A stretch of DNA of 64,000 nt, from NCBI RefSeq assembly GCF_010500815.1, contig NZ_JAAAMG010000011.1, positions 62,001 to 126,000 on the forward strand, in the 5' to 3' direction. The DNA is from Jiella pacifica (GTDB taxonomy: Bacteria; Pseudomonadota; Alphaproteobacteria; Rhizobiales; Rhizobiaceae). How positions within the stretch are numbered: position 1 is the first letter of the stretch; each line of letters opens with the position of its first letter. The notes under the pieces were generated by a model, which worked only from the letters and a program-made list of their open reading frames with translations, was not told the DNA's origin and did not search any database. Positions 1 to 64,000 of this stretch are shown piece by piece. A program made the translations under genes and the position numbers.

Positions 1-83
1 CGGTCGTCCTTCGTGCCGACCGGACGCATGGTGGACGCCGAACGAACGATCCGTCGCAGGGGCGGCATGAGACGTCCGAACAT
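1..83 (-). CDS. Possible 5' end of a gene leaving the window
   Basis: An ATG at 83 reading leftwards opens a frame that stays open to the window edge (27 codons, beginning MFGRLMPPLRR). An AAGGA stretch lies about ten bases ahead of the ATG. It follows rmlD on the same strand after 86 bases, where rhamnose operons often continue with a glycosyltransferase or similar gene. The fragment is too short to name and no family motif is visible, so it may also be chance. Confidence 0.3.
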   Translation of the reverse strand, partial: MFGRLMPPLRRIVRSASTMRPVGTKDD

Positions 84-169
84 CAAGTCGGAATTCCTTC
101 AAACGAACTCGCAAGACCGATCGGTTCCCCCCCGTCCCGGTCGGCAACACTTCAAACCATGCCGCGATG

Positions 170-1051
170 TCAGCTTGCCCCGTCCAGCGCCACGAGGCAG
201 CGATCGATGCCGCTCTGCCAGGGTGGCAGGTCATGCCGAAACACCGCTTGAAACTTCCGCGTATCGAGCCGGGAGTTCGACGGCCGTTGGGCCGGCGTCG
301 GATAGTCGGCGGTGGGGATGGGCTCGACGGCGGCGGACGCCCCACCTCGGCTCTTCGAGCGCTCGAAGATCGCCTCGGCGAAGCCCGCCCAGGTGGTCTC
401 TCCCCCGGCCACCATATGATAGACCCCCGACCATGCCCCGTCCGGCTCGGCCAAGGCATGTTCGCAGACGGCCAGAACCCCGGCCGCGATGTCCGGCCCG
501 TAGGTCGGCGTCCCGTGTTGGTCCGCGACCACCCTGAGGACGTCGCGGTCCTTGCCGACCCGCAACATGGTCTTGAGAAAATTGTTGCCGTAGGGGCTGA
601 AGACCCATGCTGTGCGAAGCACCACCGCCTTCGGATTGGCCGCCAGCACGCGCTTTTCCCCCTCCAGCTTGCTGGCGCCGTAGACGCCCGTCGGTCCGGT
701 CTCGTCGGTCTCGACATAGGGGGCGTCCTTGTCGCCCGAAAAGACGTAGTCGGTAGAGATGTGGACGATCGGAATGGCTGCCGCAGCCGCAGCGGCGGCG
801 ACGTTCTCGGCCCCGGCCGCATTCACTGCATAGGCTGCCTCGCGATCGCTCTCGGCCTTGTCGACAGCCGTATAGGCCGCCGGATTGACGACGACGTCAG
901 GCCGGACCTTCGCGATCGCGGCGTCGATCGAGGCGCGATCCGTCAGATCGAGCTCCGGCCGACCGAGACAGACGACCTCCCGCCCTTCATCGGCAAGATC
1001 GGCGAGACAACGGGCGACTTGGCCGTCGCGGCCGGTTACCAGGATACGCAT
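170..1051 (-). CDS. rmlD: dTDP-4-dehydrorhamnose reductase RmlD
   Basis: Last step of dTDP-L-rhamnose synthesis: NAD(P)H-dependent reduction of dTDP-4-keto-L-rhamnose. The protein of 293 residues is a short-chain reductase of the usual RmlD length, opening with the nucleotide-binding MRILVTGRDGQVA and carrying the catalytic YGASK with an upstream STDYVF. The reading frame extends 26 codons further upstream, but the Rossmann strand begins exactly at the ATG at 1051, so that start is chosen. It is the third gene of rmlC-rmlB-rmlD, 26 bases after rmlB. Rhamnose made here would feed surface polysaccharide; no glycosyltransferase is visible inside the window. Confidence 0.95.
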   Translation of the reverse strand: MRILVTGRDGQVARCLADLADEGREVVCLGRPELDLTDRASIDAAIAKVRPDVVVNPAAYTAVDKAESDREAAYAVNAAGAENVAAAAAAAAIPIVHISTDYVFSGDKDAPYVETDETGPTGVYGASKLEGEKRVLAANPKAVVLRTAWVFSPYGNNFLKTMLRVGKDRDVLRVVADQHGTPTYGPDIAAGVLAVCEHALAEPDGAWSGVYHMVAGGETTWAGFAEAIFERSKSRGGASAAVEPIPTADYPTPAQRPSNSRLDTRKFQAVFRHDLPPWQSGIDRCLVALDGAS

Positions 1052-1077
1052 CGTCGGACCTCTTCGCTCATCAAGCC

Positions 1078-2130
1078 TCAGGCCTTGCCGAGACGTTGGC
1101 CGGAATAGCGCTCGCGCAAGGGGCGCCACCAGGCTTCGTTGTCGAGGAACCAGGCGATCGTCTTTTCCAGGCCGGTGTCGAACGTCTCCTCGGCCTTCCA
1201 GCCGAGCTCTTCCTCGAGCCGCGTCGCGTCGATGGCATAGCGCAGGTCGTGGCCGGGGCGGTCGGTGACGAAGGCGATCTGCTCGCGCCGGCTGCGGCCG
1301 TCGTCGCGCGGCGCCAGGCGGTCGAGCGTATCGCAGATGGTATGGACGACATCGAGATTGGACCGCTCGTTGCGCCCGCCGACATTGTAGGAGCGGCCCG
1401 GCTCACCGCCCGTCGCGATCATCTCGAGCGCCCGCGCGTGGTCCTCGACATACAGCCAGTCGCGGACGTTCTCGCCGCGTCCGTAGACCGGCAGGTCGTT
1501 GCCATGCAGCCCGTTGAGGATCATCAGCGGAATGAGCTTCTCCGGAAAATGGTACGGCCCGTAGTTGTTCGAGCAATTGGAAAGGACGACCGGCAGCTTG
1601 TAGGTATGGTGCCAGGCCATGGCGAGGTGATCGGACGCAGCTTTCGACGCCGAATAAGGCGAAGACGGGGCGTAGGGCGTTTCCTCGGTGAACAGGCCGC
1701 CCTCGAGCGGCAGGTCGCCATAGACCTCGTCGGTCGAGACATGGTGGAAGCGGAACGCGTCGCGTCGCTCGCCGGCCAGCTCCGACCAGTAGCTGCGCAC
1801 CGCCTCCAGGAGGTCGAAGGTGCCGACCACGTTGGTCTGGATGAACTCGCCCGGCCCGTCGATCGACCGGTCGACATGGCTTTCGGCCGCCAGATGCATG
1901 ACCACGTCGATCTCGTTGTCGCGCAGGAGCTGCCCGATCGCCTCGCGGTCGCGGATGTCGACCCTGGCGAACTGGTAGCGCGGATCGTTGGAGATCGGCT
2001 CCAGCGAGGCGAGATTGGCCGCATAGGTGAGCTTGTCGACGTTGACGACGCTGTGGCCGGTGTTGCGGATGAGATGGCGGCAGACCGCCGACCCGATGAA
2101 GCCGGCGCCGCCGGTGACGAGAAACTTCAT
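1078..2130 (-). CDS. rmlB: dTDP-glucose 4,6-dehydratase RmlB
   Basis: Second step of dTDP-L-rhamnose synthesis: converts dTDP-glucose to dTDP-4-keto-6-deoxyglucose with a tightly bound NAD. The 350-residue protein is an extended short-chain dehydrogenase: [14 protein letters not shown] at the N-terminus, STDEVYG near residue 130, catalytic [10 protein letters not shown] near 165, and the [15 protein letters not shown] nucleotide-sugar motif near 225. The start at 2130 is set by the Rossmann strand, although the open frame runs further upstream through rmlC in another phase. It begins 8 bases after the rmlC stop, so the two are co-transcribed and probably translationally coupled. Confidence 0.96.
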
Positions 2131-2138
2131 GGGGCGCC

Positions 2139-2705
2139 TCAAGCCTCGTACGTGAAGATGACCGGCGTCTCTGAGAGTGTCGGGGCGACCTTGTCCTTGT
2201 CCGAAAGGATCGGCGCCTCGCCGCCCAGCGGCCATTCGACGCCGATCTCGGGGTCGTCCCATCGGATACCGCGGTCGTGCTCGCCGGAATAGGGTGCCGA
2301 GACCTTGTAGAAGACCTCCGTATCCGGCTCGAGGGTGAGGAAGCCGTGGGCAAAGCCCTTCGGCACGAGGATCTGGTTGAAGGCCCTGGCCGAAACCTCG
2401 AGGGCCACCCACTGGCCGAAGGTGGGCGAGCCGTGACGGATGTCGACGGCGACGTCGAGGATCGCTCCCTTGAGCACCCGCACCAGCTTGTCCTGGGCAA
2501 AGGGCGGCGTCTGGTAATGCAGCCCGCGGAGCGTGAACCTCGCGGCCGAGAAGGACTGATTGTCCTGGACGAAGGGCATCGAGACGCCGGCATCGGTGAA
2601 ACGCTGGGCGTTGTAGGTCTCGCTGAAGAATCCGCGGTCGTCACCGAACTTTCGCGGCTTGATCTCCAGCACTTCGGGAATGGCAAGAGGCGTGACTTCC
2701 AGCAT
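2139..2705 (-). CDS. rmlC: dTDP-4-dehydrorhamnose 3,5-epimerase RmlC
   Basis: Third step of dTDP-L-rhamnose synthesis: double epimerisation at C3 and C5 of dTDP-4-keto-6-deoxyglucose. The 188-residue protein is a cupin of the usual RmlC length with the hallmark [11 protein letters not shown], the catalytic-His motif RGLHYQ and the segment [11 protein letters not shown]. The ATG at 2705 fits the family; a longer frame to 2756 adds 17 residues that look unrelated. It is the first gene of the minus-strand rmlC-rmlB-rmlD operon. Its promoter must lie in the 132-base divergent gap facing rmlA. Confidence 0.95.
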
Positions 2706-2837
2706 GACGATCCTTCTCGGGACGGCTTGAAGCTTGGGTCCGGCATCACCGGGCACGGGCGAACGCTACGCCATTGTGGCGCTCGACGCGGGGATATATT
2801 AAGCCGATCTCATCGGCAATCACGAATGGAGATCATC

Positions 2838-3710
2838 GTGAAAGGCATCATCCTGGCCGGCGGCAGCGGCACACGGCTTCATCCCATGACGCTGACGGCA
2901 TCGAAGCAGCTGCTTCCGGTCTATGACAAGCCGATGATCTACTATCCGCTTTCGACCCTGATGCTTGCCGGCATCCGCGAGATCCTCCTGATCTCGACGC
3001 CGCACGATCTGCCCCGCTTCAAGGCCCTGCTCGGCGACGGCAGCCGCATCGGTCTGAAGCTCGACTATGCCGAACAGCCGAGCCCCGACGGCCTGGCCCA
3101 AGCCTATCTCATCGGCGAGGAATTCATCGCCGGCGAGCCGTCGGCCCTCATTCTCGGCGACAACCTGTTCTACGGCCACGGCATGCCCTCGCTGATGCAG
3201 CGCAGCATCAAGCGGGAGAACGGCGCGACGGTCTTCGCCTATCACGTCCAGGATCCGGACCGTTACGGCGTCGTCTCCTTCGACGGCGACTTCCGCGCCA
3301 CCTCGATCGAGGAAAAGCCGCAGAACCCGAAGTCCAACTGGGCGGTGACGGGGCTCTATTTCTACGACGGCCGGGCGTCGGAATTCGCCCGCGCCCTGAA
3401 GCCCTCGCCCCGCGGCGAACTCGAGATCACCGACCTCAACCGCGTCTATCTGGAGGAAGGAACGCTCGAGGTCTCGCGCATGGGGCGCGGCTATGCCTGG
3501 CTCGACACCGGCACGCCGGATTCTCTCCTCGAAGCGGCCGAGTTCGTCCGCACGCTCGAACATCGCCAGGGCTTCAAGATCGCCTGCATCGAGGAGATCG
3601 CCTTCGAAATGGGCCTGATCGGCCGCGATCAGCTGATGACGCTCGGCAAGGAACTCGGCAAGAGCAGCTACGGCCAGTACATCCAGCGGATGGCGCGCAC
3701 CGAGCGCTGA
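2838..3710 (+). CDS. rmlA: Glucose-1-phosphate thymidylyltransferase RmlA
   Basis: First step of dTDP-L-rhamnose synthesis: dTTP plus glucose-1-phosphate gives dTDP-glucose. The N-terminus has the nucleotidyltransferase signature [14 protein letters not shown], followed by [25 protein letters not shown] and EEKP, and the length (290 residues) is typical. I chose the GTG at 2838: a GGAG at 2828-2831 sits 6 bases ahead and the protein then starts like the E. coli enzyme. An in-frame ATG at 2826 has no ribosome site. The gene diverges from rmlC-B-D, so all four genes of the pathway are present in one locus with two promoters. Confidence 0.95.
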
Positions 3711-3957
3711 TCCTTCATCGGACCCGGCCGACCCGAGCCGCCGAGAGCTGCGCCCGGGCGGCTGTTGGCGATACGCCGCCGCTTCCCGCCGCCTCCTGGA
3801 GCGGTGGAGCGCGCCATCACGTCTCAGTCATGGAGCCCGGATTCTCGCCGCCGAGGGGAGATCGCCGAGGATCGGCCTTTATATCCCATCGGCCATGCAC
3901 GGTTTTCGGGGCGCGAGATCCGTGCAAGGCCCATTTTCCGAGGACAAGGCCAGCCGC

Positions 3958-4869
3958 ATGGATGCACCGAACACCGATCTCAAGAAGCGCCACGAAGGCA
4001 ACCCGCGCAGACATTCGAACGACGTCACCGAGCGGCGCATCGAGGAAGAAGGCTCGACGCTGACGGCGACGGAGCTGAGCGAGATCGAGCGCCGGCTGAG
4101 CCTCAGGCCCCTCGCGATCTACGAGTTGGTGCGCCAGGAGGGCGAGGACGAGCTGACGCGCCCGACGTCCAGCCTTTGGTGGTCGGGACTGGCGGCCGGC
4201 CTCTCCATCGGTTTTTCGGTGTTCACCCAGGCGGTGCTGCGCGCCTATCTGCCGGACACGCCGTGGCGTCCGCTGATCGAATGCTGGGGCTATTCGGTCG
4301 GCTTTCTCATCGTCATTCTCGGCCGCCAGCAGCTGTTTACCGAAATCACGCTGACGGCGACGCTGCCGGTGCTGGCCCGGCCCAAGTGGATCGGGGTGAA
4401 GGCGCTGATCCGGCTGTGGTCCGTCGTCTTTGTCGCCAATATGGTGGGCACGGCGGTCTACGGCGCCGGCATCGCCTTCGACGTCCTCGACACGCCCGAC
4501 ATCACCGCCGCGGCCCTGGCGATCTCCCGCGAAGCCATGGAAGCGGGACCTTGGTCGACGCTTCTGCGCGGCATCGTCGCCGGCTGGCTGATCGCCACCG
4601 TCGTCTGGGTGCTTCCCTCGGCGCAGAATTCCGGCTTCCTCGTCATCGCGCTCCTGACCTATCTGATCGCGCTGTTCCACCTGTCCCACATCGTGGCGGG
4701 ATCGGTCGAGGCGATGGCACTGATGTTTTCCGGCGAGCTCATGCCGCATCACGCGATCTGGACGTTCTACCTGCCGGCGCTTACCGGCAACATCCTCGGA
4801 GGCTCGGCACTGTTCGCGCTGATCAGCTACGGTCAGGTCGCGCCGGAGCTCGATCGGCGGGGAAATTGA
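3958..4869 (+). CDS. Formate/nitrite transporter (FNT) family membrane protein
   Basis: Integral membrane protein of 303 residues with a charged cytoplasmic N-terminal region of about 60 residues (rich in R, K, E) and then roughly six hydrophobic segments, in the manner of the FNT family of pentameric anion channels. It resembles the YfdC subgroup, whose substrate is unknown, more than the classical formate channel FocA. Typical stretches are GLSIGFSVFTQA, GRQQLFTEITLTA and LPALTGNILGGSALFAL. The start at 3958 (MDAPNTD) is preferred over an in-frame ATG at 3895, which would add 21 residues with no family resemblance. It stands alone between rmlA and a repeat pair; the substrate is not inferable. 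Confidence 0.8.
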   Translation: MDAPNTDLKKRHEGNPRRHSNDVTERRIEEEGSTLTATELSEIERRLSLRPLAIYELVRQEGEDELTRPTSSLWWSGLAAGLSIGFSVFTQAVLRAYLPDTPWRPLIECWGYSVGFLIVILGRQQLFTEITLTATLPVLARPKWIGVKALIRLWSVVFVANMVGTAVYGAGIAFDVLDTPDITAAALAISREAMEAGPWSTLLRGIVAGWLIATVVWVLPSAQNSGFLVIALLTYLIALFHLSHIVAGSVEAMALMFSGELMPHHAIWTFYLPALTGNILGGSALFALISYGQVAPELDRRGN

Positions 4870-4920
4870 GGCGGATGCAGACGAACGGGCCCCTCGGCCG
4901 GACGCACGACGGCAAAGGAG

Positions 4921-4979
4921 CCCCTCATCCTGAGGCGCTCGCACGCTTGTCGAGCGGGCGAGCCTCGAAGGACGAGGGG
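4921..4979 (+). repeat. Palindromic repeat element, copy 1
   Basis: A 59-base element starting CCCCTCATCCTGAGG and ending CGAAGGACGAGGGG. The two ends are near-complementary, so it folds into a long hairpin. An inverted relative lies at 5062-5122. Elements with these arms are common between genes in rhizobial genomes and behave like REP or MITE-type sequences. Confidence 0.8.
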
Positions 4980-5061
4980 CGCCCGGCACTTCCCCTTCAA
5001 CGGGCAGATATGCATAGCTTGCGAGCTACTGCCGCAGGCCGGCGGCAATAGCCATGCGACG

Positions 5062-5122
5062 CCCCTCGCCCTTCGAGGCTCAGCCGGCTGCAACAGCCGG
5101 CCGAGCACCTCAGGATGAGGGG
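5062..5122 (-). repeat. Palindromic repeat element, copy 2 (inverted)
   Basis: Read on the minus strand, this 61-base element has the same outer arms as copy 1 (CCCCTCATCCTGAGG and a CGAGGGG end) but a different centre that forms its own stem (GCCGGCTG...CAGCCGGC). The pair sits in opposite orientation 82 bases apart in the gap between the FNT gene and eno, both transcribed toward it, and could act as a two-way transcription end. Confidence 0.8.
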
Positions 5123-5141
5123 CGCGGAGAGGCTTGCGCCG

Positions 5142-6455
<1,314 letters not shown>

Positions 6456-6516
6456 TCAGCCAGCTTCTAGCGCGCACCTGGGAGGATGAACAGACGGACC
6501 TTCACCTGTTTGCCTT

Positions 6517-6544
6517 ACCTTCCGTGCCAAACCTTCCGTGCCAA
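6517..6544. repeat. Perfect 14-bp tandem duplication
   Basis: The unit ACCTTCCGTGCCAA occurs twice head to tail at 6517-6530 and 6531-6544, in the 191-base gap between the eno start and the emfourin-like gene. No function is evident; it may be a replication-slippage product. Confidence 0.7.
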
Positions 6545-6607
6545 TGCACGACAATCTCCCTGTGGCAGTAAGCCCAGGGCAAGCGGGACTGGCATCGGCA
6601 GATCAGA

Positions 6608-6895
6608 CTACATCTCGTCCATCAGGTCGATCAGCTCCGCAGGGAGCACGCTCTCCTCGAGCCGATAGCGATGCACCTCTCCGGCATCGTCCGTAACCGT
6701 TATCGCGTAATTGAACCGATCGACTGACGTGTCCGGAGCGCCTGATTTCTCAAGTCGCTTGAGCTTCGGCGGCTCGAAGGCGCGACACACCCTCTCTTGT
6801 AATGGGGGCGGCAGAGATGACACGTCGACGGTCTTGTTGATGCCTGCGGCAGGAATCCCCGCAAAGCCCCCAGACGTCGCTATTTTGACTATCAT
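6608..6895 (-). CDS. Emfourin-type inhibitor of protealysin
   Basis: A 95-residue protein starting MIVKIATSGGFAGIP, with a VSSLPP stretch and an acidic C-terminus. This pattern (a strand, SGGFAG, then a short alpha/beta domain) matches emfourin, the small protein that inhibits the M4 protease protealysin in Serratia and is encoded beside it. Here the protease gene lies 185 bases upstream on the same strand, so identity and context agree. I chose the ATG at 6895, where the similarity begins; ATGs at 6913 and 6982 would add 6 or 29 residues. A cytoplasmic inhibitor would protect the cell from its own protease. The family call rests on recalled features, not a search. Confidence 0.75.
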   Translation of the reverse strand: MIVKIATSGGFAGIPAAGINKTVDVSSLPPPLQERVCRAFEPPKLKRLEKSGAPDTSVDRFNYAITVTDDAGEVHRYRLEESVLPAELIDLMDEM

Positions 6896-7080
6896 CAGAG
6901 CGCATCCCGCCATATTGAGCACGGACGGCATGTAGGAAATATCACTCCGAATTCCAAAAGGCGGAGATACAATTTCATGCACCGCCGAACAATAGCGCTA
7001 TCCGGCAGCGCTATCCGGCTGTGGAGGAACCGAGGCGGTCCGGTGACCGTCGGTGCCTCCCGCCAGTAGGCCTGATCATG

Positions 7081-8184
7081 TCAGACCGAGATGCCTACGA
7101 GTTTCCACGCACGTCTCAGAAATACAAATTCCAGGCTTCTCACGCCGTACAACCCGGTTGCGGCTTCCATGGTCTCGGCGGCCCAGTCCGCGAAACTCGC
7201 GAATGGATTGTTGAGGCTCTGGAGCGCCGCATACCAGATATGTCCCGGCGCGCCCCACGCATTCCCGCCCAGCAGGACGGAGAAAAGGTAGAACGCGTGG
7301 TTGGGGATACCAGAGTTGATATGCACCCCGCCATTGTCTTCCGACGTGTTGACGAAGAGGTCCATGTGATAGGGCTGAGGATCCTGGCCCAACTGGCCGT
7401 CGGAATAGGCCGTGCCGGGCGCGCGCATGCTTCTGAGGGCGGCGCCGTTGATCCCGGGCCCCAAAATGCCCTTCCCGATCAGCCAATCTGCCTCATGCGC
7501 GCTTTGTCCGATGTTCCGTTGCACAGCGAGAGCACCGAAGACATCCGCAAAACTCTCGTTCAACGCCCCTGACTGACCCTGATAGGTCAAGCCGCCGCTG
7601 AACCCCACGACGCCGTGCGACATTTCGTGGGCGACAACCGACAGTTCCAGAAAGTTTCGGAAGATGACCCCGTCCCCGTCGCCATAGACCATCTGGGAGC
7701 CATTCCAGAACGCATTATTGAAATCGCGTCGATGATGGACCGTGGCCTTGAGCGGCAGCCCCTTGCCGTCCAGCGAATTGCGATTGAATTCGTCACTGTA
7801 CAAATCGAAGACGATCTTGGCGTTGTCATAGGCCGCGTCGACCGCCGCATCGCCGGTCGCCGGACTCCCCTCCGATCGAACCGGCTTACCGGGAAGTGCG
7901 GCTTTGTTTTCGCCGTCGTATATTTCTCTATGGAGGTCGTGCAGGCCGGCGGGCGCTGACATTGCTGCCGCTACGAAAGCTCCAGGCAACGCCTTCCCCG
8001 GAACCATGACCGTGCCGGCATCCTCGGACCGGCTTTCCCTAAATTTCTCTGACTGATCGAGAAGTGACCGGGCCATCTTCGCGACTTCGCCACCCGCCCG
8101 GATCGAGAGGACACGCAGCATATGCGGCGGAATGATGCACTGGAGCGGATCATGCCTGCACGTACAACCTTGGACGCGAAACAT
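7081..8184 (-). CDS. Protealysin-type M4 (thermolysin-like) metalloprotease
   Basis: Zinc endopeptidase of 367 residues. Zinc and catalytic residues are HEMSH at 186-190 with the third ligand in ALNESFADVFG, and the downstream active-site His lies in GVHINSGIPNHAF. The N-terminus has no secretion signal; instead it carries the short protealysin propeptide (CIIPPHMLRVL near residues 16-26) rather than the long FTP-type propeptide of secreted thermolysins. The start at 8184 is fixed by a GGGAGG placed 5 bases before the ATG. Protealysins act in host interaction and intracellular processing in Serratia; the role here is unknown. The inhibitor gene follows on the same strand. Confidence 0.9.
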   Translation of the reverse strand: MFRVQGCTCRHDPLQCIIPPHMLRVLSIRAGGEVAKMARSLLDQSEKFRESRSEDAGTVMVPGKALPGAFVAAAMSAPAGLHDLHREIYDGENKAALPGKPVRSEGSPATGDAAVDAAYDNAKIVFDLYSDEFNRNSLDGKGLPLKATVHHRRDFNNAFWNGSQMVYGDGDGVIFRNFLELSVVAHEMSHGVVGFSGGLTYQGQSGALNESFADVFGALAVQRNIGQSAHEADWLIGKGILGPGINGAALRSMRAPGTAYSDGQLGQDPQPYHMDLFVNTSEDNGGVHINSGIPNHAFYLFSVLLGGNAWGAPGHIWYAALQSLNNPFASFADWAAETMEAATGLYGVRSLEFVFLRRAWKLVGISV

Positions 8185-8362
8185 TTCGACCTCCCGGCCT
8201 CGCAAGAAGACCTGCTTCTTCCTTTCCCGCTATTTTCTTACCATAGGTCATTATCGATTACAATCAGGACGCGCGATACGCCGGCCGGCCATCGTCGATG
8301 GAGCGCGGCCAGTTCCTTTCGTTCCGCTCTGCTCAAGCAATGCAAGCCCGATCAGTGGGATT

Positions 8363-9190
8363 TCAAAGTGCCTTCGTCAGCGCATCCAGCGCCTGCAGCC
8401 GCTTCAGCATCTCCGCCATCTGGTCCAGCGGCACCATGTTCGGCCCGTCGGAGGGCGCGTTGTCCGGGTCCTCGTGGGTTTCGACGAACAGCCCCGCGAC
8501 CCCCACCGCCACCGCTGCCCGCGCCAGCGTCTCGACGAAGCGGCGCTCGCCGCCCGACGAGCCGCCCTGCCCGCCCGGCTGCTGCACCGAGTGGGTGGCA
8601 TCGAAGACCACCGGCAGGCCGGTCTCGGCCATGATCGGCAAGGCGCGAAAGTCGGAAACGAGCGTGTTGTAGCCGAAGGAGACGCCGCGCTCGGTGAGAA
8701 GAACGTTGGGATTGCCGCTCTCGGTCACCTTGGCGGCGACGTTCTTCATGTCCCACGGCGCGAGGAACTGGCCCTTCTTGATGTTGATCACCCGGCCGGT
8801 CTTGGCGGCGGCGATCAGAAGGTCGGTCTGGCGGCAGAGGAAGGCGGGGATCTGCAGGACGTCGCAGACGGCGCCGACCTCGCGGGCCTGCTCCTCGGTG
8901 TGGATATCCGTCAGCGTCGGCAGATCGAAGGTCTCGGCAACCTCCTGGAACACCGGCAGCGCATCGGCCAGCCCGATGCCGCGCTTGCCGTTGAGGCTGG
9001 TGCGGTTGGCCTTGTCGAAGCTCGCCTTGAAGACATAGGGAATGCCGAGATCGGCGGTGATCCGCTTCATCTTTTCGGCGATCATCACCGCATGATCGCG
9101 GCTCTCCATCTGGCACGGGCCGGCGATCAGCGCGAAGGGCGCGGCGTTGGAGAAGGAGGCGGATTTGGCGGAGACGGTGTGCGCGGTCAT
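8363..9190 (-). CDS. kdsA: 3-deoxy-8-phosphooctulonate synthase (Kdo-8-P synthase)
   Basis: Condenses phosphoenolpyruvate with arabinose-5-phosphate to Kdo-8-phosphate, the precursor of the Kdo sugar of lipopolysaccharide. The 275-residue protein is a full-length DAHP-synthase-type barrel: [55 protein letters not shown] and [13 protein letters not shown]. Its ATG overlaps the stop of the upstream glyoxalase-like gene by 4 bases, so the pair is translationally coupled. It implies a Kdo-bearing outer membrane, consistent with the Gram-negative lineage. Confidence 0.96.
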
Positions 9191-10023
9191 GGGCGGTCCT
9201 CGATGAAGCGGATGGTGCCGTGGCCATTCGGGCAGTCGACGGCGACACCATCGCCTCTTTCAGAATAGACGATCCCCTGCCCTTGCCAGAAGTCTTTTGC
9301 GAAAGCGAGGTCGGCGACCGTGACGGTGAAGCTGGCGATCGCCAGCGGGCTCGCCCCGCCGGACGCGACATCCAGCCGACCGCCATCCAGCGCAATCGTA
9401 AACGAACCCTCGCCATTCGCCTGGACCTCGCCGTCGGCGACGGCAGCGAGATAGTCGTGAAAATCCTGCGGATCAGGCGCTTCAATTGTCACTGCGACGA
9501 TACCCGTCGCACCGTTCGGATGGGCGACCAGCGCCGAGCGATCCGGCTGCACCTCGTGCCGCGCCTCGCAATAGAAGAAGCTCGGCGCATCGGCCGAGTG
9601 GATCGCGGCGAAGGAAAGGCGAAACGACAGCTGCGTCGTGCCGCCGTCCGGCAGGCGCATGGCCCGCTCGAAATGGACGAGGCCGTCTTCGCCGACTTCC
9701 TCCTCCAGAAGCTGCTCGCGATCGGCGAGCGCGTCACCGGAGCGGAAGGCGAGTGCCGAGAGCGCCGGCCGGTCAGCGAGATCCCGCACCGCCGCGTCGC
9801 GCTCGACGAAGAGATGACCGGCGTCTCTGGCCGCGCCATAGGCTGCCTGATCGACGACAGCAAGCGGCTCGATGAACCGCCCGTCGGCCAGGAAGATGCA
9901 GGCATTGCCCGTGCCGAAGGGATGAACCGCGTCCGGCGCCACGACAAAACCGAGGCGCTCGAACCAATTGCGCGCCGCCGCCAGCGCATCGAAGGGCATC
10001 ACCAGATGATCGATCGAACGCAT
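9187..10023 (-). CDS. VOC-fold glyoxalase-like protein
   Basis: A 278-residue protein with the vicinal-oxygen-chelate layout of the Glyoxalase_3 type: N-terminal [36 protein letters not shown], and a second module with [15 protein letters not shown] near the C-terminus. No enzymatic activity can be assigned. The ATG at 10023 is where the first VOC strand begins; the frame upstream to 10188 reads through noncoding sequence before pyrG ends. Its stop overlaps the kdsA start (ATGA), so it is made together with kdsA, but a functional link is not evident. Confidence 0.8.
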
Positions 10024-10076
10024 CGGCCTCTCCAGTCGGTTCGAGCGGCATCCCGCGACGCTCGTTTCGATCGCCG

Positions 10077-11903
<1,827 letters not shown>

Positions 11904-11939
11904 TCACGTCCGATCCCGAACGAGATCTGCGAGCCGCGG

Positions 11940-12812
11940 TTATTGCGACGTCGATGATCCCGCCGCGGGAGCCTCGCCGGCCGGGGCAATCGCCTGGCCA
12001 GTGCCGGTGGGTGCCGCGTCGCTCGCGCCGTTGCCAGTCGGCGCGGGCGGCGTCGTCTCGGCGGGAGCCGTCTCTGCCGGCGCGCTGCTCTCGGCCGGCG
12101 CATCGGCCGGCGTCCCGGCCGAAGGCGCGGCGTCGCCCACCGTCGGCGCAGAGCCCGCGTCCGGACGGACGCTGCCGTCGTCGGAGCGCGTCGTCCCGGC
12201 GGGAGGTGCCTCGACCGGCGGAACCGTCGTCTCGTCGGCACCCTGCGGCGTATCGCCGGCGGGATTTGCGGGAACGGACTCGACGGCGGGCGCAGGCGTC
12301 GTCGCAGCCCCGTCGGCCGGTGTCGAGGCGGGCGAGGCCGCAGCCGGCGAATCGCTCGCCGCAGGAGCTGCGGGCTGCGCCGCACCGCCGGCGGCCGGCG
12401 TCTCGCTGCTCGGCTCGCTCGCCCCGTCGATCAACGACGGACTCGGCTCCTGTCCACTGCTCGCCGCGCCATCGGCCGGCGCAGCGTTCTCCGAACCCGG
12501 CAGACCGCCGAGTTGATCGAGCAGGCTGCGGTCTTCGCCGGTGGACTGGCCATTCTCGGCGGGCAACGTGTTGAGGATGTCCGTCGGCTGCGTCCCGTAG
12601 CGGGCCAGGATGCCGAGCGACAGCGACGTGACGAAGAAGCCCGCCGCGAGGATCGCGGTGGTGCGGGTGAGGGCGTTGGCCGCGCCGCGCGCCGACATGA
12701 GGCCGCCACCGCCGCCAATGCCGAGGGCTCCACCTTCCGACCGTTGCAATAGCACCACGATGACGAGCGCTACGACGATCATCAAGTGGATGATGATGAG
12801 AATGGTTTCCAT
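11940..12812 (-). CDS. secG: Preprotein translocase subunit SecG with long A/P/T/S tail
   Basis: Small partner of the SecYEG channel. Residues 1-75 are a normal SecG: a first membrane segment (ILIIIHLMIVVALVIVVLL), the conserved loop QRSEGGALGIGGGGG, and a second segment near 52-72. Family members are usually 75-130 residues; this one has 290. Residues from about 90 to the end are a low-complexity tail rich in Ala, Pro, Ser, Thr, Gly and acidic residues with no predicted fold, extending from the second membrane segment. A terminator follows. It lies between tpiA and pyrG in the conserved order. The tail has normal codon use for the genome and no frame break. Confidence 0.92.
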   Translation of the reverse strand: METILIIIHLMIVVALVIVVLLQRSEGGALGIGGGGGLMSARGAANALTRTTAILAAGFFVTSLSLGILARYGTQPTDILNTLPAENGQSTGEDRSLLDQLGGLPGSENAAPADGAASSGQEPSPSLIDGASEPSSETPAAGGAAQPAAPAASDSPAAASPASTPADGAATTPAPAVESVPANPAGDTPQGADETTVPPVEAPPAGTTRSDDGSVRPDAGSAPTVGDAAPSAGTPADAPAESSAPAETAPAETTPPAPTGNGASDAAPTGTGQAIAPAGEAPAAGSSTSQ

Positions 12813-12892
12813 CGAACTTTCGTTGAGGGTGTTCTAAGAGGAATTTTGCGCCTTCTACAGAAGGAAGCGCCGTATTCCAACCGGATTCCGCG

Positions 12893-13654
12893 TCAGTCCT
12901 TCGACGTCGGGCACGCCCGGCATATCGCGACGAAGTCTTCGCCCTTCAAGCTCGCCCCGCCGATGAGCGCGCCGTCGACATTGGCGACGGCGAGAAGTTC
13001 GGCCGCATTGTTCGGTTTCACCGAGCCGCCATAGAGCAGGCGAACGCCCCCCGCGACGCTGGAGCCGAAGCGCTCCGTCAGCTTTTGGCGCAGGAAGTCG
13101 TGGACCTCCTTCACGTCGCCGGTCGTCGCCGTCCGACCTGTGCCGATGGCCCAGACCGGCTCGTAGGCGACGACGGTGTTCCGTGCCGTCACGCCGTCGG
13201 GCAGCGAACCGGCGAGTTGGCGGGAGAGAACGTCCAGCGTCTCGCCGGCCTCGCGCTCCGCCTCGGTCTCGCCGATGCAGACGATCGCGGTGAGCCCGGC
13301 CCGCCAAGCCGCCAGCACCTTCGCCCGCACGGCCTCGTCGCTCTCGCCATGGATGGCGCGGCGTTCGGAGTGGCCGACGATGACGTAGGTTGCTCCGAGA
13401 TCGGCCAGCATCTCGGCCGCCACGTCGCCGGTATAGGCACCTGAGGCTTCGGCGTGACAGTCCTGCCCGCCGATCGCCACCTTGCCGAACAAAAGGCCGG
13501 CGCTCGCCGAAAGCAGCGTGGCCGGGGGGCAGATCAAGAGGTCCCTGCCCTCTCCCGCCTCGGCGGCAGCTCCGGCGACGACCTCGAGTTCCGTGAGATG
13601 GCGCAGGAGGCCGTTCATCTTCCAGTTGCCGGCGATGAGTGGTCTGGGCGTCAT
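12893..13654 (-). CDS. tpiA: Triose-phosphate isomerase
   Basis: Glycolytic interconversion of dihydroxyacetone phosphate and glyceraldehyde-3-phosphate. The 253-residue TIM barrel carries all active-site residues: AGNWKMNG with the catalytic Lys, VIVGHSERR with the electrophilic His, and [15 protein letters not shown] with the catalytic Glu, then [15 protein letters not shown] for the phosphate. The start at 13654 ([10 protein letters not shown]) is the family-consistent ATG; the frame continues 14 codons upstream. It precedes secG by 80 bases on the same strand. Confidence 0.97.
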
Positions 13655-13972
13655 GGGCCTTGATGTCCTCCCGGGGTCTCGTTTCCTGATTTCCACGCCG
13701 AGACCCGTCCGCGACGTTTTCGCCCGGCTCCCTCCGCGGCGCGACCATCGGGGATCACCCGGCGAAAATCAATCGCGGCGGATCGCTTGCGCCCCTTGCC
13801 GCCTCTTCACTAATAAGGCGGTGCGCGCGGCGCTCGCCGCCCGTGGAGCGAATTCGACGTACGGCCGGAGCATCCATCCGCGCGGCGGACCACACGTCGA
13901 AATCGAACCGCCAGGTCTGACAACGATGCGAAACGGCCCGAACGGGCCTGCCGCCAGGGAGGAAAGACGACG
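13655..13972. other. Divergent intergenic region tpiA/ppiD
   Basis: A 318-base gap between divergently transcribed genes. It should hold promoters for both tpiA and the ppiD operon. A GGGAGGAAAG ribosome site precedes ppiD. No RNA gene, repeat or convincing extra reading frame was seen. Confidence 0.5.
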
Positions 13973-15859
13973 ATGCTCGAAACCATGCGCAGGAGCGTTT
14001 CCGGCTGGACGGCGAAGATTCTCCTCGGCCTCCTGGTCCTGAGCTTCGCGGTCTGGGGTATCGGCTCGTCCTTCACCGGCGGCCTGTCGCGCACGGTGAT
14101 TTCGGCCGGCGAGACCGAGGTGACCCCCACCGAATATGCCTTCGCGTATTCGCAGGCGGTGAACCGCATCTCCCAGCAGATCGGCCGCCGGATCACCACT
14201 CAGGAGGCCGCGACCTTCGGCATCGACCAGAGCGTCACCAGCCAGCTGATCGCCGGCGCCGTCCTCGACGAGCAGAGCCGCAAGCTCGGCCTCGGCGTGT
14301 CGGACGAAAGGCTGGCGCGGGTAATCGCCGAAGATCCCGCCTTTCATGACGGCAGCGGTAGCTTTTCGCGCTCGAATTTCCAGGCGATCCTCCGCAATGC
14401 CGGGATCAACGAGAACGACTACATCGCCCGCCAAATGAACGTCGCCCGACGCGGCCAGCTCGTCGACGCCGTCGCCAAGGATGCGGCGACGCCCCAGACC
14501 TTCCTGACGGCCCTAGGGCTCTACAATGGCGAGCGGCGGACAGTGGATTCCATGACGCTGACGGCGCCGGATGCGTCGAGCATCGGAGATCCGTCGGCGG
14601 ACCAGCTGTCCAGCTATTTCGACGAGAACAAGGCCCGCTACGCCGCCCCCGAATACCGTTCGATCGCCTATGCCGAGGTGACGGCGCAGGCGTTGGCCGA
14701 TCAGAAGACCGTCACCGACGCCGAGGTGAAGGCCGATTACGAGGCCCGTAAGGCGAACTACACGACGCCGGAGCGTCGCGCCGTCCAGCAGATCGTCTTT
14801 CCCGACAAGGCTGCCGCCGATGAAGCGAAGGCGAAGCTCGATGCGGGAACGAGCTTCGAAGACGTCGCGCGGGAAGCCGGGCGCACGCCAGCCGACATCG
14901 ATCTCGGCACGGTGACCAAGGCAGCGATCCCCGCTCCGAAGGTCGCCGACGCGGCCTTCTCGCTTGGTGAAGGCGCGGTTTCCGACGTCGTCGAGGGCCG
15001 ATTCGGCCCCGTGCTCCTGAGGGTCACGAAGATCGAGCCCGCCGGCGTCGAGCCGCTCGCCGAGGTCCAGGACCAGATCCGCAAGGATCTCGCTCTGGCC
15101 AGGGCCGCCGACGCCGTGGACGCCGCCTACACCGCCTATGAGGATGCCCGCGGCGGCGGCGCCACCTTTGCGGAGGCAGCGCAGCAGGCGGCGATCCCGG
15201 TCAAGAAAGTCGCCGCTGTCGATCGCAACGGCAACGGCCCGGACGGCGAACCCGTGGACCTGCCGCAAAAGTCCGACCTTCTCGCCGCCGCCTTCGAAAG
15301 CGAGCCGGGGATGGATGCGCTTCCGGTCAACGTCGATCCGAACGGCTACGTCTTCTACGACGTCGCCAGCATCGACCCCGCCCACGATCGCACGCTCGAC
15401 GCGGTGCGCGACAGGGTGGTCGCCGACTGGAAGGGCGAACGGGCGAGCGAACAGCTCGACGAGCGGGCCGCGGCGCTCGAAAAGGAGGTCGAAGGCGGCA
15501 AGTCGATTGCCGACGTCGCCAGGGAAGCAGGGGTCGAGGCGCGGACCGCCTACGGAATCACACGCCAGTCGGGCGTCGCCGAACTCGGTCGGTCCGGCGC
15601 CGAGGCAGCCTTTTCCGGCCCCAGCGGCGACGTCGTCACCGCGCCCGGCAGCGAGCCTGCGACGCGGCTGGTGATGAAGGTCGTGGAGGTCTCGCCTCCG
15701 GCCGATCCGGCGAGCAACGTCAGCTCGGCCCAGCGCCAGCAGATGGCCGGCATGCTGGAGAACGATCTCTACCAGTCCTACGTGACCCTCCTGCAGAACG
15801 AATATCCGGTGCGCGTCAATCCGGACACGCTCGAACAGGCGAAGGCGCTGGCGCGATGA
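13973..15859 (+). CDS. ppiD: PpiD/SurA-type periplasmic peptidyl-prolyl isomerase
   Basis: Membrane-anchored periplasmic chaperone of 628 residues. A short cytoplasmic start ([15 protein letters not shown]) leads to one membrane segment ([16 protein letters not shown]), then a SurA_N-like helical domain (residues 45-240) and a parvulin-like rotamase domain around 255-370 ([37 protein letters not shown]). This layout is that of PpiD, which assists folding of newly translocated envelope proteins beside the Sec channel. A GGGAGGAAAG sits just before the ATG. Its stop overlaps the trpD start by 4 bases. The rhizobial order tpiA-ppiD-trpD is kept. Confidence 0.9.
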
Positions 15860-16887
15860 GCCAGACGCTGAAGCCCTTCATCGCCAAAGCCGCCGACGGC
15901 CGCGCCCTGACCCGGGAGGAGGCGACCAGCGCCTTCCAGGTGATGATGAGCGGCGAGGCGACGCCCTCGCAGATCGGCGGGCTCTTGATGGCGCTGCGGG
16001 TGCGCGGCGAGAGCGTCGACGAACTGACCGGCGCCGTCTCCGTCATGCGGGCCCACATGGCTCGCGTCCTCGCCCCGGAGGGGGCGATCGACATCGTCGG
16101 CACCGGCGGCGACCATGCCGGCACCTTCAACATCTCGACCTGTTCGGCCTTCGTCCTCGCAGGCTGCGGCCTCGTCGTCGCCAAGCACGGCAATCGGGCG
16201 CTGTCGTCGAAATCCGGCTCGGCCGACGTGCTTGCGGCCCTCGGCATCGACGTCGACCTCAAGCCCGAGCAGATCGGCCGCGCCATCGCCGAGGCCGGGC
16301 TCGGCTTCATGTTCGCCCCGACGCATCACGCAGCGATGCGCTTCGTCGGCCCCTCGCGCGTCGAACTCGGCACCCGGACGATCTTCAACCTCCTCGGTCC
16401 GCTCGCCAATCCGGCCAGCGTCAAGAAGCTGCTGGTCGGGGTGTTCGCGCCGCAGTGGCTGCGGCCGATCGCCGAGACGCTGATGGCGCTGGGCACCGAG
16501 GCCGCCTGGGTCGTCCATGGCGACGGCCTCGACGAGATGACGCCGACCGGCACGACCCACGTCGTCCAGCTGAAGGACGGCGTCATCAGCGAGTTCACCG
16601 TCGACCCCGAAGAAGCCGGTGTCGAACGCTGGACGCTCGCCGATCTGAAGGGCGGCGACGGCACCTACAATGCTGCGGCCCTCAAGTCGGTCCTGAAGGG
16701 CGAGCCCGGCGCCTATCGCGACACCGTTCTCCTCAACGCAGCCGGCGCGCTGGTGATGGCGGGGGCCGCCCAGGATCTCCGCGCCGGCGTCGCCATTGCG
16801 GCCGAGGCGATCGACACCGGCAAGGCGCTGGATGCGCTGCAGCGGCTCGCCAAGGCGACGCAGGCCCTCGGCAAGGACAACAGATGA
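15856..16887 (+). CDS. trpD: Anthranilate phosphoribosyltransferase
   Basis: Second step of tryptophan synthesis: anthranilate plus PRPP gives phosphoribosylanthranilate. The 343-residue protein has the PRPP site [14 protein letters not shown], the anthranilate site [27 protein letters not shown], and the [12 protein letters not shown] and [13 protein letters not shown] motifs. Start and stop each overlap neighbours by 4 bases (ATGA with ppiD and with trpC), so translation of the chain is probably coupled. The other trp genes (E/G, F, B, A) are not in this window. Confidence 0.97.
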
Positions 16888-17708
16888 CCGACATTCTCGC
16901 CAAGATCCGCGACTACAAGCTCGAGGAGATCGCCGCGGCCAAGGCGAAGACACCGCTGGCCGAACTGGACGCGCGGATCGCCGATGCCGAGCCGCCCCGC
17001 GGCTTTCTCGCCGCGATCGCCCGCAAGGTCGGGGCCGGCGATCTGGCGCTGATCGCCGAGATCAAGAAGGCGAGCCCTTCGAAGGGCCTGATCCGCGAGG
17101 ACTTCGACCCGCCCGCTCTCGCTCTTGCTTATGCGGAAGGCGGCGCGACCTGCCTCTCCGTCCTCACCGACGAGCCGTCCTTCAAGGGAAAGCCCGAATA
17201 TCTCGGGCAGGCCCGGGCGGCGACCGGCCTGCCGGTGCTGCGCAAGGATTTCCTCTACGATCCCTATCAGGTCGCCGAAGCGCGGGCCTGGGGCGCCGAC
17301 GCCATCCTGATCATCATGGCAGCCGTCTCCGACGATGTCGCGCTTGCGCTGGAAGAGGCGGCGGGACGCTACGGCCTCGACGTGCTGGTCGAGGTCCATG
17401 ACGAGGAAGAGACCGAGCGGGCCCTCGGCCTGTCATCACCGCTGATCGGCATCAACAACCGCAATCTCAAGACCTTCGAGACCACCCTCGAAACCGCCGA
17501 GCGGCTCGCCCGGCTCGTCCCGGACGATCGCATCGTCGTCGGCGAGAGCGGCATCTTCACCCATGCCGATTGTCTCAGGCTGGCCGAGCACGGCATCCGC
17601 AGCTTCCTCGTCGGCGAGAGCCTGATGCGCCAGGAAGACGTCGCAGACGCGACGCGGGTCCTCCTCGGCGGCCCCCGCGAGGCCCTCGTCGGTATGGACG
17701 GACGATGA
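16884..17708 (+). CDS. trpC: Indole-3-glycerol phosphate synthase
   Basis: Ring closure of carboxyphenylamino-deoxyribulose phosphate to indole-3-glycerol phosphate. The 274-residue TIM barrel is monofunctional (no TrpF fusion). Hallmarks are [13 protein letters not shown] with the catalytic Lys, [34 protein letters not shown] and [11 protein letters not shown]. The ATG at 16884 overlaps the trpD stop by 4 bases; an earlier out-of-context frame extends upstream but lacks resemblance. Followed by moaC with another 4-base overlap. Confidence 0.96.
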
Positions 17709-18217
17709 GCAAAGACCCCGCCGGACACGGACCGCACCTCACCCATCTCGACGCCTCCGGCAAGGCCGCGATGGTCGACGTCGGGGACAAGGCCGAGAGC
17801 GAGCGAATCGCCGAGGCCGAGGGCGTCGTTCTGATGCAGCCGGAGACGCTCGCTTTGATCGAGGGGGGAGAAACGAAGAAGGGTGACGTGATCGGCGTGG
17901 CGCGGATCGCCGGCATCATGGCGGCCAAGCGCACGCACGAACTGATCCCGCTCTGCCACGCCTTGATGCTGTCGAAGATCGCCGTCGAGATCACGCCGGA
18001 ACCGGCGCTCCCCGGCCTGCGGGTCACCGCGACGGCCAAGCTCACCGGCCGCACCGGCGTCGAGATGGAAGCGCTGACGGCCGTCTCCGTCGCCTGCCTG
18101 ACCATCTACGACATGGCCAAAGCGGTCGACCGGACGATGGAGATCACCGGGATCAGGCTTCTTGCAAAATCCGGCGGACGCTCGGGGGATTTTCGCAGAG
18201 AGGCCGGCGAAAAATGA
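17705..18217 (+). CDS. moaC: Cyclic pyranopterin monophosphate synthase MoaC
   Basis: Second half of the first stage of molybdenum cofactor synthesis, forming cPMP. The 170-residue protein carries the MoaC pattern: [38 protein letters not shown] with the active-site His/Lys region, and [20 protein letters not shown]. It overlaps trpC and moeA by 4 bases on either side. The link to trp genes is a rhizobial arrangement without an obvious metabolic reason. moaA is not in the window. Confidence 0.96.
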
Positions 18218-19425
18218 GTCTGATCTCCGTCGAAGACGCCCATGAGCGGCTGCTGGGCGCGGCAGAGCCGGTTCGACGCTCGGTCCTCGTGCCATTGCGG
18301 GAGGCCGCTGGCCGCGTCCTCGCTGAGGACGTTCTGGCCAAGAGAACCCAGCCCGGCTTCGACGCATCGGCGATGGACGGCTACGCACTTCGCGCCGAGG
18401 ACGCGCAGGCACCCTTCCAGCCGTTGCGGGTCATCGGCGAATCGGCTGCCGGCAGGGCCTTCGAGGGCAAGATCGCACCCGGCGAGGCCGCCCGCATCTT
18501 CACCGGCGCGCCTGTACCGGAAGGCGCCGATGCGATCCTCATCCAGGAAGATGCCGAACGGACCGGCGACGGCGCGCTGATCGCGAAGGAGCAAGTCTCT
18601 GCGGGCCAGCACATCCGCCCGGCCGGCGTCGACTTTTCCGCCGGGACCGTGCTGCTTGCCAAGGGAACGCTGCTTTCCCCCGGCGCCGTCGCGCTCGCCG
18701 CGAGCGGCGGCCATGCGCAGATCCTCGTGCTCGACCGGCCGAAAGTCGCGGTCCTTGCGACCGGCGATGAACTGGTGCCTCCCGGCGCCGACGTCGGCCC
18801 CTCTCAGATCGTCGCCTCGAACGGCTACGGGGTCGCCGCCCTCGTCGAGGCCGCCGGCGGAATGGTGATCGACTGCGGCATCGCCTCTGACGACGAAGAG
18901 GAAATCACCGGCCATCTCGACCGGGCGCTTGCCGAAGGTTGCGACTGCTTCGTCACAATTGGCGGCGCCTCGGTCGGCGACCACGACCTCATCGGCAAGG
19001 TCTTCGACGCCAAGCAGGCGGAGATGGCGTTTCTGAAGGTCGCCATGCGCCCGGGCAAGCCGCTGATGGCCGCCCAGATCGGAAAGATGCGCCTCGTCGG
19101 CCTGCCCGGCAATCCGGCCTCGTCGATGGTGGCGGCGACGCTGTTCCTTGCCCCCCTCGTCCGGCGCCTCGCAGGCCGGCCGGACAGGCCGCTGACCCGG
19201 GCCGCCATCCTTGGATCGGATGTTCCGGAAAACGGCACTCGGACGGACTTCATGCGCTCACGGACCGAGATCGCGGCCGACGGAACGGTCTTCGTCACGC
19301 CGCTTGCGCGGCAGGATTCCTCGCTTCTGTCCATCTATGCGGCGGCCGACGCGCTGCTCATGCGACCGCCCTACGCCCCTCCGGCTCGCGCCGGCGAGAG
19401 CTGCCGTATCGTCGATCTCTCCTGA
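18214..19425 (+). CDS. moeA: Molybdopterin molybdenumtransferase MoeA
   Basis: Inserts molybdate into adenylylated molybdopterin. The 403-residue protein has the MoeA domains in order: an N-terminal region with AMDGYALR, the beta domain with [13 protein letters not shown], the MoaB-like domain with [22 protein letters not shown] and LPGNPASSM, and a C-terminal barrel. Start overlaps moaC by 4 bases. The end of this gene is followed after about 50 bases by the lexA SOS box, so lexA has its own promoter. Confidence 0.95.
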
Positions 19426-19475
19426 CGATGCCCGCGATGGGCGGAAATGCGCCACATTTGGAAAAGGGACTTGCG

Positions 19476-19490
19476 GAACACAACTAGAAC
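19476..19490. promoter_or_regulatory. LexA-binding SOS box (GAAC-N7-GAAC)
   Basis: GAACACAACTAGAAC matches exactly the alphaproteobacterial SOS box, the direct repeat GTTC-N7-GTTC read on the other strand. It lies 39-53 bases ahead of the lexA start, in position for LexA to repress its own gene. Confidence 0.9.
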
Positions 19491-19528
19491 AGATAGGTTT
19501 GTTCAGGTTTTGTTTTTAGAGGTCCCCC

Positions 19529-20290
19529 ATGCTCACGCGCAAACAGCACGACCTTTTGTTGTTCATCCACGAACGGCTGAAGGAGAGCGGGGTGCCTCCT
19601 TCCTTCGATGAGATGAAGGACGCGCTGGAGCTCCGGTCGAAATCCGGCATCCACCGCCTGATCACCGCACTGGAAGAGCGCGGCTTCATCCGCAGGCTGC
19701 CAAACCGGGCCCGGGCCCTCGAAGTGCTGAAGCTGCCGGATTCGATCCGCAATGCCCGCCCCGCCGCAGGCGCCAAGTCCGGCTTCACGCCGAGCGTCAT
19801 CGACGGCGGCGTGCGGGCGGACGCGGAGGAAAGACCGGCGGCGGCCGCTGCACCGCGTCGCCCGGCCACTGTCGCCGCGCCGCGGCAGGCCCAGGTTTCG
19901 GGCGATCGCGCGGTGGCGGTTCCCGTCATGGGGCGAATCGCCGCCGGCGTACCGATCTCTGCGATCCAGACCAATACCCATTCGATCCAGGTCCCGCCGG
20001 AAATGCTCGGCACGGGCGAGCATTTCGCCCTCGACGTCAAGGGCGACTCGATGGTCGAGGCCGGCATCCTCGACGGCGACACGGTGGTCATTCGCCGGAT
20101 CGACACGGCCTCGCCGGGCGACATCGTCGTCGCCCTCGTCGACGACGAGGAAGCGACGCTGAAGCGCTTTCGCCGCCGGGGCGACACGATCGCGCTGGAA
20201 GCGGCCAATCCCGCCTACGAAACCCGCATCTTCGGCGCCGATCGGGTCAAGGTGCAGGGCCGGCTGGTCGGGCTGATCCGGCGGTACTGA
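19529..20290 (+). CDS. lexA: LexA repressor
   Basis: SOS response repressor, inactivated by RecA-stimulated self-cleavage. The 253-residue protein has the winged-helix DNA-binding domain ([10 protein letters not shown] to about residue 70), a long Ala/Pro/Arg-rich linker, and an S24-type protease domain: cleavage site A139-G140 in GRIAAGVPI, nucleophile S174 in GDSMVEAG and base K212 in EATLKRF. It is longer than E. coli LexA (202) because of the linker, as in other rhizobia. Preceded by an SOS box. Its last 44 bases overlap the end of comEC on the other strand. Confidence 0.97.
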
Positions 20291-22709
20291 GACCTGCGCC
20301 CGAGTTGCCGGGCGGGTGAAGGGTTGAAGCCGGAGTCTCTTCCGCCGCAGCCGGCTTCTTCCAATATTCCGGCCATGGTGCCAGGCGGTGCCGGTTCCAC
20401 GGTTGCGGATCGGCGGGCACCGATGCGACGAGGATCGGGCGGCCGGTCTGGGCATCGCGGGAAAAAGCGAGCGAGCCCGTCCGGCGCAGCGTCCGCAAGG
20501 TGACGAGCGTGGCGCCGGAACGACATTGTTCAAGGCGGATTGCCCGGGCGACGATGGCGATGTCGCCGCCGTCGCAAGCCTCGCCCGTCCGCTGGTAGTC
20601 GCTGGTCCAGACGACGCGAAGGCCGTCGCGGGTCTGGAAGCGGCAGAAGTCGGTGTCGCAGGGCGGCGCGATCCGCGCAGGCGTGGATGATGCGGTCGCA
20701 GTCAGGCCGTGGCCATCGAGCATCGGGCCACTGCCGAAGCTGCGCTCCCACTGGTCGGCGACGAAGCGGTTGCGGCGTGCGCCGAGATAGCCGATGGCGC
20801 CGTCGGCGCCGAAGGTCGCGATGGTCTTGCCGTCCTCGTAGACGAGAAGCTGCGGCAATGGGCTGGCCTCGCGGATCATCAAGAGGCCAAGGACGGCCAA
20901 GGGTACGGCGCTCAGGCGCAGGCGGCTCGCAAACAGCGATGCGGCAAACAGCGCCGCGGTGAGGAGGACGACGCCCATGCCGGCGATCGGTCCGGTGCCG
21001 CGGTCCGGCAGGACGCCGTAGAGCCATTCGGAGACGATGAGCACGAGGTCGACGCCCCGGCCCATCAGGTAGAACGCCCAGGCATCGAGACCGAAGGGCA
21101 TCAACAGCGAGCCGACGAGGCCCAGCGGCATGATCAGGAAGGTGAAGAGCGGCAGGGTCAGGACATTGGCGACGAGGCCGAAGGGAGCGACGCGGTGGAA
21201 GTGATAGGCGGCATAGGGCGCAGTCGCCGCGCCGGCGATGATCGAACTCGCGACGATGCCGAACACGGTGCCGGCGGCGAGCCGCAGGAGCCTGACGGCG
21301 AAGGGGCGCGGCGTCGGCGGAGCCTTTTTCCCCTGCCAGCGCGCCAGGGCGCCGTATCCCGCGACGAGCGCGAGCGTCGCGGCAAAGCTCATCTGGAAGC
21401 TCGCCGTCGTCACCATGTGCGGTGCGATGACGACGACGATGAGGGCGGCGATCGAGACGTTGCGGATCGTCAGGGCCGGCCGATCGGCGATGACCGCGGC
21501 GAGCATCACCGCCAGCATGACGAAGGCGCGCTGGGTGGCGACATTGCCGCCGGACAGGAGAAGATAAAGCGCGGCAACGACGAGAGCCGCGACGGCGGCG
21601 GCCTTCTTCACCGGGTATTCGAGCGCGAGGCCCGGGACGAGCGCCAGGGCGGAGCGGATGACCAGCAGGGCCGAGCCGGCGACGATCGCGAGATGCAGGC
21701 CGGAGATCGACAGGACATGGGCGAGGCCGACGCCCCGCAGCCAGGTCTCGGCGTTGTCCGAGATGCCCGCCCTCTCGCCGGTAACGAGGGCGGCGGCGAT
21801 GGCCCCCGCCTCGCCCCCGCCGGCCGCCTCGGTAATCCGCTCGGTCATCGTGCCGCGAAGCCGTTCGAGGTCGAGCAAAAGAGCTTCGACGAAACCGGGC
21901 GGCGGCGGAGGCGAAAGCCCGTCGGTGGGAGCATCGTCGGGCGCGCCGAGGGAGAAGCCGATCGCCCCGACGCCGTCGAAGAAGGGCTGATAGGCGAAGT
22001 CATGGCGCCCCGGCGCCGCCGGCCCTGAGGGCGGGCCGATCCGCACGAGGCCGTAATAGGGATCGCCGGGAAATTTTCGGGCGTGTTTGGCGCCGACCAG
22101 TATCCTGGCCCGCTGCGGCGGCCGCGAAAGGACGGGGCGGACGGTGCCGGTGATTTCGACGACGTAGCGCATCCGGCCCTTTTCGTCGCGGGAGACCGAG
22201 AGCACCGTGCCGGCGATGCGCGTCGTCGCCGTGCCGGATATGATGGTCGTCTCGGATCGTCCGGCGACGCCGATGGAAATGAGGACGCCTGCAAGGAGCC
22301 CCGCCAGCGCCAGGAGAAGGGCCCGTCGCACCGGCAAGGCGGCGGCGCGAAGGGCGAAAGCGGTGAACACCACAGCGGCGCCGATCGTCGCCCACACGTT
22401 CGGGCGCCAGTCGAGGGCGAAGACTGCCGCTGCGCCGGCTATCAGCGAGACCGGAAGGATGTGAAAGCCGGAGCGACGCGCAGCCTCGATCGCGAACTGG
22501 CGAACGAACCAAGATGCCGCCGCATCGCGCCAGGTCGCCCGGCCCCGCCACGCGCCGCCGCCGTCGTCCGCGCCGTCGCCGTCACTCGACCCGCCCGGCG
22601 CGCGCAGCAGACGCAACAGCCGGCCCACGGCTTCCGCAAGCTCCGCCGGGCGCTGCCGCCCTTCCCTCAATGGCGCCTGCGGCAACGGCCGTTCCGCCTC
22701 TTCTTGCAC
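20247..22709 (-). CDS. comEC: ComEC/Rec2-type DNA-uptake channel protein
   Basis: Polytopic inner-membrane protein of 820 residues related to ComEC, the channel that passes single-stranded DNA into the cytoplasm during transformation. After an N-terminal DUF4131-type part comes the competence domain with [42 protein letters not shown] and many membrane segments. The C-terminal part beyond about 640 is soluble but shows no metallo-beta-lactamase motif (no HxHxDH). The start appears to be a GTG at 22709. The 3' end overlaps lexA by 44 bases tail to tail. The lexA-comEC-gltX order is conserved in rhizobia; competence itself is not shown. Confidence 0.88.
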
Positions 22710-22797
22710 CTCGACGTGCCTATGCTACACAGCCGGCGCATGAAAGCGACGCCCGCGATGCGTCGCCTTGCGTAATTTCTGAAGGACTGGAGCCACA

Positions 22798-24222
22798 ATG
22801 GCGGACGCCGTCGTCACCCGCTTTGCCCCCTCCCCGACCGGTTTCCTCCATATCGGCGGTGCCCGCACGGCACTGTTCAACTGGCTCTATGCCCGCGCCA
22901 AGGGCGGCAAGATGCTGCTTCGGATCGAGGACACCGACCGCGCCCGCTCGACCGAGCCGGCGGTCCAGGCGATCATCGAGGGGCTCGACTGGCTCGGACT
23001 GTCGGCGGACGAGCCGCCGGTGTCGCAGTTCGAGCGCGCACCCCGCCACCGCGAGGTGGTCGAGGAGATGATCGCAAGGGGCTCCGCCTATCGCTGCTAC
23101 ACCACCCAGGCCGAACTCGAAGAGCTGCGGGAGAAGGCCCGTGCAGACAAGCAACCGCCATCCGTCGCGACACGGCTGTGGCGCGACCGTGATCCGGCAG
23201 AGGCGCCAGAAGGCGTTCCCGCGGTCGTCCGCCTGCGCGCGCCGCTCGAGGGCGAGACGATCGTCCGCGACGAGGTGCAGGGCGACGTGCGGTTCGCCAA
23301 CAAGGATCTCGACGATCTCGTGCTTCTGCGCTCGGACGGCTCCCCCACCTACATGCTCGCCGTCGTCGTCGACGACCACGACATGGGCGTCACCCACATC
23401 ATCCGCGGCGACGACCACCTGACGAATGCCGGCCGCCAGACGCTGATCTACAAGGCGATGGGCTGGGACGTGCCGGTGATGGCGCATATCCCGCTGATCC
23501 ACGGGCCGGACGGAGCCAAGCTGTCGAAGCGCCACGGTGCGCTGGGGGTCGAGGCCTACCGGGAGATGGGCTATCTGCCGGTGGCGCTTCGCAACTATCT
23601 CGTCAAGCTCGGCTGGGCCCATGGCGACGACGAGATCATCTCGCCCGAGCAGATGATCGCATGGTTCGATCTGCCGCAGATCAACAAGGGCGCGGCGCGC
23701 TTCGACTTCAAGAAGCTCGAGGCGATCAACGGCCACTGGATCCGGGCAAGCAGCGACGCGGACCTCGTCGAGATGCTGATGGACAGCCGCGACGTGCTGC
23801 CGAACGGGGCGATTCTGAACAGCGCCGACGAAGCAACGACGCGCTCACAGCTGACAGCCGCGATGCCGGGGCTGAAGGAGCGCGCCAAGACCCTGATCGA
23901 GCTCGCCGACGGCGCCGCCTTCCTCTTCGCCAAGCGCCCGCTTCCGCTCGAGGAGAAGGCCGAGACGATCCTTGCCGAGGGTGGTCGCAAGGTTGTCGCC
24001 GATCTCCTGCCGCTTTTCGAGGCAACCGAATCGTGGACCGTGGAAGCGCTGGAAGAGATCGTCCGCGACTATGCGACGCGCAGCGAAATCAAACTCGGCA
24101 AGGCGGCGCAACCGCTTCGCGCTGCGCTGACCGGGCGCAGCACCTCGCCCGGCGTCTTTGACGTCCTGGCGGTTCTCGGAAGAGAGGAAAGCCTGGCCCG
24201 GCTGAAGGATCAGGCGGGCTGA
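22798..24222 (+). CDS. gltX: Glutamate--tRNA ligase
   Basis: Charges tRNA-Glu. The 474-residue class-I synthetase has the HIGH-type motif in [18 protein letters not shown] and the KMSKS-type loop in [11 protein letters not shown], with GDDHLTN between. The C-terminal helical anticodon-binding region is complete. GGAG lies 5 bases before the ATG. It diverges from comEC and is followed by gltA after 141 bases. Rhizobia often have a second copy, so it could be one of two paralogues. Confidence 0.96.
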
Positions 24223-24363
24223 CCAGCCGCCCGTCATATTGCGCCGCACCAGGCTTCGGCGCATAACTTGTCGTGCTCCAGCCTTTGGAGTAGGCAGGAC
24301 GTGGCTGAAACGTGTGCGCTGCGAAAAACGCATTCGTGGCCGCGATTCATGAAAGGACGACGC

Positions 24364-25656
24364 ATGACAGAAGAGTCGGCGAAACTCAATTTCGGATCGA
24401 CGGAAGCCGGTCTGGCGATGCGTAGCGGCACTCTCGGTCCGGACGTGATCGACGTCACCACCCTCTACAAGCAGGGCGGCGTATTCACCTATGATCCCGG
24501 GTTTTCATCGACGGCGTCCTGCGAATCCAAGATCACCTACATCGACGGCGACGAGGGCATCCTACTCCATCGCGGCTACCCGATCGACCAGTTGGCCGAA
24601 CGCGGCGACTATCTCGAGACCTGCTACCTGCTGCTGTATGGCGAGTTGCCGACCCAGCGCGAAAAGGACGACTTCGTCTACCGGGTCACGCGGCACACGA
24701 TGATCCACGAGCAGATGAGCCGCTTCTTCACCGGCTTCCGCCGCGACGCCCATCCGATGGCCGTCATGTGCGGCTCGGTCGGCGCACTCTCCGCCTTCTA
24801 TCACGATTCGACCGACATCGCCGATCCGCACCAGCGGATGGTGGCAAGCCTTCGCATGGTCGCCAAGATGCCGACGATCGCAGCGATGGCCTACAAGTAC
24901 CACGTCGGGCAGCCCTTCGTTTACCCGCGCAACGACCTATCCTACGCCGAGAACTTCCTGCACATGTGCTTTGCCGTTCCCTGCGAGCCTTACCGGATCA
25001 ATCCGGTGCTCGCCCGGGCGATGGACAAGATCTTCATTCTGCATGCCGACCACGAGCAGAACGCCTCGACCTCGACGGTGCGTCTCGCCGGCTCGTCGGG
25101 CGCCAACCCCTTCGCCTGCGTCGCGGCCGGCATCGCCTGCCTGTGGGGACCCGCCCATGGCGGCGCCAACGAGGCGGCGCTCAACATGCTGATGGAGATC
25201 GGCTCGAAGGACCGCATCCCGGAGTTCATCGCCAGGGCCAAGGACAAGAACGATCCGTTCCGCCTGATGGGCTTCGGCCACCGGGTCTACAAGAACTACG
25301 ATCCGCGCGCCAAGATCATGCAGCAGACTTGTCACGAGGTGCTCGACGAGCTCGGCATCAAGGACGATCCGCTGCTCGAGGTGGCGATGGAACTGGAGCG
25401 CATTGCGCTCACGGATGAGTACTTCATCGAGAAGAAGCTCTATCCGAACGTCGACTTCTACTCCGGCATCACGCTGAAGGCGCTGGGCTTCCCGACCACG
25501 ATGTTCACGGTGCTCTTCGCCGTGGCTCGCACCGTCGGCTGGATCGCCCAGTGGAAGGAGATGATCGAGGATCCGCATCAGCGCATCGGCCGGCCGCGGC
25601 AGCTCTACACCGGCGCGCCGCTGCGCGACTATGTCTCGCCAGAGGAGCGCGGCTGA
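24364..25656 (+). CDS. gltA: Citrate synthase
   Basis: Condenses acetyl-CoA and oxaloacetate to start the TCA cycle. The 430-residue protein is the Gram-negative type II enzyme: N-terminal beta-rich part with [23 protein letters not shown], then the catalytic [30 protein letters not shown] and [14 protein letters not shown]. The ATG at 24364 has AAAGGA eight bases ahead; an ATG five codons earlier is possible. Sits directly after gltX, as in Brucella and Agrobacterium. Confidence 0.96.
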
Positions 25657-25777
25657 TCGCCTTTCCGGCCGACGCGACTATCTCTGGACCACATGATGAC
25701 GGGCCTCGCCGACAAGCGGGGCCCGATCGTTCGAGTGGCGGTCCGATCGTCGCGATCGGCAAGGAAAGAGCTCGCGC

Positions 25778-26398
25778 ATGATGAAGATCTGGGGCCGGAA
25801 CAACTCCACCAACGTCCGCAAGGCGCTCTGGTGCGCTGAGGAACTCGGCCTGTCCTACGAGCGGATGGACGCAGGCGGCAGCTTCGGCGTCGTCGATACC
25901 GCCGAATATCGGTCGCTCAATCCCAACGGCCGCGTTCCGACGCTACAGGATGGCGATCTGACGCTGTGGGAATCGAACGCCATCGTCCGCTATCTCGCGA
26001 TGGCGTACGGCGCCGCGCCGTTCGCGCCGACCGATCCCGTGGCGTGGGCCTCCGCGGACAAGTGGATGGACTGGACCTCGACGACGCTCGGCGGCCCTTT
26101 CCGCGACGTGTTCTGGAACACCCTGCGGATGACGCCCGAGACCCGCGACGAGGTTGCGCTGGCCAGCGGTCTCGAAGCCTGCGGGAAGCTTCTCGCCATT
26201 CCCGAGGCCGAACTCGGCAAGACGCCCTTTCTCTCCGGCGACGATTTCGGCTTCGGCGACATTCCGCTCGGCTGCGTCGCCTATGGCTGGTTCGAGATGC
26301 CCATCACCCGCCCCGAGTTTCCGAACCTTTCCGCATGGTACGAGCGGCTGAAACAGCGACCGGCCTATCGCAAGGGCGTGATGACGCCGCTGACCTGA
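25778..26398 (+). CDS. Glutathione S-transferase family protein
   Basis: A 206-residue soluble protein with the GST layout: thioredoxin-like N-terminal domain (KIWGRNNSTNVRKALWCAEELGL, with NPNGRVPTL as the cis-Pro loop and ESNAIVRYLA as the glutathione gamma-glutamyl site) and an all-helical C-terminal domain with the FGFGDIPLG N-capping region. The active residue is probably Ser or Asn in RNNST. Substrate unknown. It starts 121 bases after gltA and probably has its own promoter. Confidence 0.85.
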   Translation: MMKIWGRNNSTNVRKALWCAEELGLSYERMDAGGSFGVVDTAEYRSLNPNGRVPTLQDGDLTLWESNAIVRYLAMAYGAAPFAPTDPVAWASADKWMDWTSTTLGGPFRDVFWNTLRMTPETRDEVALASGLEACGKLLAIPEAELGKTPFLSGDDFGFGDIPLGCVAYGWFEMPITRPEFPNLSAWYERLKQRPAYRKGVMTPLT

Positions 26399-26919
26399 GG
26401 CGGCGGCGAGTACGGCCTCGGGCACGGAACAAGGCCGGGAGTGGAGTGGGTCGGCACTGCCGGGGCATGGCCCGTGGTGCATATGCTTCGCGATCTCCGG
26501 CGGCAAGCGCAGGACCGCCTGCGCCGCCTCGCTTCTGAGCTTCGGTCCTCGGGGGGGGACCAGACCTTCTGGAAGACTGAAGGCGCATCCCGAAAGCACA
26601 AGAGCCCCGACTGGGAGGCGCGATCCGCGCGGAACTCCCGGTTCGGCCGCGATGCGGGTCGGTTCCAAGGCCGGCCGACAATACCGGTTTTCCTTTTTAG
26701 ATTGGAATTACTCAAAACTACTCGCCGCTCACTGCGCTGAACGGGTTGGATGGGCGCCGGTTTCTTGCCGCAGCCGAGAATTTGAAACTGCGAATCACGC
26801 AGCATAAGTTGACGTGTGTGATCATGTTTCCATAAAGGAGGCACGAGGAACGGGAGCGGCCAGCGGGTTCGAACGCTGGCGGCCCTCGTTCGCCAACTTC
26901 CAGGGACGATCGGTCCACC
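26399..26919. other. Intergenic region before exbB
   Basis: A 521-base gap. The first 250 bases are GC-rich with a run of eight G at about 26550 and no convincing gene on either strand. Bases 26690-26830 are clearly more AT-rich and probably hold the exbB promoter. No tRNA or IS remnant recognised. Confidence 0.5.
26783..26797. promoter_or_regulatory. Candidate iron box (TGA-N9-TCA) before exbB
   Basis: TGAAACTGCGAATCA fits TGA-N9-TCA, the loose consensus of the iron-rhodo (RirA-type) box. It lies 123 bases ahead of exbB inside the AT-rich promoter region. ExbB/ExbD/TonB are commonly iron-regulated, but only six bases are fixed, so chance is a real alternative. Confidence 0.35.
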
Positions 26920-28083
<1,164 letters not shown>

Positions 28084-28088
28084 AGGCC

Positions 28089-28568
28089 ATGGCGGTGAAG
28101 CTCGGTGGCGAAGAAGAAGACGGCGGCGAGGTCTCCGAGATCAACGTCACGCCGTTCATCGACGTGATGCTGGTCCTGTTGATCATCTTCATGGTGGCCG
28201 CGCCCCTCTCGACGGTCGACGTGCCGGTCGACCTGCCGACGTCGAACGCGCCGCCACAGGAGCGGCCGGACGAACCGGTCTATCTCACCATCCAGGAGGA
28301 TCTGTCGCTGAATCTCGGCGAGGCGCGGATTTCGCGCGAGGAGCTGGCGAGCCGCCTCGACGCGCTCACCGAACAGAACCGCGACGAGCGCATCTTCCTT
28401 CGGGCCGATGGGTCCGTTCCCTATTCCGACATCATGGAGGTCATGAACGCGCTGAGGAGCGCCGGTTACCTCAAGATCGGTCTGGTCGGCCTCGAGGATC
28501 CGGCGCGGGCGGAACCGGCCGCCTCCCCGCCAGCCGCCGACCCCGCACCGAGCGGCACCGGACGGTAG
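28089..28568 (+). CDS. exbD: TonB-system subunit ExbD
   Basis: Second subunit of the ExbB/ExbD proton motor. The 159-residue protein has the standard plan: cytoplasmic start ending SEINVTPFIDVMLVLLIIFMV, whose Asp in FIDVML is the essential proton carrier in the single membrane segment, and a periplasmic domain (FLRADGSVPYSDIMEVMNALRSAGYLKIGLV). The last 20 residues are an Ala/Pro tail. It lies 5 bases after exbB and 7 bases before tonB. Confidence 0.95.
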   Translation: MAVKLGGEEEDGGEVSEINVTPFIDVMLVLLIIFMVAAPLSTVDVPVDLPTSNAPPQERPDEPVYLTIQEDLSLNLGEARISREELASRLDALTEQNRDERIFLRADGSVPYSDIMEVMNALRSAGYLKIGLVGLEDPARAEPAASPPAADPAPSGTGR

Positions 28569-28575
28569 ACCCGAT

Positions 28576-29628
28576 ATGGCGCGCCGAACACGACAGCCAT
28601 CGACCCCAAATCCTTTCGCCGGGCATTCCCGCAGCCGGAGCGGCGAACGCTGGCTGATCGCCGGTCTCGTCGTGCTCGTCGCCCATGGCGGGGCGGCCTA
28701 CGCACTGATGACGAACGTGCCGGAGGTGCCGCCCCAGGGCGCTCAGGAGGCCGTGCTGATCGAGCTCGCGCCGCCTCCGGAATCGCCGGATTCGCAGGCC
28801 GTTGCGGATGCGGCCCCGGCACCGGAGACCGTCGATACCCCGGATCCGGCGCCCTCCGAGACCGAGGTGCCCGAAACCGCCGCGCCTCCAGAGCCGGAAC
28901 CGGAGCCCGCCCCGAAAGCGGAACCCGTTCAACCGCCGGAGCCAGAGCCGCAACCCGAGCCGGAGACCGTTCAGCCGCCGGAGCAGGAGCAGCCGACGCC
29001 GGAGGAGGCCGCGCCGCCGGAGCCCGAACCCATTCCCGAACAGGAGGAAACGCCGCCTCCACCGCCGGACGCGGTTCCTCTCCCCGAGCCTTCCCCGGAA
29101 CCCGAGGAGCCGGCGGAGCCCGACACCGCTGCCCTTCCCCTGGACGTACCGCTTCCGACCGCGCGGCCGACCCCGCCGCGGCCGGTCCGCGAGGCGGTCA
29201 AAGAAAAGCCGAAGGAGACGAAGCGGGCCGCGCCGCGCCGCGCCGAAGCCAAGAAGCCGGCGCCGAAGCGCGAGCAGGCCCGCCAGCGCCGCTCCGCGCA
29301 GCCATCTGTCGCATCGCGCGGCCAGACGCAGCGGCAGGCCTCGCAAGGCGCCAGCGTGTCGCGCGCGGCTCTCGCCCGCTGGCAGTCGCAGGTCCAGGCG
29401 CGGCTGAACCGCTACAGCCGCAGCTTCTCAGGGCGTGGCTCGGGGACGACGCGGATCGCCTTCTCGATGGACGGCAACGGCCGCGTCACCAGCGTGCGCG
29501 TTTCCGGATCGAGCGGGAATTCGACGCTCGACGGCCTGGCCGTGCAGCTGGTGCGGCGGGCGAGCCCCTTCCCCGCCCCACCCTCCGGGAACCGCGTATC
29601 GCTGACGGTCCCGGTGCGGATCCGCTGA
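28576..29628 (+). CDS. tonB: Energy-transducing protein TonB
   Basis: Links the ExbB/ExbD motor to outer-membrane receptors for siderophores, haem or cobalamin. The 350-residue protein has one N-terminal membrane anchor (about residues 26-46), a very long periplasmic Pro/Glu stretch (about 60-195, PEPEPEP-type repeats), a basic Arg/Lys/Ala part, and the C-terminal TonB domain starting LARWQSQVQARLNRY with GNGRVTSVRVSGSSG. Third gene of exbB-exbD-tonB. No receptor gene is adjacent; the btu-type ABC importer at 40.7 kb lacks its own receptor and could depend on this system. Confidence 0.93.
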   Translation: MARRTRQPSTPNPFAGHSRSRSGERWLIAGLVVLVAHGGAAYALMTNVPEVPPQGAQEAVLIELAPPPESPDSQAVADAAPAPETVDTPDPAPSETEVPETAAPPEPEPEPAPKAEPVQPPEPEPQPEPETVQPPEQEQPTPEEAAPPEPEPIPEQEETPPPPPDAVPLPEPSPEPEEPAEPDTAALPLDVPLPTARPTPPRPVREAVKEKPKETKRAAPRRAEAKKPAPKREQARQRRSAQPSVASRGQTQRQASQGASVSRAALARWQSQVQARLNRYSRSFSGRGSGTTRIAFSMDGNGRVTSVRVSGSSGNSTLDGLAVQLVRRASPFPAPPSGNRVSLTVPVRIR

Positions 29629-30077
29629 GGGCGGCGGATCGAGCGGCCGAGCTGCAATTGCATGGCAGCAGCGGACTGACTTCGAGATGCGACATCACCA
29701 GCTCACGAGCCCGCCGAAGAGGCTTCCCCATCATCGCCTTCGCAACGAGGCAGGCCGATCCCGGCGCGTGATGGTCCTCGAAGACGATGGCCGTCATCGG
29801 TCAGCCATGGGGTAGCCAGTGCCTTCGTCCGCATGGTCTCGCACCAGATCGGCCTGCGCCCTATCGCACCTGCCGATGGTTTTGCGCAGCGCGCTCGGAC
29901 GGTTCCGGCGTCCCCCTTACGGCGCGAAGGGTGTCGCGACAGAGCGGTCTCTGAGAGGCGGGAACATGGCCTGAGCGGCTGGTCTCCGACCCGAATGGCC
30001 TGCCGGAGGAAACCGGCGATCAAGCAGCAATGACAGGCGGCACCGTTCGACGATGAGCCGGAGCTGAGCGGCGACCT
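29629..30077. other. Intergenic region after tonB
   Basis: A 449-base gap between convergent tonB and the MerR gene. Short frames on both strands show no recognisable family, and no repeat, RNA or IS remnant was found. It may be decayed coding sequence, but nothing supports a specific call. Confidence 0.4.
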
Positions 30078-30668
30078 TCAGCGCACCTGATCGAGCAGCC
30101 GCTTGCATTCCAGGAGATCGAGCAGCACCTGATCGAGGATCTCGACGCTGTCGCGCGGCAGGCGGAGTTCCTCGCCGGCGTCGCGTTCGCGCCGCAGGAA
30201 GCCGCCGAGGGCACGGGGGCGCGCACGGGCCGCCGGTCGCGCGTCGTCCGCCTGGACGGCCGGTCCGACCGCCGCAACCGTCTGGGGTTCGGGATGGATG
30301 AGGTCGAGATCGTCGACCTCGGCCGCGGGGGCTTCCTCGACGTCCGGCCCTTCCTGGCTCGCCGATGCGGCGAGATCGTCGAGGCCGGCGAGATCGCCGG
30401 AGCCGATCGCCATGACGAAGCGGCTGCCGTTTTCCTTCAAGAGGCGTTGCACGCCCTTGATGGTGAAGCCTTTGACGTAAAGCAGGTAGCGAATGCCGCG
30501 CAGAAGCTCGACGTCGTCGGGCCGGTAATAGCGGCGACCGCCGCCGCGCTTGAGCGGCCGGATCTGAGCGAAACGCGATTCCCAGAAACGCAGCACGTGC
30601 TGCGGCAGGTCGAGCTCTTCGGCGACTTCGGAGATCGTCCGAAACGCGTCCTCACCCTTGTCGGACAT
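30078..30668 (-). CDS. MerR family transcriptional regulator
   Basis: A 196-residue protein with an N-terminal MerR winged-helix domain: [25 protein letters not shown] and [23 protein letters not shown]. The C-terminal half is acidic then basic with no metal-binding cysteines, so it is not a heavy-metal sensor. This gene follows ihfA in many rhizobia, where it is of unknown role. The ATG at 30668 is preferred over an adjacent TTG. It starts 36 bases after ihfA on the same strand. Confidence 0.88.
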
Positions 30669-30704
30669 CAACCCAGCACCGGAACTTCAGACCTTCTTCG
30701 CAAC

Positions 30705-31052
30705 CTATTCGGCGGCGCGCATGAGTTCCAGACCGGAACCGGATTCCGCGCGCTTGCTGTGAGCTTCGAGGATGCGGTCCTTGAGGACGTTGGAGGGCTT
30801 GAAGACGGCGACGCGGCGCGGCGAGATCGGCACTTCCTCACCGGTCTTCGGATTGCGGCCGACACGTTCGTTCTTGTCGCGCACCAGGAACGACCCGAAG
30901 GAGGAAACCTTCACCGACTCGCCCTTGGCGATGGTCGAACAGATCTCCTCGAGCACCATCTCGACGAGCTGCGCCGACTCGGTCCGGGACAGGCCGATCT
31001 TCCGGAAGACCGCTTCGGCGAGATCGGCCCTGGTGAGTGTCCTGTCCCCCAT
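30705..31052 (-). CDS. ihfA: Integration host factor subunit alpha
   Basis: DNA-bending architectural protein that pairs with IhfB. The 115-residue protein has the HU/IHF fold, with [19 protein letters not shown] at the start and the DNA-inserting arm [23 protein letters not shown] carrying the conserved Pro. It has a C-terminal tail of about 15 residues past the E. coli length (99). Located between fabH and the MerR gene, the standard order in rhizobia. Confidence 0.95.
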
Positions 31053-31158
31053 CCTCGTCCCCTGATCTTCTGGTGAAAAGCCTCGCGGCCGAATGGCCCC
31101 GCATTGCCGCTTACTTTTTCGTTACTTTACTGAAACCGCCATATGAATCAAGCGCTAT

Positions 31159-32139
31159 CTACCAACGGACCAGCACGGCGCCCCAGGTGAACCCGCCGCC
31201 CATCGCCTCCAGGAGGACGAGATCGCCGGGCTTGATACGACCATCCTTGACGGCGGTGTCGATGGCAAGGGGAATCGACGCGGCCGAGGTATTGCCGTGA
31301 CGGTCGACGGTGATGACCACCTTGTCGATGTCGATGCCCAGTTTCTTCGCCGATGCGTCGATGATCCGGCGGTTCGCCTGATGGGGGACGAACCAGTCGA
31401 TGTCGGCCGGGCCGACATTGGCGGCCGCGAAGCAGGCTTCGATCACGTCCGTGATCATGCCGACGGCATGCTTGAACACCTCGCGGCCCTGCATGCGCAG
31501 ATGCCCGACGGTGCCCGTCGTCGAGGGTCCGCCGTCGACATAGAGCTTTTCCCTGTGGGAGCCGTCCGAACGCAGCTTGGAGACGAGGATGCCCCGACCG
31601 GACGTCTCGTCGCCGTCCGGCACGCCCTCCAGCACCACGGCGCCGGCGCCGTCGCCGAAGAGGACGCAGGTCGAGCGGTCTTCCCAGTCGAGGATGCGCG
31701 AGAAGGTCTCCGCGCCGATGACGAGGGCGCGCCTTGCCTGGCCGCTCTTCAGATACATGTCGGCCGTCGTCAGCGCATAGAGGAAGCCGCTGCACACCGC
31801 ATGGACGTCGAAGGCAAAGCCGGCCGAGATACCGAGCCGGTTCTGCACATGCACGGCGGAGGCCGGGAAGGTGTTGTCCGGCGTCGCCGTGGCCAGCACG
31901 ATGAGATCGATGTCGGTGGCAACGAGGCCGGCGGCCTCCAGGGCGCGGCGCGCAGCGGCCTCGGCGAGCGACACGGTCGTCTCGCCTTCCCCGGCGATGT
32001 GGCGTTGCTCGATGCCGGTACGCTGCCGGATCCACTCGTCAGAGGTCTCGACGACGCCGGTGAAATCCTGGTTGCGCATGATCCTCGCCGGCAGCGCCGA
32101 GCCGGTGCCGCGCACGACGGATACGATTTTCTCACTCAT
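31159..32139 (-). CDS. fabH: 3-oxoacyl-ACP synthase III FabH
   Basis: Starts fatty-acid synthesis by condensing acetyl-CoA with malonyl-ACP. The 326-residue thiolase-fold protein has the complete Cys-His-Asn triad: [23 protein letters not shown] and [12 protein letters not shown]. The ATG at 32139 overlaps the plsX stop by 4 bases, so the two are coupled. Order plsX-fabH-ihfA-merR is conserved. Confidence 0.97.
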
Positions 32140-33209
32140 GGAACGATGCTTTCGGAAACGCTCGCCGCCTCCTCGGAAATGCGGCGATGATAGCTGGCGA
32201 GGTCGGCCTCGATCTTCTCGCGAAGCCCCGTGCGCGCCATGGTATGGGCAAGGTCGATCGCCGCGGCGATCCCCCCGGCGTCGGCGCCGCCATGGCTCTT
32301 GATGACGATGCCGTTGAGGCCGAGGAAGACGCCGCCATTGACCTTGCTCGGATCCATCTTGTCGCGCAACCGGTCGAAGGCGCTCTTGGCAAGGATATAC
32401 CCCGCGCGGGCGAGCCACGTCCGCGACATCGCGGCACGAAGATAGGCGGCGATCTGTCGGGCGGTGCCCTCGGCGGTCTTCAGGGCGATGTTGCCGGTGA
32501 ATCCCTCGGTGACGACGACGTCCACCGTGCCCTGGCCAAGATCGTCGCCCTCGACGAAGCCGTGATAATCGATCCCCGGCAGCGGCGTCTCCTTCAACAA
32601 CCGGCCCGCCTCGCGGATCTCGTCCTGGCCCTTCACCTCCTCGACGCCGATGTTGAGGAGGCCGACGGTCGGCCGCTCGATGCCGAAAAGCGTCCGTGCC
32701 ATGGCGCCGCCCATCATCGAAAAATCGATCAGCTGCTGGGCGTCGGCTCCGATCGTCGCGCCGACGTCGAGCACGATGCTTTCGCCCTTCAGCGTCGGCC
32801 AGATCGCCGCGATCGCCGGCCGCTCGATGTTGGCCATGGTGCGCAGGCAGAACTTTGCCATCGCCATCAAGGCGCCGGTGTTGCCGGCCGAGACGGCGAC
32901 GTCGGCTTCGCCGGTCTTCACGGCGTCGATCGTGCGCCACATCGACGACTTGTAGCGGCCCTGCCGCAGCGCCTGGGACGGCTTGTCGTCCATGCGCACG
33001 GAAAGATCGCAATGGTGGAAGACCGATGCCGCCCGCAACTTCGGAAAACGATCCAGCACCGGCTCGACCGCAGCCTGTTCGCCATAGAGGATGAAGCGCG
33101 CGTCCGGCCGGCGCTCGAGAGCCAGGGCCGCGCCCGCAATCACCACCTCTGGCCCGTGATCGCCGCCCATGGCGTCGAGCGAAATCGTAATGCCGGATTT
33201 TGAGGTCAA
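32136..33209 (-). CDS. plsX: Phosphate acyltransferase PlsX
   Basis: Makes acyl-phosphate from acyl-ACP for phospholipid synthesis. The family core begins [17 protein letters not shown] and continues with [42 protein letters not shown] and [15 protein letters not shown]. No ATG lies near the family start: I chose a TTG at 33209 (357 residues, near the usual 345-355). The alternative is an ATG at 33296 with a GAGG four bases ahead, giving 29 extra residues unlike other PlsX. The stop overlaps fabH by 4 bases. Confidence 0.93.
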
Positions 33210-33302
33210 CGCGTTCTCGCTTCTTTTCGCCGGCGCCCCAGAGCCTGCCGGCGCGGCGCGAAAATATCGAATTCGCGCCCACTTACAACCGGCCATGTGG
33301 CC

Positions 33303-33884
33303 TCAGTCCTCGCCATCGCCCCTGCTCCGGGAGATTTTCGCAAGGGCCGCAAAGGGCGAAATCTCACCGCCATCGTCTTGTTCCGGCGTCGCCTGCTCGA
33401 CCGGCTGGCCGCCATAGCCTTCGCCGGGGCGACGCGGATAGGGATCGAGCGCCAGCGTCAGGGCTTCGAACAAGCGCTCCCCGAGATCGATCCTGTCTCC
33501 CGAAAAGGTCTCCGGCGGGTCGTCGGCCTCGGGATCGACGAAGATTTCGCCGGCCGCGTCGATCGACGGATCGACCGCCCGTCGGCCGCCCCTGACGAAG
33601 GTCGCCTCGAACGGCTCGTCGATCGTCTGCTTCACCGGATCCAGCGTGACGACGCTCTTCTGGACGACGACGGCATGGAGCCGTCCGGTGACACGCGCGC
33701 CGTCCTTGCGGAAGGGCCGGGCGACGAGATCGGCGCGAAGGGACGCGACGCTTTCGATGCCCAGCGCCGCGGCAACGCGGGCGCATTCGGCCGGGCTGGC
33801 CGAAAAATCGATCCGCCCGCCGTCCCGTGAAAGGGCCCCGACCTGAAGCGACAGATCAAGGGGCGACGTCCGGTCCCCGTCCAT
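33303..33884 (-). CDS. DUF177 (YceD-type) protein
   Basis: A 193-residue protein of the DUF177 family found ahead of plsX (usually with rpmF between) across bacteria. Typical are GRLHAVVVQKSVVTLDPVKQ and the acidic DPEADDPPETF followed by IDLGERLFEALTLALDPYPR. The usual zinc cysteines of some relatives are absent. In plants and some bacteria it is linked to 23S rRNA maturation, which is family knowledge only. ATG at 33884 with GGAG eight bases ahead; a frame ten codons longer exists. rpmF is not next to it here. Confidence 0.85.
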   Translation of the reverse strand: MDGDRTSPLDLSLQVGALSRDGGRIDFSASPAECARVAAALGIESVASLRADLVARPFRKDGARVTGRLHAVVVQKSVVTLDPVKQTIDEPFEATFVRGGRRAVDPSIDAAGEIFVDPEADDPPETFSGDRIDLGERLFEALTLALDPYPRRPGEGYGGQPVEQATPEQDDGGEISPFAALAKISRSRGDGED

Positions 33885-33901
33885 GGTTCGATCTCCGAAA
33901 T

Positions 33902-34426
33902 TCAATTTCCGCAATTGAGGGAGCCCGACAGGATGTCGTCGGTCGAAACCGCTCCCAGCCTATCGCCGGTCTCCTGCATGTAGGTCGCCAGCGCCGCCGC
34001 CGCATCGGTGGCGGCATCGTCGCCGATCGCGCGGCCTTTCAGCGCGGTGGCGAGCGCCGCGGCGGGATCTTCGCTGCCGAACGCCCCGTCATAGACCCTG
34101 ACCCGCTCGTAGAAGACGCCGGCCAGCTTGCGCATGCGCTTGGGCACCGACTGGTCGCCGACGCCGAGTTCGCGGATCGAGGTGTCGACGTCGGTGACGA
34201 AGCGGTCGACGACCTCCTGGGCGACCGGCTCGAGCCGCGCCTCGCCGCGGCAACGGCGCAGAAACAGGAAGACATGGATCGCCAGCGCCTCGAAGCGGCC
34301 CGAAAACGTATCGGCGATGCCGCAGCGCTCGTAGAGCTTCGGCTGGCGGGTCTCTGCCACCAGGCTCTGGTACAAATCCTCGACGATCGCGCGATTTCGG
34401 CGTGCGATCCTCCAACGATGAAACAT
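33902..34426 (-). CDS. Ubiquinol-cytochrome c chaperone family protein
   Basis: A 174-residue protein of the Cbp3-like family (UPF0174), helical, beginning MFHRWRIARRNRAIVEDLYQSLVAETRQP and with RFEALAIHVFLFLRR and DVDTSIRELGVGD, typical of alphaproteobacterial members. The mitochondrial relative helps cytochrome b assemble into complex III; the bacterial role is inferred from that. First gene of the minus-strand DUF177-plsX-fabH-ihfA operon, ending 17 bases before DUF177 begins. Divergent from bamE. Confidence 0.88.
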   Translation of the reverse strand: MFHRWRIARRNRAIVEDLYQSLVAETRQPKLYERCGIADTFSGRFEALAIHVFLFLRRCRGEARLEPVAQEVVDRFVTDVDTSIRELGVGDQSVPKRMRKLAGVFYERVRVYDGAFGSEDPAAALATALKGRAIGDDAATDAAAALATYMQETGDRLGAVSTDDILSGSLNCGN

Positions 34427-34608
34427 TGTCGATCCGCGGTTGGTCGCCTGAGCCGAGGCGGTGCCACAGCTTCGGCGCGATTGCAACGGCGCGCGAGGTG
34501 GATTACCAACGCCTCGGAGGCGTGTGGCGCGGTTGCCGCCTCGATATGGCCGCGGAAGACGGGCATTCAAGGAAACGATCGTTCGGCTGGACCGGGAGAA
34601 GACAAAGC

Positions 34609-35079
34609 GTGCCCAAGAAGACTCGCCTGACGCTGGCCTTCGCCCTCGGGGCGGCAGCGCTTTCCGTTTCGACCCTGTCGGCCTGCACCACCCAAGAGGT
34701 CCTCAACCAGGGCTACATCGTCGACCCGAAATCCCTCGAGCTGGTTCCGCCGGGCTCGTCCAAGGAGCAGGTTCTCCTCGCCCTCGGCTCGCCCTCCACC
34801 AAGGCGACCTTCGACAACGAGGTGTTCTACTACATCTCGCAGAAGCGGGTGCGGCCAGTCGCCTTCCTGCAGCCCCGCCTCGTCGATCAGCGCATCCTCG
34901 CGGTCTATTTCGACAAGGACAGCCGCGTCGAGCGCATCGCCGACTACGGCCTGAAGGACGGCAGGGTCTTCGATTTCATCTCCCGCACCACGCCGACCGG
35001 CGGCAAGGACGCGAACTTCCTCGGCCAGGTCCTCAGCGACACCGTCTCGGACAACGGCGGCCCGACGAGCCTGTTCTAA
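34609..35079 (+). CDS. bamE: Outer-membrane assembly lipoprotein BamE (OmlA/SmpA)
   Basis: Small lipoprotein of the BAM complex that inserts beta-barrel proteins. The 156-residue protein has a lipoprotein signal with the lipobox LSAC, lipidated Cys at 26, and the BamE core QGYIVDPKSLELVPPGSSKEQVLLALGSPSTKATFDNEVFYYISQ-type sequence (start VDPKSLELV). GTG at 34609 with GGGAG about ten bases before it. Divergent from the cytochrome-chaperone operon, the normal rhizobial layout. Confidence 0.92.
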   Translation: MPKKTRLTLAFALGAAALSVSTLSACTTQEVLNQGYIVDPKSLELVPPGSSKEQVLLALGSPSTKATFDNEVFYYISQKRVRPVAFLQPRLVDQRILAVYFDKDSRVERIADYGLKDGRVFDFISRTTPTGGKDANFLGQVLSDTVSDNGGPTSLF

Positions 35080-35154
35080 TCTGGAGAGGGGCTTCACGGG
35101 GCGGACCGATTTGCCTTGCGCGGTGTCAATCGTCTCTGTCGCGGCCCTACACCC

Positions 35155-35304
35155 CTCCGCCTGCCGGCATCTCCCCCACAAGGGGGAGATCGATCGCGCG
35201 GAAGGCCATCGCCAATCGTCGACGTAAGCGAACGTGGAAGCGCCGACGACGAAGCTGCCGATCTCCCTCCTTGCGGGGGAGATGCCCGGCAGGGCAGCGG
35301 GAGG
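35155..35304. repeat. MITE-like inverted-repeat element (about 150 bp)
   Basis: The left end reads CCTCCGCCTGCCGGCATCTC then CCCCACAAGGGGGAGAT; the right end is nearly its reverse complement (ATCTCCCTCCTTGCGGGGG ... GCCCGGCAGGGCAGCGGGAGG, read in two pieces). Terminal arms of about 40 bases flank a 70-base centre. Elements with these ends are scattered in rhizobial genomes. No coding capacity. It fills the gap between bamE and anmK, which converge here. Confidence 0.8.
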
Positions 35305-35330
35305 TTCCCCGCCGCTCCGTCTGAGCCTCT

Positions 35331-36449
35331 TCAAGAACGGTTGACGACACCGCCGGTCATCGGCTGCGGCACACCGGTCGTCAGGGGAAAGCTGATCGGC
35401 AGACCGGCGAGGCGGCGCATGGCGAGATGGGCGAAGCACTCCGCCTCGACCGCGTCGCCCCTGAGGCCGACGGCATCCGCATCGACGACGGCGACGCCGG
35501 CCCGCGTTTCGATCGCCGCCATGATCGCCGGGTTGCGCCGGCCGCCGCCACAGACGATCAGCCTTTCGGGCCGCACCGGCAACAGGTCGAGCGCCTTGCC
35601 GACGGCGCCGGCCGTGAACGCCGTCAGGGTCGCAGCACCGTCCGCGAGCGACAGGCCCCCCGCCATCGCCATCTTGAAGCTGAAGCGATCGAGCGACTTC
35701 GGATAGGGCTTGGCGAGCCAGGGATGGTCCAGCAGCCGCGCCAGCCGCGCTTCGTCCACCCTGCCGGCCAGAGCCAGCCGTCCGTCGCGGTCCATCGCGC
35801 CGGCGCCGTGAGCCTTGATCCAGTCGTTGATCGGCGCGTTGGCCGGGCCGGTGTCGAAAGCGATCAGCCGCTCGCCGTCGAAGTGGGTGAGATTGGCGAC
35901 GCCGCCGAGATTGAGGATCGCGGTCTCGGACCCCGCCCCGATCCGTTCCAGCATCGCCCGGTGATAGATCGGCGACAGCGGCGCCCCCTGCCCGCCGGCC
36001 GCGACGTCCGCCGAGCGGAAATCGTGGACGACGGTGATGCCGAGCATGCTCGCCATCAGCGCCCCGTCGCCGAGCTGGCGCGTGCGGCCGGGAATGCCGG
36101 CTTCGGGCGGGCGATGCAGAACGGTCTGGCCGTGGAAGCCGACGGCCGCGACATCCGCGCGCGGCAGGCCGTTGCGCTCGCAGAACTCCGCCACCGCCTC
36201 GGCCTGCGCCTCGCTCAAACGCCGTTCGGCCCGCGCGAAACTCTCCGGCTCGTCACCCTCGAACTGCCAGTCGAGCGCGTCCTTCACCGCTGCTTCGATC
36301 AGCGGCGTGACGGCGGCCTCGTAAGGCACCAGTTCGTACGGCCCGAACTCCCCGATCGTCTTGCCGTCGGTGCGGATGGCCGCGACGTCGATGTGGCCGT
36401 CGAGCACGGTTCCGGTCATCAGGCCGATCGCCCATCGACTGTCGGTCAT
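35331..36449 (-). CDS. anmK: Anhydro-N-acetylmuramic acid kinase
   Basis: Phosphorylates and opens 1,6-anhydro-MurNAc in peptidoglycan recycling. The 372-residue sugar kinase has the nucleotide and sugar motifs [53 protein letters not shown] and [10 protein letters not shown]. The start at 36449 fits the family; the frame runs 19 codons further. The gene does not appear to share a function with the TRAP transporter upstream, although both are on the minus strand with an 87-base gap. Confidence 0.94.
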
Positions 36450-36536
36450 GATTGGCTTTCCTTCTTGGCGGCGGGGCCGGCCTGCCGCGATCGAACGTGA
36501 GTCCAAAGGCTGGCGCCTGGGCTCCCGTCCCCGATC

Positions 36537-38333
36537 CTAGAACGGCGACGGCAGCAGGCAAACCACGAAGCCGAGGGCCCCGAGGATCATGCGCTTCGCC
36601 GGCCCGGCGGTCGAGATGAGGCCGAAGGAGAGGAACCACAGGCCGGCGGCGATCTGCAGGAAGGCCGCACCCGCCGCGAGCGGCCGGTCGGCGAGATGAA
36701 TGATCGCCGGGTTGGCGATCATCGCCAGCGGAATGACGTAGAGCCCGACCCCGAGGCGCATGGCCGAGCCGGCGACCTTCAGCCAGTTCTCGCCGGCCAT
36801 GCCGGCGGCGATGAACACCGCCCCGCAGACCGGCGGCGTGATGGTCGACAGCAGCGCGAACCAGAAGACGAAGAGATGGGCGAGCAGCGGCTCGATGCCG
36901 AGGCGCTGCAGGGCCGGTCCGGCGACTGTCACGCAGATGACGTAGGCGGCCGTCGTCGGCACCTCCATGCCGAGCAGGATGCAGGCGAGCGCGGTCAGGA
37001 GCAGCGCGGGAACCAGCGATTCGCCGGCGAGCGCCAGGATCGCCGAGGTCACCTTCACGCCGAGGCCGGTCATGCCGAGGACGCCGACGACGATCGACGC
37101 GCAGATGATGATGGCGGCGATCACCGCGATCTGGCGCCCGGCCTCCAGCGCCGCCGTCCCCGCGCGTTCGAGGAAGCGGCGAATCGAAAAGGAGAAGGTG
37201 GCATCGAAGAACAAGAGCAGCGCCGCCGAAAGGATGGCGAGGCAGGCGGCATATTGCGGCGTCAGCCCCGCCCCGAACATTGCATAGAGAAGAATGCTGA
37301 AGGGAACCAGGAAGAACAGCGTGGTGATCAGGACGATGCGCGGCTTCGGCCGATCCGCTTCGGCGACGGATGCGAGATCGTAGCGTCGGGCGAAGAGATC
37401 GATGCCGATCCACACCGTCAGGAAGTAGAGGATGGCTGCCGGCAACGCCGCGACGATGATGTCGCCATAGGGCGTGCCGGTGAGTTCGACCATGACGAAG
37501 GCGCCGGCCCCCATCAAAGGCGGCATGATCTGCCCGCCGGAGGAGGCGACCGCCTCGACCGCCCCGGCCAGGGCCTTCGGATAGCCGAGCCGCTTCATCG
37601 CCGGAATGGTCACCGCGCCGGTCGAGGCGACATTGGCCGAGGCCGAGCCAGAGATCGACCCGAACATCGCCGACGAGAGCACCGAAACCTTGCCCGCACC
37701 GCCTCTGAGGCGTCCGGCGGCGGCGGCGGCGAGATTCATGAAACCTTGTCCGGCCTCGCCGGCATTCAGCACCGCGCCGAGAATGACGAAGATCGCGACG
37801 ATGCCGACAGAAACACCGGTCAACGAGCCCCAGAGGCCACCCTCGGTGATCGTCATCGTGCCGAGGAAGCTCTCGACCGGAAAGCCGGGATGGCCGTATT
37901 CGCCGGGAACGTACTGGCCGAACAGTCCGTAGGCGAGGCAGGCGGCGGCGACGAGCGGCAGCGGCCAGCCGATCGCCCGGCGCGCCGCCTCCAGCGCCAC
38001 GACGACGAGCGAGACGGCAACAGTGATCTGGAACGGCGTGTCGAGATAGCCGTACTGATCGGACAGCGCGTCGGCATTGAGGGCTACGTAGAGGCAGCAG
38101 AACTCCCCGACGAGAAGGAAGATCCAGCCGGTCACGAGCTGGAGACGCGACCGACCGATGAAGACGAACAGCCAGGGCAGCGCCAGCGCCATGTGCAGCG
38201 GCCGGGCGAAGAGCGCCGGAACGAGGCCGGAAAAGACCAGCGCCAGATGAAAGAAGATGGAGAGGAGCCCGAGGCCCTGCCAAAGGAGGAGCGGGCGCGC
38301 CGGCTCCTCGGCTGCGGTGGTCGAAAGGCTCAT
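36537..38333 (-). CDS. TRAP transporter permease, fused 4TM/12TM type
   Basis: Membrane component of a TAXI-type tripartite transporter in which the small and large membrane subunits are one protein. The 598-residue sequence has about 16 hydrophobic segments; the large-subunit signature is GSISGSASANVASTGAVTIPAMKRLGYP and SSGGQIMPPLMGAGAF, with LGMEVPTTAAYVI and STITPPVCGAVFIAAG later. Start at 38333, just before MSLSTTAAEE; the frame continues far upstream through the gap and in another phase of the binding-protein gene. The binding protein is 152 bases upstream on the same strand. Substrate unknown. Confidence 0.92.
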   Translation of the reverse strand: MSLSTTAAEEPARPLLLWQGLGLLSIFFHLALVFSGLVPALFARPLHMALALPWLFVFIGRSRLQLVTGWIFLLVGEFCCLYVALNADALSDQYGYLDTPFQITVAVSLVVVALEAARRAIGWPLPLVAAACLAYGLFGQYVPGEYGHPGFPVESFLGTMTITEGGLWGSLTGVSVGIVAIFVILGAVLNAGEAGQGFMNLAAAAAGRLRGGAGKVSVLSSAMFGSISGSASANVASTGAVTIPAMKRLGYPKALAGAVEAVASSGGQIMPPLMGAGAFVMVELTGTPYGDIIVAALPAAILYFLTVWIGIDLFARRYDLASVAEADRPKPRIVLITTLFFLVPFSILLYAMFGAGLTPQYAACLAILSAALLLFFDATFSFSIRRFLERAGTAALEAGRQIAVIAAIIICASIVVGVLGMTGLGVKVTSAILALAGESLVPALLLTALACILLGMEVPTTAAYVICVTVAGPALQRLGIEPLLAHLFVFWFALLSTITPPVCGAVFIAAGMAGENWLKVAGSAMRLGVGLYVIPLAMIANPAIIHLADRPLAAGAAFLQIAAGLWFLSFGLISTAGPAKRMILGALGFVVCLLPSPF

Positions 38334-38485
38334 GGGGATCGTCCGGGGGAAAAGGGTCGGCGGCGGGGAACTCGACCGCGACGCCTCGTTGGGGGCAGAC
38401 CGCCGGGCCGCGAAGGGGGACGGCGGTGCCCCCTCCGGCAGTCCTCGGCATCTTGCGGCGGAACGCCTGCTCCGCCGATGAGACG

Positions 38486-39448
38486 TTACTTCAGGGCTGC
38501 GGGCACCGAGACGCCGGCTTCCTCGTAATAGCGCAGGGCGCCGGGATGGAGCTTCACCTCGCCCTCGCCGAGAAGCTCCGGATCGACGGCCTTCCACCAG
38601 CGTGATTCGCCGGAGAGCTCGGCCTTTTCCTCCCAGAAGGTCTTGGTGAGCAGATAGGCAGTGTCCTCGCTCATCGCCGTCGTGGCGAAGGCGAAGACCG
38701 GCAGCGAGGTGGTGACCGTGTCCACGTCGACCCCGGCATAGGTGCCGGCGGGAATCACCTGGCGGCTGCGGCCGGTCTTTTCCACCTGATCGTCGTCGAG
38801 GGACAGGAGCGCGATCGATCCGCCGGCGGCCGCCTCGATGACGTTCGGGGCGGGAAACGAGCCGGCGGTGACGAAGCCTTCGATCTGGCCGTTCTTCAAC
38901 GCGTCGGCGGCATTGCCGAGTTCGGCGTCGGCGACGGTCACCTTGTCCTTCAGGCCGAAGAGATCGAGATACTTCTCGCCCTCGGTGGCGCCGAAGCTGC
39001 CCTTGCCGAGAAGGATGGTCTTGCCTTGAAGATCGGCGAGGTTCTTCGCATCGCTGCCGCCGGCGACGACGAAATGCATGGTGAGAGAGGGAATCGGAAA
39101 CAGCGCGCGGATGTCGGCAAAGCGGGGATTGGGCCGCTTGGCGAAGGGGCCTGTCCCGGCCGCGGCCGATGAAACCAGCCCGGGCGGGGCAGTGAACACG
39201 TAGTTCCCCGGTCGCGCCGCCGCTTCCATGACGTTCTGCACCGAGCCCTGACTTTCCTCGACGGTGAGGATCGCCGCCCCGTCCGTGCCGGCCTTCACCG
39301 CATTGGCGAGCTCGACGCCCATCTGATAATAGGACGTGCCGCTCTTGGCCGACTTGTAGGCGATGCGCTCCTCGGCATTGGCAGAGGATGCGGCGCCGGC
39401 AAGGATGGCGAATACGCCCGCCAGCGCGGTGATCTTGATCTTCTTCAC
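38486..39448 (-). CDS. TAXI-family TRAP transporter solute-binding protein
   Basis: Periplasmic ligand-binding subunit for the fused TRAP permease. The 320-residue protein has a signal peptide (VKKIKITALAGVFAILAGAASSANA) and the TAXI pattern: GTSYYQMGVELANAVK, TVEESQGSVQNV and FLDGQ-like ligand loops. The start is a GTG at 39448, decided by GGGGAGGAAA six bases ahead; an ATG at 39547 would place 33 unrelated residues before the signal. TAXI systems elsewhere take up dicarboxylates or glutamate, but no ligand can be read here. Confidence 0.9.
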   Translation of the reverse strand: MKKIKITALAGVFAILAGAASSANAEERIAYKSAKSGTSYYQMGVELANAVKAGTDGAAILTVEESQGSVQNVMEAAARPGNYVFTAPPGLVSSAAAGTGPFAKRPNPRFADIRALFPIPSLTMHFVVAGGSDAKNLADLQGKTILLGKGSFGATEGEKYLDLFGLKDKVTVADAELGNAADALKNGQIEGFVTAGSFPAPNVIEAAAGGSIALLSLDDDQVEKTGRSRQVIPAGTYAGVDVDTVTTSLPVFAFATTAMSEDTAYLLTKTFWEEKAELSGESRWWKAVDPELLGEGEVKLHPGALRYYEEAGVSVPAALK

Positions 39449-39757
39449 GGATTTCCTCCCCTCGCGCCCGGCCCTTCGCTCGTTCGATCCGCCCGGCGTC
39501 GTTTCGCTCGATGCCACCTGTCTCGGCGGCGGCGAGGACCATGTCAATCCTCGCCTTTCCGCGTCGGCAACGACCGCTGCGGCCGAACCCGTCGCGGCGA
39601 AGGTCGATCGGCCGGCAGCCCGCGCCGGCAGCCCCGGCCGAGGCGCGGACGAGAAAGATTGCAGATCGATGACGAAAGGGTGCTTGCAATCGGCGCTGCG
39701 AGCGGCTACCTAGCCCGCCAACGAGGAAAGCCGATCGGCTCGTTTCTCGCTTCGAGT
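39449..39757. other. Intergenic region before tRNA-Arg
   Basis: A 309-base gap between the divergent TAXI gene and tRNA-Arg. The GGAGG of the TAXI gene is at its left end. No further gene or repeat was recognised. Confidence 0.45.
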
Positions 39758-39834
39758 GCGCCCGTAGCTCAGCTGGATAGAGCACCAGACTACGAATCTG
39801 GGGGTCAGAGGTTCGAATCCTTTCGGGCGCACCA
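39758..39834 (+). tRNA. tRNA-Arg (anticodon ACG)
   Basis: A complete 77-base cloverleaf. Acceptor stem GCGCCCG pairs with CGGGCGC, the D arm has GCTCAGCTGGATAGAGC, the anticodon stem CCAGA/TCTGG encloses CTACGAA with anticodon ACG, the T loop is TTCGAAT, and CCA is encoded. The wobble A is expected to be edited to inosine to read CGN codons. Confidence 0.97.
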
Positions 39835-40204
39835 TTCTTTCAATGACTTAGCAATGCTCCGCAGACCAGACCTGTTGATCAGTCTGCGCAAATCGCCTCC
39901 TCGATGTGGAGAGTGGCCTCGTCGCGGCGCGTCGCACGCTAAGGTGCCATTCGGCGAGGCATATTGGTTCTGACTCATATCCGATGCAGTTGAGGAGCGG
40001 GCTGGCGATTTCTGAAGGCGGTCGCCTTTGAATCGGCGTGGGGTCTCGAAGCCGATTTGTGCGGTAAACTGCTGATCTCGGTGGAAGGCATGGGTCGCTT
40101 CCGCGTGACGGGCGAGCCCGGTCATGTGGGGCCGCATGTCGAAGTCCGCGCGCTCGCCCCCTGCTTGCTTGACCTGATTGTCAGCTGCGCATAATCCTGA
40201 TGCC
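39835..40204. other. Gap between tRNA-Arg and the riboswitch
   Basis: A 370-base stretch with somewhat lower GC than its surroundings. A plus-strand frame of about 57 codons without recognisable family ends near 40193. The 3' side of a tRNA is a favoured integration site, but no integrase, direct repeat of the tRNA end or other element was found. Confidence 0.4.
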
Positions 40205-40449
40205 GACGGTTCCCCGACCATCGACATGGCGGGGATTAAAAGGGAACACGGTGAGGACGACCCAATCGGGGCCGAAACCGTGGCTGCCCCCGCAACTGTA
40301 AGCGGATGCCGATCGTCCCCGCGATGCTCTTTTGGGCATTGCGGCGGGTTCCGGGCCACCGGAGCCATGCCACTGTGACGGGCCCTAAGGGTTTTGCATG
40401 GGAAGGCAGACGAAAGGCGCGACCTCCGCGAGCCAGGAGACCTGCCGTC
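40205..40449 (+). promoter_or_regulatory. Cobalamin riboswitch
   Basis: All the landmarks of the AdoCbl aptamer are present in order: GGGAACACGGTGAG, the core GCCCCCGCAACTGTAAGCGG, GCCACTGTGACGGG, GGGAAGGC, and the B12 box AGCCAGGAGACCTGCC at 40431-40446. It is followed by a 224-base leader and the btuF-like gene, so it should switch off the importer when cobalamin is plentiful. The leader has a small stem (TCGAGC/GCTCGA at 40467-40484) but no U tract, so control of translation is as likely as termination. Confidence 0.95.
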
Positions 40450-40673
40450 ATATGTTCAATCCACTCTCGAGCGGGGATGCTCGAAAAGGATATCCATGAC
40501 GGTCAATCGACTGCGCTCCGGCGCGAGTGCCTTCTTTCCATCGATGAGCCGGCCACTGGGCTTCAGCCCGGAACGATAGCCCTTTCGCCCTCGCACGATC
40601 CTTCCATCATCAGGCAGGGACGGCGTCGCTCGTCGACGCGTCGTTTCCTTGCCGGCTCTTCGAGGTGCGATTC

Positions 40674-41693
40674 ATGTCGTCTTTCCGCCGTCACTGCGGC
40701 CTTGCCGCCATCGGCTTCGTTCTTGCTTTTGGCTCGACTGCGGCACGAGCGACCGATTACCCGCTGTCTCTCGACAATTGCGGGATTGCGCTGAGCTTCG
40801 AAAAGGCGCCTGAGCGGGTCGTCTCGATCGGCCAGAGCATGACCGAGATCATGTATCTCCTCGGCCTGTCCGACCGGGTCGCCGGCACCGCCCTTTGGGT
40901 CGCGCCGGTGCTTCCGCAGTTCGAGGAGGTGAACGAGGAGGTCAAGAGGCTCGCCGACAACGATCCGAGCTTCGAAAGCGTCGTCGCCGAGCGGCCCGAT
41001 CTCGTCACCACTCAGTTCGAGGGGCAGGTCGGCCCGCATGGCGTCGTCGCGACCCGCGAACAGTTCGCCGATCTCGAGATCCCGGTCTACACCTCGCCTG
41101 CCGACTGCGTCGGCAAGGACAATTCGAACGGCGGCGACGGCCTTCGCACGAATCCCTTCTCGATGGACCTCGTCTATGAGGAAGTGAGCGATCTGGCCCG
41201 GATCTTCGACGTCGAAGAGCGCGGTGCCGCCCTGATCGCCGATCTGAAGGCACGGGAACAGGCGGCTGAGGAGAAGATCGCCGGGCTCGACGGCGACGTC
41301 TCGGCCGTCTTCTGGTTCTCCAGCGCCGATCTCGATATCGACCCCTACGTTGCGGGCCAGAGCGGCGCACCCGGCGCCATGATGAAGACGCTGGGCGTGA
41401 AGAACGTCATCGACAGCGAGGAGGAATGGCCGACGGTCGGATGGGAGACCATCGCCCGCGCCAACCCGACCATCATCGTGATCGGAAAGATGGATCGCCG
41501 CCGCTTTCCCGCCGACGACATCGCCGTCAAGCAGCAGTTCCTCAAAGAGGATCCGGTCGTCAGCTTGATGACGGCCGTCAGGAAGGGCCGCGTGATCGTA
41601 ATGGACGCCCAGGCGATGAACCCGACGATCCGGACGATCTCCGGCCTCGAAGTCCTCGCCGATGCTTTGGTCAAGGCAGGCCTCGTCCAGTGA
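40674..41693 (+). CDS. btuF: Cobalamin-type ABC transporter substrate-binding protein
   Basis: Periplasmic binding protein of the BtuF/FhuD/haem class (cluster A-II). The 339-residue protein has a signal peptide (MSSFRRHCGLAAIGFVLAFGSTAARA) and the fold landmarks RVVSIGQSMTEIMYLLG, LVTTQFE and GWETIARANPTIIVIG. The cobalamin riboswitch upstream argues for B12 or a corrinoid rather than iron. ATG at 40674 with GAGGTG eight bases ahead; a GTG three codons earlier is possible. Its stop overlaps the permease GTG by 4 bases. Confidence 0.85.
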   Translation: MSSFRRHCGLAAIGFVLAFGSTAARATDYPLSLDNCGIALSFEKAPERVVSIGQSMTEIMYLLGLSDRVAGTALWVAPVLPQFEEVNEEVKRLADNDPSFESVVAERPDLVTTQFEGQVGPHGVVATREQFADLEIPVYTSPADCVGKDNSNGGDGLRTNPFSMDLVYEEVSDLARIFDVEERGAALIADLKAREQAAEEKIAGLDGDVSAVFWFSSADLDIDPYVAGQSGAPGAMMKTLGVKNVIDSEEEWPTVGWETIARANPTIIVIGKMDRRRFPADDIAVKQQFLKEDPVVSLMTAVRKGRVIVMDAQAMNPTIRTISGLEVLADALVKAGLVQ

Positions 41694-42733
41694 CCCCCTT
41701 TGCCAGCGCCTCGCTGCGGGGCCTTGCCGTCGGCGCCGTCTGCCTGACGCTTCTCGTCGCCGCGCTCCTCTTCGGCGCGGCGATCGGCGAGACGCGCATC
41801 CCCCTGGAGACGGTCGCAAGAACGGTTGCATCGCACCTGCGGGGCGGCGTTCACGGGATCGATCCGATCGATGCCGGCATCGTCTGGAACTACCGCCTGT
41901 CGCGGGCGGTGGTGGCGGCCGCCTGCGGGGCGGCGCTCGCCGTCTCCGGCGTCGTCCTGCAATCGCTGCTGCGCAATCCGCTCGCCGACCCCTATCTCCT
42001 CGGCATCTCCGCCGGTGCCTCCTATGGCGCCGTCTCGGTCGCCATCCTTGGGCTCGGCGGCGGGTTCCTGTCGCTTTCGGTCGGGGCGCTCGGCGGCGCG
42101 CTTCTCGCCTTCGGCTTCGTCGTCGTCCTCGCCTTTCTCTCCGGGCGGGGCCCGACCGCCATCATCCTCGCCGGCATCGCCGGATCGCAGCTCTTCAACG
42201 CCCTCACCTCCTTCGTCGTCACCAAGTCGGCGACGGCCGACGAGGCGCGGGGCATCATGTTCTGGCTGCTCGGCAATCTTTCCGGCGTGCGCTGGCCGGA
42301 CGCCTGGCTGGCGGTTCCGGTGGCGCTCTTCGGACTGACGGTCTGCCTCCTCCATTCGCGAGCCCTCGACGCATTCGCCTTCGGCACCCATGCGGCTGCG
42401 GCTCTCGGCATTGCCGTGCGCCGGGTGCAGGTGGTGATGATCGGCACGACGGCGCTGATGACCGCCGTCATGGTGTCGCTCGTCGGCTCGATCGGCTTCG
42501 TCGGTCTTGTGATCCCCCATGCCGCCCGGCTGATCGTCGGCGTGCGCCATGGCATCCTCCTGCCGACGGCAGCCCTCGTCGGCGCGGTCTTCCTCATCGG
42601 CGCCGACGTCCTGTCGCGCACCATCATCGCCGGCCAGGTCCTGCCGATCGGCGTGATGACGGCGCTGTTCGGCGCGCCCGCCTTCGCCCTCATACTCGTC
42701 CATCGCCCGGCGCAAACGGGGGGTGGGCGATGA
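41690..42733 (+). CDS. btuC: Cobalamin-type ABC transporter permease
   Basis: Membrane subunit of the FecCD/BtuC type, 347 residues and about ten membrane segments. Family motifs: LSRAVVAAACGAALAVSGVVLQSLLRNPLADPYLLGIS region (start LSRAVVAAACGAALAVSG), ILAGIAGSQLFNALTSF, MFWLLGNLSGVRW and VGLVIPHAARLIVG. The start is GTG at 41690, overlapping the btuF stop as GTGA. Ends overlapping the ATPase start by 4 bases. Confidence 0.9.
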   Translation: MTPFASASLRGLAVGAVCLTLLVAALLFGAAIGETRIPLETVARTVASHLRGGVHGIDPIDAGIVWNYRLSRAVVAAACGAALAVSGVVLQSLLRNPLADPYLLGISAGASYGAVSVAILGLGGGFLSLSVGALGGALLAFGFVVVLAFLSGRGPTAIILAGIAGSQLFNALTSFVVTKSATADEARGIMFWLLGNLSGVRWPDAWLAVPVALFGLTVCLLHSRALDAFAFGTHAAAALGIAVRRVQVVMIGTTALMTAVMVSLVGSIGFVGLVIPHAARLIVGVRHGILLPTAALVGAVFLIGADVLSRTIIAGQVLPIGVMTALFGAPAFALILVHRPAQTGGGR

Positions 42734-43575
42734 GCCGGCTTGTCGCAAAGGGTCTGACGCGGCGCGCCGGCGGGCGGGCGATCGTCGACGGCGTGTCGCT
42801 CGAGCTCGTCGAGGGCGAGTTCCTCGCGCTCGTCGGACCGAACGGCTCGGGCAAATCGACGCTGATCTCGATGCTGGCGGGGCTGAAGCGGCCGCATGCG
42901 GGCGATGTGCGGCTCGGCGGGGCTCGTCTCGACAAGACCCCACGGCGCGACGTCGCCCGCGCCATCGCCGTCGTCGAGCAGCAGGCCGAGACCGGCGAGC
43001 GGCTGACGGCACGAGAAGTGGTGGCCCTCGGCCGCACGCCCCATCTCGGGGCCTTGTCCCCCTGGGGCGAAGAGGATGAAGCAGCGGTCGAGGCGGCGCT
43101 GGCCGCCGTCGACATGCTGCGCTTTGCCGATCGCGACTGGCACTCGCTGTCCGGCGGCGAACGCCAGCGATTGCACATCGCCCGGGCGCTCGCCCAGGAG
43201 CCGGGCATCGTCATTCTCGACGAGCCGACGAACCATCTCGACATCGAGCACCAGCTGGCGATCCTGGCGCTGGTCAAGGCGCGACGGATGACGGTCCTCG
43301 CCGCACTCCACGACCTCAACCACGCCGCCCTCTTCGCCGACCGGATCGCCGTCATGGATCAGGGCCGCCTCGTCGCGCTGGGCCGGCCGGGCGAAGTCCT
43401 GACGCCGGAGCGCATCGCCACGACCTTCAAGGTCGCGGCGATGATCGAGACGGCAGCGGACGGCGGCTGCCACATCCGCTTCATGCCCCTGCCCCACGGC
43501 TCCCAGCCTCCCAGCCGGCTGCCCGAAAGGCACGACAAGCCACGCGTGATCAACCTTCTTCACGGACGAGTCTAG
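42730..43575 (+). CDS. btuD: Cobalamin-type ABC transporter ATP-binding protein
   Basis: ATPase subunit of the importer, 281 residues. Walker A GPNGSGKST, Q-loop VVEQQAE, signature LSGGERQR, Walker B VILDEPTNHLD and the switch His in LHDLNHAA. Sequence families of haem, ferric-siderophore and B12 ATPases are close; the riboswitch favours B12. The C-terminal 35 residues are an extra basic tail. The stop TAG overlaps the stop of the convergent Lrp gene inside a CTAG. Confidence 0.9.
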   Translation: MSRLVAKGLTRRAGGRAIVDGVSLELVEGEFLALVGPNGSGKSTLISMLAGLKRPHAGDVRLGGARLDKTPRRDVARAIAVVEQQAETGERLTAREVVALGRTPHLGALSPWGEEDEAAVEAALAAVDMLRFADRDWHSLSGGERQRLHIARALAQEPGIVILDEPTNHLDIEHQLAILALVKARRMTVLAALHDLNHAALFADRIAVMDQGRLVALGRPGEVLTPERIATTFKVAAMIETAADGGCHIRFMPLPHGSQPPSRLPERHDKPRVINLLHGRV

Positions 43576-44054
43576 AAGGTTCGCGAAAGGCTCGATTTCA
43601 CCCGCCGCAATGGGATGGAGGACTCGATCCCCGCTACGCCTTCGATTTTGGTCAGGCGCCCGACGAGAAACGCTTCGAATTCGCGCATCGAGCGAGTGAC
43701 GACGCGCAGGAGATAGTCGCGATTGCCGGTCATCAGCCAGCAGTCGGACACTTCCGGCAGCCGCTTGATCGCCGTCTCGAACGTCGACAGTGCATGATCG
43801 ATCTGCCGATCGAGCTTGACCGAGACGAAAACCGCAACCTGAAAACCGAGCGCTTCCTCATCGATCAGGGCCGCGTAGCCCGTGATGATCCCAGCCTGCT
43901 CGAGCCGTTTGACCCTCCGCGCGATCGGCGTCGGGCTGAGGCCGATCTTTTCGCTCAACGCCTGAATGGACATGCGGCCATCAGCCAGGAACGCCCGGAG
44001 AATCTGGAGGTCGACCGCATCGATTTGAGAGGATTCAGACACGATTGCACCCAT
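43572..44054 (-). CDS. Lrp/AsnC family regulator next to E1 (MdeR-like)
   Basis: A 160-residue feast/famine regulator: winged-helix domain IDAVDLQILRAFLADGRMSIQALSEKIGLSPTPIARRVKRLE-type (DLQILRAFLADGRMS), then the ligand-binding RAM domain with VSDCWLMTGNRDYLLRVV. Divergent from the AceE-like E1 with 104 bases between starts. In Pseudomonas putida the Lrp-type MdeR sits beside mdeB, an E1-like enzyme for 2-oxobutyrate, so the same regulation is inferred here. Its stop shares CTAG with btuD. Confidence 0.88.
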   Translation of the reverse strand: MGAIVSESSQIDAVDLQILRAFLADGRMSIQALSEKIGLSPTPIARRVKRLEQAGIITGYAALIDEEALGFQVAVFVSVKLDRQIDHALSTFETAIKRLPEVSDCWLMTGNRDYLLRVVTRSMREFEAFLVGRLTKIEGVAGIESSIPLRRVKSSLSRTF

Positions 44055-44158
44055 TTGCAGCGATTACCAACAATATCACTCTCAGTCATAGCGAAAAAAG
44101 CCAGAAACCGCGCGCTCGTCACCACTATGCTGCATCGCGTATGTTTGGGGAGGAAAGC

Positions 44159-46549
44159 TTGGCTTCGATAGATCTGACGACGATCGAGCGCCGCCTGTTG
44201 TGGCTCTCGCATTGGATGATCCACCACGCCAACCACCTTCGGCCGAAGGTGGACGGCATCAAGGTCGGCGGTCATCAGGCGTCATGCGCCTCCATGGTGC
44301 AGATCATCACCGCTCTCTACTTCTCGGCTCTGAAGCCGGAGGATCGCGTCGCGGTCAAGCCCCATGCCTCCCCTGTCTTCCATGCCATGCAGTATCTGAT
44401 GGGGTTGCAGACGCGCGAGGCACTGGAAGCGTTTCGCGGGTTCGGCGGGGCGCAGAGCTACCCCAGCCGCACCAAGGACATCGACGACGTGGATTTCTCC
44501 ACCGGCTCGGTCGGGCTTGGCGTGGCGATCACCAGCTTCGCCTCGATCGTCCAGGATTACATCACCGCCAAGACCTGGGGCGCCGACGTGCCGCTCGGGC
44601 GCATGGTCGCCTTGGTCGGCGACGCCGAACTCGACGAGGGGAACGTCTACGAAGCCTTGCAGGAGGGGTGGAAGAACGACCTTCGCAACTGCTGGTGGAT
44701 CATCGACTACAATCGCCAATCCCTCGACGGCATCGTGCGTGAAGGCCTGTTCTCACGAATCGAGAAGATTTTCGCCGTCTTCGGCTGGGATGTCGTGCGG
44801 ATCAAGCACGGCGCCCTGCAGAGAGCTGCGTTCGCGGAGCCGGGTGGCGCCAAGCTGCGCGATTGGATCGATTCGTGCCCGAACCAGGACTATTCCGCCC
44901 TGACCTTCATGGGAGGCGCGGTCTGGCGCGGGCGATTGATGAACGATCTCGGCGATCAGGGCGACGTTTCGGCGCTGATCGACCGGCGCAGCGACGACGA
45001 ACTCGCCGACCTGATGGAAAATCTCGGCGGCAACTGCGTCACGACCATGGCCGAGACGTTCGCCGCGCACGACCATGAACGCCCGACCTGCTTCCTCGCC
45101 TACACCATCAAGGGCTGGGGCACGCCGATCGCCGGCCACAAGGACAATCACGGCGGCCTGATGACCAACGCCCAGTTCGACGCCTGGCAGGACCATATGG
45201 GCGTTCCGGCGGGGCAGGAGTGGGATCCCTACGCCACGATCGAGGATGTCGAAGCCTTCAAGTCGTCCCTTGGCGAGGTGCCGTTCTTCGCCAAGGGGCG
45301 GCGACGGTTCAAGGATGACAAGCTGGCGGTCCCGCCCGTGACTTCGCCGAGCGACAAAAGGATCTCGACGCAAGCCGCCTTCGGCAAGATCCTCGATGAT
45401 CTGAGCAAGGGTGACAGTGATCTCGCCCGGCGTATCGTCACCACCTCCCCAGACGTGACCGGTACCACCAATCTCGGCGCCTGGGTCAACCGGCGCAAGC
45501 TCTTCGCACGGGCGGAGATGGCAGACGCCTTCATCGAGCACAAGATTCCCTCGACGGCCAAGTGGAACTTCGCGCCCGACGGGCAGCATATCGAGCTCGG
45601 GATCGCCGAGATGAACCTTTTCCTGCTTCTCGGTGCGGCAGGGCTGTCCCATTCGCTGTTCGGCAGACGGCTGATCCCGATCGGCACGCTTTACGATCCC
45701 TTCGTGTGCCGCGGTCTGGATGCCCTGAACTACGCCTGCTATCAGGACGCCCGATTCATCGTCGTCGGCACGCCCTCGGGGGTCACCCTCGCCCCGGAAG
45801 GCGGCGCCCATCAGTCGATCGGCACGCCGCTGATCGGCATGAGCCAGGACGGCTTGTCGGCGTTCGAACCGGCCTTCGCCGACGAACTCGCCGTCATCAT
45901 GGAGTGGGCCTTCGAATATCTGCAACGGGACGGCGATGTCGGTCTGGACGAGCGGACCTGGCTTCGCGACGAGACCGGGGGATCGGTGTATCTGCGGCTG
46001 ACCACCAATCCCATCGAACAGCCAGGAAAACGGGTCGACGACGATTTCCGCCAAGGTGCCATCGACGGCGCCTACTGGCTGAAGAAGCCGGGACCGAACT
46101 GCGAGCTCGTGATCGCCTATCAGGGCGCGGTCGCCCCCGAGGCGATCAGCGCGGCCGGCGTCCTCGGAGAAGGCCGACGCGACATCGGCGTCCTCGCCGT
46201 CACCTCCGCCGATCGACTGAATGCCGGATGGCTCGCGGCCCAGCGGGCCAGGACGCGCGGCCAGCGGCAGGCCCTCTCCCATGTCGAGAGGCTGTTCGCG
46301 GATTTGCCGCGCCAATGCCACCTCGTCACGGTGATCGATGGACACCCGACAACGCTTTCCTGGCTCGGATCGGTCGCAGGTCATCGCACTCACCCGCTCG
46401 GCGTCGAACATTTCGGCCAGACCGGGACAATCGGCGATCTGTATCACCATTTCGCAATCGACGCCGCTGCGATCGTCGCAGCGGTCGACGGACTGACAGC
46501 AGGAAAACGGGTCGGCAACGGGCTCATGGCCCACACCGGCGCGTTCTGA
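44159..46549 (+). CDS. AceE/transketolase-like 2-oxoacid dehydrogenase E1
   Basis: Thiamine-diphosphate enzyme of 796 residues, of the homodimeric pyruvate dehydrogenase E1 type. ThDP motif VGDAELDEGNVYEAL to IIDYN, with VGGHQASCASM, SVGLGVAITSF and the transketolase-like second domain (HIELGIAEMNLFLLL; PSGVTLAPEGGAHQS). The nearest named relative by context is MdeB, an E1-like 2-oxobutyrate enzyme. The strongest ribosome site, GGGGAGG at 44147-44153, lies 5 bases before a TTG at 44159; ATGs at 44141 and further up (44045 is inside the Lrp start) lack one. No E2 or E3 is nearby, so they would be shared. Substrate is inference. Confidence 0.8.
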   Translation: MASIDLTTIERRLLWLSHWMIHHANHLRPKVDGIKVGGHQASCASMVQIITALYFSALKPEDRVAVKPHASPVFHAMQYLMGLQTREALEAFRGFGGAQSYPSRTKDIDDVDFSTGSVGLGVAITSFASIVQDYITAKTWGADVPLGRMVALVGDAELDEGNVYEALQEGWKNDLRNCWWIIDYNRQSLDGIVREGLFSRIEKIFAVFGWDVVRIKHGALQRAAFAEPGGAKLRDWIDSCPNQDYSALTFMGGAVWRGRLMNDLGDQGDVSALIDRRSDDELADLMENLGGNCVTTMAETFAAHDHERPTCFLAYTIKGWGTPIAGHKDNHGGLMTNAQFDAWQDHMGVPAGQEWDPYATIEDVEAFKSSLGEVPFFAKGRRRFKDDKLAVPPVTSPSDKRISTQAAFGKILDDLSKGDSDLARRIVTTSPDVTGTTNLGAWVNRRKLFARAEMADAFIEHKIPSTAKWNFAPDGQHIELGIAEMNLFLLLGAAGLSHSLFGRRLIPIGTLYDPFVCRGLDALNYACYQDARFIVVGTPSGVTLAPEGGAHQSIGTPLIGMSQDGLSAFEPAFADELAVIMEWAFEYLQRDGDVGLDERTWLRDETGGSVYLRLTTNPIEQPGKRVDDDFRQGAIDGAYWLKKPGPNCELVIAYQGAVAPEAISAAGVLGEGRRDIGVLAVTSADRLNAGWLAAQRARTRGQRQALSHVERLFADLPRQCHLVTVIDGHPTTLSWLGSVAGHRTHPLGVEHFGQTGTIGDLYHHFAIDAAAIVAAVDGLTAGKRVGNGLMAHTGAF

Positions 46550-46577
46550 GGCGGCAGCGCGAGCGTGGCTCGACGGG

Positions 46578-47396
46578 TCAAAAGACGTCGACGAGACGTG
46601 GGGCCTGGATCGAATTCGCCACTTCGATCAGCTTCGGCGCGATCGTGCGCCGGATCTGGTCCACGGACAGTTTGTGGCTCGAAAGCGAACACTGCACGCA
46701 TGCCACCGGGCGCCGATCACCATCGAGGATCGGCGCCGCCACGGCGATCTCGTTCAACAAGTTTTGGCTGTCGGTCAGCGCGTAGCCGTCAAGCGCCGCC
46801 CGACCGATCTCGGCGGCGAGAAGCCCTCTGTCGACGACCGTTTTGGCGGTGCGCGCCTCGATCCGCCAATTGGCGATGGCGGCTTCTCGCTCGCTATCCG
46901 GCAAAGCCGAGATCATCGCCCGCCCACCGGCACTCGTTAGCGCCGAAACGCGCCGGCCAGGGATGGTGGCCCCGATGGAGGTCAGCTGGGTTGGAATTCG
47001 GATGATATAGACGATGTCTTGCCCGAAGAGACGCGCGCAATTCACCCGCTCGCCGAGGTCGCGGCTGAGCTCGATCAGTTTCGGCATGGCAAGCGGCACC
47101 AGCGCATCCGACCACAGATAGGCGCTGCCGAACTCCAGCATCCTCAGCGTCGGACGATAGCGTTTCGTTTCGCGGTTCTTCCCCAGATAGCCGGTGCGGT
47201 GGAGCGTATTGGTCAGGCGTTGAGCCGCACTCTTGTCGAGTCCGGCCAGGCTGGCGATCTCGCCAAGGCTGAGATCCGTTCGCCCCTCACCGAAAACCGC
47301 CAGGACCTTCAGGCCTTTCGCCAGAGAGGCGACGAACAGCGTATCCTGCTTGGCGGGCTCGCCGGACCTGCTCATTTCCCAATCAGATTCCGCCAT
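46578..47396 (-). CDS. IclR family transcriptional regulator
   Basis: A 272-residue regulator with an N-terminal winged helix (FVASLAKGLKVLAVFGEGRTDLSLGEIASLAGLDKSAAQRL region, start SLAKGLKVLAVF) and a C-terminal GAF-like IclR effector domain with GAVILYIIR-type strands, GRRVSALTSAGGRAMISALP and VAAPILDGDRRPVACV. ATG at 47396 with GAGGAAG before it. It faces the ABC importer operon across a 148-base AT-rich gap and is probably its regulator. Convergent with the E1 gene. Confidence 0.9.
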   Translation of the reverse strand: MAESDWEMSRSGEPAKQDTLFVASLAKGLKVLAVFGEGRTDLSLGEIASLAGLDKSAAQRLTNTLHRTGYLGKNRETKRYRPTLRMLEFGSAYLWSDALVPLAMPKLIELSRDLGERVNCARLFGQDIVYIIRIPTQLTSIGATIPGRRVSALTSAGGRAMISALPDSEREAAIANWRIEARTAKTVVDRGLLAAEIGRAALDGYALTDSQNLLNEIAVAAPILDGDRRPVACVQCSLSSHKLSVDQIRRTIAPKLIEVANSIQAPRLVDVF

Positions 47397-47461
47397 TGAA
47401 CACTTCCTCGCCAAAACGGCTTGACAGCTGCAGATTATAAAATACGCTGAGTGAAAATAAC

Positions 47462-47472
47462 ATACGAAGTAT
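47462..47472. promoter_or_regulatory. Candidate operator between IclR gene and importer
   Basis: ATAC-GAA-GTAT is an exact palindrome inside a markedly AT-rich stretch (47440-47495) that also carries TTGACA at about 47442 and several TATA-like hexamers. It sits between divergent IclR and importer genes, where an IclR operator is expected. Short palindromes in AT-rich DNA arise by chance, so this is tentative. Confidence 0.4.
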
Positions 47473-47544
47473 CATAATGTAATATAACCCACAAAGGCAA
47501 GGTGTCTCATGTCCCATCTGCGTATTGGTCAAAGGAAACCCACG

Positions 47545-49056
47545 ATGCGTCTGGCGGGCCTTTCGTCGCTGGTCGCCGCGGCCCTTCTGGCCTCGACTTC
47601 GGCCTACGCCGGAAAGGCGGATGACACGTTGCACGTCGCCTTCACCAAGGAAGTCGAGAACGTCGATGTCTATTACACCACCGCCCGCGAAGGCTTGATC
47701 CTCAGCCATTCGATCTGGGACGGGCTGGTCCATCGAGATCCGGCTTCCGGCGACTATGTGGGAAACCTCGCGACCCAATGGCGCTGGGTCGACGACACCA
47801 CCCTGGAGTTCGATCTGCGCGAAGGCGTCAAGTTCCACAATGGCGAGCCGTTCGATGCCGACGACGTGGTCGCGACGGTCAATTACGTTGTCGATCCCAA
47901 GAATGGCGTAAAGGCCCCAAAGAACGTCAACTGGATGAAGTCGGCCGAGAAGATCGACCAGTACAAGGTCCGCATACACCTCGCCGCACCGTTTCCCGCA
48001 GCGCTCGAATTCTTGTCGAGCGTCGTCCCGATGTATCCGAACGAGTACTACGCCAAGGTTGGTTCGACCGGCATGGCGAAGCAGCCGGTCGGCACCGGGC
48101 CCTACAAGGTCGAATCCGTCGAGCCCGGCCGTCACTTCGTCCTGAAGAAGAACGAAGACCATTTCGGCGGCCCGAAGGCCGACGCAGCCATCGAGACGGT
48201 CGACATCCGGACCATCCCGGAGATCAATACCCAGCTTGCCGAACTTGCGACGGGAGGGCTCGATCTCATCTGGGGCGTTCCAACCGACCAGGCCCAGATG
48301 CTCGACGCCCAGGGCGGTTTTAACGTGGTCAACGAAGAGACGATGCGCGTCGGCTACATGACCATGGATGCCGCCAAGCGGACGTCCGGCGATACGCCGA
48401 TGGCGAACAAGAAGGTTCGCGAGGCGATCAATTACGCCATCGACCGCAAGGGCATCGTCGACGCCCTCGTTCAGGGGTCGTCGGAGGTGATCAACAGCGC
48501 CTGTTCGCCGATCCAGTTTGGCTGCGACCAGGATGTGAAGGTCTATGACTACGACCCTGAGAAGGCGAAGAAACTTCTTGAGGAGGCCGGTTATGGCGAC
48601 GGCTTCTCGATCGAGTTCTATGCGTATCGCGATCGGCCCTACGCCGAGGCCCTGATGAACAATCTGGCCGCCGTGGGCATCAGGACCAACCTCAACTTCC
48701 TGCAATACGCGGCCTTGGCCGACAAGGTTCGCCAGGATGGCATTCCCCTCGGGTTCATGACTTGGGGCTCGAACTCCATTGCAGACGTTTCGGCCATCTT
48801 GCCCGAATTCTTCGGCGGCGGCGGCCAGGACCAGTCCCGGGACGAAGAGGTCCAGAAGGCGATCGTGAGCGGCGACACGTCGATCGACAAGGACGCCCGC
48901 GCGAAGAGCTACTCCAAGGCACTGAACCGGATCGCCGACGAAGCCTACTGGGTGCCCCTGTGGACCTATGGGGCCTACTACGCGATGTCGCAGGACACGA
49001 ATTTCAAACCGACGTCCGACGAGATCGTCCGCTTCTTCGACGTGACGTGGAACTAG
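47545..49056 (+). CDS. Peptide/dipeptide-type ABC transporter substrate-binding protein
   Basis: Family 5 periplasmic binding protein, 503 residues. Signal peptide MRLAGLSSLVAAALLASTSAYA, then LSHSIWDGLVHRDPASG, DLREGVKFHNGEPFDADDVV, GTGPYKV and REAINYAIDRKGIVDALVQG, all typical. ATG at 47545 with AAGGA eight bases before; an in-frame ATG at 47509 adds 12 residues to the signal. First gene of the importer operon controlled from the IclR intergenic region. The family takes dipeptides, oligopeptides, glutathione, nickel and opines; the ligand here is unknown. Confidence 0.9.
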   Translation: MRLAGLSSLVAAALLASTSAYAGKADDTLHVAFTKEVENVDVYYTTAREGLILSHSIWDGLVHRDPASGDYVGNLATQWRWVDDTTLEFDLREGVKFHNGEPFDADDVVATVNYVVDPKNGVKAPKNVNWMKSAEKIDQYKVRIHLAAPFPAALEFLSSVVPMYPNEYYAKVGSTGMAKQPVGTGPYKVESVEPGRHFVLKKNEDHFGGPKADAAIETVDIRTIPEINTQLAELATGGLDLIWGVPTDQAQMLDAQGGFNVVNEETMRVGYMTMDAAKRTSGDTPMANKKVREAINYAIDRKGIVDALVQGSSEVINSACSPIQFGCDQDVKVYDYDPEKAKKLLEEAGYGDGFSIEFYAYRDRPYAEALMNNLAAVGIRTNLNFLQYAALADKVRQDGIPLGFMTWGSNSIADVSAILPEFFGGGGQDQSRDEEVQKAIVSGDTSIDKDARAKSYSKALNRIADEAYWVPLWTYGAYYAMSQDTNFKPTSDEIVRFFDVTWN

Positions 49057-49068
49057 GCCTCGCCTCTA

Positions 49069-49102
49069 CCCGGCGCAGCAGGAGCGAGACTTCTGCGCCG
49101 GG
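49069..49102 (+). promoter_or_regulatory. Intercistronic hairpin 1
   Basis: A perfect 10-bp stem CCCGGCGCAG/CTGCGCCGGG with a 14-base loop, 13 bases after the binding-protein stop. No U tract. In ABC importer operons a hairpin after the binding-protein gene commonly protects that part of the mRNA and raises its level over the permeases. Confidence 0.75.
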
Positions 49103-49129
49103 GCCCCTCGAGGCGAGGGTGCGCACCGC

Positions 49130-49158
49130 CGGCCCGCTGCTTTCGCGTGGGCGGGCCG
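49130..49158 (+). promoter_or_regulatory. Intercistronic hairpin 2
   Basis: A second perfect stem, CGGCCCGC/GCGGGCCG with 13 bases in the loop, 27 bases past the first. Also without a U tract. The first permease starts 67 bases later. Confidence 0.7.
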
Positions 49159-49225
49159 CACGAAACCGCTTTGGCAAACACCACCTCGATCCCTTGGATC
49201 GACAGCCTCGATCGGGCGAACCGAT

Positions 49226-50143
49226 ATGATGAGATTCGTCTTGAGAAAGATCGTCATGGCCGTTCTGGTCGCACTGACGGTCTCGATCATCAGCTTCAGC
49301 CTTCTTTATCTCTCTGGCGATCCGGCCGTCGCCATGGCCGGAGAAAACGCCGACGACGCGGCGATCCAAGCGATCCGTGAAGGCTACGGATTCGATCGGC
49401 CGTTCATCGTCCAGTATGGTGACTGGCTGTTCAGCGCCCTGAGGGGCGACTTCGGCGAAAGTTATTATTTCCGGGTGCCGGTGAGCGAAGTCATCGCCGA
49501 TCGCTTGCAGATCACCATGCTCCTCGGCCTCTTTTCGACCAGCTTCGCCCTGGTGGTCGCCATCCCGCTCGGGGTCGCCGCAGCGCTTTGGCCGAACTCG
49601 ATCATCGACCGTGCGGCGCTTTTCCTCAGCGTCGTCGGACAGGCCATCCCGAGCTTCTGGTTCGGGCTGATCCTGATCGTCATCTTCGCCATCGACCTGC
49701 GGCTTCTGCCGGCGTCGGGCTCGGGGACCTGGGCGGGCTTCGTGCTGCCGACTGTCGTGCTCGGCTACTACGCCACGCCCGCCATCATGCGCCTCACCCG
49801 CACCGGCATGCTGGAGGTGCTGTCCGCTGACTACGTCCGCACCGCCCGCGCCAAGGGGCTTCCCGCCCCCAATATCGTCTTCAAGCACGCGTTGCGCAAC
49901 GCCATCATCCCGGTCGTGAGCCTCGCCGCGGTCCAGATGGGGTTCATGCTCGGTGGGTCCGTGGTGGTGGAATCGGTCTTTGCGCTCCACGGCGCGGGAT
50001 ATCTCGCTTGGGAATCGATTTCCCGGAACGATCTGCCGACGATGCAGGCCTTGGTCCTGATCTTCTCGATGTTCTACATCGCGTTCACCATCCTTGCCGA
50101 CGTCGTGAATGCCTGGCTCGATCCGCGTCTGAGGGTATCCTGA
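49226..50143 (+). CDS. Dipeptide-type ABC transporter permease 1 (DppB-like)
   Basis: First membrane subunit, 305 residues, six membrane segments. Opens MMRFVLRKIVMAVLVALTVSIISF and has the DppB segment GDPAVAMAGENA; the ATPase-contact loop is SADYVRTARAKGLP with KHALRNAIIPVVS following. ATG ATG at 49226. Follows the two hairpins after the binding-protein gene, and ends 2 bases before the second permease ATG. Confidence 0.93.
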   Translation: MMRFVLRKIVMAVLVALTVSIISFSLLYLSGDPAVAMAGENADDAAIQAIREGYGFDRPFIVQYGDWLFSALRGDFGESYYFRVPVSEVIADRLQITMLLGLFSTSFALVVAIPLGVAAALWPNSIIDRAALFLSVVGQAIPSFWFGLILIVIFAIDLRLLPASGSGTWAGFVLPTVVLGYYATPAIMRLTRTGMLEVLSADYVRTARAKGLPAPNIVFKHALRNAIIPVVSLAAVQMGFMLGGSVVVESVFALHGAGYLAWESISRNDLPTMQALVLIFSMFYIAFTILADVVNAWLDPRLRVS

Positions 50144-50145
50144 TC

Positions 50146-51042
50146 ATGAGCGCCACGGCTTCCGCGCCCCTCTCCGGCAAAGCCCGTCTCACGCCCCGCC
50201 AGCGCTTTTGGCATCGAGCCCGACATCACCGCGGGTTCGTCTTCGGCGCCGTCGTACTGGCGACCATCGTCGCCGTCGCGATCTTTGCGCCGCTGATCGC
50301 ACCGCACGATCCCTATCTTCAAGTCCTGTCCGATCGGATGCAGCCGCCGGTGTTTCTCGGCGGCACCTGGCATCACCCGCTCGGCACCGATGCCCTCGGT
50401 CGGGATTATCTGTCCCGCCTGCTCTACGGCGCCCGCATATCGCTGCTGATCGGCCTCGTCGCCGCGACGATCTCGGCCGTCATCGGCACCACGCTCGGTA
50501 TTCTTGCCGGCTATTTCGGCGGCCGTGTCGATACGGTCGTGACCTTCCTCATCAATGTGCGCCTCGCCCTTCCGGTGGTGCTGGTGGCGCTCGCCGTGGT
50601 TGCGCTTCTCGGCGGCTCGCTCACGGTCGTCGTCTCGGTGCTCGGCCTCCTCTTGTGGGACCGCTTCGCCGTGGTGCTGCGAAGCGCGACGCGGCAGGTG
50701 CGGACCATCGAATACGTCGCGGCGGCAGAAGTTCTCGGCGCCAGCCTGCCGCGCATCCTCTACAAGGACATCCTGCCGAACATCGCGAACCATCTGATCG
50801 TCATCGCCACCCTGGAAATGGCGCATGCCATCATTCTGGAAGCCGCGCTGTCCTTCCTCGGTCTCGGCGTTCAGCCGCCACTTCCCTCCTGGGGCCTGAT
50901 GATTTCGGAAGGCAAGGCGATGCTCCTCTTCCAGAGCTGGCTGATCACCATTCCCGGCGTCGCCCTGTTTCTTCTGGTCCTGGCGATCAACATGTTCGGT
51001 GACGGCATCCGCGACGTGACCACGCCCGAAGGACGCGACTGA
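50146..51042 (+). CDS. Dipeptide-type ABC transporter permease 2 (DppC-like)
   Basis: Second membrane subunit, 298 residues. DppC pattern: a cytoplasmic start with RQRFWHRARHHRGFVFGAVVL, LIAPHDPY, HPLGTDALGRDYLSRLLYGARISL and the ATPase-contact loop IEYVAAAEVLGASLPRIL, then EAALSFLGLGVQPPLPSWG. The ATG at 50146 is 2 bases after the DppB-like stop. Its stop TGA shares a base with the ATPase ATG. Confidence 0.93.
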   Translation: MSATASAPLSGKARLTPRQRFWHRARHHRGFVFGAVVLATIVAVAIFAPLIAPHDPYLQVLSDRMQPPVFLGGTWHHPLGTDALGRDYLSRLLYGARISLLIGLVAATISAVIGTTLGILAGYFGGRVDTVVTFLINVRLALPVVLVALAVVALLGGSLTVVVSVLGLLLWDRFAVVLRSATRQVRTIEYVAAAEVLGASLPRILYKDILPNIANHLIVIATLEMAHAIILEAALSFLGLGVQPPLPSWGLMISEGKAMLLFQSWLITIPGVALFLLVLAINMFGDGIRDVTTPEGRD

Positions 51043-52709
51043 TGGCCGACGATCCCAGCAAAAACGATCCGATCCTCTCCATCCGCGACCTGACTGTGGC
51101 TCTGCCCGAGGGCGGCGACCGGCCGTACGCCGTCGAAGGGCTCTCTCTCGAGGTTCGGCCGCGCGAGATCGTGTGCATCGTCGGCGAGAGCGGATCGGGA
51201 AAGTCGATCACCGCCTTCACGACCATGGGACTGTTGCCCGGCGCACTTCGCCCCACCGGCGGAGAGCTGCGGTTCGAGGGACGTGACCTTCTGGCAATAC
51301 GGCGCAAGGAGCATGCGGCCCTGCGCGGCAAGAAGATCGCGATGGTGTTTCAGGAGCCGATGTCGGCGTTGAACCCCTGCTACATGGTCGGCGACCAGAT
51401 CGTGGAAGTCTTCGCAACGCACACGGCGCTGTCCAAAGCCGAGCGGAAAGCGAAAACCCTCGCTCTGATGGACGAGGTGAAACTGCCCGATCCCGAGCGG
51501 ATCTATCGCAGCTATCCGCACCAGCTCTCGGGGGGACAGCGACAGCGACAGCGCATCGTCATCGCGATCGCGCTCGCCCTCGATCCACGTCTTCTCATCG
51601 CCGACGAGCCCACGACGGCGCTCGACGTGACCACGCAGGCTCAGATCCTCCATCTGTTTGGCCAGCTGCGCGAGAACCACGACGCCGGCATCCTGTTCGT
51701 CACCCATAACTTCGATGTCGTTGCCGAAATCGCCGACCGCGTCGTGGTGATGGAAAAGGGCAAGATCGTCGAGGAAGGGCCTGTCGGCGACGTCCTGAAC
51801 CGCCCGCAGCATCCCTATACCCGGCTTCTCATTTCGGCCGTGCCGAAACGCCACCCTTCCCCGCGTGATGAGGTTTCCGGAAAAGCCATCGCCCTCAAGG
51901 TGGAGGGGCTGGAGAAGTCGTTCCGGTTGCCCGGCACCATGTTCAGGGAGGGGACGTCCATCAAGGCGGTGGCCCCGGCGAGCTTTGCCGTTCGCGAGAA
52001 CGAGACGCTCGGCATCGTGGGAGAAAGCGGATCGGGCAAGTCGACGCTCGTTCGCTGCCTCATCCGGCTGATCGAACCCAATCACGGTTCGGTCGAGATC
52101 GGCGGCGTGGACGTCGCGCGTCTCGACAAGCGGGCCTTTCGCATTCACCGAAAGGACATCCAGATCATCTTCCAGGATCCCTATGGCTCGCTCAACCCGC
52201 GCCGCACGGTGGGTGACCAGTTGATCGAGGGGCCGGTCAATTTCGGGGTGCCGCGCGAAACCGCCATCCAGCGCGCCCGCGAACTGATGCGGATCGTGCG
52301 CATGGACGAGGATGCGGTCCAGCGTTACCCGGTGCAGTTCTCCGGCGGCCAGCGCCAGCGCATCTGCATCGCCCGGGCCCTGGCGGTGGAACCCAAGATC
52401 CTGATCGCCGACGAAGCCGTCTCGGCCCTCGACGTCTCGGTGCAGAAGGAGGTTCTCAACCTCCTGAACGACATCAAGAAGCGCCTTGGCCTGACGCTTC
52501 TCTTCATCACTCACGATCTGCGGGTCGCAGGCGAGGTCTGCGACAACGTCCTCGTCATGGAGAAGGGCGAGATCGTCGAGCGCGGCTCGGTTGCCGAGGT
52601 CTTCGGAAATCCGCGCCATACCTATACGCGCGCGCTTCTGGACGCGATGCCCGGCAAGGGCTGGGACGTTCCGGATCTCTCCGCGATCGCAACGAGACCC
52701 ACGGCATGA
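51042..52709 (+). CDS. Dipeptide-type ABC transporter ATPase, two domains fused (DppD-DppF)
   Basis: A 555-residue fusion of two nucleotide-binding domains. Domain 1: Walker A GESGSGKSIT, signature LSGGQRQRQRI, Walker B LLIADEPTTALD. Domain 2: GESGSGKSTL, SGGQRQRICIARAL and ILIADEAVSALD, where the usual Pro after the Walker B Glu is Ala, as is common in this domain. Between them is the oligopeptide/dipeptide C-terminal RPQHPYTRLLISAVP motif. Overlaps the second permease by one base. Completes an importer with binding protein and two permeases. Confidence 0.94.
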   Translation: MADDPSKNDPILSIRDLTVALPEGGDRPYAVEGLSLEVRPREIVCIVGESGSGKSITAFTTMGLLPGALRPTGGELRFEGRDLLAIRRKEHAALRGKKIAMVFQEPMSALNPCYMVGDQIVEVFATHTALSKAERKAKTLALMDEVKLPDPERIYRSYPHQLSGGQRQRQRIVIAIALALDPRLLIADEPTTALDVTTQAQILHLFGQLRENHDAGILFVTHNFDVVAEIADRVVVMEKGKIVEEGPVGDVLNRPQHPYTRLLISAVPKRHPSPRDEVSGKAIALKVEGLEKSFRLPGTMFREGTSIKAVAPASFAVRENETLGIVGESGSGKSTLVRCLIRLIEPNHGSVEIGGVDVARLDKRAFRIHRKDIQIIFQDPYGSLNPRRTVGDQLIEGPVNFGVPRETAIQRARELMRIVRMDEDAVQRYPVQFSGGQRQRICIARALAVEPKILIADEAVSALDVSVQKEVLNLLNDIKKRLGLTLLFITHDLRVAGEVCDNVLVMEKGEIVERGSVAEVFGNPRHTYTRALLDAMPGKGWDVPDLSAIATRPTA

Positions 52710-52797
52710 ACAGCGCCGTGTCACGATGCCAGGCGATCCGAAAGACGGTATGCCGCTCGAAGGGCGACGCCGTCGCCGAAACGAAAGAGCAGATTTC

Positions 52798-54198
52798 ATG
52801 AGCCGAACAGCGGCCCTTGCCGAGGCCGAAGCCTATATCGCCGATGGTGGCTTCACCGCCGATCTCGCGACCCTGGTTCGCCGGCAGTCCGTCAGCCAGG
52901 ATCCGGCCTATTCGGACCAGTTGTGGGCCTATCTGCGGGACGACATGGAGCCACGTCTTCGCGCACTCGGCTTTGAAGCGCGGCTACACGACAATCCGAA
53001 ATCCGGCGGCGGCCCCATCCTCACCGCGAGCCGGATCGAGGACCGCGACAAGCCAACCGTGCTCATCTACGGCCATGGCGACGTGTGCATGCCGCAGGCG
53101 AGTGGTTGGCGCGAGGGCCTTTCCCCCTTCGATCTCGTCACGAAGGGCGAACGCCTCTACGGACGGGGAACGGCCGACAACAAGGGCCAGCATCTGGTCA
53201 ATCTGAAAGCGCTGGAATTCGTCCTCAGGACCCGGGGCTCGCTGGGCTTCAACGTCAAGATCCTTCTCGAGACCTCCGAAGAGACAGGCTCACGCGGCCT
53301 GAAAGCGTTTGCCGAGCAGAATGCCGACCTTCTGTCCGCCGATGTGCTCATCGCCTCGGACGGTCCGCGCCTTGCCGCCGATACGCCGACGATGTTCATG
53401 GGCTCGCGCGGCGGCCTCAGCTTCGAGCTCGTCGCCGAGTTTCGCAAGGGCGACGACCACTCGGGCAATTTCGGCGGGCTTCTCGCCGATCCCGCCATCG
53501 TGCTCGCCCATGCGCTGGCGACGATCACCGATGCCCGCGGCCAGATCCGCGTTCCCGAATGGCGGCCGACCTCGTTGACGCCGGATGTGCGGGCGGCGCT
53601 TCGCGATCTGCCGGTCGGCACAACGGGTCCCGAGATCGACACCGACTGGGGCGAGGAAGACCTGACACCGGCAGAACGGGTTTTCGGTTGGAACTCCTTT
53701 GCGGTCCTCGCGATGAAATCCGGCATTCCCGAATCGCCGCAGAACGCCATCGCCGGCAAGGCCGTTGCTCGCTGTCAGCTGCGCTACGTCGTCGGCACCG
53801 ACCGGGCGGATATTCTTCCGGCCCTTCGCCGGCATCTTGATCACCATGGCTTCGAGCGGATCGAGATCCGACCCGGCCGCGACGACGAGTTCGTCGCCAC
53901 GCGCTTCGGTCTCGACCACCCGTGGGTTTCCTTCGTCGCCCGATCGATCGAAACGACGACCGGCAAGCGGCCACACATGCTGCCCAATCTCGGCGGCTCG
54001 ATCCCCAACGACGTCTTTGTCGAGACCCTGTCACTTCCGACGGTCTGGCTGCCCCACTCCTATGCCGGCTGCTCCCAGCACGCCCCGAACGAGCACATGC
54101 TTCTGCCGGTCGCGCGGGAGGGCCTCGACATGATGATCGGTCTGTTTTTCGACATCGGCGACGGCGAGAGCGTTCCCCGCAGGGCCGCCGGTCGCTGA
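52798..54198 (+). CDS. M20 family metallopeptidase/amidohydrolase
   Basis: Zinc-dependent hydrolase of 466 residues cutting amide or peptide bonds next to a carboxylate. Metal ligands and catalysis: H93 and D95 in YGHGDVCMP, D127 in GRGTADNKGQ, E161/E162 in TSEETG, D188 in ASDGP, and the terminal HAPNEHML. The lid domain has DHSGNFGG. Resembles the carnosinase/ArgE-DapE side of the family. No signal peptide, so cytoplasmic. It begins 88 bases after the importer ATPase and 47 bases before the amidase, suggesting it processes what the importer brings in. Confidence 0.9.
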   Translation: MSRTAALAEAEAYIADGGFTADLATLVRRQSVSQDPAYSDQLWAYLRDDMEPRLRALGFEARLHDNPKSGGGPILTASRIEDRDKPTVLIYGHGDVCMPQASGWREGLSPFDLVTKGERLYGRGTADNKGQHLVNLKALEFVLRTRGSLGFNVKILLETSEETGSRGLKAFAEQNADLLSADVLIASDGPRLAADTPTMFMGSRGGLSFELVAEFRKGDDHSGNFGGLLADPAIVLAHALATITDARGQIRVPEWRPTSLTPDVRAALRDLPVGTTGPEIDTDWGEEDLTPAERVFGWNSFAVLAMKSGIPESPQNAIAGKAVARCQLRYVVGTDRADILPALRRHLDHHGFERIEIRPGRDDEFVATRFGLDHPWVSFVARSIETTTGKRPHMLPNLGGSIPNDVFVETLSLPTVWLPHSYAGCSQHAPNEHMLLPVAREGLDMMIGLFFDIGDGESVPRRAAGR

Positions 54199-54245
54199 GG
54201 CGCTCGTCACGAACGGTTCGAAATCGAACGTTGAAAGGCCATGCC

Positions 54246-55736
54246 ATGAACCCCTGCGATCTGACCGCCATGGACGCGCGTCAGGCGATCGCGCGCAAAG
54301 ACCTTTCGCCGGTCGAATATGCGAATGCGCTCATCCAGCGGACCGAGCAGGTCAACCACGCGGTGAACGCGGTCGTTGCCCATGACTTCGACCAACTGCT
54401 GGACGAGTCCCGAAAGGCCGAAGCGCTCGTCACGAAAGGCGGCGACCTCGGCCCGCTGCATGGCCTCGTCTTCGCCGTCAAGGATATGATCGACGTCGCC
54501 GGCTTGCCGACGACCTTCGGCTCGCCGCTGTTTGCAAAGAACATGGCGGCGAACGACGATCCGATGGTCGCGGCGATGCGCGCGGCCGGCGCCATGCCGC
54601 TCGGCAAGACCAACGTTCCCGAATGGAGCGCCGGCGGCAATACCCGCAACGCCGTCCACGGCGTCACGGCCAACCCATACGACCTGTCGAAGACCTGCGC
54701 GGGCTCGTCCGGCGGCTCGGCTGTCGCGCTCGCCTGCGGCATGGCACCGCTCGCGACCGGTTCGGATACCGGCGGCAGCCTGCGAAACCCAGCCGCCTTC
54801 TGTTCCGTCGTCGGCTTTCGCCCCTCGCCCGGCGTCGTGCCGGGAGAAAAGCGCGGCATCGCCGCACTGCCGCTGCCGACCCCGGGCCCGATGGCCCGCA
54901 CCGCAGCCGATGCCGGGCTGATGCTCTCCATTCTCGCCCGCCCGGACCGGCGCGATCCCTACACGGCGGTGATCGCCGGCAGAACTCTCTGGGATCCCTC
55001 CGGCTTTGCGAAACTGAAGCGGATGGATCTGGCAAAGCTCAGGATTGCCGTTACCGAGGATTTCGGCTTTGCTCCGACCGAAAGCATCGTGCGATCGACG
55101 TTTCGCCGGGCCATTGAGACGCTGTCTCCCGCGTTTCGCCAGATCGATGAAACGACGCCGGACTGCAGCGGTGCCGATCGCATCTTCTCCGTCCTCAGAG
55201 CGCTGATGTTCCTCGGCAATCACCATAAGATGGTGATCGAGACCCCGGATCAGGTGGGCCCGAACGTCACCGCCAATGTCGCGGAGGGTCTCGCCCTCGA
55301 CCCGTTGACGATCAGTGACGCCCTCACCCGGCACGGCGCCTATTACCGGGCGTGGCAGGCATTCTTCGAGACGACCGACTACATCCTCTGCCCGGCCGTC
55401 ACGGTGAGCCCGCGCCCCTGGACCGAACTCTACCCGGCAGAAATCGACGGTCGGGCGACGTCGAGCTATTATCACTGGCTGGCCATGGCCTACGCCTCGA
55501 CGCTGGCGGGCCATCCCTCGATCACCATTCCCTGCGGCCGGGACGACAAGGGCATGCCCTTCGGGCTGCAGATCATCGGCCGGCGTCACGACGATCATGG
55601 CGTCCTGTCGCTCGCGAGCGAACTCGAAGCCGTCATCGGCGGAACCAGCACGTTGCAGAACCCGCGGCCAAATCTCGCGGCCCTTCAGAGCGCCCCTCCG
55701 CTCAAGGAAGCGGAAGGCTTCTGGAATTTCGGCTGA
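54246..55736 (+). CDS. Amidase-signature family hydrolase
   Basis: A 496-residue serine hydrolase of the amidase-signature family. The Ser-cisSer-Lys triad is intact: K79 in FAVKDMID, S154 in CAGSSGGSAV and S178 in GSDTGGSLRNPA (nucleophile). Members split aryl- or alkyl-amides, N-acyl amino acids or the Gln in tRNA transamidation; the lack of GatB/C partners and the position after an M20 gene argue against GatA. Cytoplasmic. Last gene of the plus-strand importer operon, converging with acdS over a 23-base gap. Confidence 0.9.
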   Translation: MNPCDLTAMDARQAIARKDLSPVEYANALIQRTEQVNHAVNAVVAHDFDQLLDESRKAEALVTKGGDLGPLHGLVFAVKDMIDVAGLPTTFGSPLFAKNMAANDDPMVAAMRAAGAMPLGKTNVPEWSAGGNTRNAVHGVTANPYDLSKTCAGSSGGSAVALACGMAPLATGSDTGGSLRNPAAFCSVVGFRPSPGVVPGEKRGIAALPLPTPGPMARTAADAGLMLSILARPDRRDPYTAVIAGRTLWDPSGFAKLKRMDLAKLRIAVTEDFGFAPTESIVRSTFRRAIETLSPAFRQIDETTPDCSGADRIFSVLRALMFLGNHHKMVIETPDQVGPNVTANVAEGLALDPLTISDALTRHGAYYRAWQAFFETTDYILCPAVTVSPRPWTELYPAEIDGRATSSYYHWLAMAYASTLAGHPSITIPCGRDDKGMPFGLQIIGRRHDDHGVLSLASELEAVIGGTSTLQNPRPNLAALQSAPPLKEAEGFWNFG

Positions 55737-55759
55737 GCGGATCCGAGCGTCGCCGCGGC

Positions 55760-56773
55760 TCAGCCGTCCTTGTAGTAGTAGCTGTAACCGTTGAGGGCCG
55801 GCGCGCCGCCGAGATGGGCGTAGAGGACCTTGGAGCCTTCCGGGAAGAACCCCTTCTTGGCAAGGTCGATCATGCCCTGCATGGATTTTCCCTCATAGAC
55901 CGGATCGGTCATCATCGCTTCGGTGCGGGCCGCCAGCCGGATCGCATCGTTGGTCGCTTCGCTCGGTACGCCATAGGCCGGATAGGCATAATCGGGATTG
56001 ATGACGATCTCTGAATCCTCGATCTTGCGTCCCAGCTCGACGAGTTCGGCGGTGTTGTCGACGATCTCACGAACCTGCGCACGGGTCTGATCGGGCGTTC
56101 CCGAGGCGTCGATGCCGATCACCCGGTCCGCGCGACCATCGGCGGCAAACCCGACGACCATGCCGCCGAAGGTCGAGCCGGTCACGACGCAGACGACGAT
56201 ATAGTCGAACTTGAAGCCGAGTTCGACTTCCTGGCTGCGCACCTCTTCGGCAAAGCCGACATAGCCGAGCCCGCCATATTTGTGGACGGACGCGCCCGCC
56301 GGAATGCCGTAGGGCTTGCCGCCGGCGTCACGAACCGACTGCATCGCATTTTCCCAGCTCTCGCGGATGCCGATGTCGAACTCGTCCTCGACGAGCCGGG
56401 AATCGGCGCCCATCAGCCGGGTCAGAAGAATATTGCCGACGCGGTCATAGACCGCATCGTAATGCGGCACCCACTTCTCCTGGACCACCACGCATTTCAG
56501 CCCGAGTTTCGCCGCCGTCGCTGCGACCATACGGGTGTGGTTCGACTGGACGCCGCCGATGGAGACCAGCGTGTCGGCGCCGGAAGCCAGGATGTCCGGA
56601 ACGATATATTCGAGCTTCCTCAGCTTGTTGCCGCCGAAAGCCAAGCCGGAATTGCAGTCGTCACGCTTGGCGTAGACGTCGATCTTGCCGCCAATTGCGG
56701 CACTCAGACGCGGCAGATGCTCGATCGCCGTCGTGCCGAAGGTGAGAGGATAGCGCTCGAATTTTCCCAGCAT
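55760..56773 (-). CDS. acdS: 1-aminocyclopropane-1-carboxylate (ACC) deaminase
   Basis: PLP enzyme converting ACC, the plant ethylene precursor, to 2-oxobutyrate and ammonia. The 337-residue protein aligns with the Pseudomonas enzyme with one residue less at the N-terminus, and all diagnostic residues are present: PLP-Lys K50 in [10 protein letters not shown]77 in QSNHTR, and Y293, E294 and L321 (in DPVYEGKS and YAHLGG), matching K51, S78, Y294, E295 and L322. These separate true ACC deaminase from D-cysteine desulfhydrase. Divergent from acdR, whose product usually activates it. Confidence 0.95.
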
Positions 56774-56816
56774 GCCGATACTCCGTTTTGCGATACCGGA
56801 ACACTAGCATCTCGCA

Positions 56817-56842
56817 CTTGAAACGTGCTTTCGTTTTTCAAG
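56817..56842. promoter_or_regulatory. Candidate AcdR operator
   Basis: CTTGAAA at 56817-56823 and TTTCAAG at 56836-56842 form a perfect 7-bp inverted repeat with 12 bases between, in the 156-base gap between the divergent acdS and acdR genes. The arms are further flanked by GCA/GCA. Lrp-type proteins bind such spaced, AT-containing dyads, so this is the likely AcdR site. Confidence 0.55.
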
Positions 56843-56929
56843 CATAAATGCGCAGTTTGGTGATATTTCTGGCTCGATATGCCGTCTAAATCTCCAGGAA
56901 GAACGACTTGTTTGAAAGAATCTCTCACC

Positions 56930-57388
56930 ATGGGAATTGACCGGATCGACCGCAATATCCTGCGCCATCTGCAAAGCGACGGGCGGCTCTCGAACGCCGA
57001 GATGGCGACGCTTGTGAATGTCAGCCCCGCAACCTGCCACCGGCGCACCCAGCGCTTGTTCGACGAGGGATGGGTCAAGTCGGTCCGAGCGCAAATCGAC
57101 CCGGATCGTGTCGGCCTCGGCGCCGTGGTGATGGTCGGCGTGGTTCTCGACCGCTCGACCCCCGAGAGCTTTTCGGCCTTTGAGGAGGCCATCACCAAGC
57201 TCCCGGTCGTCCTCGACTGCCATTTGGTCGCCGGCGATTTCGACTATCTCTTGAAAATCCGAGTCCGCGACATGGCGGACTTCAATCGACTTCATGGTGA
57301 AACGCTGATCGCCTTGCCGGGCGTGCGACAGACGCGGACGTTCTTCGTCATGAAGGTCGTCAAGGATTCCGATCCTTTGGCGTTTTGA
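56930..57388 (+). CDS. acdR: Lrp/AsnC family regulator of ACC deaminase
   Basis: A 152-residue Lrp-type protein: winged helix IDRIDRNILRHLQSDGRLSNAEMATLVNVSPATCHRR region (start MGIDRIDRNIL), then the RAM domain with VLDCHLVAGDFDYLLKI and ALPGVRQTRTFFVMK. Divergent from acdS across a gap with an inverted repeat, the classical acdR-acdS layout in which AcdR activates acdS on binding ACC. ATG at 56930 is where the domain begins; a longer frame from 56879 adds 17 residues. Confidence 0.9.
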   Translation: MGIDRIDRNILRHLQSDGRLSNAEMATLVNVSPATCHRRTQRLFDEGWVKSVRAQIDPDRVGLGAVVMVGVVLDRSTPESFSAFEEAITKLPVVLDCHLVAGDFDYLLKIRVRDMADFNRLHGETLIALPGVRQTRTFFVMKVVKDSDPLAF

Positions 57389-57419
57389 AAAGAGTTTCCG
57401 CCGCTGCATGCGAGGATGA

Positions 57420-57602
57420 CGCAGCCTGCAGGGTGTCGCCAAAGCCTTTCAGATGATCGGCAGGACGCATCGCCCTGCGATCCGGCGCATGGACCATAGG
57501 CGGCCGCGGGGGCGGGTCGCCGCCGCCGAAGGGGCGACCGTCGCGAGCATAGGCGCAGATCTGCCCGGTCTTGGTCCGCCCGCCTCCCAAATCCAAAACC
57601 GG
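57420..57602 (-). pseudogene. IS66-family transposase (TnpC) remnant
   Basis: Read on the minus strand, this piece encodes PVLDLGGGRTKTGQ, then ICAYARDGRPFGGGDPP, HAPDRRAMRPADHLKGF and GDTLQA, which is the central stretch of IS66 transposases (PVLDPGRG-RTKTG, YARDDRPWGG-DPP, DRKAERP-HL-GF--LQ). The conserved DGY-GY that should follow LQ is replaced by unrelated sequence, and the rest of the gene and element ends are missing. Up to 57640 there may be a little more. This is a dead fragment immediately downstream of acdR, marking past insertion at the edge of the ACC region. Confidence 0.8.
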
Positions 57603-57963
57603 GGCGGCATCCTTCGTGACGTGCCGAAAATCACCGTTCAGAATAGAATGGCGGACCGATCGCCCCGGCAGCCCTCAGATGCTATTGTCAAAGTGATGGC
57701 GATTCACAGCCGAAAGCCGATGATCAACCTTCGTCGAGCGATCTGGTGTGGGACCACCTCTGCGAGGATCCGGAGCAGACGATCCAGACTGTGTTTCGGC
57801 GTGGAACATTGCGCGCCGATCGACAACTAGCCACGCCCTGATAGGCATCCGCCGACCCAGTGCTGCCTCTCTCAATGATCAACTGAAGACTGAAGTGAGC
57901 CGCTTCGGTCGCACCTGCGGTAAGGCGGGGCGATCTGCGGTCACTTTCGGAAAGGATATCCAT
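57603..57963. other. Gap after the IS66 remnant
   Basis: About 360 bases with lower GC and only short unrecognised frames. It may hold further decayed IS66 or other mobile sequence. An AAAGGA ribosome-site-like run at its end precedes the next small gene. Confidence 0.4.
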
Positions 57964-58146
57964 ATGGCTTTGGCGCGCATGACGGCCGAAAGTCGGTCGC
58001 TGCTGACCAGACTCGTCCGCGAACCCGCTGAACACCCGGACACCGGCCTCATTCCCGATCTTACGAGGCTCGGCTTCATCGAACGCCGCGACTCGAAGTG
58101 GTATGCGACACGCGCGGGAAAAGACTATCTGAAAACGCATCGATGA
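57964..58146 (+). CDS. Small hypothetical protein with winged-helix-like pattern
   Basis: A 60-residue protein starting MALARMTAESRSLLTRLV. The second half, LTRLGFIERRDSKWYATRAGKDYL, has the look of the wing of a small winged-helix domain (helix, turn to a WY-containing strand, then G-x-x-YL). GAAAGGATATCC precedes the ATG. It sits in a region with IS remains and small genes; it may be part of a larger gene that has been lost. Function unknown. Confidence 0.55.
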   Translation: MALARMTAESRSLLTRLVREPAEHPDTGLIPDLTRLGFIERRDSKWYATRAGKDYLKTHR

Positions 58147-58249
58147 CGCTCCATCCAAACGACTAAGCGTCGAACGGTCCGCGGCTCAACCGGCTCCGGT
58201 TGGCTAGCTCCTGCCAGGATCAGGGGGCCGCAACACCTCAGGAGACAGC

Positions 58250-58417
58250 ATGGCCAGAAAACCGAACTTCAACATGGAGCGTCAGGAACGCGACAAAGCC
58301 AAGGCCGCTAAGAAGGCCGCAAAACTGGACGCCAGGATCGCGAAGAAGGAAGACGATAGAGCGTCCGGCCCTGATCGAGCAGCAGAGACGGTCGACACCA
58401 GGAAGGAGAGAGAATGA
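58250..58417 (+). CDS. Small basic, Lys/Ala-rich hypothetical protein
   Basis: A 55-residue protein starting MARKPNFNMERQERDKAKAAKK, nearly all helix-forming and strongly charged (Lys, Arg, Ala, Glu, Asp). GGAG lies 5 bases before the ATG. The stop overlaps the next small gene's ATG (ATGA). Short proteins opening MARKPN-x-F-ER are common unannotated genes in rhizobia, though no function is known to me. Too short to be offered by most gene finders with a 60-codon cut-off. Confidence 0.65.
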   Translation: MARKPNFNMERQERDKAKAAKKAAKLDARIAKKEDDRASGPDRAAETVDTRKERE

Positions 58418-58596
58418 GCGACGGCTCAGATTCCCGGAAGAGCGCCGATAGCCATTTCAAACAGCTTCGAGACGACAAGACGACGGAGAAGTCCCAAAAG
58501 CTGGAGGCCACTCGGGTGAAAGCGGATGTGGAGAAGACGGCGCGCCTGAAGGCCGCCCGGGTGGCGAAGGCGGCCGAGACGAGCAAAGAAAAGTAG
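58414..58596 (+). CDS. Small charged hypothetical protein, coupled to the previous one
   Basis: A 60-residue, hydrophilic protein starting MSDGSDSRKSADSHFKQLRD and ending in Lys/Ala-rich helix (KADVEKTARLKAARVAKAA). Its ATG overlaps the preceding stop by 4 bases, so the two are likely co-translated. No family recognised. Its end faces cspA across a strong two-stem region. Confidence 0.6.
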   Translation: MSDGSDSRKSADSHFKQLRDDKTTEKSQKLEATRVKADVEKTARLKAARVAKAAETSKEK

Positions 58597-58599
58597 ACG

Positions 58600-58645
58600 C
58601 CACCTTCGGAAGGTGGACCGGGCGCCCCACATGAGGCAGCCCGGT
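58600..58645. terminator. Two stem-loops between convergent small gene and cspA
   Basis: CCACCTT-CGG-AAGGTGG (58600-58616, 7-bp stem) is followed at once by ACCGGGC and GCCCGGT (58617-58645, 7-bp stem with a 15-base loop). They lie between converging genes and could end transcription on both strands; neither has a strong U tract. Confidence 0.5.
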
Positions 58646-58657
58646 CACGGTTGGCGT

Positions 58658-58870
58658 TCAGGCCATCTGAATGTTGACCGCCTTCGGCCCCTTGCCACGA
58701 TTGTCGGGCTCGGTGTCGAAAGACACCTTGTCGCCGTCGTTCAGGGACCTGAGGCCGGATCGTTCGAGAGCCGAAGCGTGGACGAAGATGTCACCGCCGC
58801 CGCTGTCGGGAGTGATGAAACCGAATCCCTTGTCCGCGTTGAAGAACTTTACTGTGCCTGTCTGGGCCAT
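58658..58870 (-). CDS. Cold-shock protein, CspA family
   Basis: A 70-residue single OB-fold protein with both RNA-binding motifs: [17 protein letters not shown] (RNP1, KGFGFI) and [12 protein letters not shown] (RNP2, IFVHAS). Acts as an RNA chaperone. The start at 58870 ([10 protein letters not shown]) is the family start; an upstream frame extends to 58942. Rhizobia have several csp genes; which paralogue this is cannot be told. Confidence 0.93.
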
Positions 58871-58970
58871 GTGTTTTCCGATTTTGTCCTGTCCGAACAG
58901 ACCGTCGTGGCCTGCTCCGGTACCATCGACGGGCAGGAGCAATGACGCAAGTCGGCTTCATCGACTCTGT

Positions 58971-59510
58971 TCAATCCGGGACGATCGTGAATGCGAAGGC
59001 AGCACTCGGTACCGGCGATATCGAGGCGTGAAGACGGGCTCCCGCAAGCGCGTCGGCTTCGGCGCGATCGGCGAGTTCCTCCGGCGGCATGCCGATCGCA
59101 GCCTTGAAGGCCTGCGGGTATCGAAGCGCGCGAAGCAATCTCGCGGCCCGACTGGCGTGCCGTAAAGCAGGCACATCCTTTCCCTCCCGCAGCTTGACGC
59201 CAGCGGCGGAGAGGAGGATCAGCGCGTGCAGGAAGGTCCGCTGTTCGGGTGCCTCCCGAGAAGCCTGCCACAGGCCTTCCCACGCTTCGTGAGCTTCCCA
59301 GTAGTAGCCGAAATTGAAGAGATCGGCGCCCCATCGAAACGCCTCCGACCTCAGCACGGCATCCACACGCACCGCCGCGTCCGGCTCCGCGTCGTAGCTG
59401 TGGCCTTGCGGATGCCGCACGGGATGCGGAAATCGCCCGGGAAGATAGGCGTATGGCGGGAACGCGCGGTGAGGCAGAAGTCGCGGGCGGGGTCCGGAAC
59501 TGACCATCAT
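58971..59510 (-). CDS. DUF309 family protein
   Basis: A 179-residue protein with the DUF309 signature, a helical bundle: FNFGYYWEAHEAWEGLWQA (the H-E-x-W-E motif) and FLHALILLSAAGVKLREG. Function unknown in the family. The N-terminal 40 residues are Pro/His-rich (LLPHRAFPPYAYLPGRFPHP). The start is uncertain: two adjacent ATGs at 59510 and 59507 lack a clear ribosome site. Located after mfd on the same strand. Confidence 0.8.
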   Translation of the reverse strand: MMVSSGPRPRLLPHRAFPPYAYLPGRFPHPVRHPQGHSYDAEPDAAVRVDAVLRSEAFRWGADLFNFGYYWEAHEAWEGLWQASREAPEQRTFLHALILLSAAGVKLREGKDVPALRHASRAARLLRALRYPQAFKAAIGMPPEELADRAEADALAGARLHASISPVPSAAFAFTIVPD

Positions 59511-59650
59511 GGGCGTGAAACTACCGCGGCCTTCAAGGAAGACGAGTCGATGCACGATCAGGGCCAGCGCAATGCCGGTCCAGTTGGTCTCCCCAGACTG
59601 ATTTCGACGACTGGGCTGCGATTCGGTCTGCGCGGCCTCGTCCTCAAGGA

Positions 59651-62600
59651 TCAATCGGCCCCTTCCAGCGCATCGAGCAGATCGTTTGCGAGCCCCAGCC
59701 TCTCGCGCGCGTCGGTGCTTCCTTCTCTGAGGAGCAGCCGGCCGCCCGACCATTCCAGCCCCGGCGGCGGATTCGCGCGTTTCATCGTCTTGAACCGGGC
59801 GGGGCGAAAGCCAGCTGCGATCGCCTGCCGGCCGCCGTCGAGTTCGGCAATGTCCGCTCGCTGGCACCGCAGCCGGATTTCCGCCAGCGCGAGGAGGTTC
59901 GCCATCTCCGGCGGCAAAGGCCCGAATCGATCGGCAACTTCGTCTTCCAGCTCGGCGAGCGACTGCGCATTGTCGGCCGCTGCGAAGCGGGCATAGAGGT
60001 CGATCCGGGCCTCGTCCTCGGGAATGTAGCTCGCCGGGATGCGCCCGGAGATCCCGAGCCGGATGGCCGGTCGCCACTCGTCCTCGAGCGCCGCGCCCTC
60101 CGCCGCCTTTACCGCCCGGTCCAGGAGATGGCGATAGAGGCTTATGCCGATGAGGCGAATGTGCCCGGCCTGTTCCTCGCCGAGCAGGTCGCCGGCGCCG
60201 CGCAGGTCGAGATCGCGTCCGCTGATGTCGAAGCCGGCGCCGATTTGGTGCAGCTTCTCGATGGCGGAAAGGCGCTGCTGCGCCTCCTCGCCGACCGCCT
60301 GCTCCGGATCCGTGAGCAAGAGGACGGTGCCGCGCCGCGCGCCGCGCCCGACCCGCCCGCGCAGCTGATGCAGTTGGGCGAGACCGAAATAATCCGCGTG
60401 CCAGACGATCATGGTGTTGGCGTTCGGCACGTCGAGGCCGCTCTCGATGATGTTCGTCGCCAAAAGGACGTCGCCTTCGCCATCGGCAAAGCCCAGCATG
60501 ACGGCATCGATGTCGCCGGCGCACATCTCGCCGTGGGCGGTCACCAGCTCCAGTTCCGGCGCGAGGGCGCGGAGCCGCTCGGCCATCGGCGCCAGATCCT
60601 CGATCCGCGGGCAGACCACGAAGCTCTGGCCGCCGCGCAGCTTCTCGCGACGGAGCGCGCTCTGCACCGCGGCTTCGTCGAAGGCGGCAACGGCCGTGCG
60701 GACGGACTGGCGTGCGACCGGCGGCGTCTCGATGACGCTCAGATCCTGCAGGCCGACGAGGCTCGCCTGCAGCGTGCGCGGGATCGGCGTCGCGGTGAGG
60801 GTCAGCACGTGCGCCGTCTCGGCGAGGCTTTTCAGCCGGCTCTTCACCCGCGCGCCGAAATGCTGTTCCTCATCCAGGACGACGAGGCCGAGATCGGCGA
60901 AGCCGACGTCCTTGGCCGCGACCGCATGCGTACCGACGACGATCCGGACAGCGCCGGACTTCAGCCCTTCCTTCACTGCCCGGGCGTCGGCCGGCTTCAC
61001 CATGCGCGACAATTCGGCGACCGCAATGCCAGTCCCGGCGAATCGGCGGATGAGCGTGCGCAGATGCTGGCGCACGAGCACCGTCGTCGGCGCGACGAAG
61101 GCCACCTGCTTGCCGGCAAAGACGGTGGCAGCCGCCGCGCGCAGCGCGACTTCGGTCTTGCCGTAGCCGACATCGGCGCAGATCAGTCGGTCCATGCGCC
61201 GGCCGGAGGACAGATCCGCCAGGACGGCATCGATCGCATCCGCCTGGCCGGGGGTGAGAACATGGGCGAAGCGGGCGGCGAAGCGCTCGAAGCGAACCGT
61301 CTCCGGGACGAGCTTCGGCGCCTTGCGGGCGTGCCTTTCGCGGACCGCCTCGACCAGCTTTTCCGCAGTCGTCCGGATCGCCTCGTCGAGCCTGGCGCGT
61401 CGCTTCGCCCAGCGCTCACCCTTCAGCCGATCGAGCGTCACGGCACCCGCATCGCCGCCATAGCTCCACAGCGCCTCGATCTCGGTGACCGGAACCATCA
61501 GCGTCGCACCGCCCTCGTAACGCAGCCGCAGGGCGTCGTGGGTCGCTCCCTCCGGCAGCGCGATCTCCTCGATGCCCTCCAGCAGACCGAGGCCGTGGTC
61601 GCGGTGGATCACCGGCTCGCCGATCCGGAACATCGGGCCGGCGGCCGCATCGCGGTGCATGGCGACCTCAGGCCGCGAGACCTTCGCTCGACTGCCGAGG
61701 AGGTCGGCCGCCGCGATGACGGCAACGTCGCCGCCCGCCGTCTGAAAGCCATGGTCGAGCGGCAAAGCGAGGCTGAGAAGACTGCCGGGGTCGGAAGCCG
61801 TCGCCTCGCGCCAATCCGCGACCGGCCGAGATGCCTGGCCGAGCAGACGCTCAGCCCGCCGACGGAAACTGTCGAGACCCGGCTTCGGCCCGGCGAGAAC
61901 GATGCGACCGCCGGCCGTCAGCCGATCCTCGACGAAGCGCCGGAAGGCGCGCTCGGCGTTCCGACCGGTGCAAAATCGCGGTACGCCTCGATCATCGGCC
62001 GGAGCGGCTGCTGTGGAGGACGCGCCGACGGTTGCGATCGTGCGGGCGGCCAGGGCCGCGTCCCAATCCGCCTGCCGCAGGAAGACATGATCGGGAGCGG
62101 CGGGGGGCCACCGATTGCCAGCGCCTCGGCGGAAGGCCATTTCGCTCTCGTGGCCATCACGGACCCCGTCGAGAAAGTCGGTGCCGCGCTCGCCGGCTCC
62201 CGCCTCGCAGACGAGCCGCGCATCGCCAGCGTAATCGAAGACGCTCGCAAGCTCCGGATAGAACAGCGGCAGCCAGTGCTCCCGCCCGGACGGCAGGTCC
62301 GTCCCCTCGGGCAGATCCGCAGCATCCGCCTGATCGGACAGGACGATCTCCGATGCCGGATCGACGTCCAGGCATTCGATCTCCACGATGGAGCGTTGCG
62401 TCGCCGGATCGTAGGAATGGATGGCGGTGATCCGGCCATCCTCGTGCTCGATCCGGCAAGGAAAGGCCGCCGCAGCCGGGAAGATCTCGATGACGCGGCC
62501 GCGTAAAGCGGCCTCGCCGGGCTCGTCGACGCGCTCGTCGAGGACGTATCCGATGCGGCGAAGGGCAGCCTCGGCGGCTTCGGGCACGACCGTCTCGCCG

Positions 62601-63001
62601 ACCCGGAACGCCAGATGCGCCTTCCGCCAGATCTGCGGCGGGGGGACGCGCCGGAGCAGGGCGTCCGGTGTCATGACGACGAGAGCCGGCCGTGACGCGG
62701 GATCTGTCAGCCAACGGAGCACCGCCATCCGCTGTCCCATGCTGGCGCGGGACGGAGAGGCGCGGTCGTAAGCCGGGCAGTCCCAGGCGGGCAGCGAGGC
62801 GATCGCCAGTCGTGGCGCCAGCGCACGCAGCAGCGCTTCGAGCGCCCGGGCTCGGCCCGCGTCGCGCGCCACGTAGAAGAGCGGCGCCCGCGCGGCTTCC
62901 TCGATGAGCTGCAACAGGTCGGCGGCAATGGCCCCCAGCGGCTCCAGGGCGGCGAACAGCCGGTCTTCGGCCGCAAAGCCCGCGGCGGGCGCATCGTTCA
63001 T
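59651..63001 (-). CDS. Mfd-type transcription-repair coupling helicase (divergent)
   Basis: A 1116-residue protein with the Mfd plan: N-terminal UvrB-like region, an RNA-polymerase-interacting stretch (GEPVIHRDHGLGLLEGIEEI), then the RecG-like helicase core: Walker A ICADVGYGKTEVALRAA, motif II VVLDEEQHFGARVKSR, LTATPIPRTLQ, DVLLATNIIESGLDVPNANT and QLRGRVGRG, and a TRCF C-terminal domain. Canonical Mfd has HxDHGIGRF and GDVGFGKTEVA; this one is more divergent and slightly short. It may be a second Mfd-like paralogue rather than the main Mfd, so no symbol is given. Follows the ferritin-like gene on the same strand. Confidence 0.85.
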   Translation of the reverse strand: MNDAPAAGFAAEDRLFAALEPLGAIAADLLQLIEEAARAPLFYVARDAGRARALEALLRALAPRLAIASLPAWDCPAYDRASPSRASMGQRMAVLRWLTDPASRPALVVMTPDALLRRVPPPQIWRKAHLAFRVGETVVPEAAEAALRRIGYVLDERVDEPGEAALRGRVIEIFPAAAAFPCRIEHEDGRITAIHSYDPATQRSIVEIECLDVDPASEIVLSDQADAADLPEGTDLPSGREHWLPLFYPELASVFDYAGDARLVCEAGAGERGTDFLDGVRDGHESEMAFRRGAGNRWPPAAPDHVFLRQADWDAALAARTIATVGASSTAAAPADDRGVPRFCTGRNAERAFRRFVEDRLTAGGRIVLAGPKPGLDSFRRRAERLLGQASRPVADWREATASDPGSLLSLALPLDHGFQTAGGDVAVIAAADLLGSRAKVSRPEVAMHRDAAAGPMFRIGEPVIHRDHGLGLLEGIEEIALPEGATHDALRLRYEGGATLMVPVTEIEALWSYGGDAGAVTLDRLKGERWAKRRARLDEAIRTTAEKLVEAVRERHARKAPKLVPETVRFERFAARFAHVLTPGQADAIDAVLADLSSGRRMDRLICADVGYGKTEVALRAAAATVFAGKQVAFVAPTTVLVRQHLRTLIRRFAGTGIAVAELSRMVKPADARAVKEGLKSGAVRIVVGTHAVAAKDVGFADLGLVVLDEEQHFGARVKSRLKSLAETAHVLTLTATPIPRTLQASLVGLQDLSVIETPPVARQSVRTAVAAFDEAAVQSALRREKLRGGQSFVVCPRIEDLAPMAERLRALAPELELVTAHGEMCAGDIDAVMLGFADGEGDVLLATNIIESGLDVPNANTMIVWHADYFGLAQLHQLRGRVGRGARRGTVLLLTDPEQAVGEEAQQRLSAIEKLHQIGAGFDISGRDLDLRGAGDLLGEEQAGHIRLIGISLYRHLLDRAVKAAEGAALEDEWRPAIRLGISGRIPASYIPEDEARIDLYARFAAADNAQSLAELEDEVADRFGPLPPEMANLLALAEIRLRCQRADIAELDGGRQAIAAGFRPARFKTMKRANPPPGLEWSGGRLLLREGSTDARERLGLANDLLDALEGAD

Positions 63002-63109
63002 GTCATGGCTCGGTCGGTGGTCGAAGGGCGTCTCTGCGGACGGGTGCTCCGCGCCGCCGGTTTGTTCGGCGGCAGGGGGCGGTTTTCAGCCAGTCCTGCG
63101 CAGCGGCGA

Positions 63110-63631
63110 TCAGCGGGAGGATGTCTCGCCGGCGGCGTCGAGCTCGAGGAACCGGCGGGTCAGCGTGGGAATGTTGTCGCGCACCCAGGTCGCCATCGCC
63201 TCCTCTTCGGCGAGCGACTCCTTCAGAAGCGTGATGGTGCCGGCATGCGTCGTCGCCTCGGCCATGGTGATCACACCGATGTAGCTCGCTGCCTCGAAAT
63301 TCTCGAAGGCGAGGTTGGCGAAGCTGTTCTTCAGCACCTCGTCGCCCGCGATGACATGGCCGAGCGCCGCCAGATTGCCGCTCAGGGACAGCGCCGCGTC
63401 CTTCAGGCTGGAATGGGACTCGCCGAGCGAGGCGAGGATCTCCTCGACGCGACGGATCTGCGTCTCGGTCTCGCCGCGGTGCACCCGCAGCCGCTCGGAT
63501 AGGTCGGGATAGCTCTTGAGGCGGTCGAGTTGGCGGTCGATGAGGGCAAGCGCCTGATTCTCGACCGCATGGACGTCGCGCAGCCCCACGATGAAGTGGG
63601 TGGTGGCGCTTTCGCTCAGTATGGTTGCCAT
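63110..63631 (-). CDS. Ferritin-like YciE/YciF family protein (DUF892)
   Basis: A 173-residue four-helix protein of the YciF type: FIVGLRDVHAVENQALALI, HRGETETQIRRVEEIL (a metal-ligand Glu/Gln-x-x pattern), AFENFEAASYIGVI and KESLAEEEAMATWV with paired Glu/His ligands. Linked to stress response; activity unknown. ATG at 63631, with GAGGAG five bases ahead; a longer frame to 63676 is not supported. Upstream of mfd with 108 bases between. Confidence 0.85.
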   Translation of the reverse strand: MATILSESATTHFIVGLRDVHAVENQALALIDRQLDRLKSYPDLSERLRVHRGETETQIRRVEEILASLGESHSSLKDAALSLSGNLAALGHVIAGDEVLKNSFANLAFENFEAASYIGVITMAEATTHAGTITLLKESLAEEEAMATWVRDNIPTLTRRFLELDAAGETSSR

Positions 63632-63836
63632 GTGAGCTCCTCGTTCGACAATGTGCTGACGGGCCGTGGTTCGCATGCCGGCGACAAGAACAACAATCGG
63701 CGCAGGAAGCGTTCCGTGCGCACTCTCGTTCCGGCCGCACGAGGAGAATCGTCAGCCTGCCACGAATTTGGCGGCGACAAAAGCAGCGTATGTCGACGGC
63801 AGCCTGCAAACCCGAAGAGAGAGAGAGAGCGCAGTC
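63632..63836. other. Promoter gap before ferritin-like gene
   Basis: About 200 bases with a GA-dinucleotide run (GAGAGAGAGAG near 63820). It should hold the promoter of the ferritin-like gene. No gene seen. Confidence 0.4.
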
Positions 63837-64000
63837 CTAGCTGCAATCGAGAGCCCCCGGCCCTTCGGCAGGCACGTGACAGGCACAGGCGACAGCACCG
63901 TCATAAATCCGCGGCGCCTCCATCATGTCCCCGGAAATCGAGTATGCCCACGATCCGCCTCGGATCATCGGCCGCGACGAGAAGATTGGGCGGATTGAAG
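63837..64000 (-). pseudogene. Frameshifted C-terminal piece of an APH-fold kinase
   Basis: On the minus strand the window edge encodes FNPPNLLVAADDPRRIVG then ILDF, the catalytic and metal loops of the aminoglycoside-phosphotransferase fold (N-x-x-N-L-V, ILDFGD). The expected GDMMEAPRIYDGAVACACH follows in another frame: one extra C at about 63931-63934 (TTTCCGGGG for TTTCGGGG) breaks the reading frame. A stop at 63837 ends the piece, about 80 residues short of relatives such as the hydroxylysine-kinase-like proteins fused to aminotransferases. The rest lies outside the window, so it may be a real gene with a sequence error. Confidence 0.6.

Follow-up and report, generated by a model that had tools for sequence, protein, structure and literature searches.

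Can a run of neighbouring genes around acdS, the gene for ACC deaminase, work as one catabolic route for ACC conjugates, or do its parts serve separate tasks? The question arises from a block at 43.6-57.4 kb of the window (the whole 64-kb stretch of DNA analysed, lying on contig C3 in a draft genome of 5.77 Mb), in which acdS lies together with an E1-like ThDP enzyme, an importer and two hydrolases. ACC deaminase is a main trait of plant-growth-promoting bacteria. According to the accessible parts of the sources, much plant ACC is stored as N-malonyl-ACC (MACC), for which a hydrolase has been reported whose gene is not known (PMC4227472), plants also conjugate ACC by gamma-glutamyl transfer (PMC5827301, PMC4227472), and the same plant N-malonyltransferase takes both ACC and D-amino acids, including D-Met (PMC6921899). 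In those parts of the literature examined, ACC deaminase is discussed for free ACC only, and a search of the open-access literature, with subscription journals mostly outside it, found neither bacterial use of ACC conjugates nor an acdS-E1 pair.

Three modules side by side

Profile searches located every gene family that a sequence-only reading had named in this block. The genes are contiguous, as that reading held, but they form three sharp-edged modules rather than one operon: Lrp-E1, IclR-importer-M20-amidase and acdS-acdR. The first consists of an Lrp/AsnC regulator (43572..44054, minus strand), 56-68% identical to the E1-adjoining Lrp of most Lrp-E1 loci, and, divergent from it, the E1-like ThDP enzyme (about 44141..46549, plus strand, ~802 aa), whose start is a chosen ATG inside a longer TTG frame from 44045. 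The second begins with its IclR regulator (46578..47414, minus strand) and continues on the plus strand to the end of the amidase at 55736. The third is acdS (55760..56773, minus strand) with a divergent acdR-like second Lrp regulator (56879..57388, plus strand), which is likewise placed beside acdS in genus mates.

Comparison within the genus separates the same units. DNA from 46594 to 55736 matches contig C7 of genome G005 at 79-81%, the IclR gene staying with the module there, while DNA from 55739 to 57395 aligns at up to 87% with other acdS loci in the genus; for G004, G006 and G008 this alignment stops after acdS. Seven of the ten genus genomes carry acdS (the G001 match being in two pieces), a full-length E1 occurs in the window genome only (1/10), and an M20 protein of more than 80% identity is found in one other genome, G005. 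In that genome acdS and the importer module lie on different contigs, E1 is absent, and a gamma-glutamyltransferase gene sits between those for the ATPase and the M20 protein, where the window has no such gene. The idea that these genes are co-inherited as one unit does not hold within the genus, with E1 in one genome of ten and the G005 importer module apart from acdS. The sharp edges and the separate modules in genus mates indicate that the island grew by addition of modules near the acdS of the genus; judged by these alignments, the block is a mosaic built beside that gene, rather than an inherited genus unit. Its G+C content (63.2%, against 67.6% in the left stretch at 20000-43500 and 68.5% in the right stretch at 59000-64000) is lower, as expected of acquired DNA.

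An ACC deaminase by sequence, with an acdR-like regulator

The acdS product scores above the curated ACC-deaminase cut-off (TIGR01274, 551.3 bits against 392). The accessible part of a 2014 survey lists Lys51, Ser78, a Tyr/Glu pair and Leu322 as ACC-deaminase residues, and describes an E295S/L322T conversion between ACC deaminase and D-cysteine desulfhydrase (PMC4048297). The window protein keeps K50, S77, Y293, E294 and L321 (UW4 numbering minus one). A D-cysteine desulfhydrase was considered and ruled out, since the ACC-deaminase residues are present and TIGR01274 is the best match. By curated cut-off and residues, then, the window acdS encodes a true ACC deaminase. As in other Proteobacteria, acdR-acdS consists here of a divergent Lrp gene and a TIGR01274 ACC deaminase; unlike the usual arrangement, the pair is adjoined by E1 and by the importer/M20/amidase genes.

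The importer, the M20 protein and the amidase

The dipeptide-type ABC importer is complete, with a family-5 solute-binding protein (47509..49056; PF00496, 279 bits), permease B (49226..50143), permease C (50146..51042, start chosen within a frame scanned as 50008-51042) and a dual ATPase of GsiA/dipeptide type (51042..52709), the last three identified by profile match. It resembles Gsi, and neither its binding protein nor its permeases reach an equivalog cut-off. The M20 metallohydrolase (52798..54198) belongs to the PRK07079 subfamily (NF005478, 675.9 bits, cut-off 330); among solved structures it is closest to the Sso-CP2 carboxypeptidase and to dipeptidases (Cys-Gly, beta-Ala-His). The amidase-signature amidase (54246..55736) exceeds the PF01425 gathering score (298.8 against 27 bits), while its best subfamily, NF005686, is matched at 382.7 bits, under the cut-off of 465; its closest solved structures are urethanases (185 bits), with malonamidase E2 more distant (89 bits). 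The metal-binding motifs of the M20 protein and the Lys/Ser/Ser motifs of the amidase are intact, positions that we take to be metal-binding and catalytic, respectively.

The neighbours of this M20 gene in the order suggest what the module mostly does. Within 8 kb of 70 M20 loci of the order sample (the lowest-ranked places excluded, some loci on short contigs), we found permease B at 49, the amidase at 19, gamma-glutamyltransferase at 17, an FAD oxidase at 10, D-serine ammonia-lyase at 9, RidA at 8, TauE at 8 and acdS at 3; E1 and malonyl-CoA synthase were found at none of the 70 within that distance. With acdS near 3 loci, against 19 for the amidase and 17 for gamma-glutamyltransferase, the hydrolase module also has uses that do not involve ACC. 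On these counts the hydrolase module works chiefly alongside the importer, and in many places alongside D-amino-acid enzymes as well, while acdS joins it repeatedly but in a minority of loci.

The module and acdS nevertheless meet in other lineages, in varied layouts. In Pseudosulfitobacter pseudonitzschiae (layout from two records, of 45 with acdS and 45 with M20 listed), malonyl-CoA decarboxylase and synthase, GntR, importer, gamma-glutamyltransferase, M20, D-serine ammonia-lyase, amidase, RidA, an FAD oxidoreductase, acdR and acdS lie together. Plasmid pPABY5 of Salipiger abyssi carries the importer ATPase (at the edge), gamma-glutamyltransferase, M20, TauE/SafE, D-serine ammonia-lyase, amidase, RidA, an FAD oxidoreductase, acdR, acdS and E1. 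Like the window it unites importer ATPase, M20, amidase, acdR, acdS and E1, and it differs in having gamma-glutamyltransferase, D-serine ammonia-lyase, RidA, FAD oxidase and TauE in addition and acdS and E1 adjacent. In Paroceanicella profunda, acdR, acdS and E1 are followed on the opposite strand by amidase, D-serine ammonia-lyase, TauE/SafE, M20 and importer. Two rhizobial plasmids show further arrangements: importer, M20, TauE/SafE, amidase, FAD oxidoreductase, acdR and acdS in Rhizobium sp. NIBRBAC000502774, and amidase, M20, importer, acdS, acdR and malonyl-CoA synthase (861 bits, cut-off 558) in Rhizobium lusitanum, together with a protein that shares 46% identity with the malonyl-CoA decarboxylase of Pseudosulfitobacter. 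In Azospirillum B510 two M20 genes and an importer converge on acdS; G246 and G153 have importer and M20 beside acdS, G302 has M20 alone, and G120 combines acdS-E1 with FAD oxidase, D-serine ammonia-lyase, TauE/SafE and an M20 fragment. Given such neighbourhoods, we withdrew an early view that the importer module is unrelated to acdS. Several of these loci were picked because one record listed both genes, so they establish that the pairing exists and not its frequency. The rows of an M20 tree (25 rows) were likewise partly picked for acdS linkage, so that its pure acdS-linked group is no evidence by itself.

Part of this pattern is in print. In its accessible part, the 2014 survey reports M20 peptidase genes, with MFS or LysR genes, beside acdS in Saccharopolyspora, Streptomyces and some Proteobacteria, including Pantoea At-9b (PMC4048297). 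Those loci place M20 near acdS as the window does, and Pantoea At-9b also carries an importer (order: importer, M20, LysR, acdS). Unlike our reading of the window, that part of the survey gives the M20-acdS pairing no dehydrogenase or E1, no amidase, and no malonate or conjugate explanation.

These neighbours bear on the alternative that we rate as a real if lesser possibility, namely that importer, M20 and amidase serve D-amino-acid or gamma-glutamyl peptides (e.g. peptidoglycan- or glutathione-type) and that acdS and E1 beside them do a different job. It would account for relatives in which the module comes with D-serine ammonia-lyase, FAD oxidase, RidA, a TauE/SafE exporter and gamma-glutamyltransferase, in many cases without an acdS gene nearby, and for the likeness of the M20 protein to Cys-Gly and beta-Ala-His dipeptidases and of the importer to Gsi. 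It sits less easily with the several lineages and layouts in which acdS adjoins the module, and with the M20-acdS neighbourhoods that the survey, in the part accessible, places in Actinobacteria too (PMC4048297).

An E1-like enzyme that in relatives often follows 2-oxobutyrate-forming lyases

The description of the E1 as AceE-like stands at a distance only, the protein scoring 165.1 bits against a TIGR00759 cut-off of 859.9. It also falls below the TIGR03186 cut-off (about 149 bits, 146.7 in a repeat, against 1408.3), although we nowhere take the membership of MdeB itself in TIGR03186 as given. An assignment to AceE or MdeB by family was dropped, both curated cut-offs being missed by far. Annotation labels for this protein read 'transketolase' or '1-deoxy-D-xylulose-5-phosphate synthase N-terminal domain-containing protein'.

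The residues point in two directions. Counterparts of AceE Lys392, Glu571, Tyr599 and His640 are found in the window protein (numbering by hand count on the alignment). Aligned with E. coli AceE, the window E1 starts to match at residue 77 of that protein and has no counterpart of the AceE N-terminus, a region that we take to be E2-binding. In place of the AceE His407 loop it has a transketolase-like loop that reads GHKDNHG, and the HKDNH part is kept in all 27 aligned copies of this E1. No E2 gene lies near E1 on contig C3; the three PF00198 places of the genome are on contigs C56, C12 and C31. The truncated alignment, the replaced loop and the absence of a nearby E2 all favour another kind of ThDP enzyme for 2-oxobutyrate (a decarboxylase, a ligase or a transketolase-like enzyme) over a dehydrogenase-complex E1. 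We regard this as unlikely, considering that the four AceE residues have counterparts and that Pseudomonas putida MdeB likewise is not known to have an E2 gene beside it.

Whatever its exact type, the genes next to this E1 suggest its substrate. We surveyed E1 neighbours in named genomes, taking the best 80 of 467 relatives. Methionine gamma-lyase lies directly upstream of E1 in 38 of these 80 and farther up the same locus in 14 more (ten with Lrp between), acdS is directly upstream in four (a Rhodospirillum MAG, a Rhodobacteraceae MAG, Salipiger bermudensis and Fertoeibacter niger), and 17 have the divergent Lrp only, which is the window layout. The remaining seven have neither lyase nor an adjacent Lrp, and no common partner of theirs appeared among ten neighbour proteins scanned, taken from these and other loci. 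Five of ten E1-upstream proteins scanned pass a curated methionine gamma-lyase cut-off. In 19 further relatives' loci the gene directly upstream is acdS in three and methionine gamma-lyase in one, with an adjacent Lrp in ten and none of these in five. Pairs of acdS and E1 also occur in G120, Salipiger abyssi and Paroceanicella, and by coordinates in three Ensifer adhaerens megaplasmid records, one of them mapped. Both lyases can stand in one row, as in G080, where acdR, acdS, Lrp, methionine gamma-lyase and E1 are consecutive.

Methionine gamma-lyase and ACC deaminase share 2-oxobutyrate as a product, so their occurrence as neighbours of E1 is the best evidence on its substrate. The link that had been drawn between acdS and E1 through this metabolite thereby gains strong support from relatives in which the enzyme directly follows one lyase or the other, and the window protein is a probable 2-oxobutyrate-using E1. 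The P. putida locus mdeR-mdeA-mdeB reportedly keeps an Lrp regulator, a 2-oxobutyrate-forming lyase and an E1-like gene together. The window brings together the same three kinds of gene, and Ruegeria pomeroyi DSS-3 holds the mde-type layout with an E1 of the window type (Lrp, methionine gamma-lyase and E1 consecutive). Unlike in the mde locus, the lyase gene of the window is acdS, 9.2 kb from E1 and on the opposite strand; no methionine gamma-lyase was found within the window block.

A 100-row tree joins the window E1 with the acdS-linked protein of G030 as its sister (87%, SH-aLRT 100). The acdS-linked label requires 7 changes on this tree, at least 5 of them forced by well-supported branches, against a mean of 6.9 for shuffled labels. 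Being no more clustered than shuffled labels, acdS linkage has been scattered by repeated joins, by losses or by both.

How often the genes meet

In unselected samples these pairings are rare. The order sample of 397 genomes has acdS in 96, E1 in at least 183 and M20 (E up to 1e-130) in 93. Of the 95 genomes with acdS apart from that of the window, 4 carry an M20 gene no more than 20 kb away from it. Among relatives' acdS loci (n=19, some contigs short) E1 was adjacent in three and M20 in none; 20 further acdS loci had neither E1 nor M20, and dipeptide-type permeases in six. Named plasmid acdS loci chosen for species spread had this M20 in one of ten (Azospirillum), and in the order of G676 acdS itself was present in 4 of 17 genomes. 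The synteny expected of a working unit is thus borne out in part: importer/M20-acdS neighbourhoods recur in several lineages with varied layouts, and are infrequent where loci were not selected.

With the window genome left out, at least 4 of the 64 order genomes in which both genes have a listed place show acdS no more than 5 kb from E1, where 0.12 would be expected. For acdS and M20, a spacing of up to 20 kb was seen in 4 of the 57 genomes that have the two genes, against 0.44 expected; the control pair E1-M20 gave 0 of 56. The E1 figures in this test are lower bounds and cover the genomes in the acdS or M20 list. The chance estimate is binomial, uses 5.2 Mb for every genome, takes genomes as independent, ignoring relatedness, and was made after the neighbours had been seen. 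That the block is an accidental mosaic of three unrelated modules in an acquired gene-rich stretch would explain its sharp edges, the occurrence of each module alone in genus mates or the order, and the lack of E1 and M20 near most sampled acdS loci, but is distinctly improbable with acdS-E1 and acdS-M20 proximity above this simple, post hoc estimate and E1-M20 not.

A possible route for ACC conjugates

We are left with a mosaic catabolic island as the preferred reading, held with about as much belief as doubt: uptake and hydrolysis of conjugates, conversion of ACC to 2-oxobutyrate and then E1, with substrates that include D-amino-acid-like residues. An Lrp-controlled E1 and an IclR-controlled importer/M20/amidase module would have come to adjoin the acdR-acdS pair of the genus. 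The importer would take up small amide conjugates, whose amide bond would be cut by the M20 protein, the amidase or both; AcdS would deaminate the released ACC, or free ACC, to 2-oxobutyrate and ammonia, and E1 would decarboxylate the 2-oxobutyrate en route to propionyl-CoA. From gene families and neighbourhoods we infer the transport substrate, the hydrolase that acts, the conjugate, the acceptor of E1 and the co-regulation of the modules. Relatives in which the module keeps D-serine ammonia-lyase, an FAD amine oxidase, RidA and gamma-glutamyltransferase suggest that its substrates are probably D-amino-acid as well as ACC conjugates. As ACC and D-amino acids are conjugated by the same plant malonyltransferase, one substrate class could join the hydrolase module and acdS.

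The sequence-only reading proposed that conjugates such as malonyl-ACC or gamma-glutamyl-ACC could be split by the hydrolases to give ACC. The hydrolases may act in this way, and circumstantial support comes from gamma-glutamyltransferase near acdS in relatives and from two lineages, P. pseudonitzschiae and R. lusitanum, where the genes for malonyl-CoA synthase and decarboxylase adjoin acdS and M20. These two malonate enzymes are what use of N-malonyl-ACC would need; their genes are common in rhizobia. A malonyl-CoA synthase near acdS-E1 in G030 was considered as a third case and rated weak, the other neighbours looking unrelated. Neither gamma-glutamyltransferase nor malonyl-CoA synthase is present in the window block, and the host's only malonyl-CoA synthase over cut-off is on contig C1 (832 bits).

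N-malonyl-ACC is the boldest candidate substrate. In the fullest form of this idea, which we consider rather improbable, the loci would be a new class for plant or algal ACC conjugates: the importer would take N-malonyl-ACC and N-malonyl- or gamma-glutamyl-D-amino acids, the M20 protein or the amidase would be the missing MACC hydrolase, AcdS would open ACC, a new ThDP subfamily would convert 2-oxobutyrate to propionyl-CoA, and some members would use the malonate through malonyl-CoA synthase and decarboxylase.

These loci connect a single E1-like enzyme with both AcdS and methionine gamma-lyase, and they supply two candidate MACC hydrolases and a candidate importer. If the conjugate route is true, bacteria could tap the plant's stored ethylene precursor.

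Gene neighbourhoods of E1, acdS and M20

At one of the compared loci, L199 (G080:C1, 5945-11700), genes for acdR, acdS, an Lrp regulator, methionine gamma-lyase and the E1-like enzyme follow one another consecutively, so that this E1 is accompanied by two 2-oxobutyrate-forming lyases, AcdS and methionine gamma-lyase. In Ensifer adhaerens (L192 and L249), acdS-E1 adjoins an importer other than that of the window. This other importer is accompanied by genes for a racemase, for an amidohydrolase/deacetylase and for a DgaE-like lyase; the E1 match at L249 is a fragment only. A Cypionkella metagenome-assembled genome (L183, 8801-12376) presents E1 within an open frame of 1191 codons, whose additional N-terminal portion matched no Pfam family.

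Convergence of acdS with a dipeptide-type importer was found at L232-L234, all from one genus (including G689), and these loci lack an M20 of the window type. In the genus mate G001, the acdS match (L089, G001:C1:207243-208254) consists of two overlapping pieces, perhaps reflecting a frameshift. Within the window itself, a tRNA-Arg (acg) gene (39758-39834) lies ~3.7 kb ahead of the block.

As for M20, a TauE/SafE (sulfite exporter family) gene accompanies it in the clusters of L219, L216, L205, L243 and L246. The importer-M20-D-serine ammonia-lyase cluster of L243 (Salipiger sp. CCB-MM3) does not contain acdS, and an N-carbamoyl-D-amino-acid hydrolase (19133-19317) is located close to it. Between the ATPase and M20 genes, window 52709-52798 holds no gamma-glutamyltransferase; at the equivalent position, the genus mate G005 and several relatives carry one.
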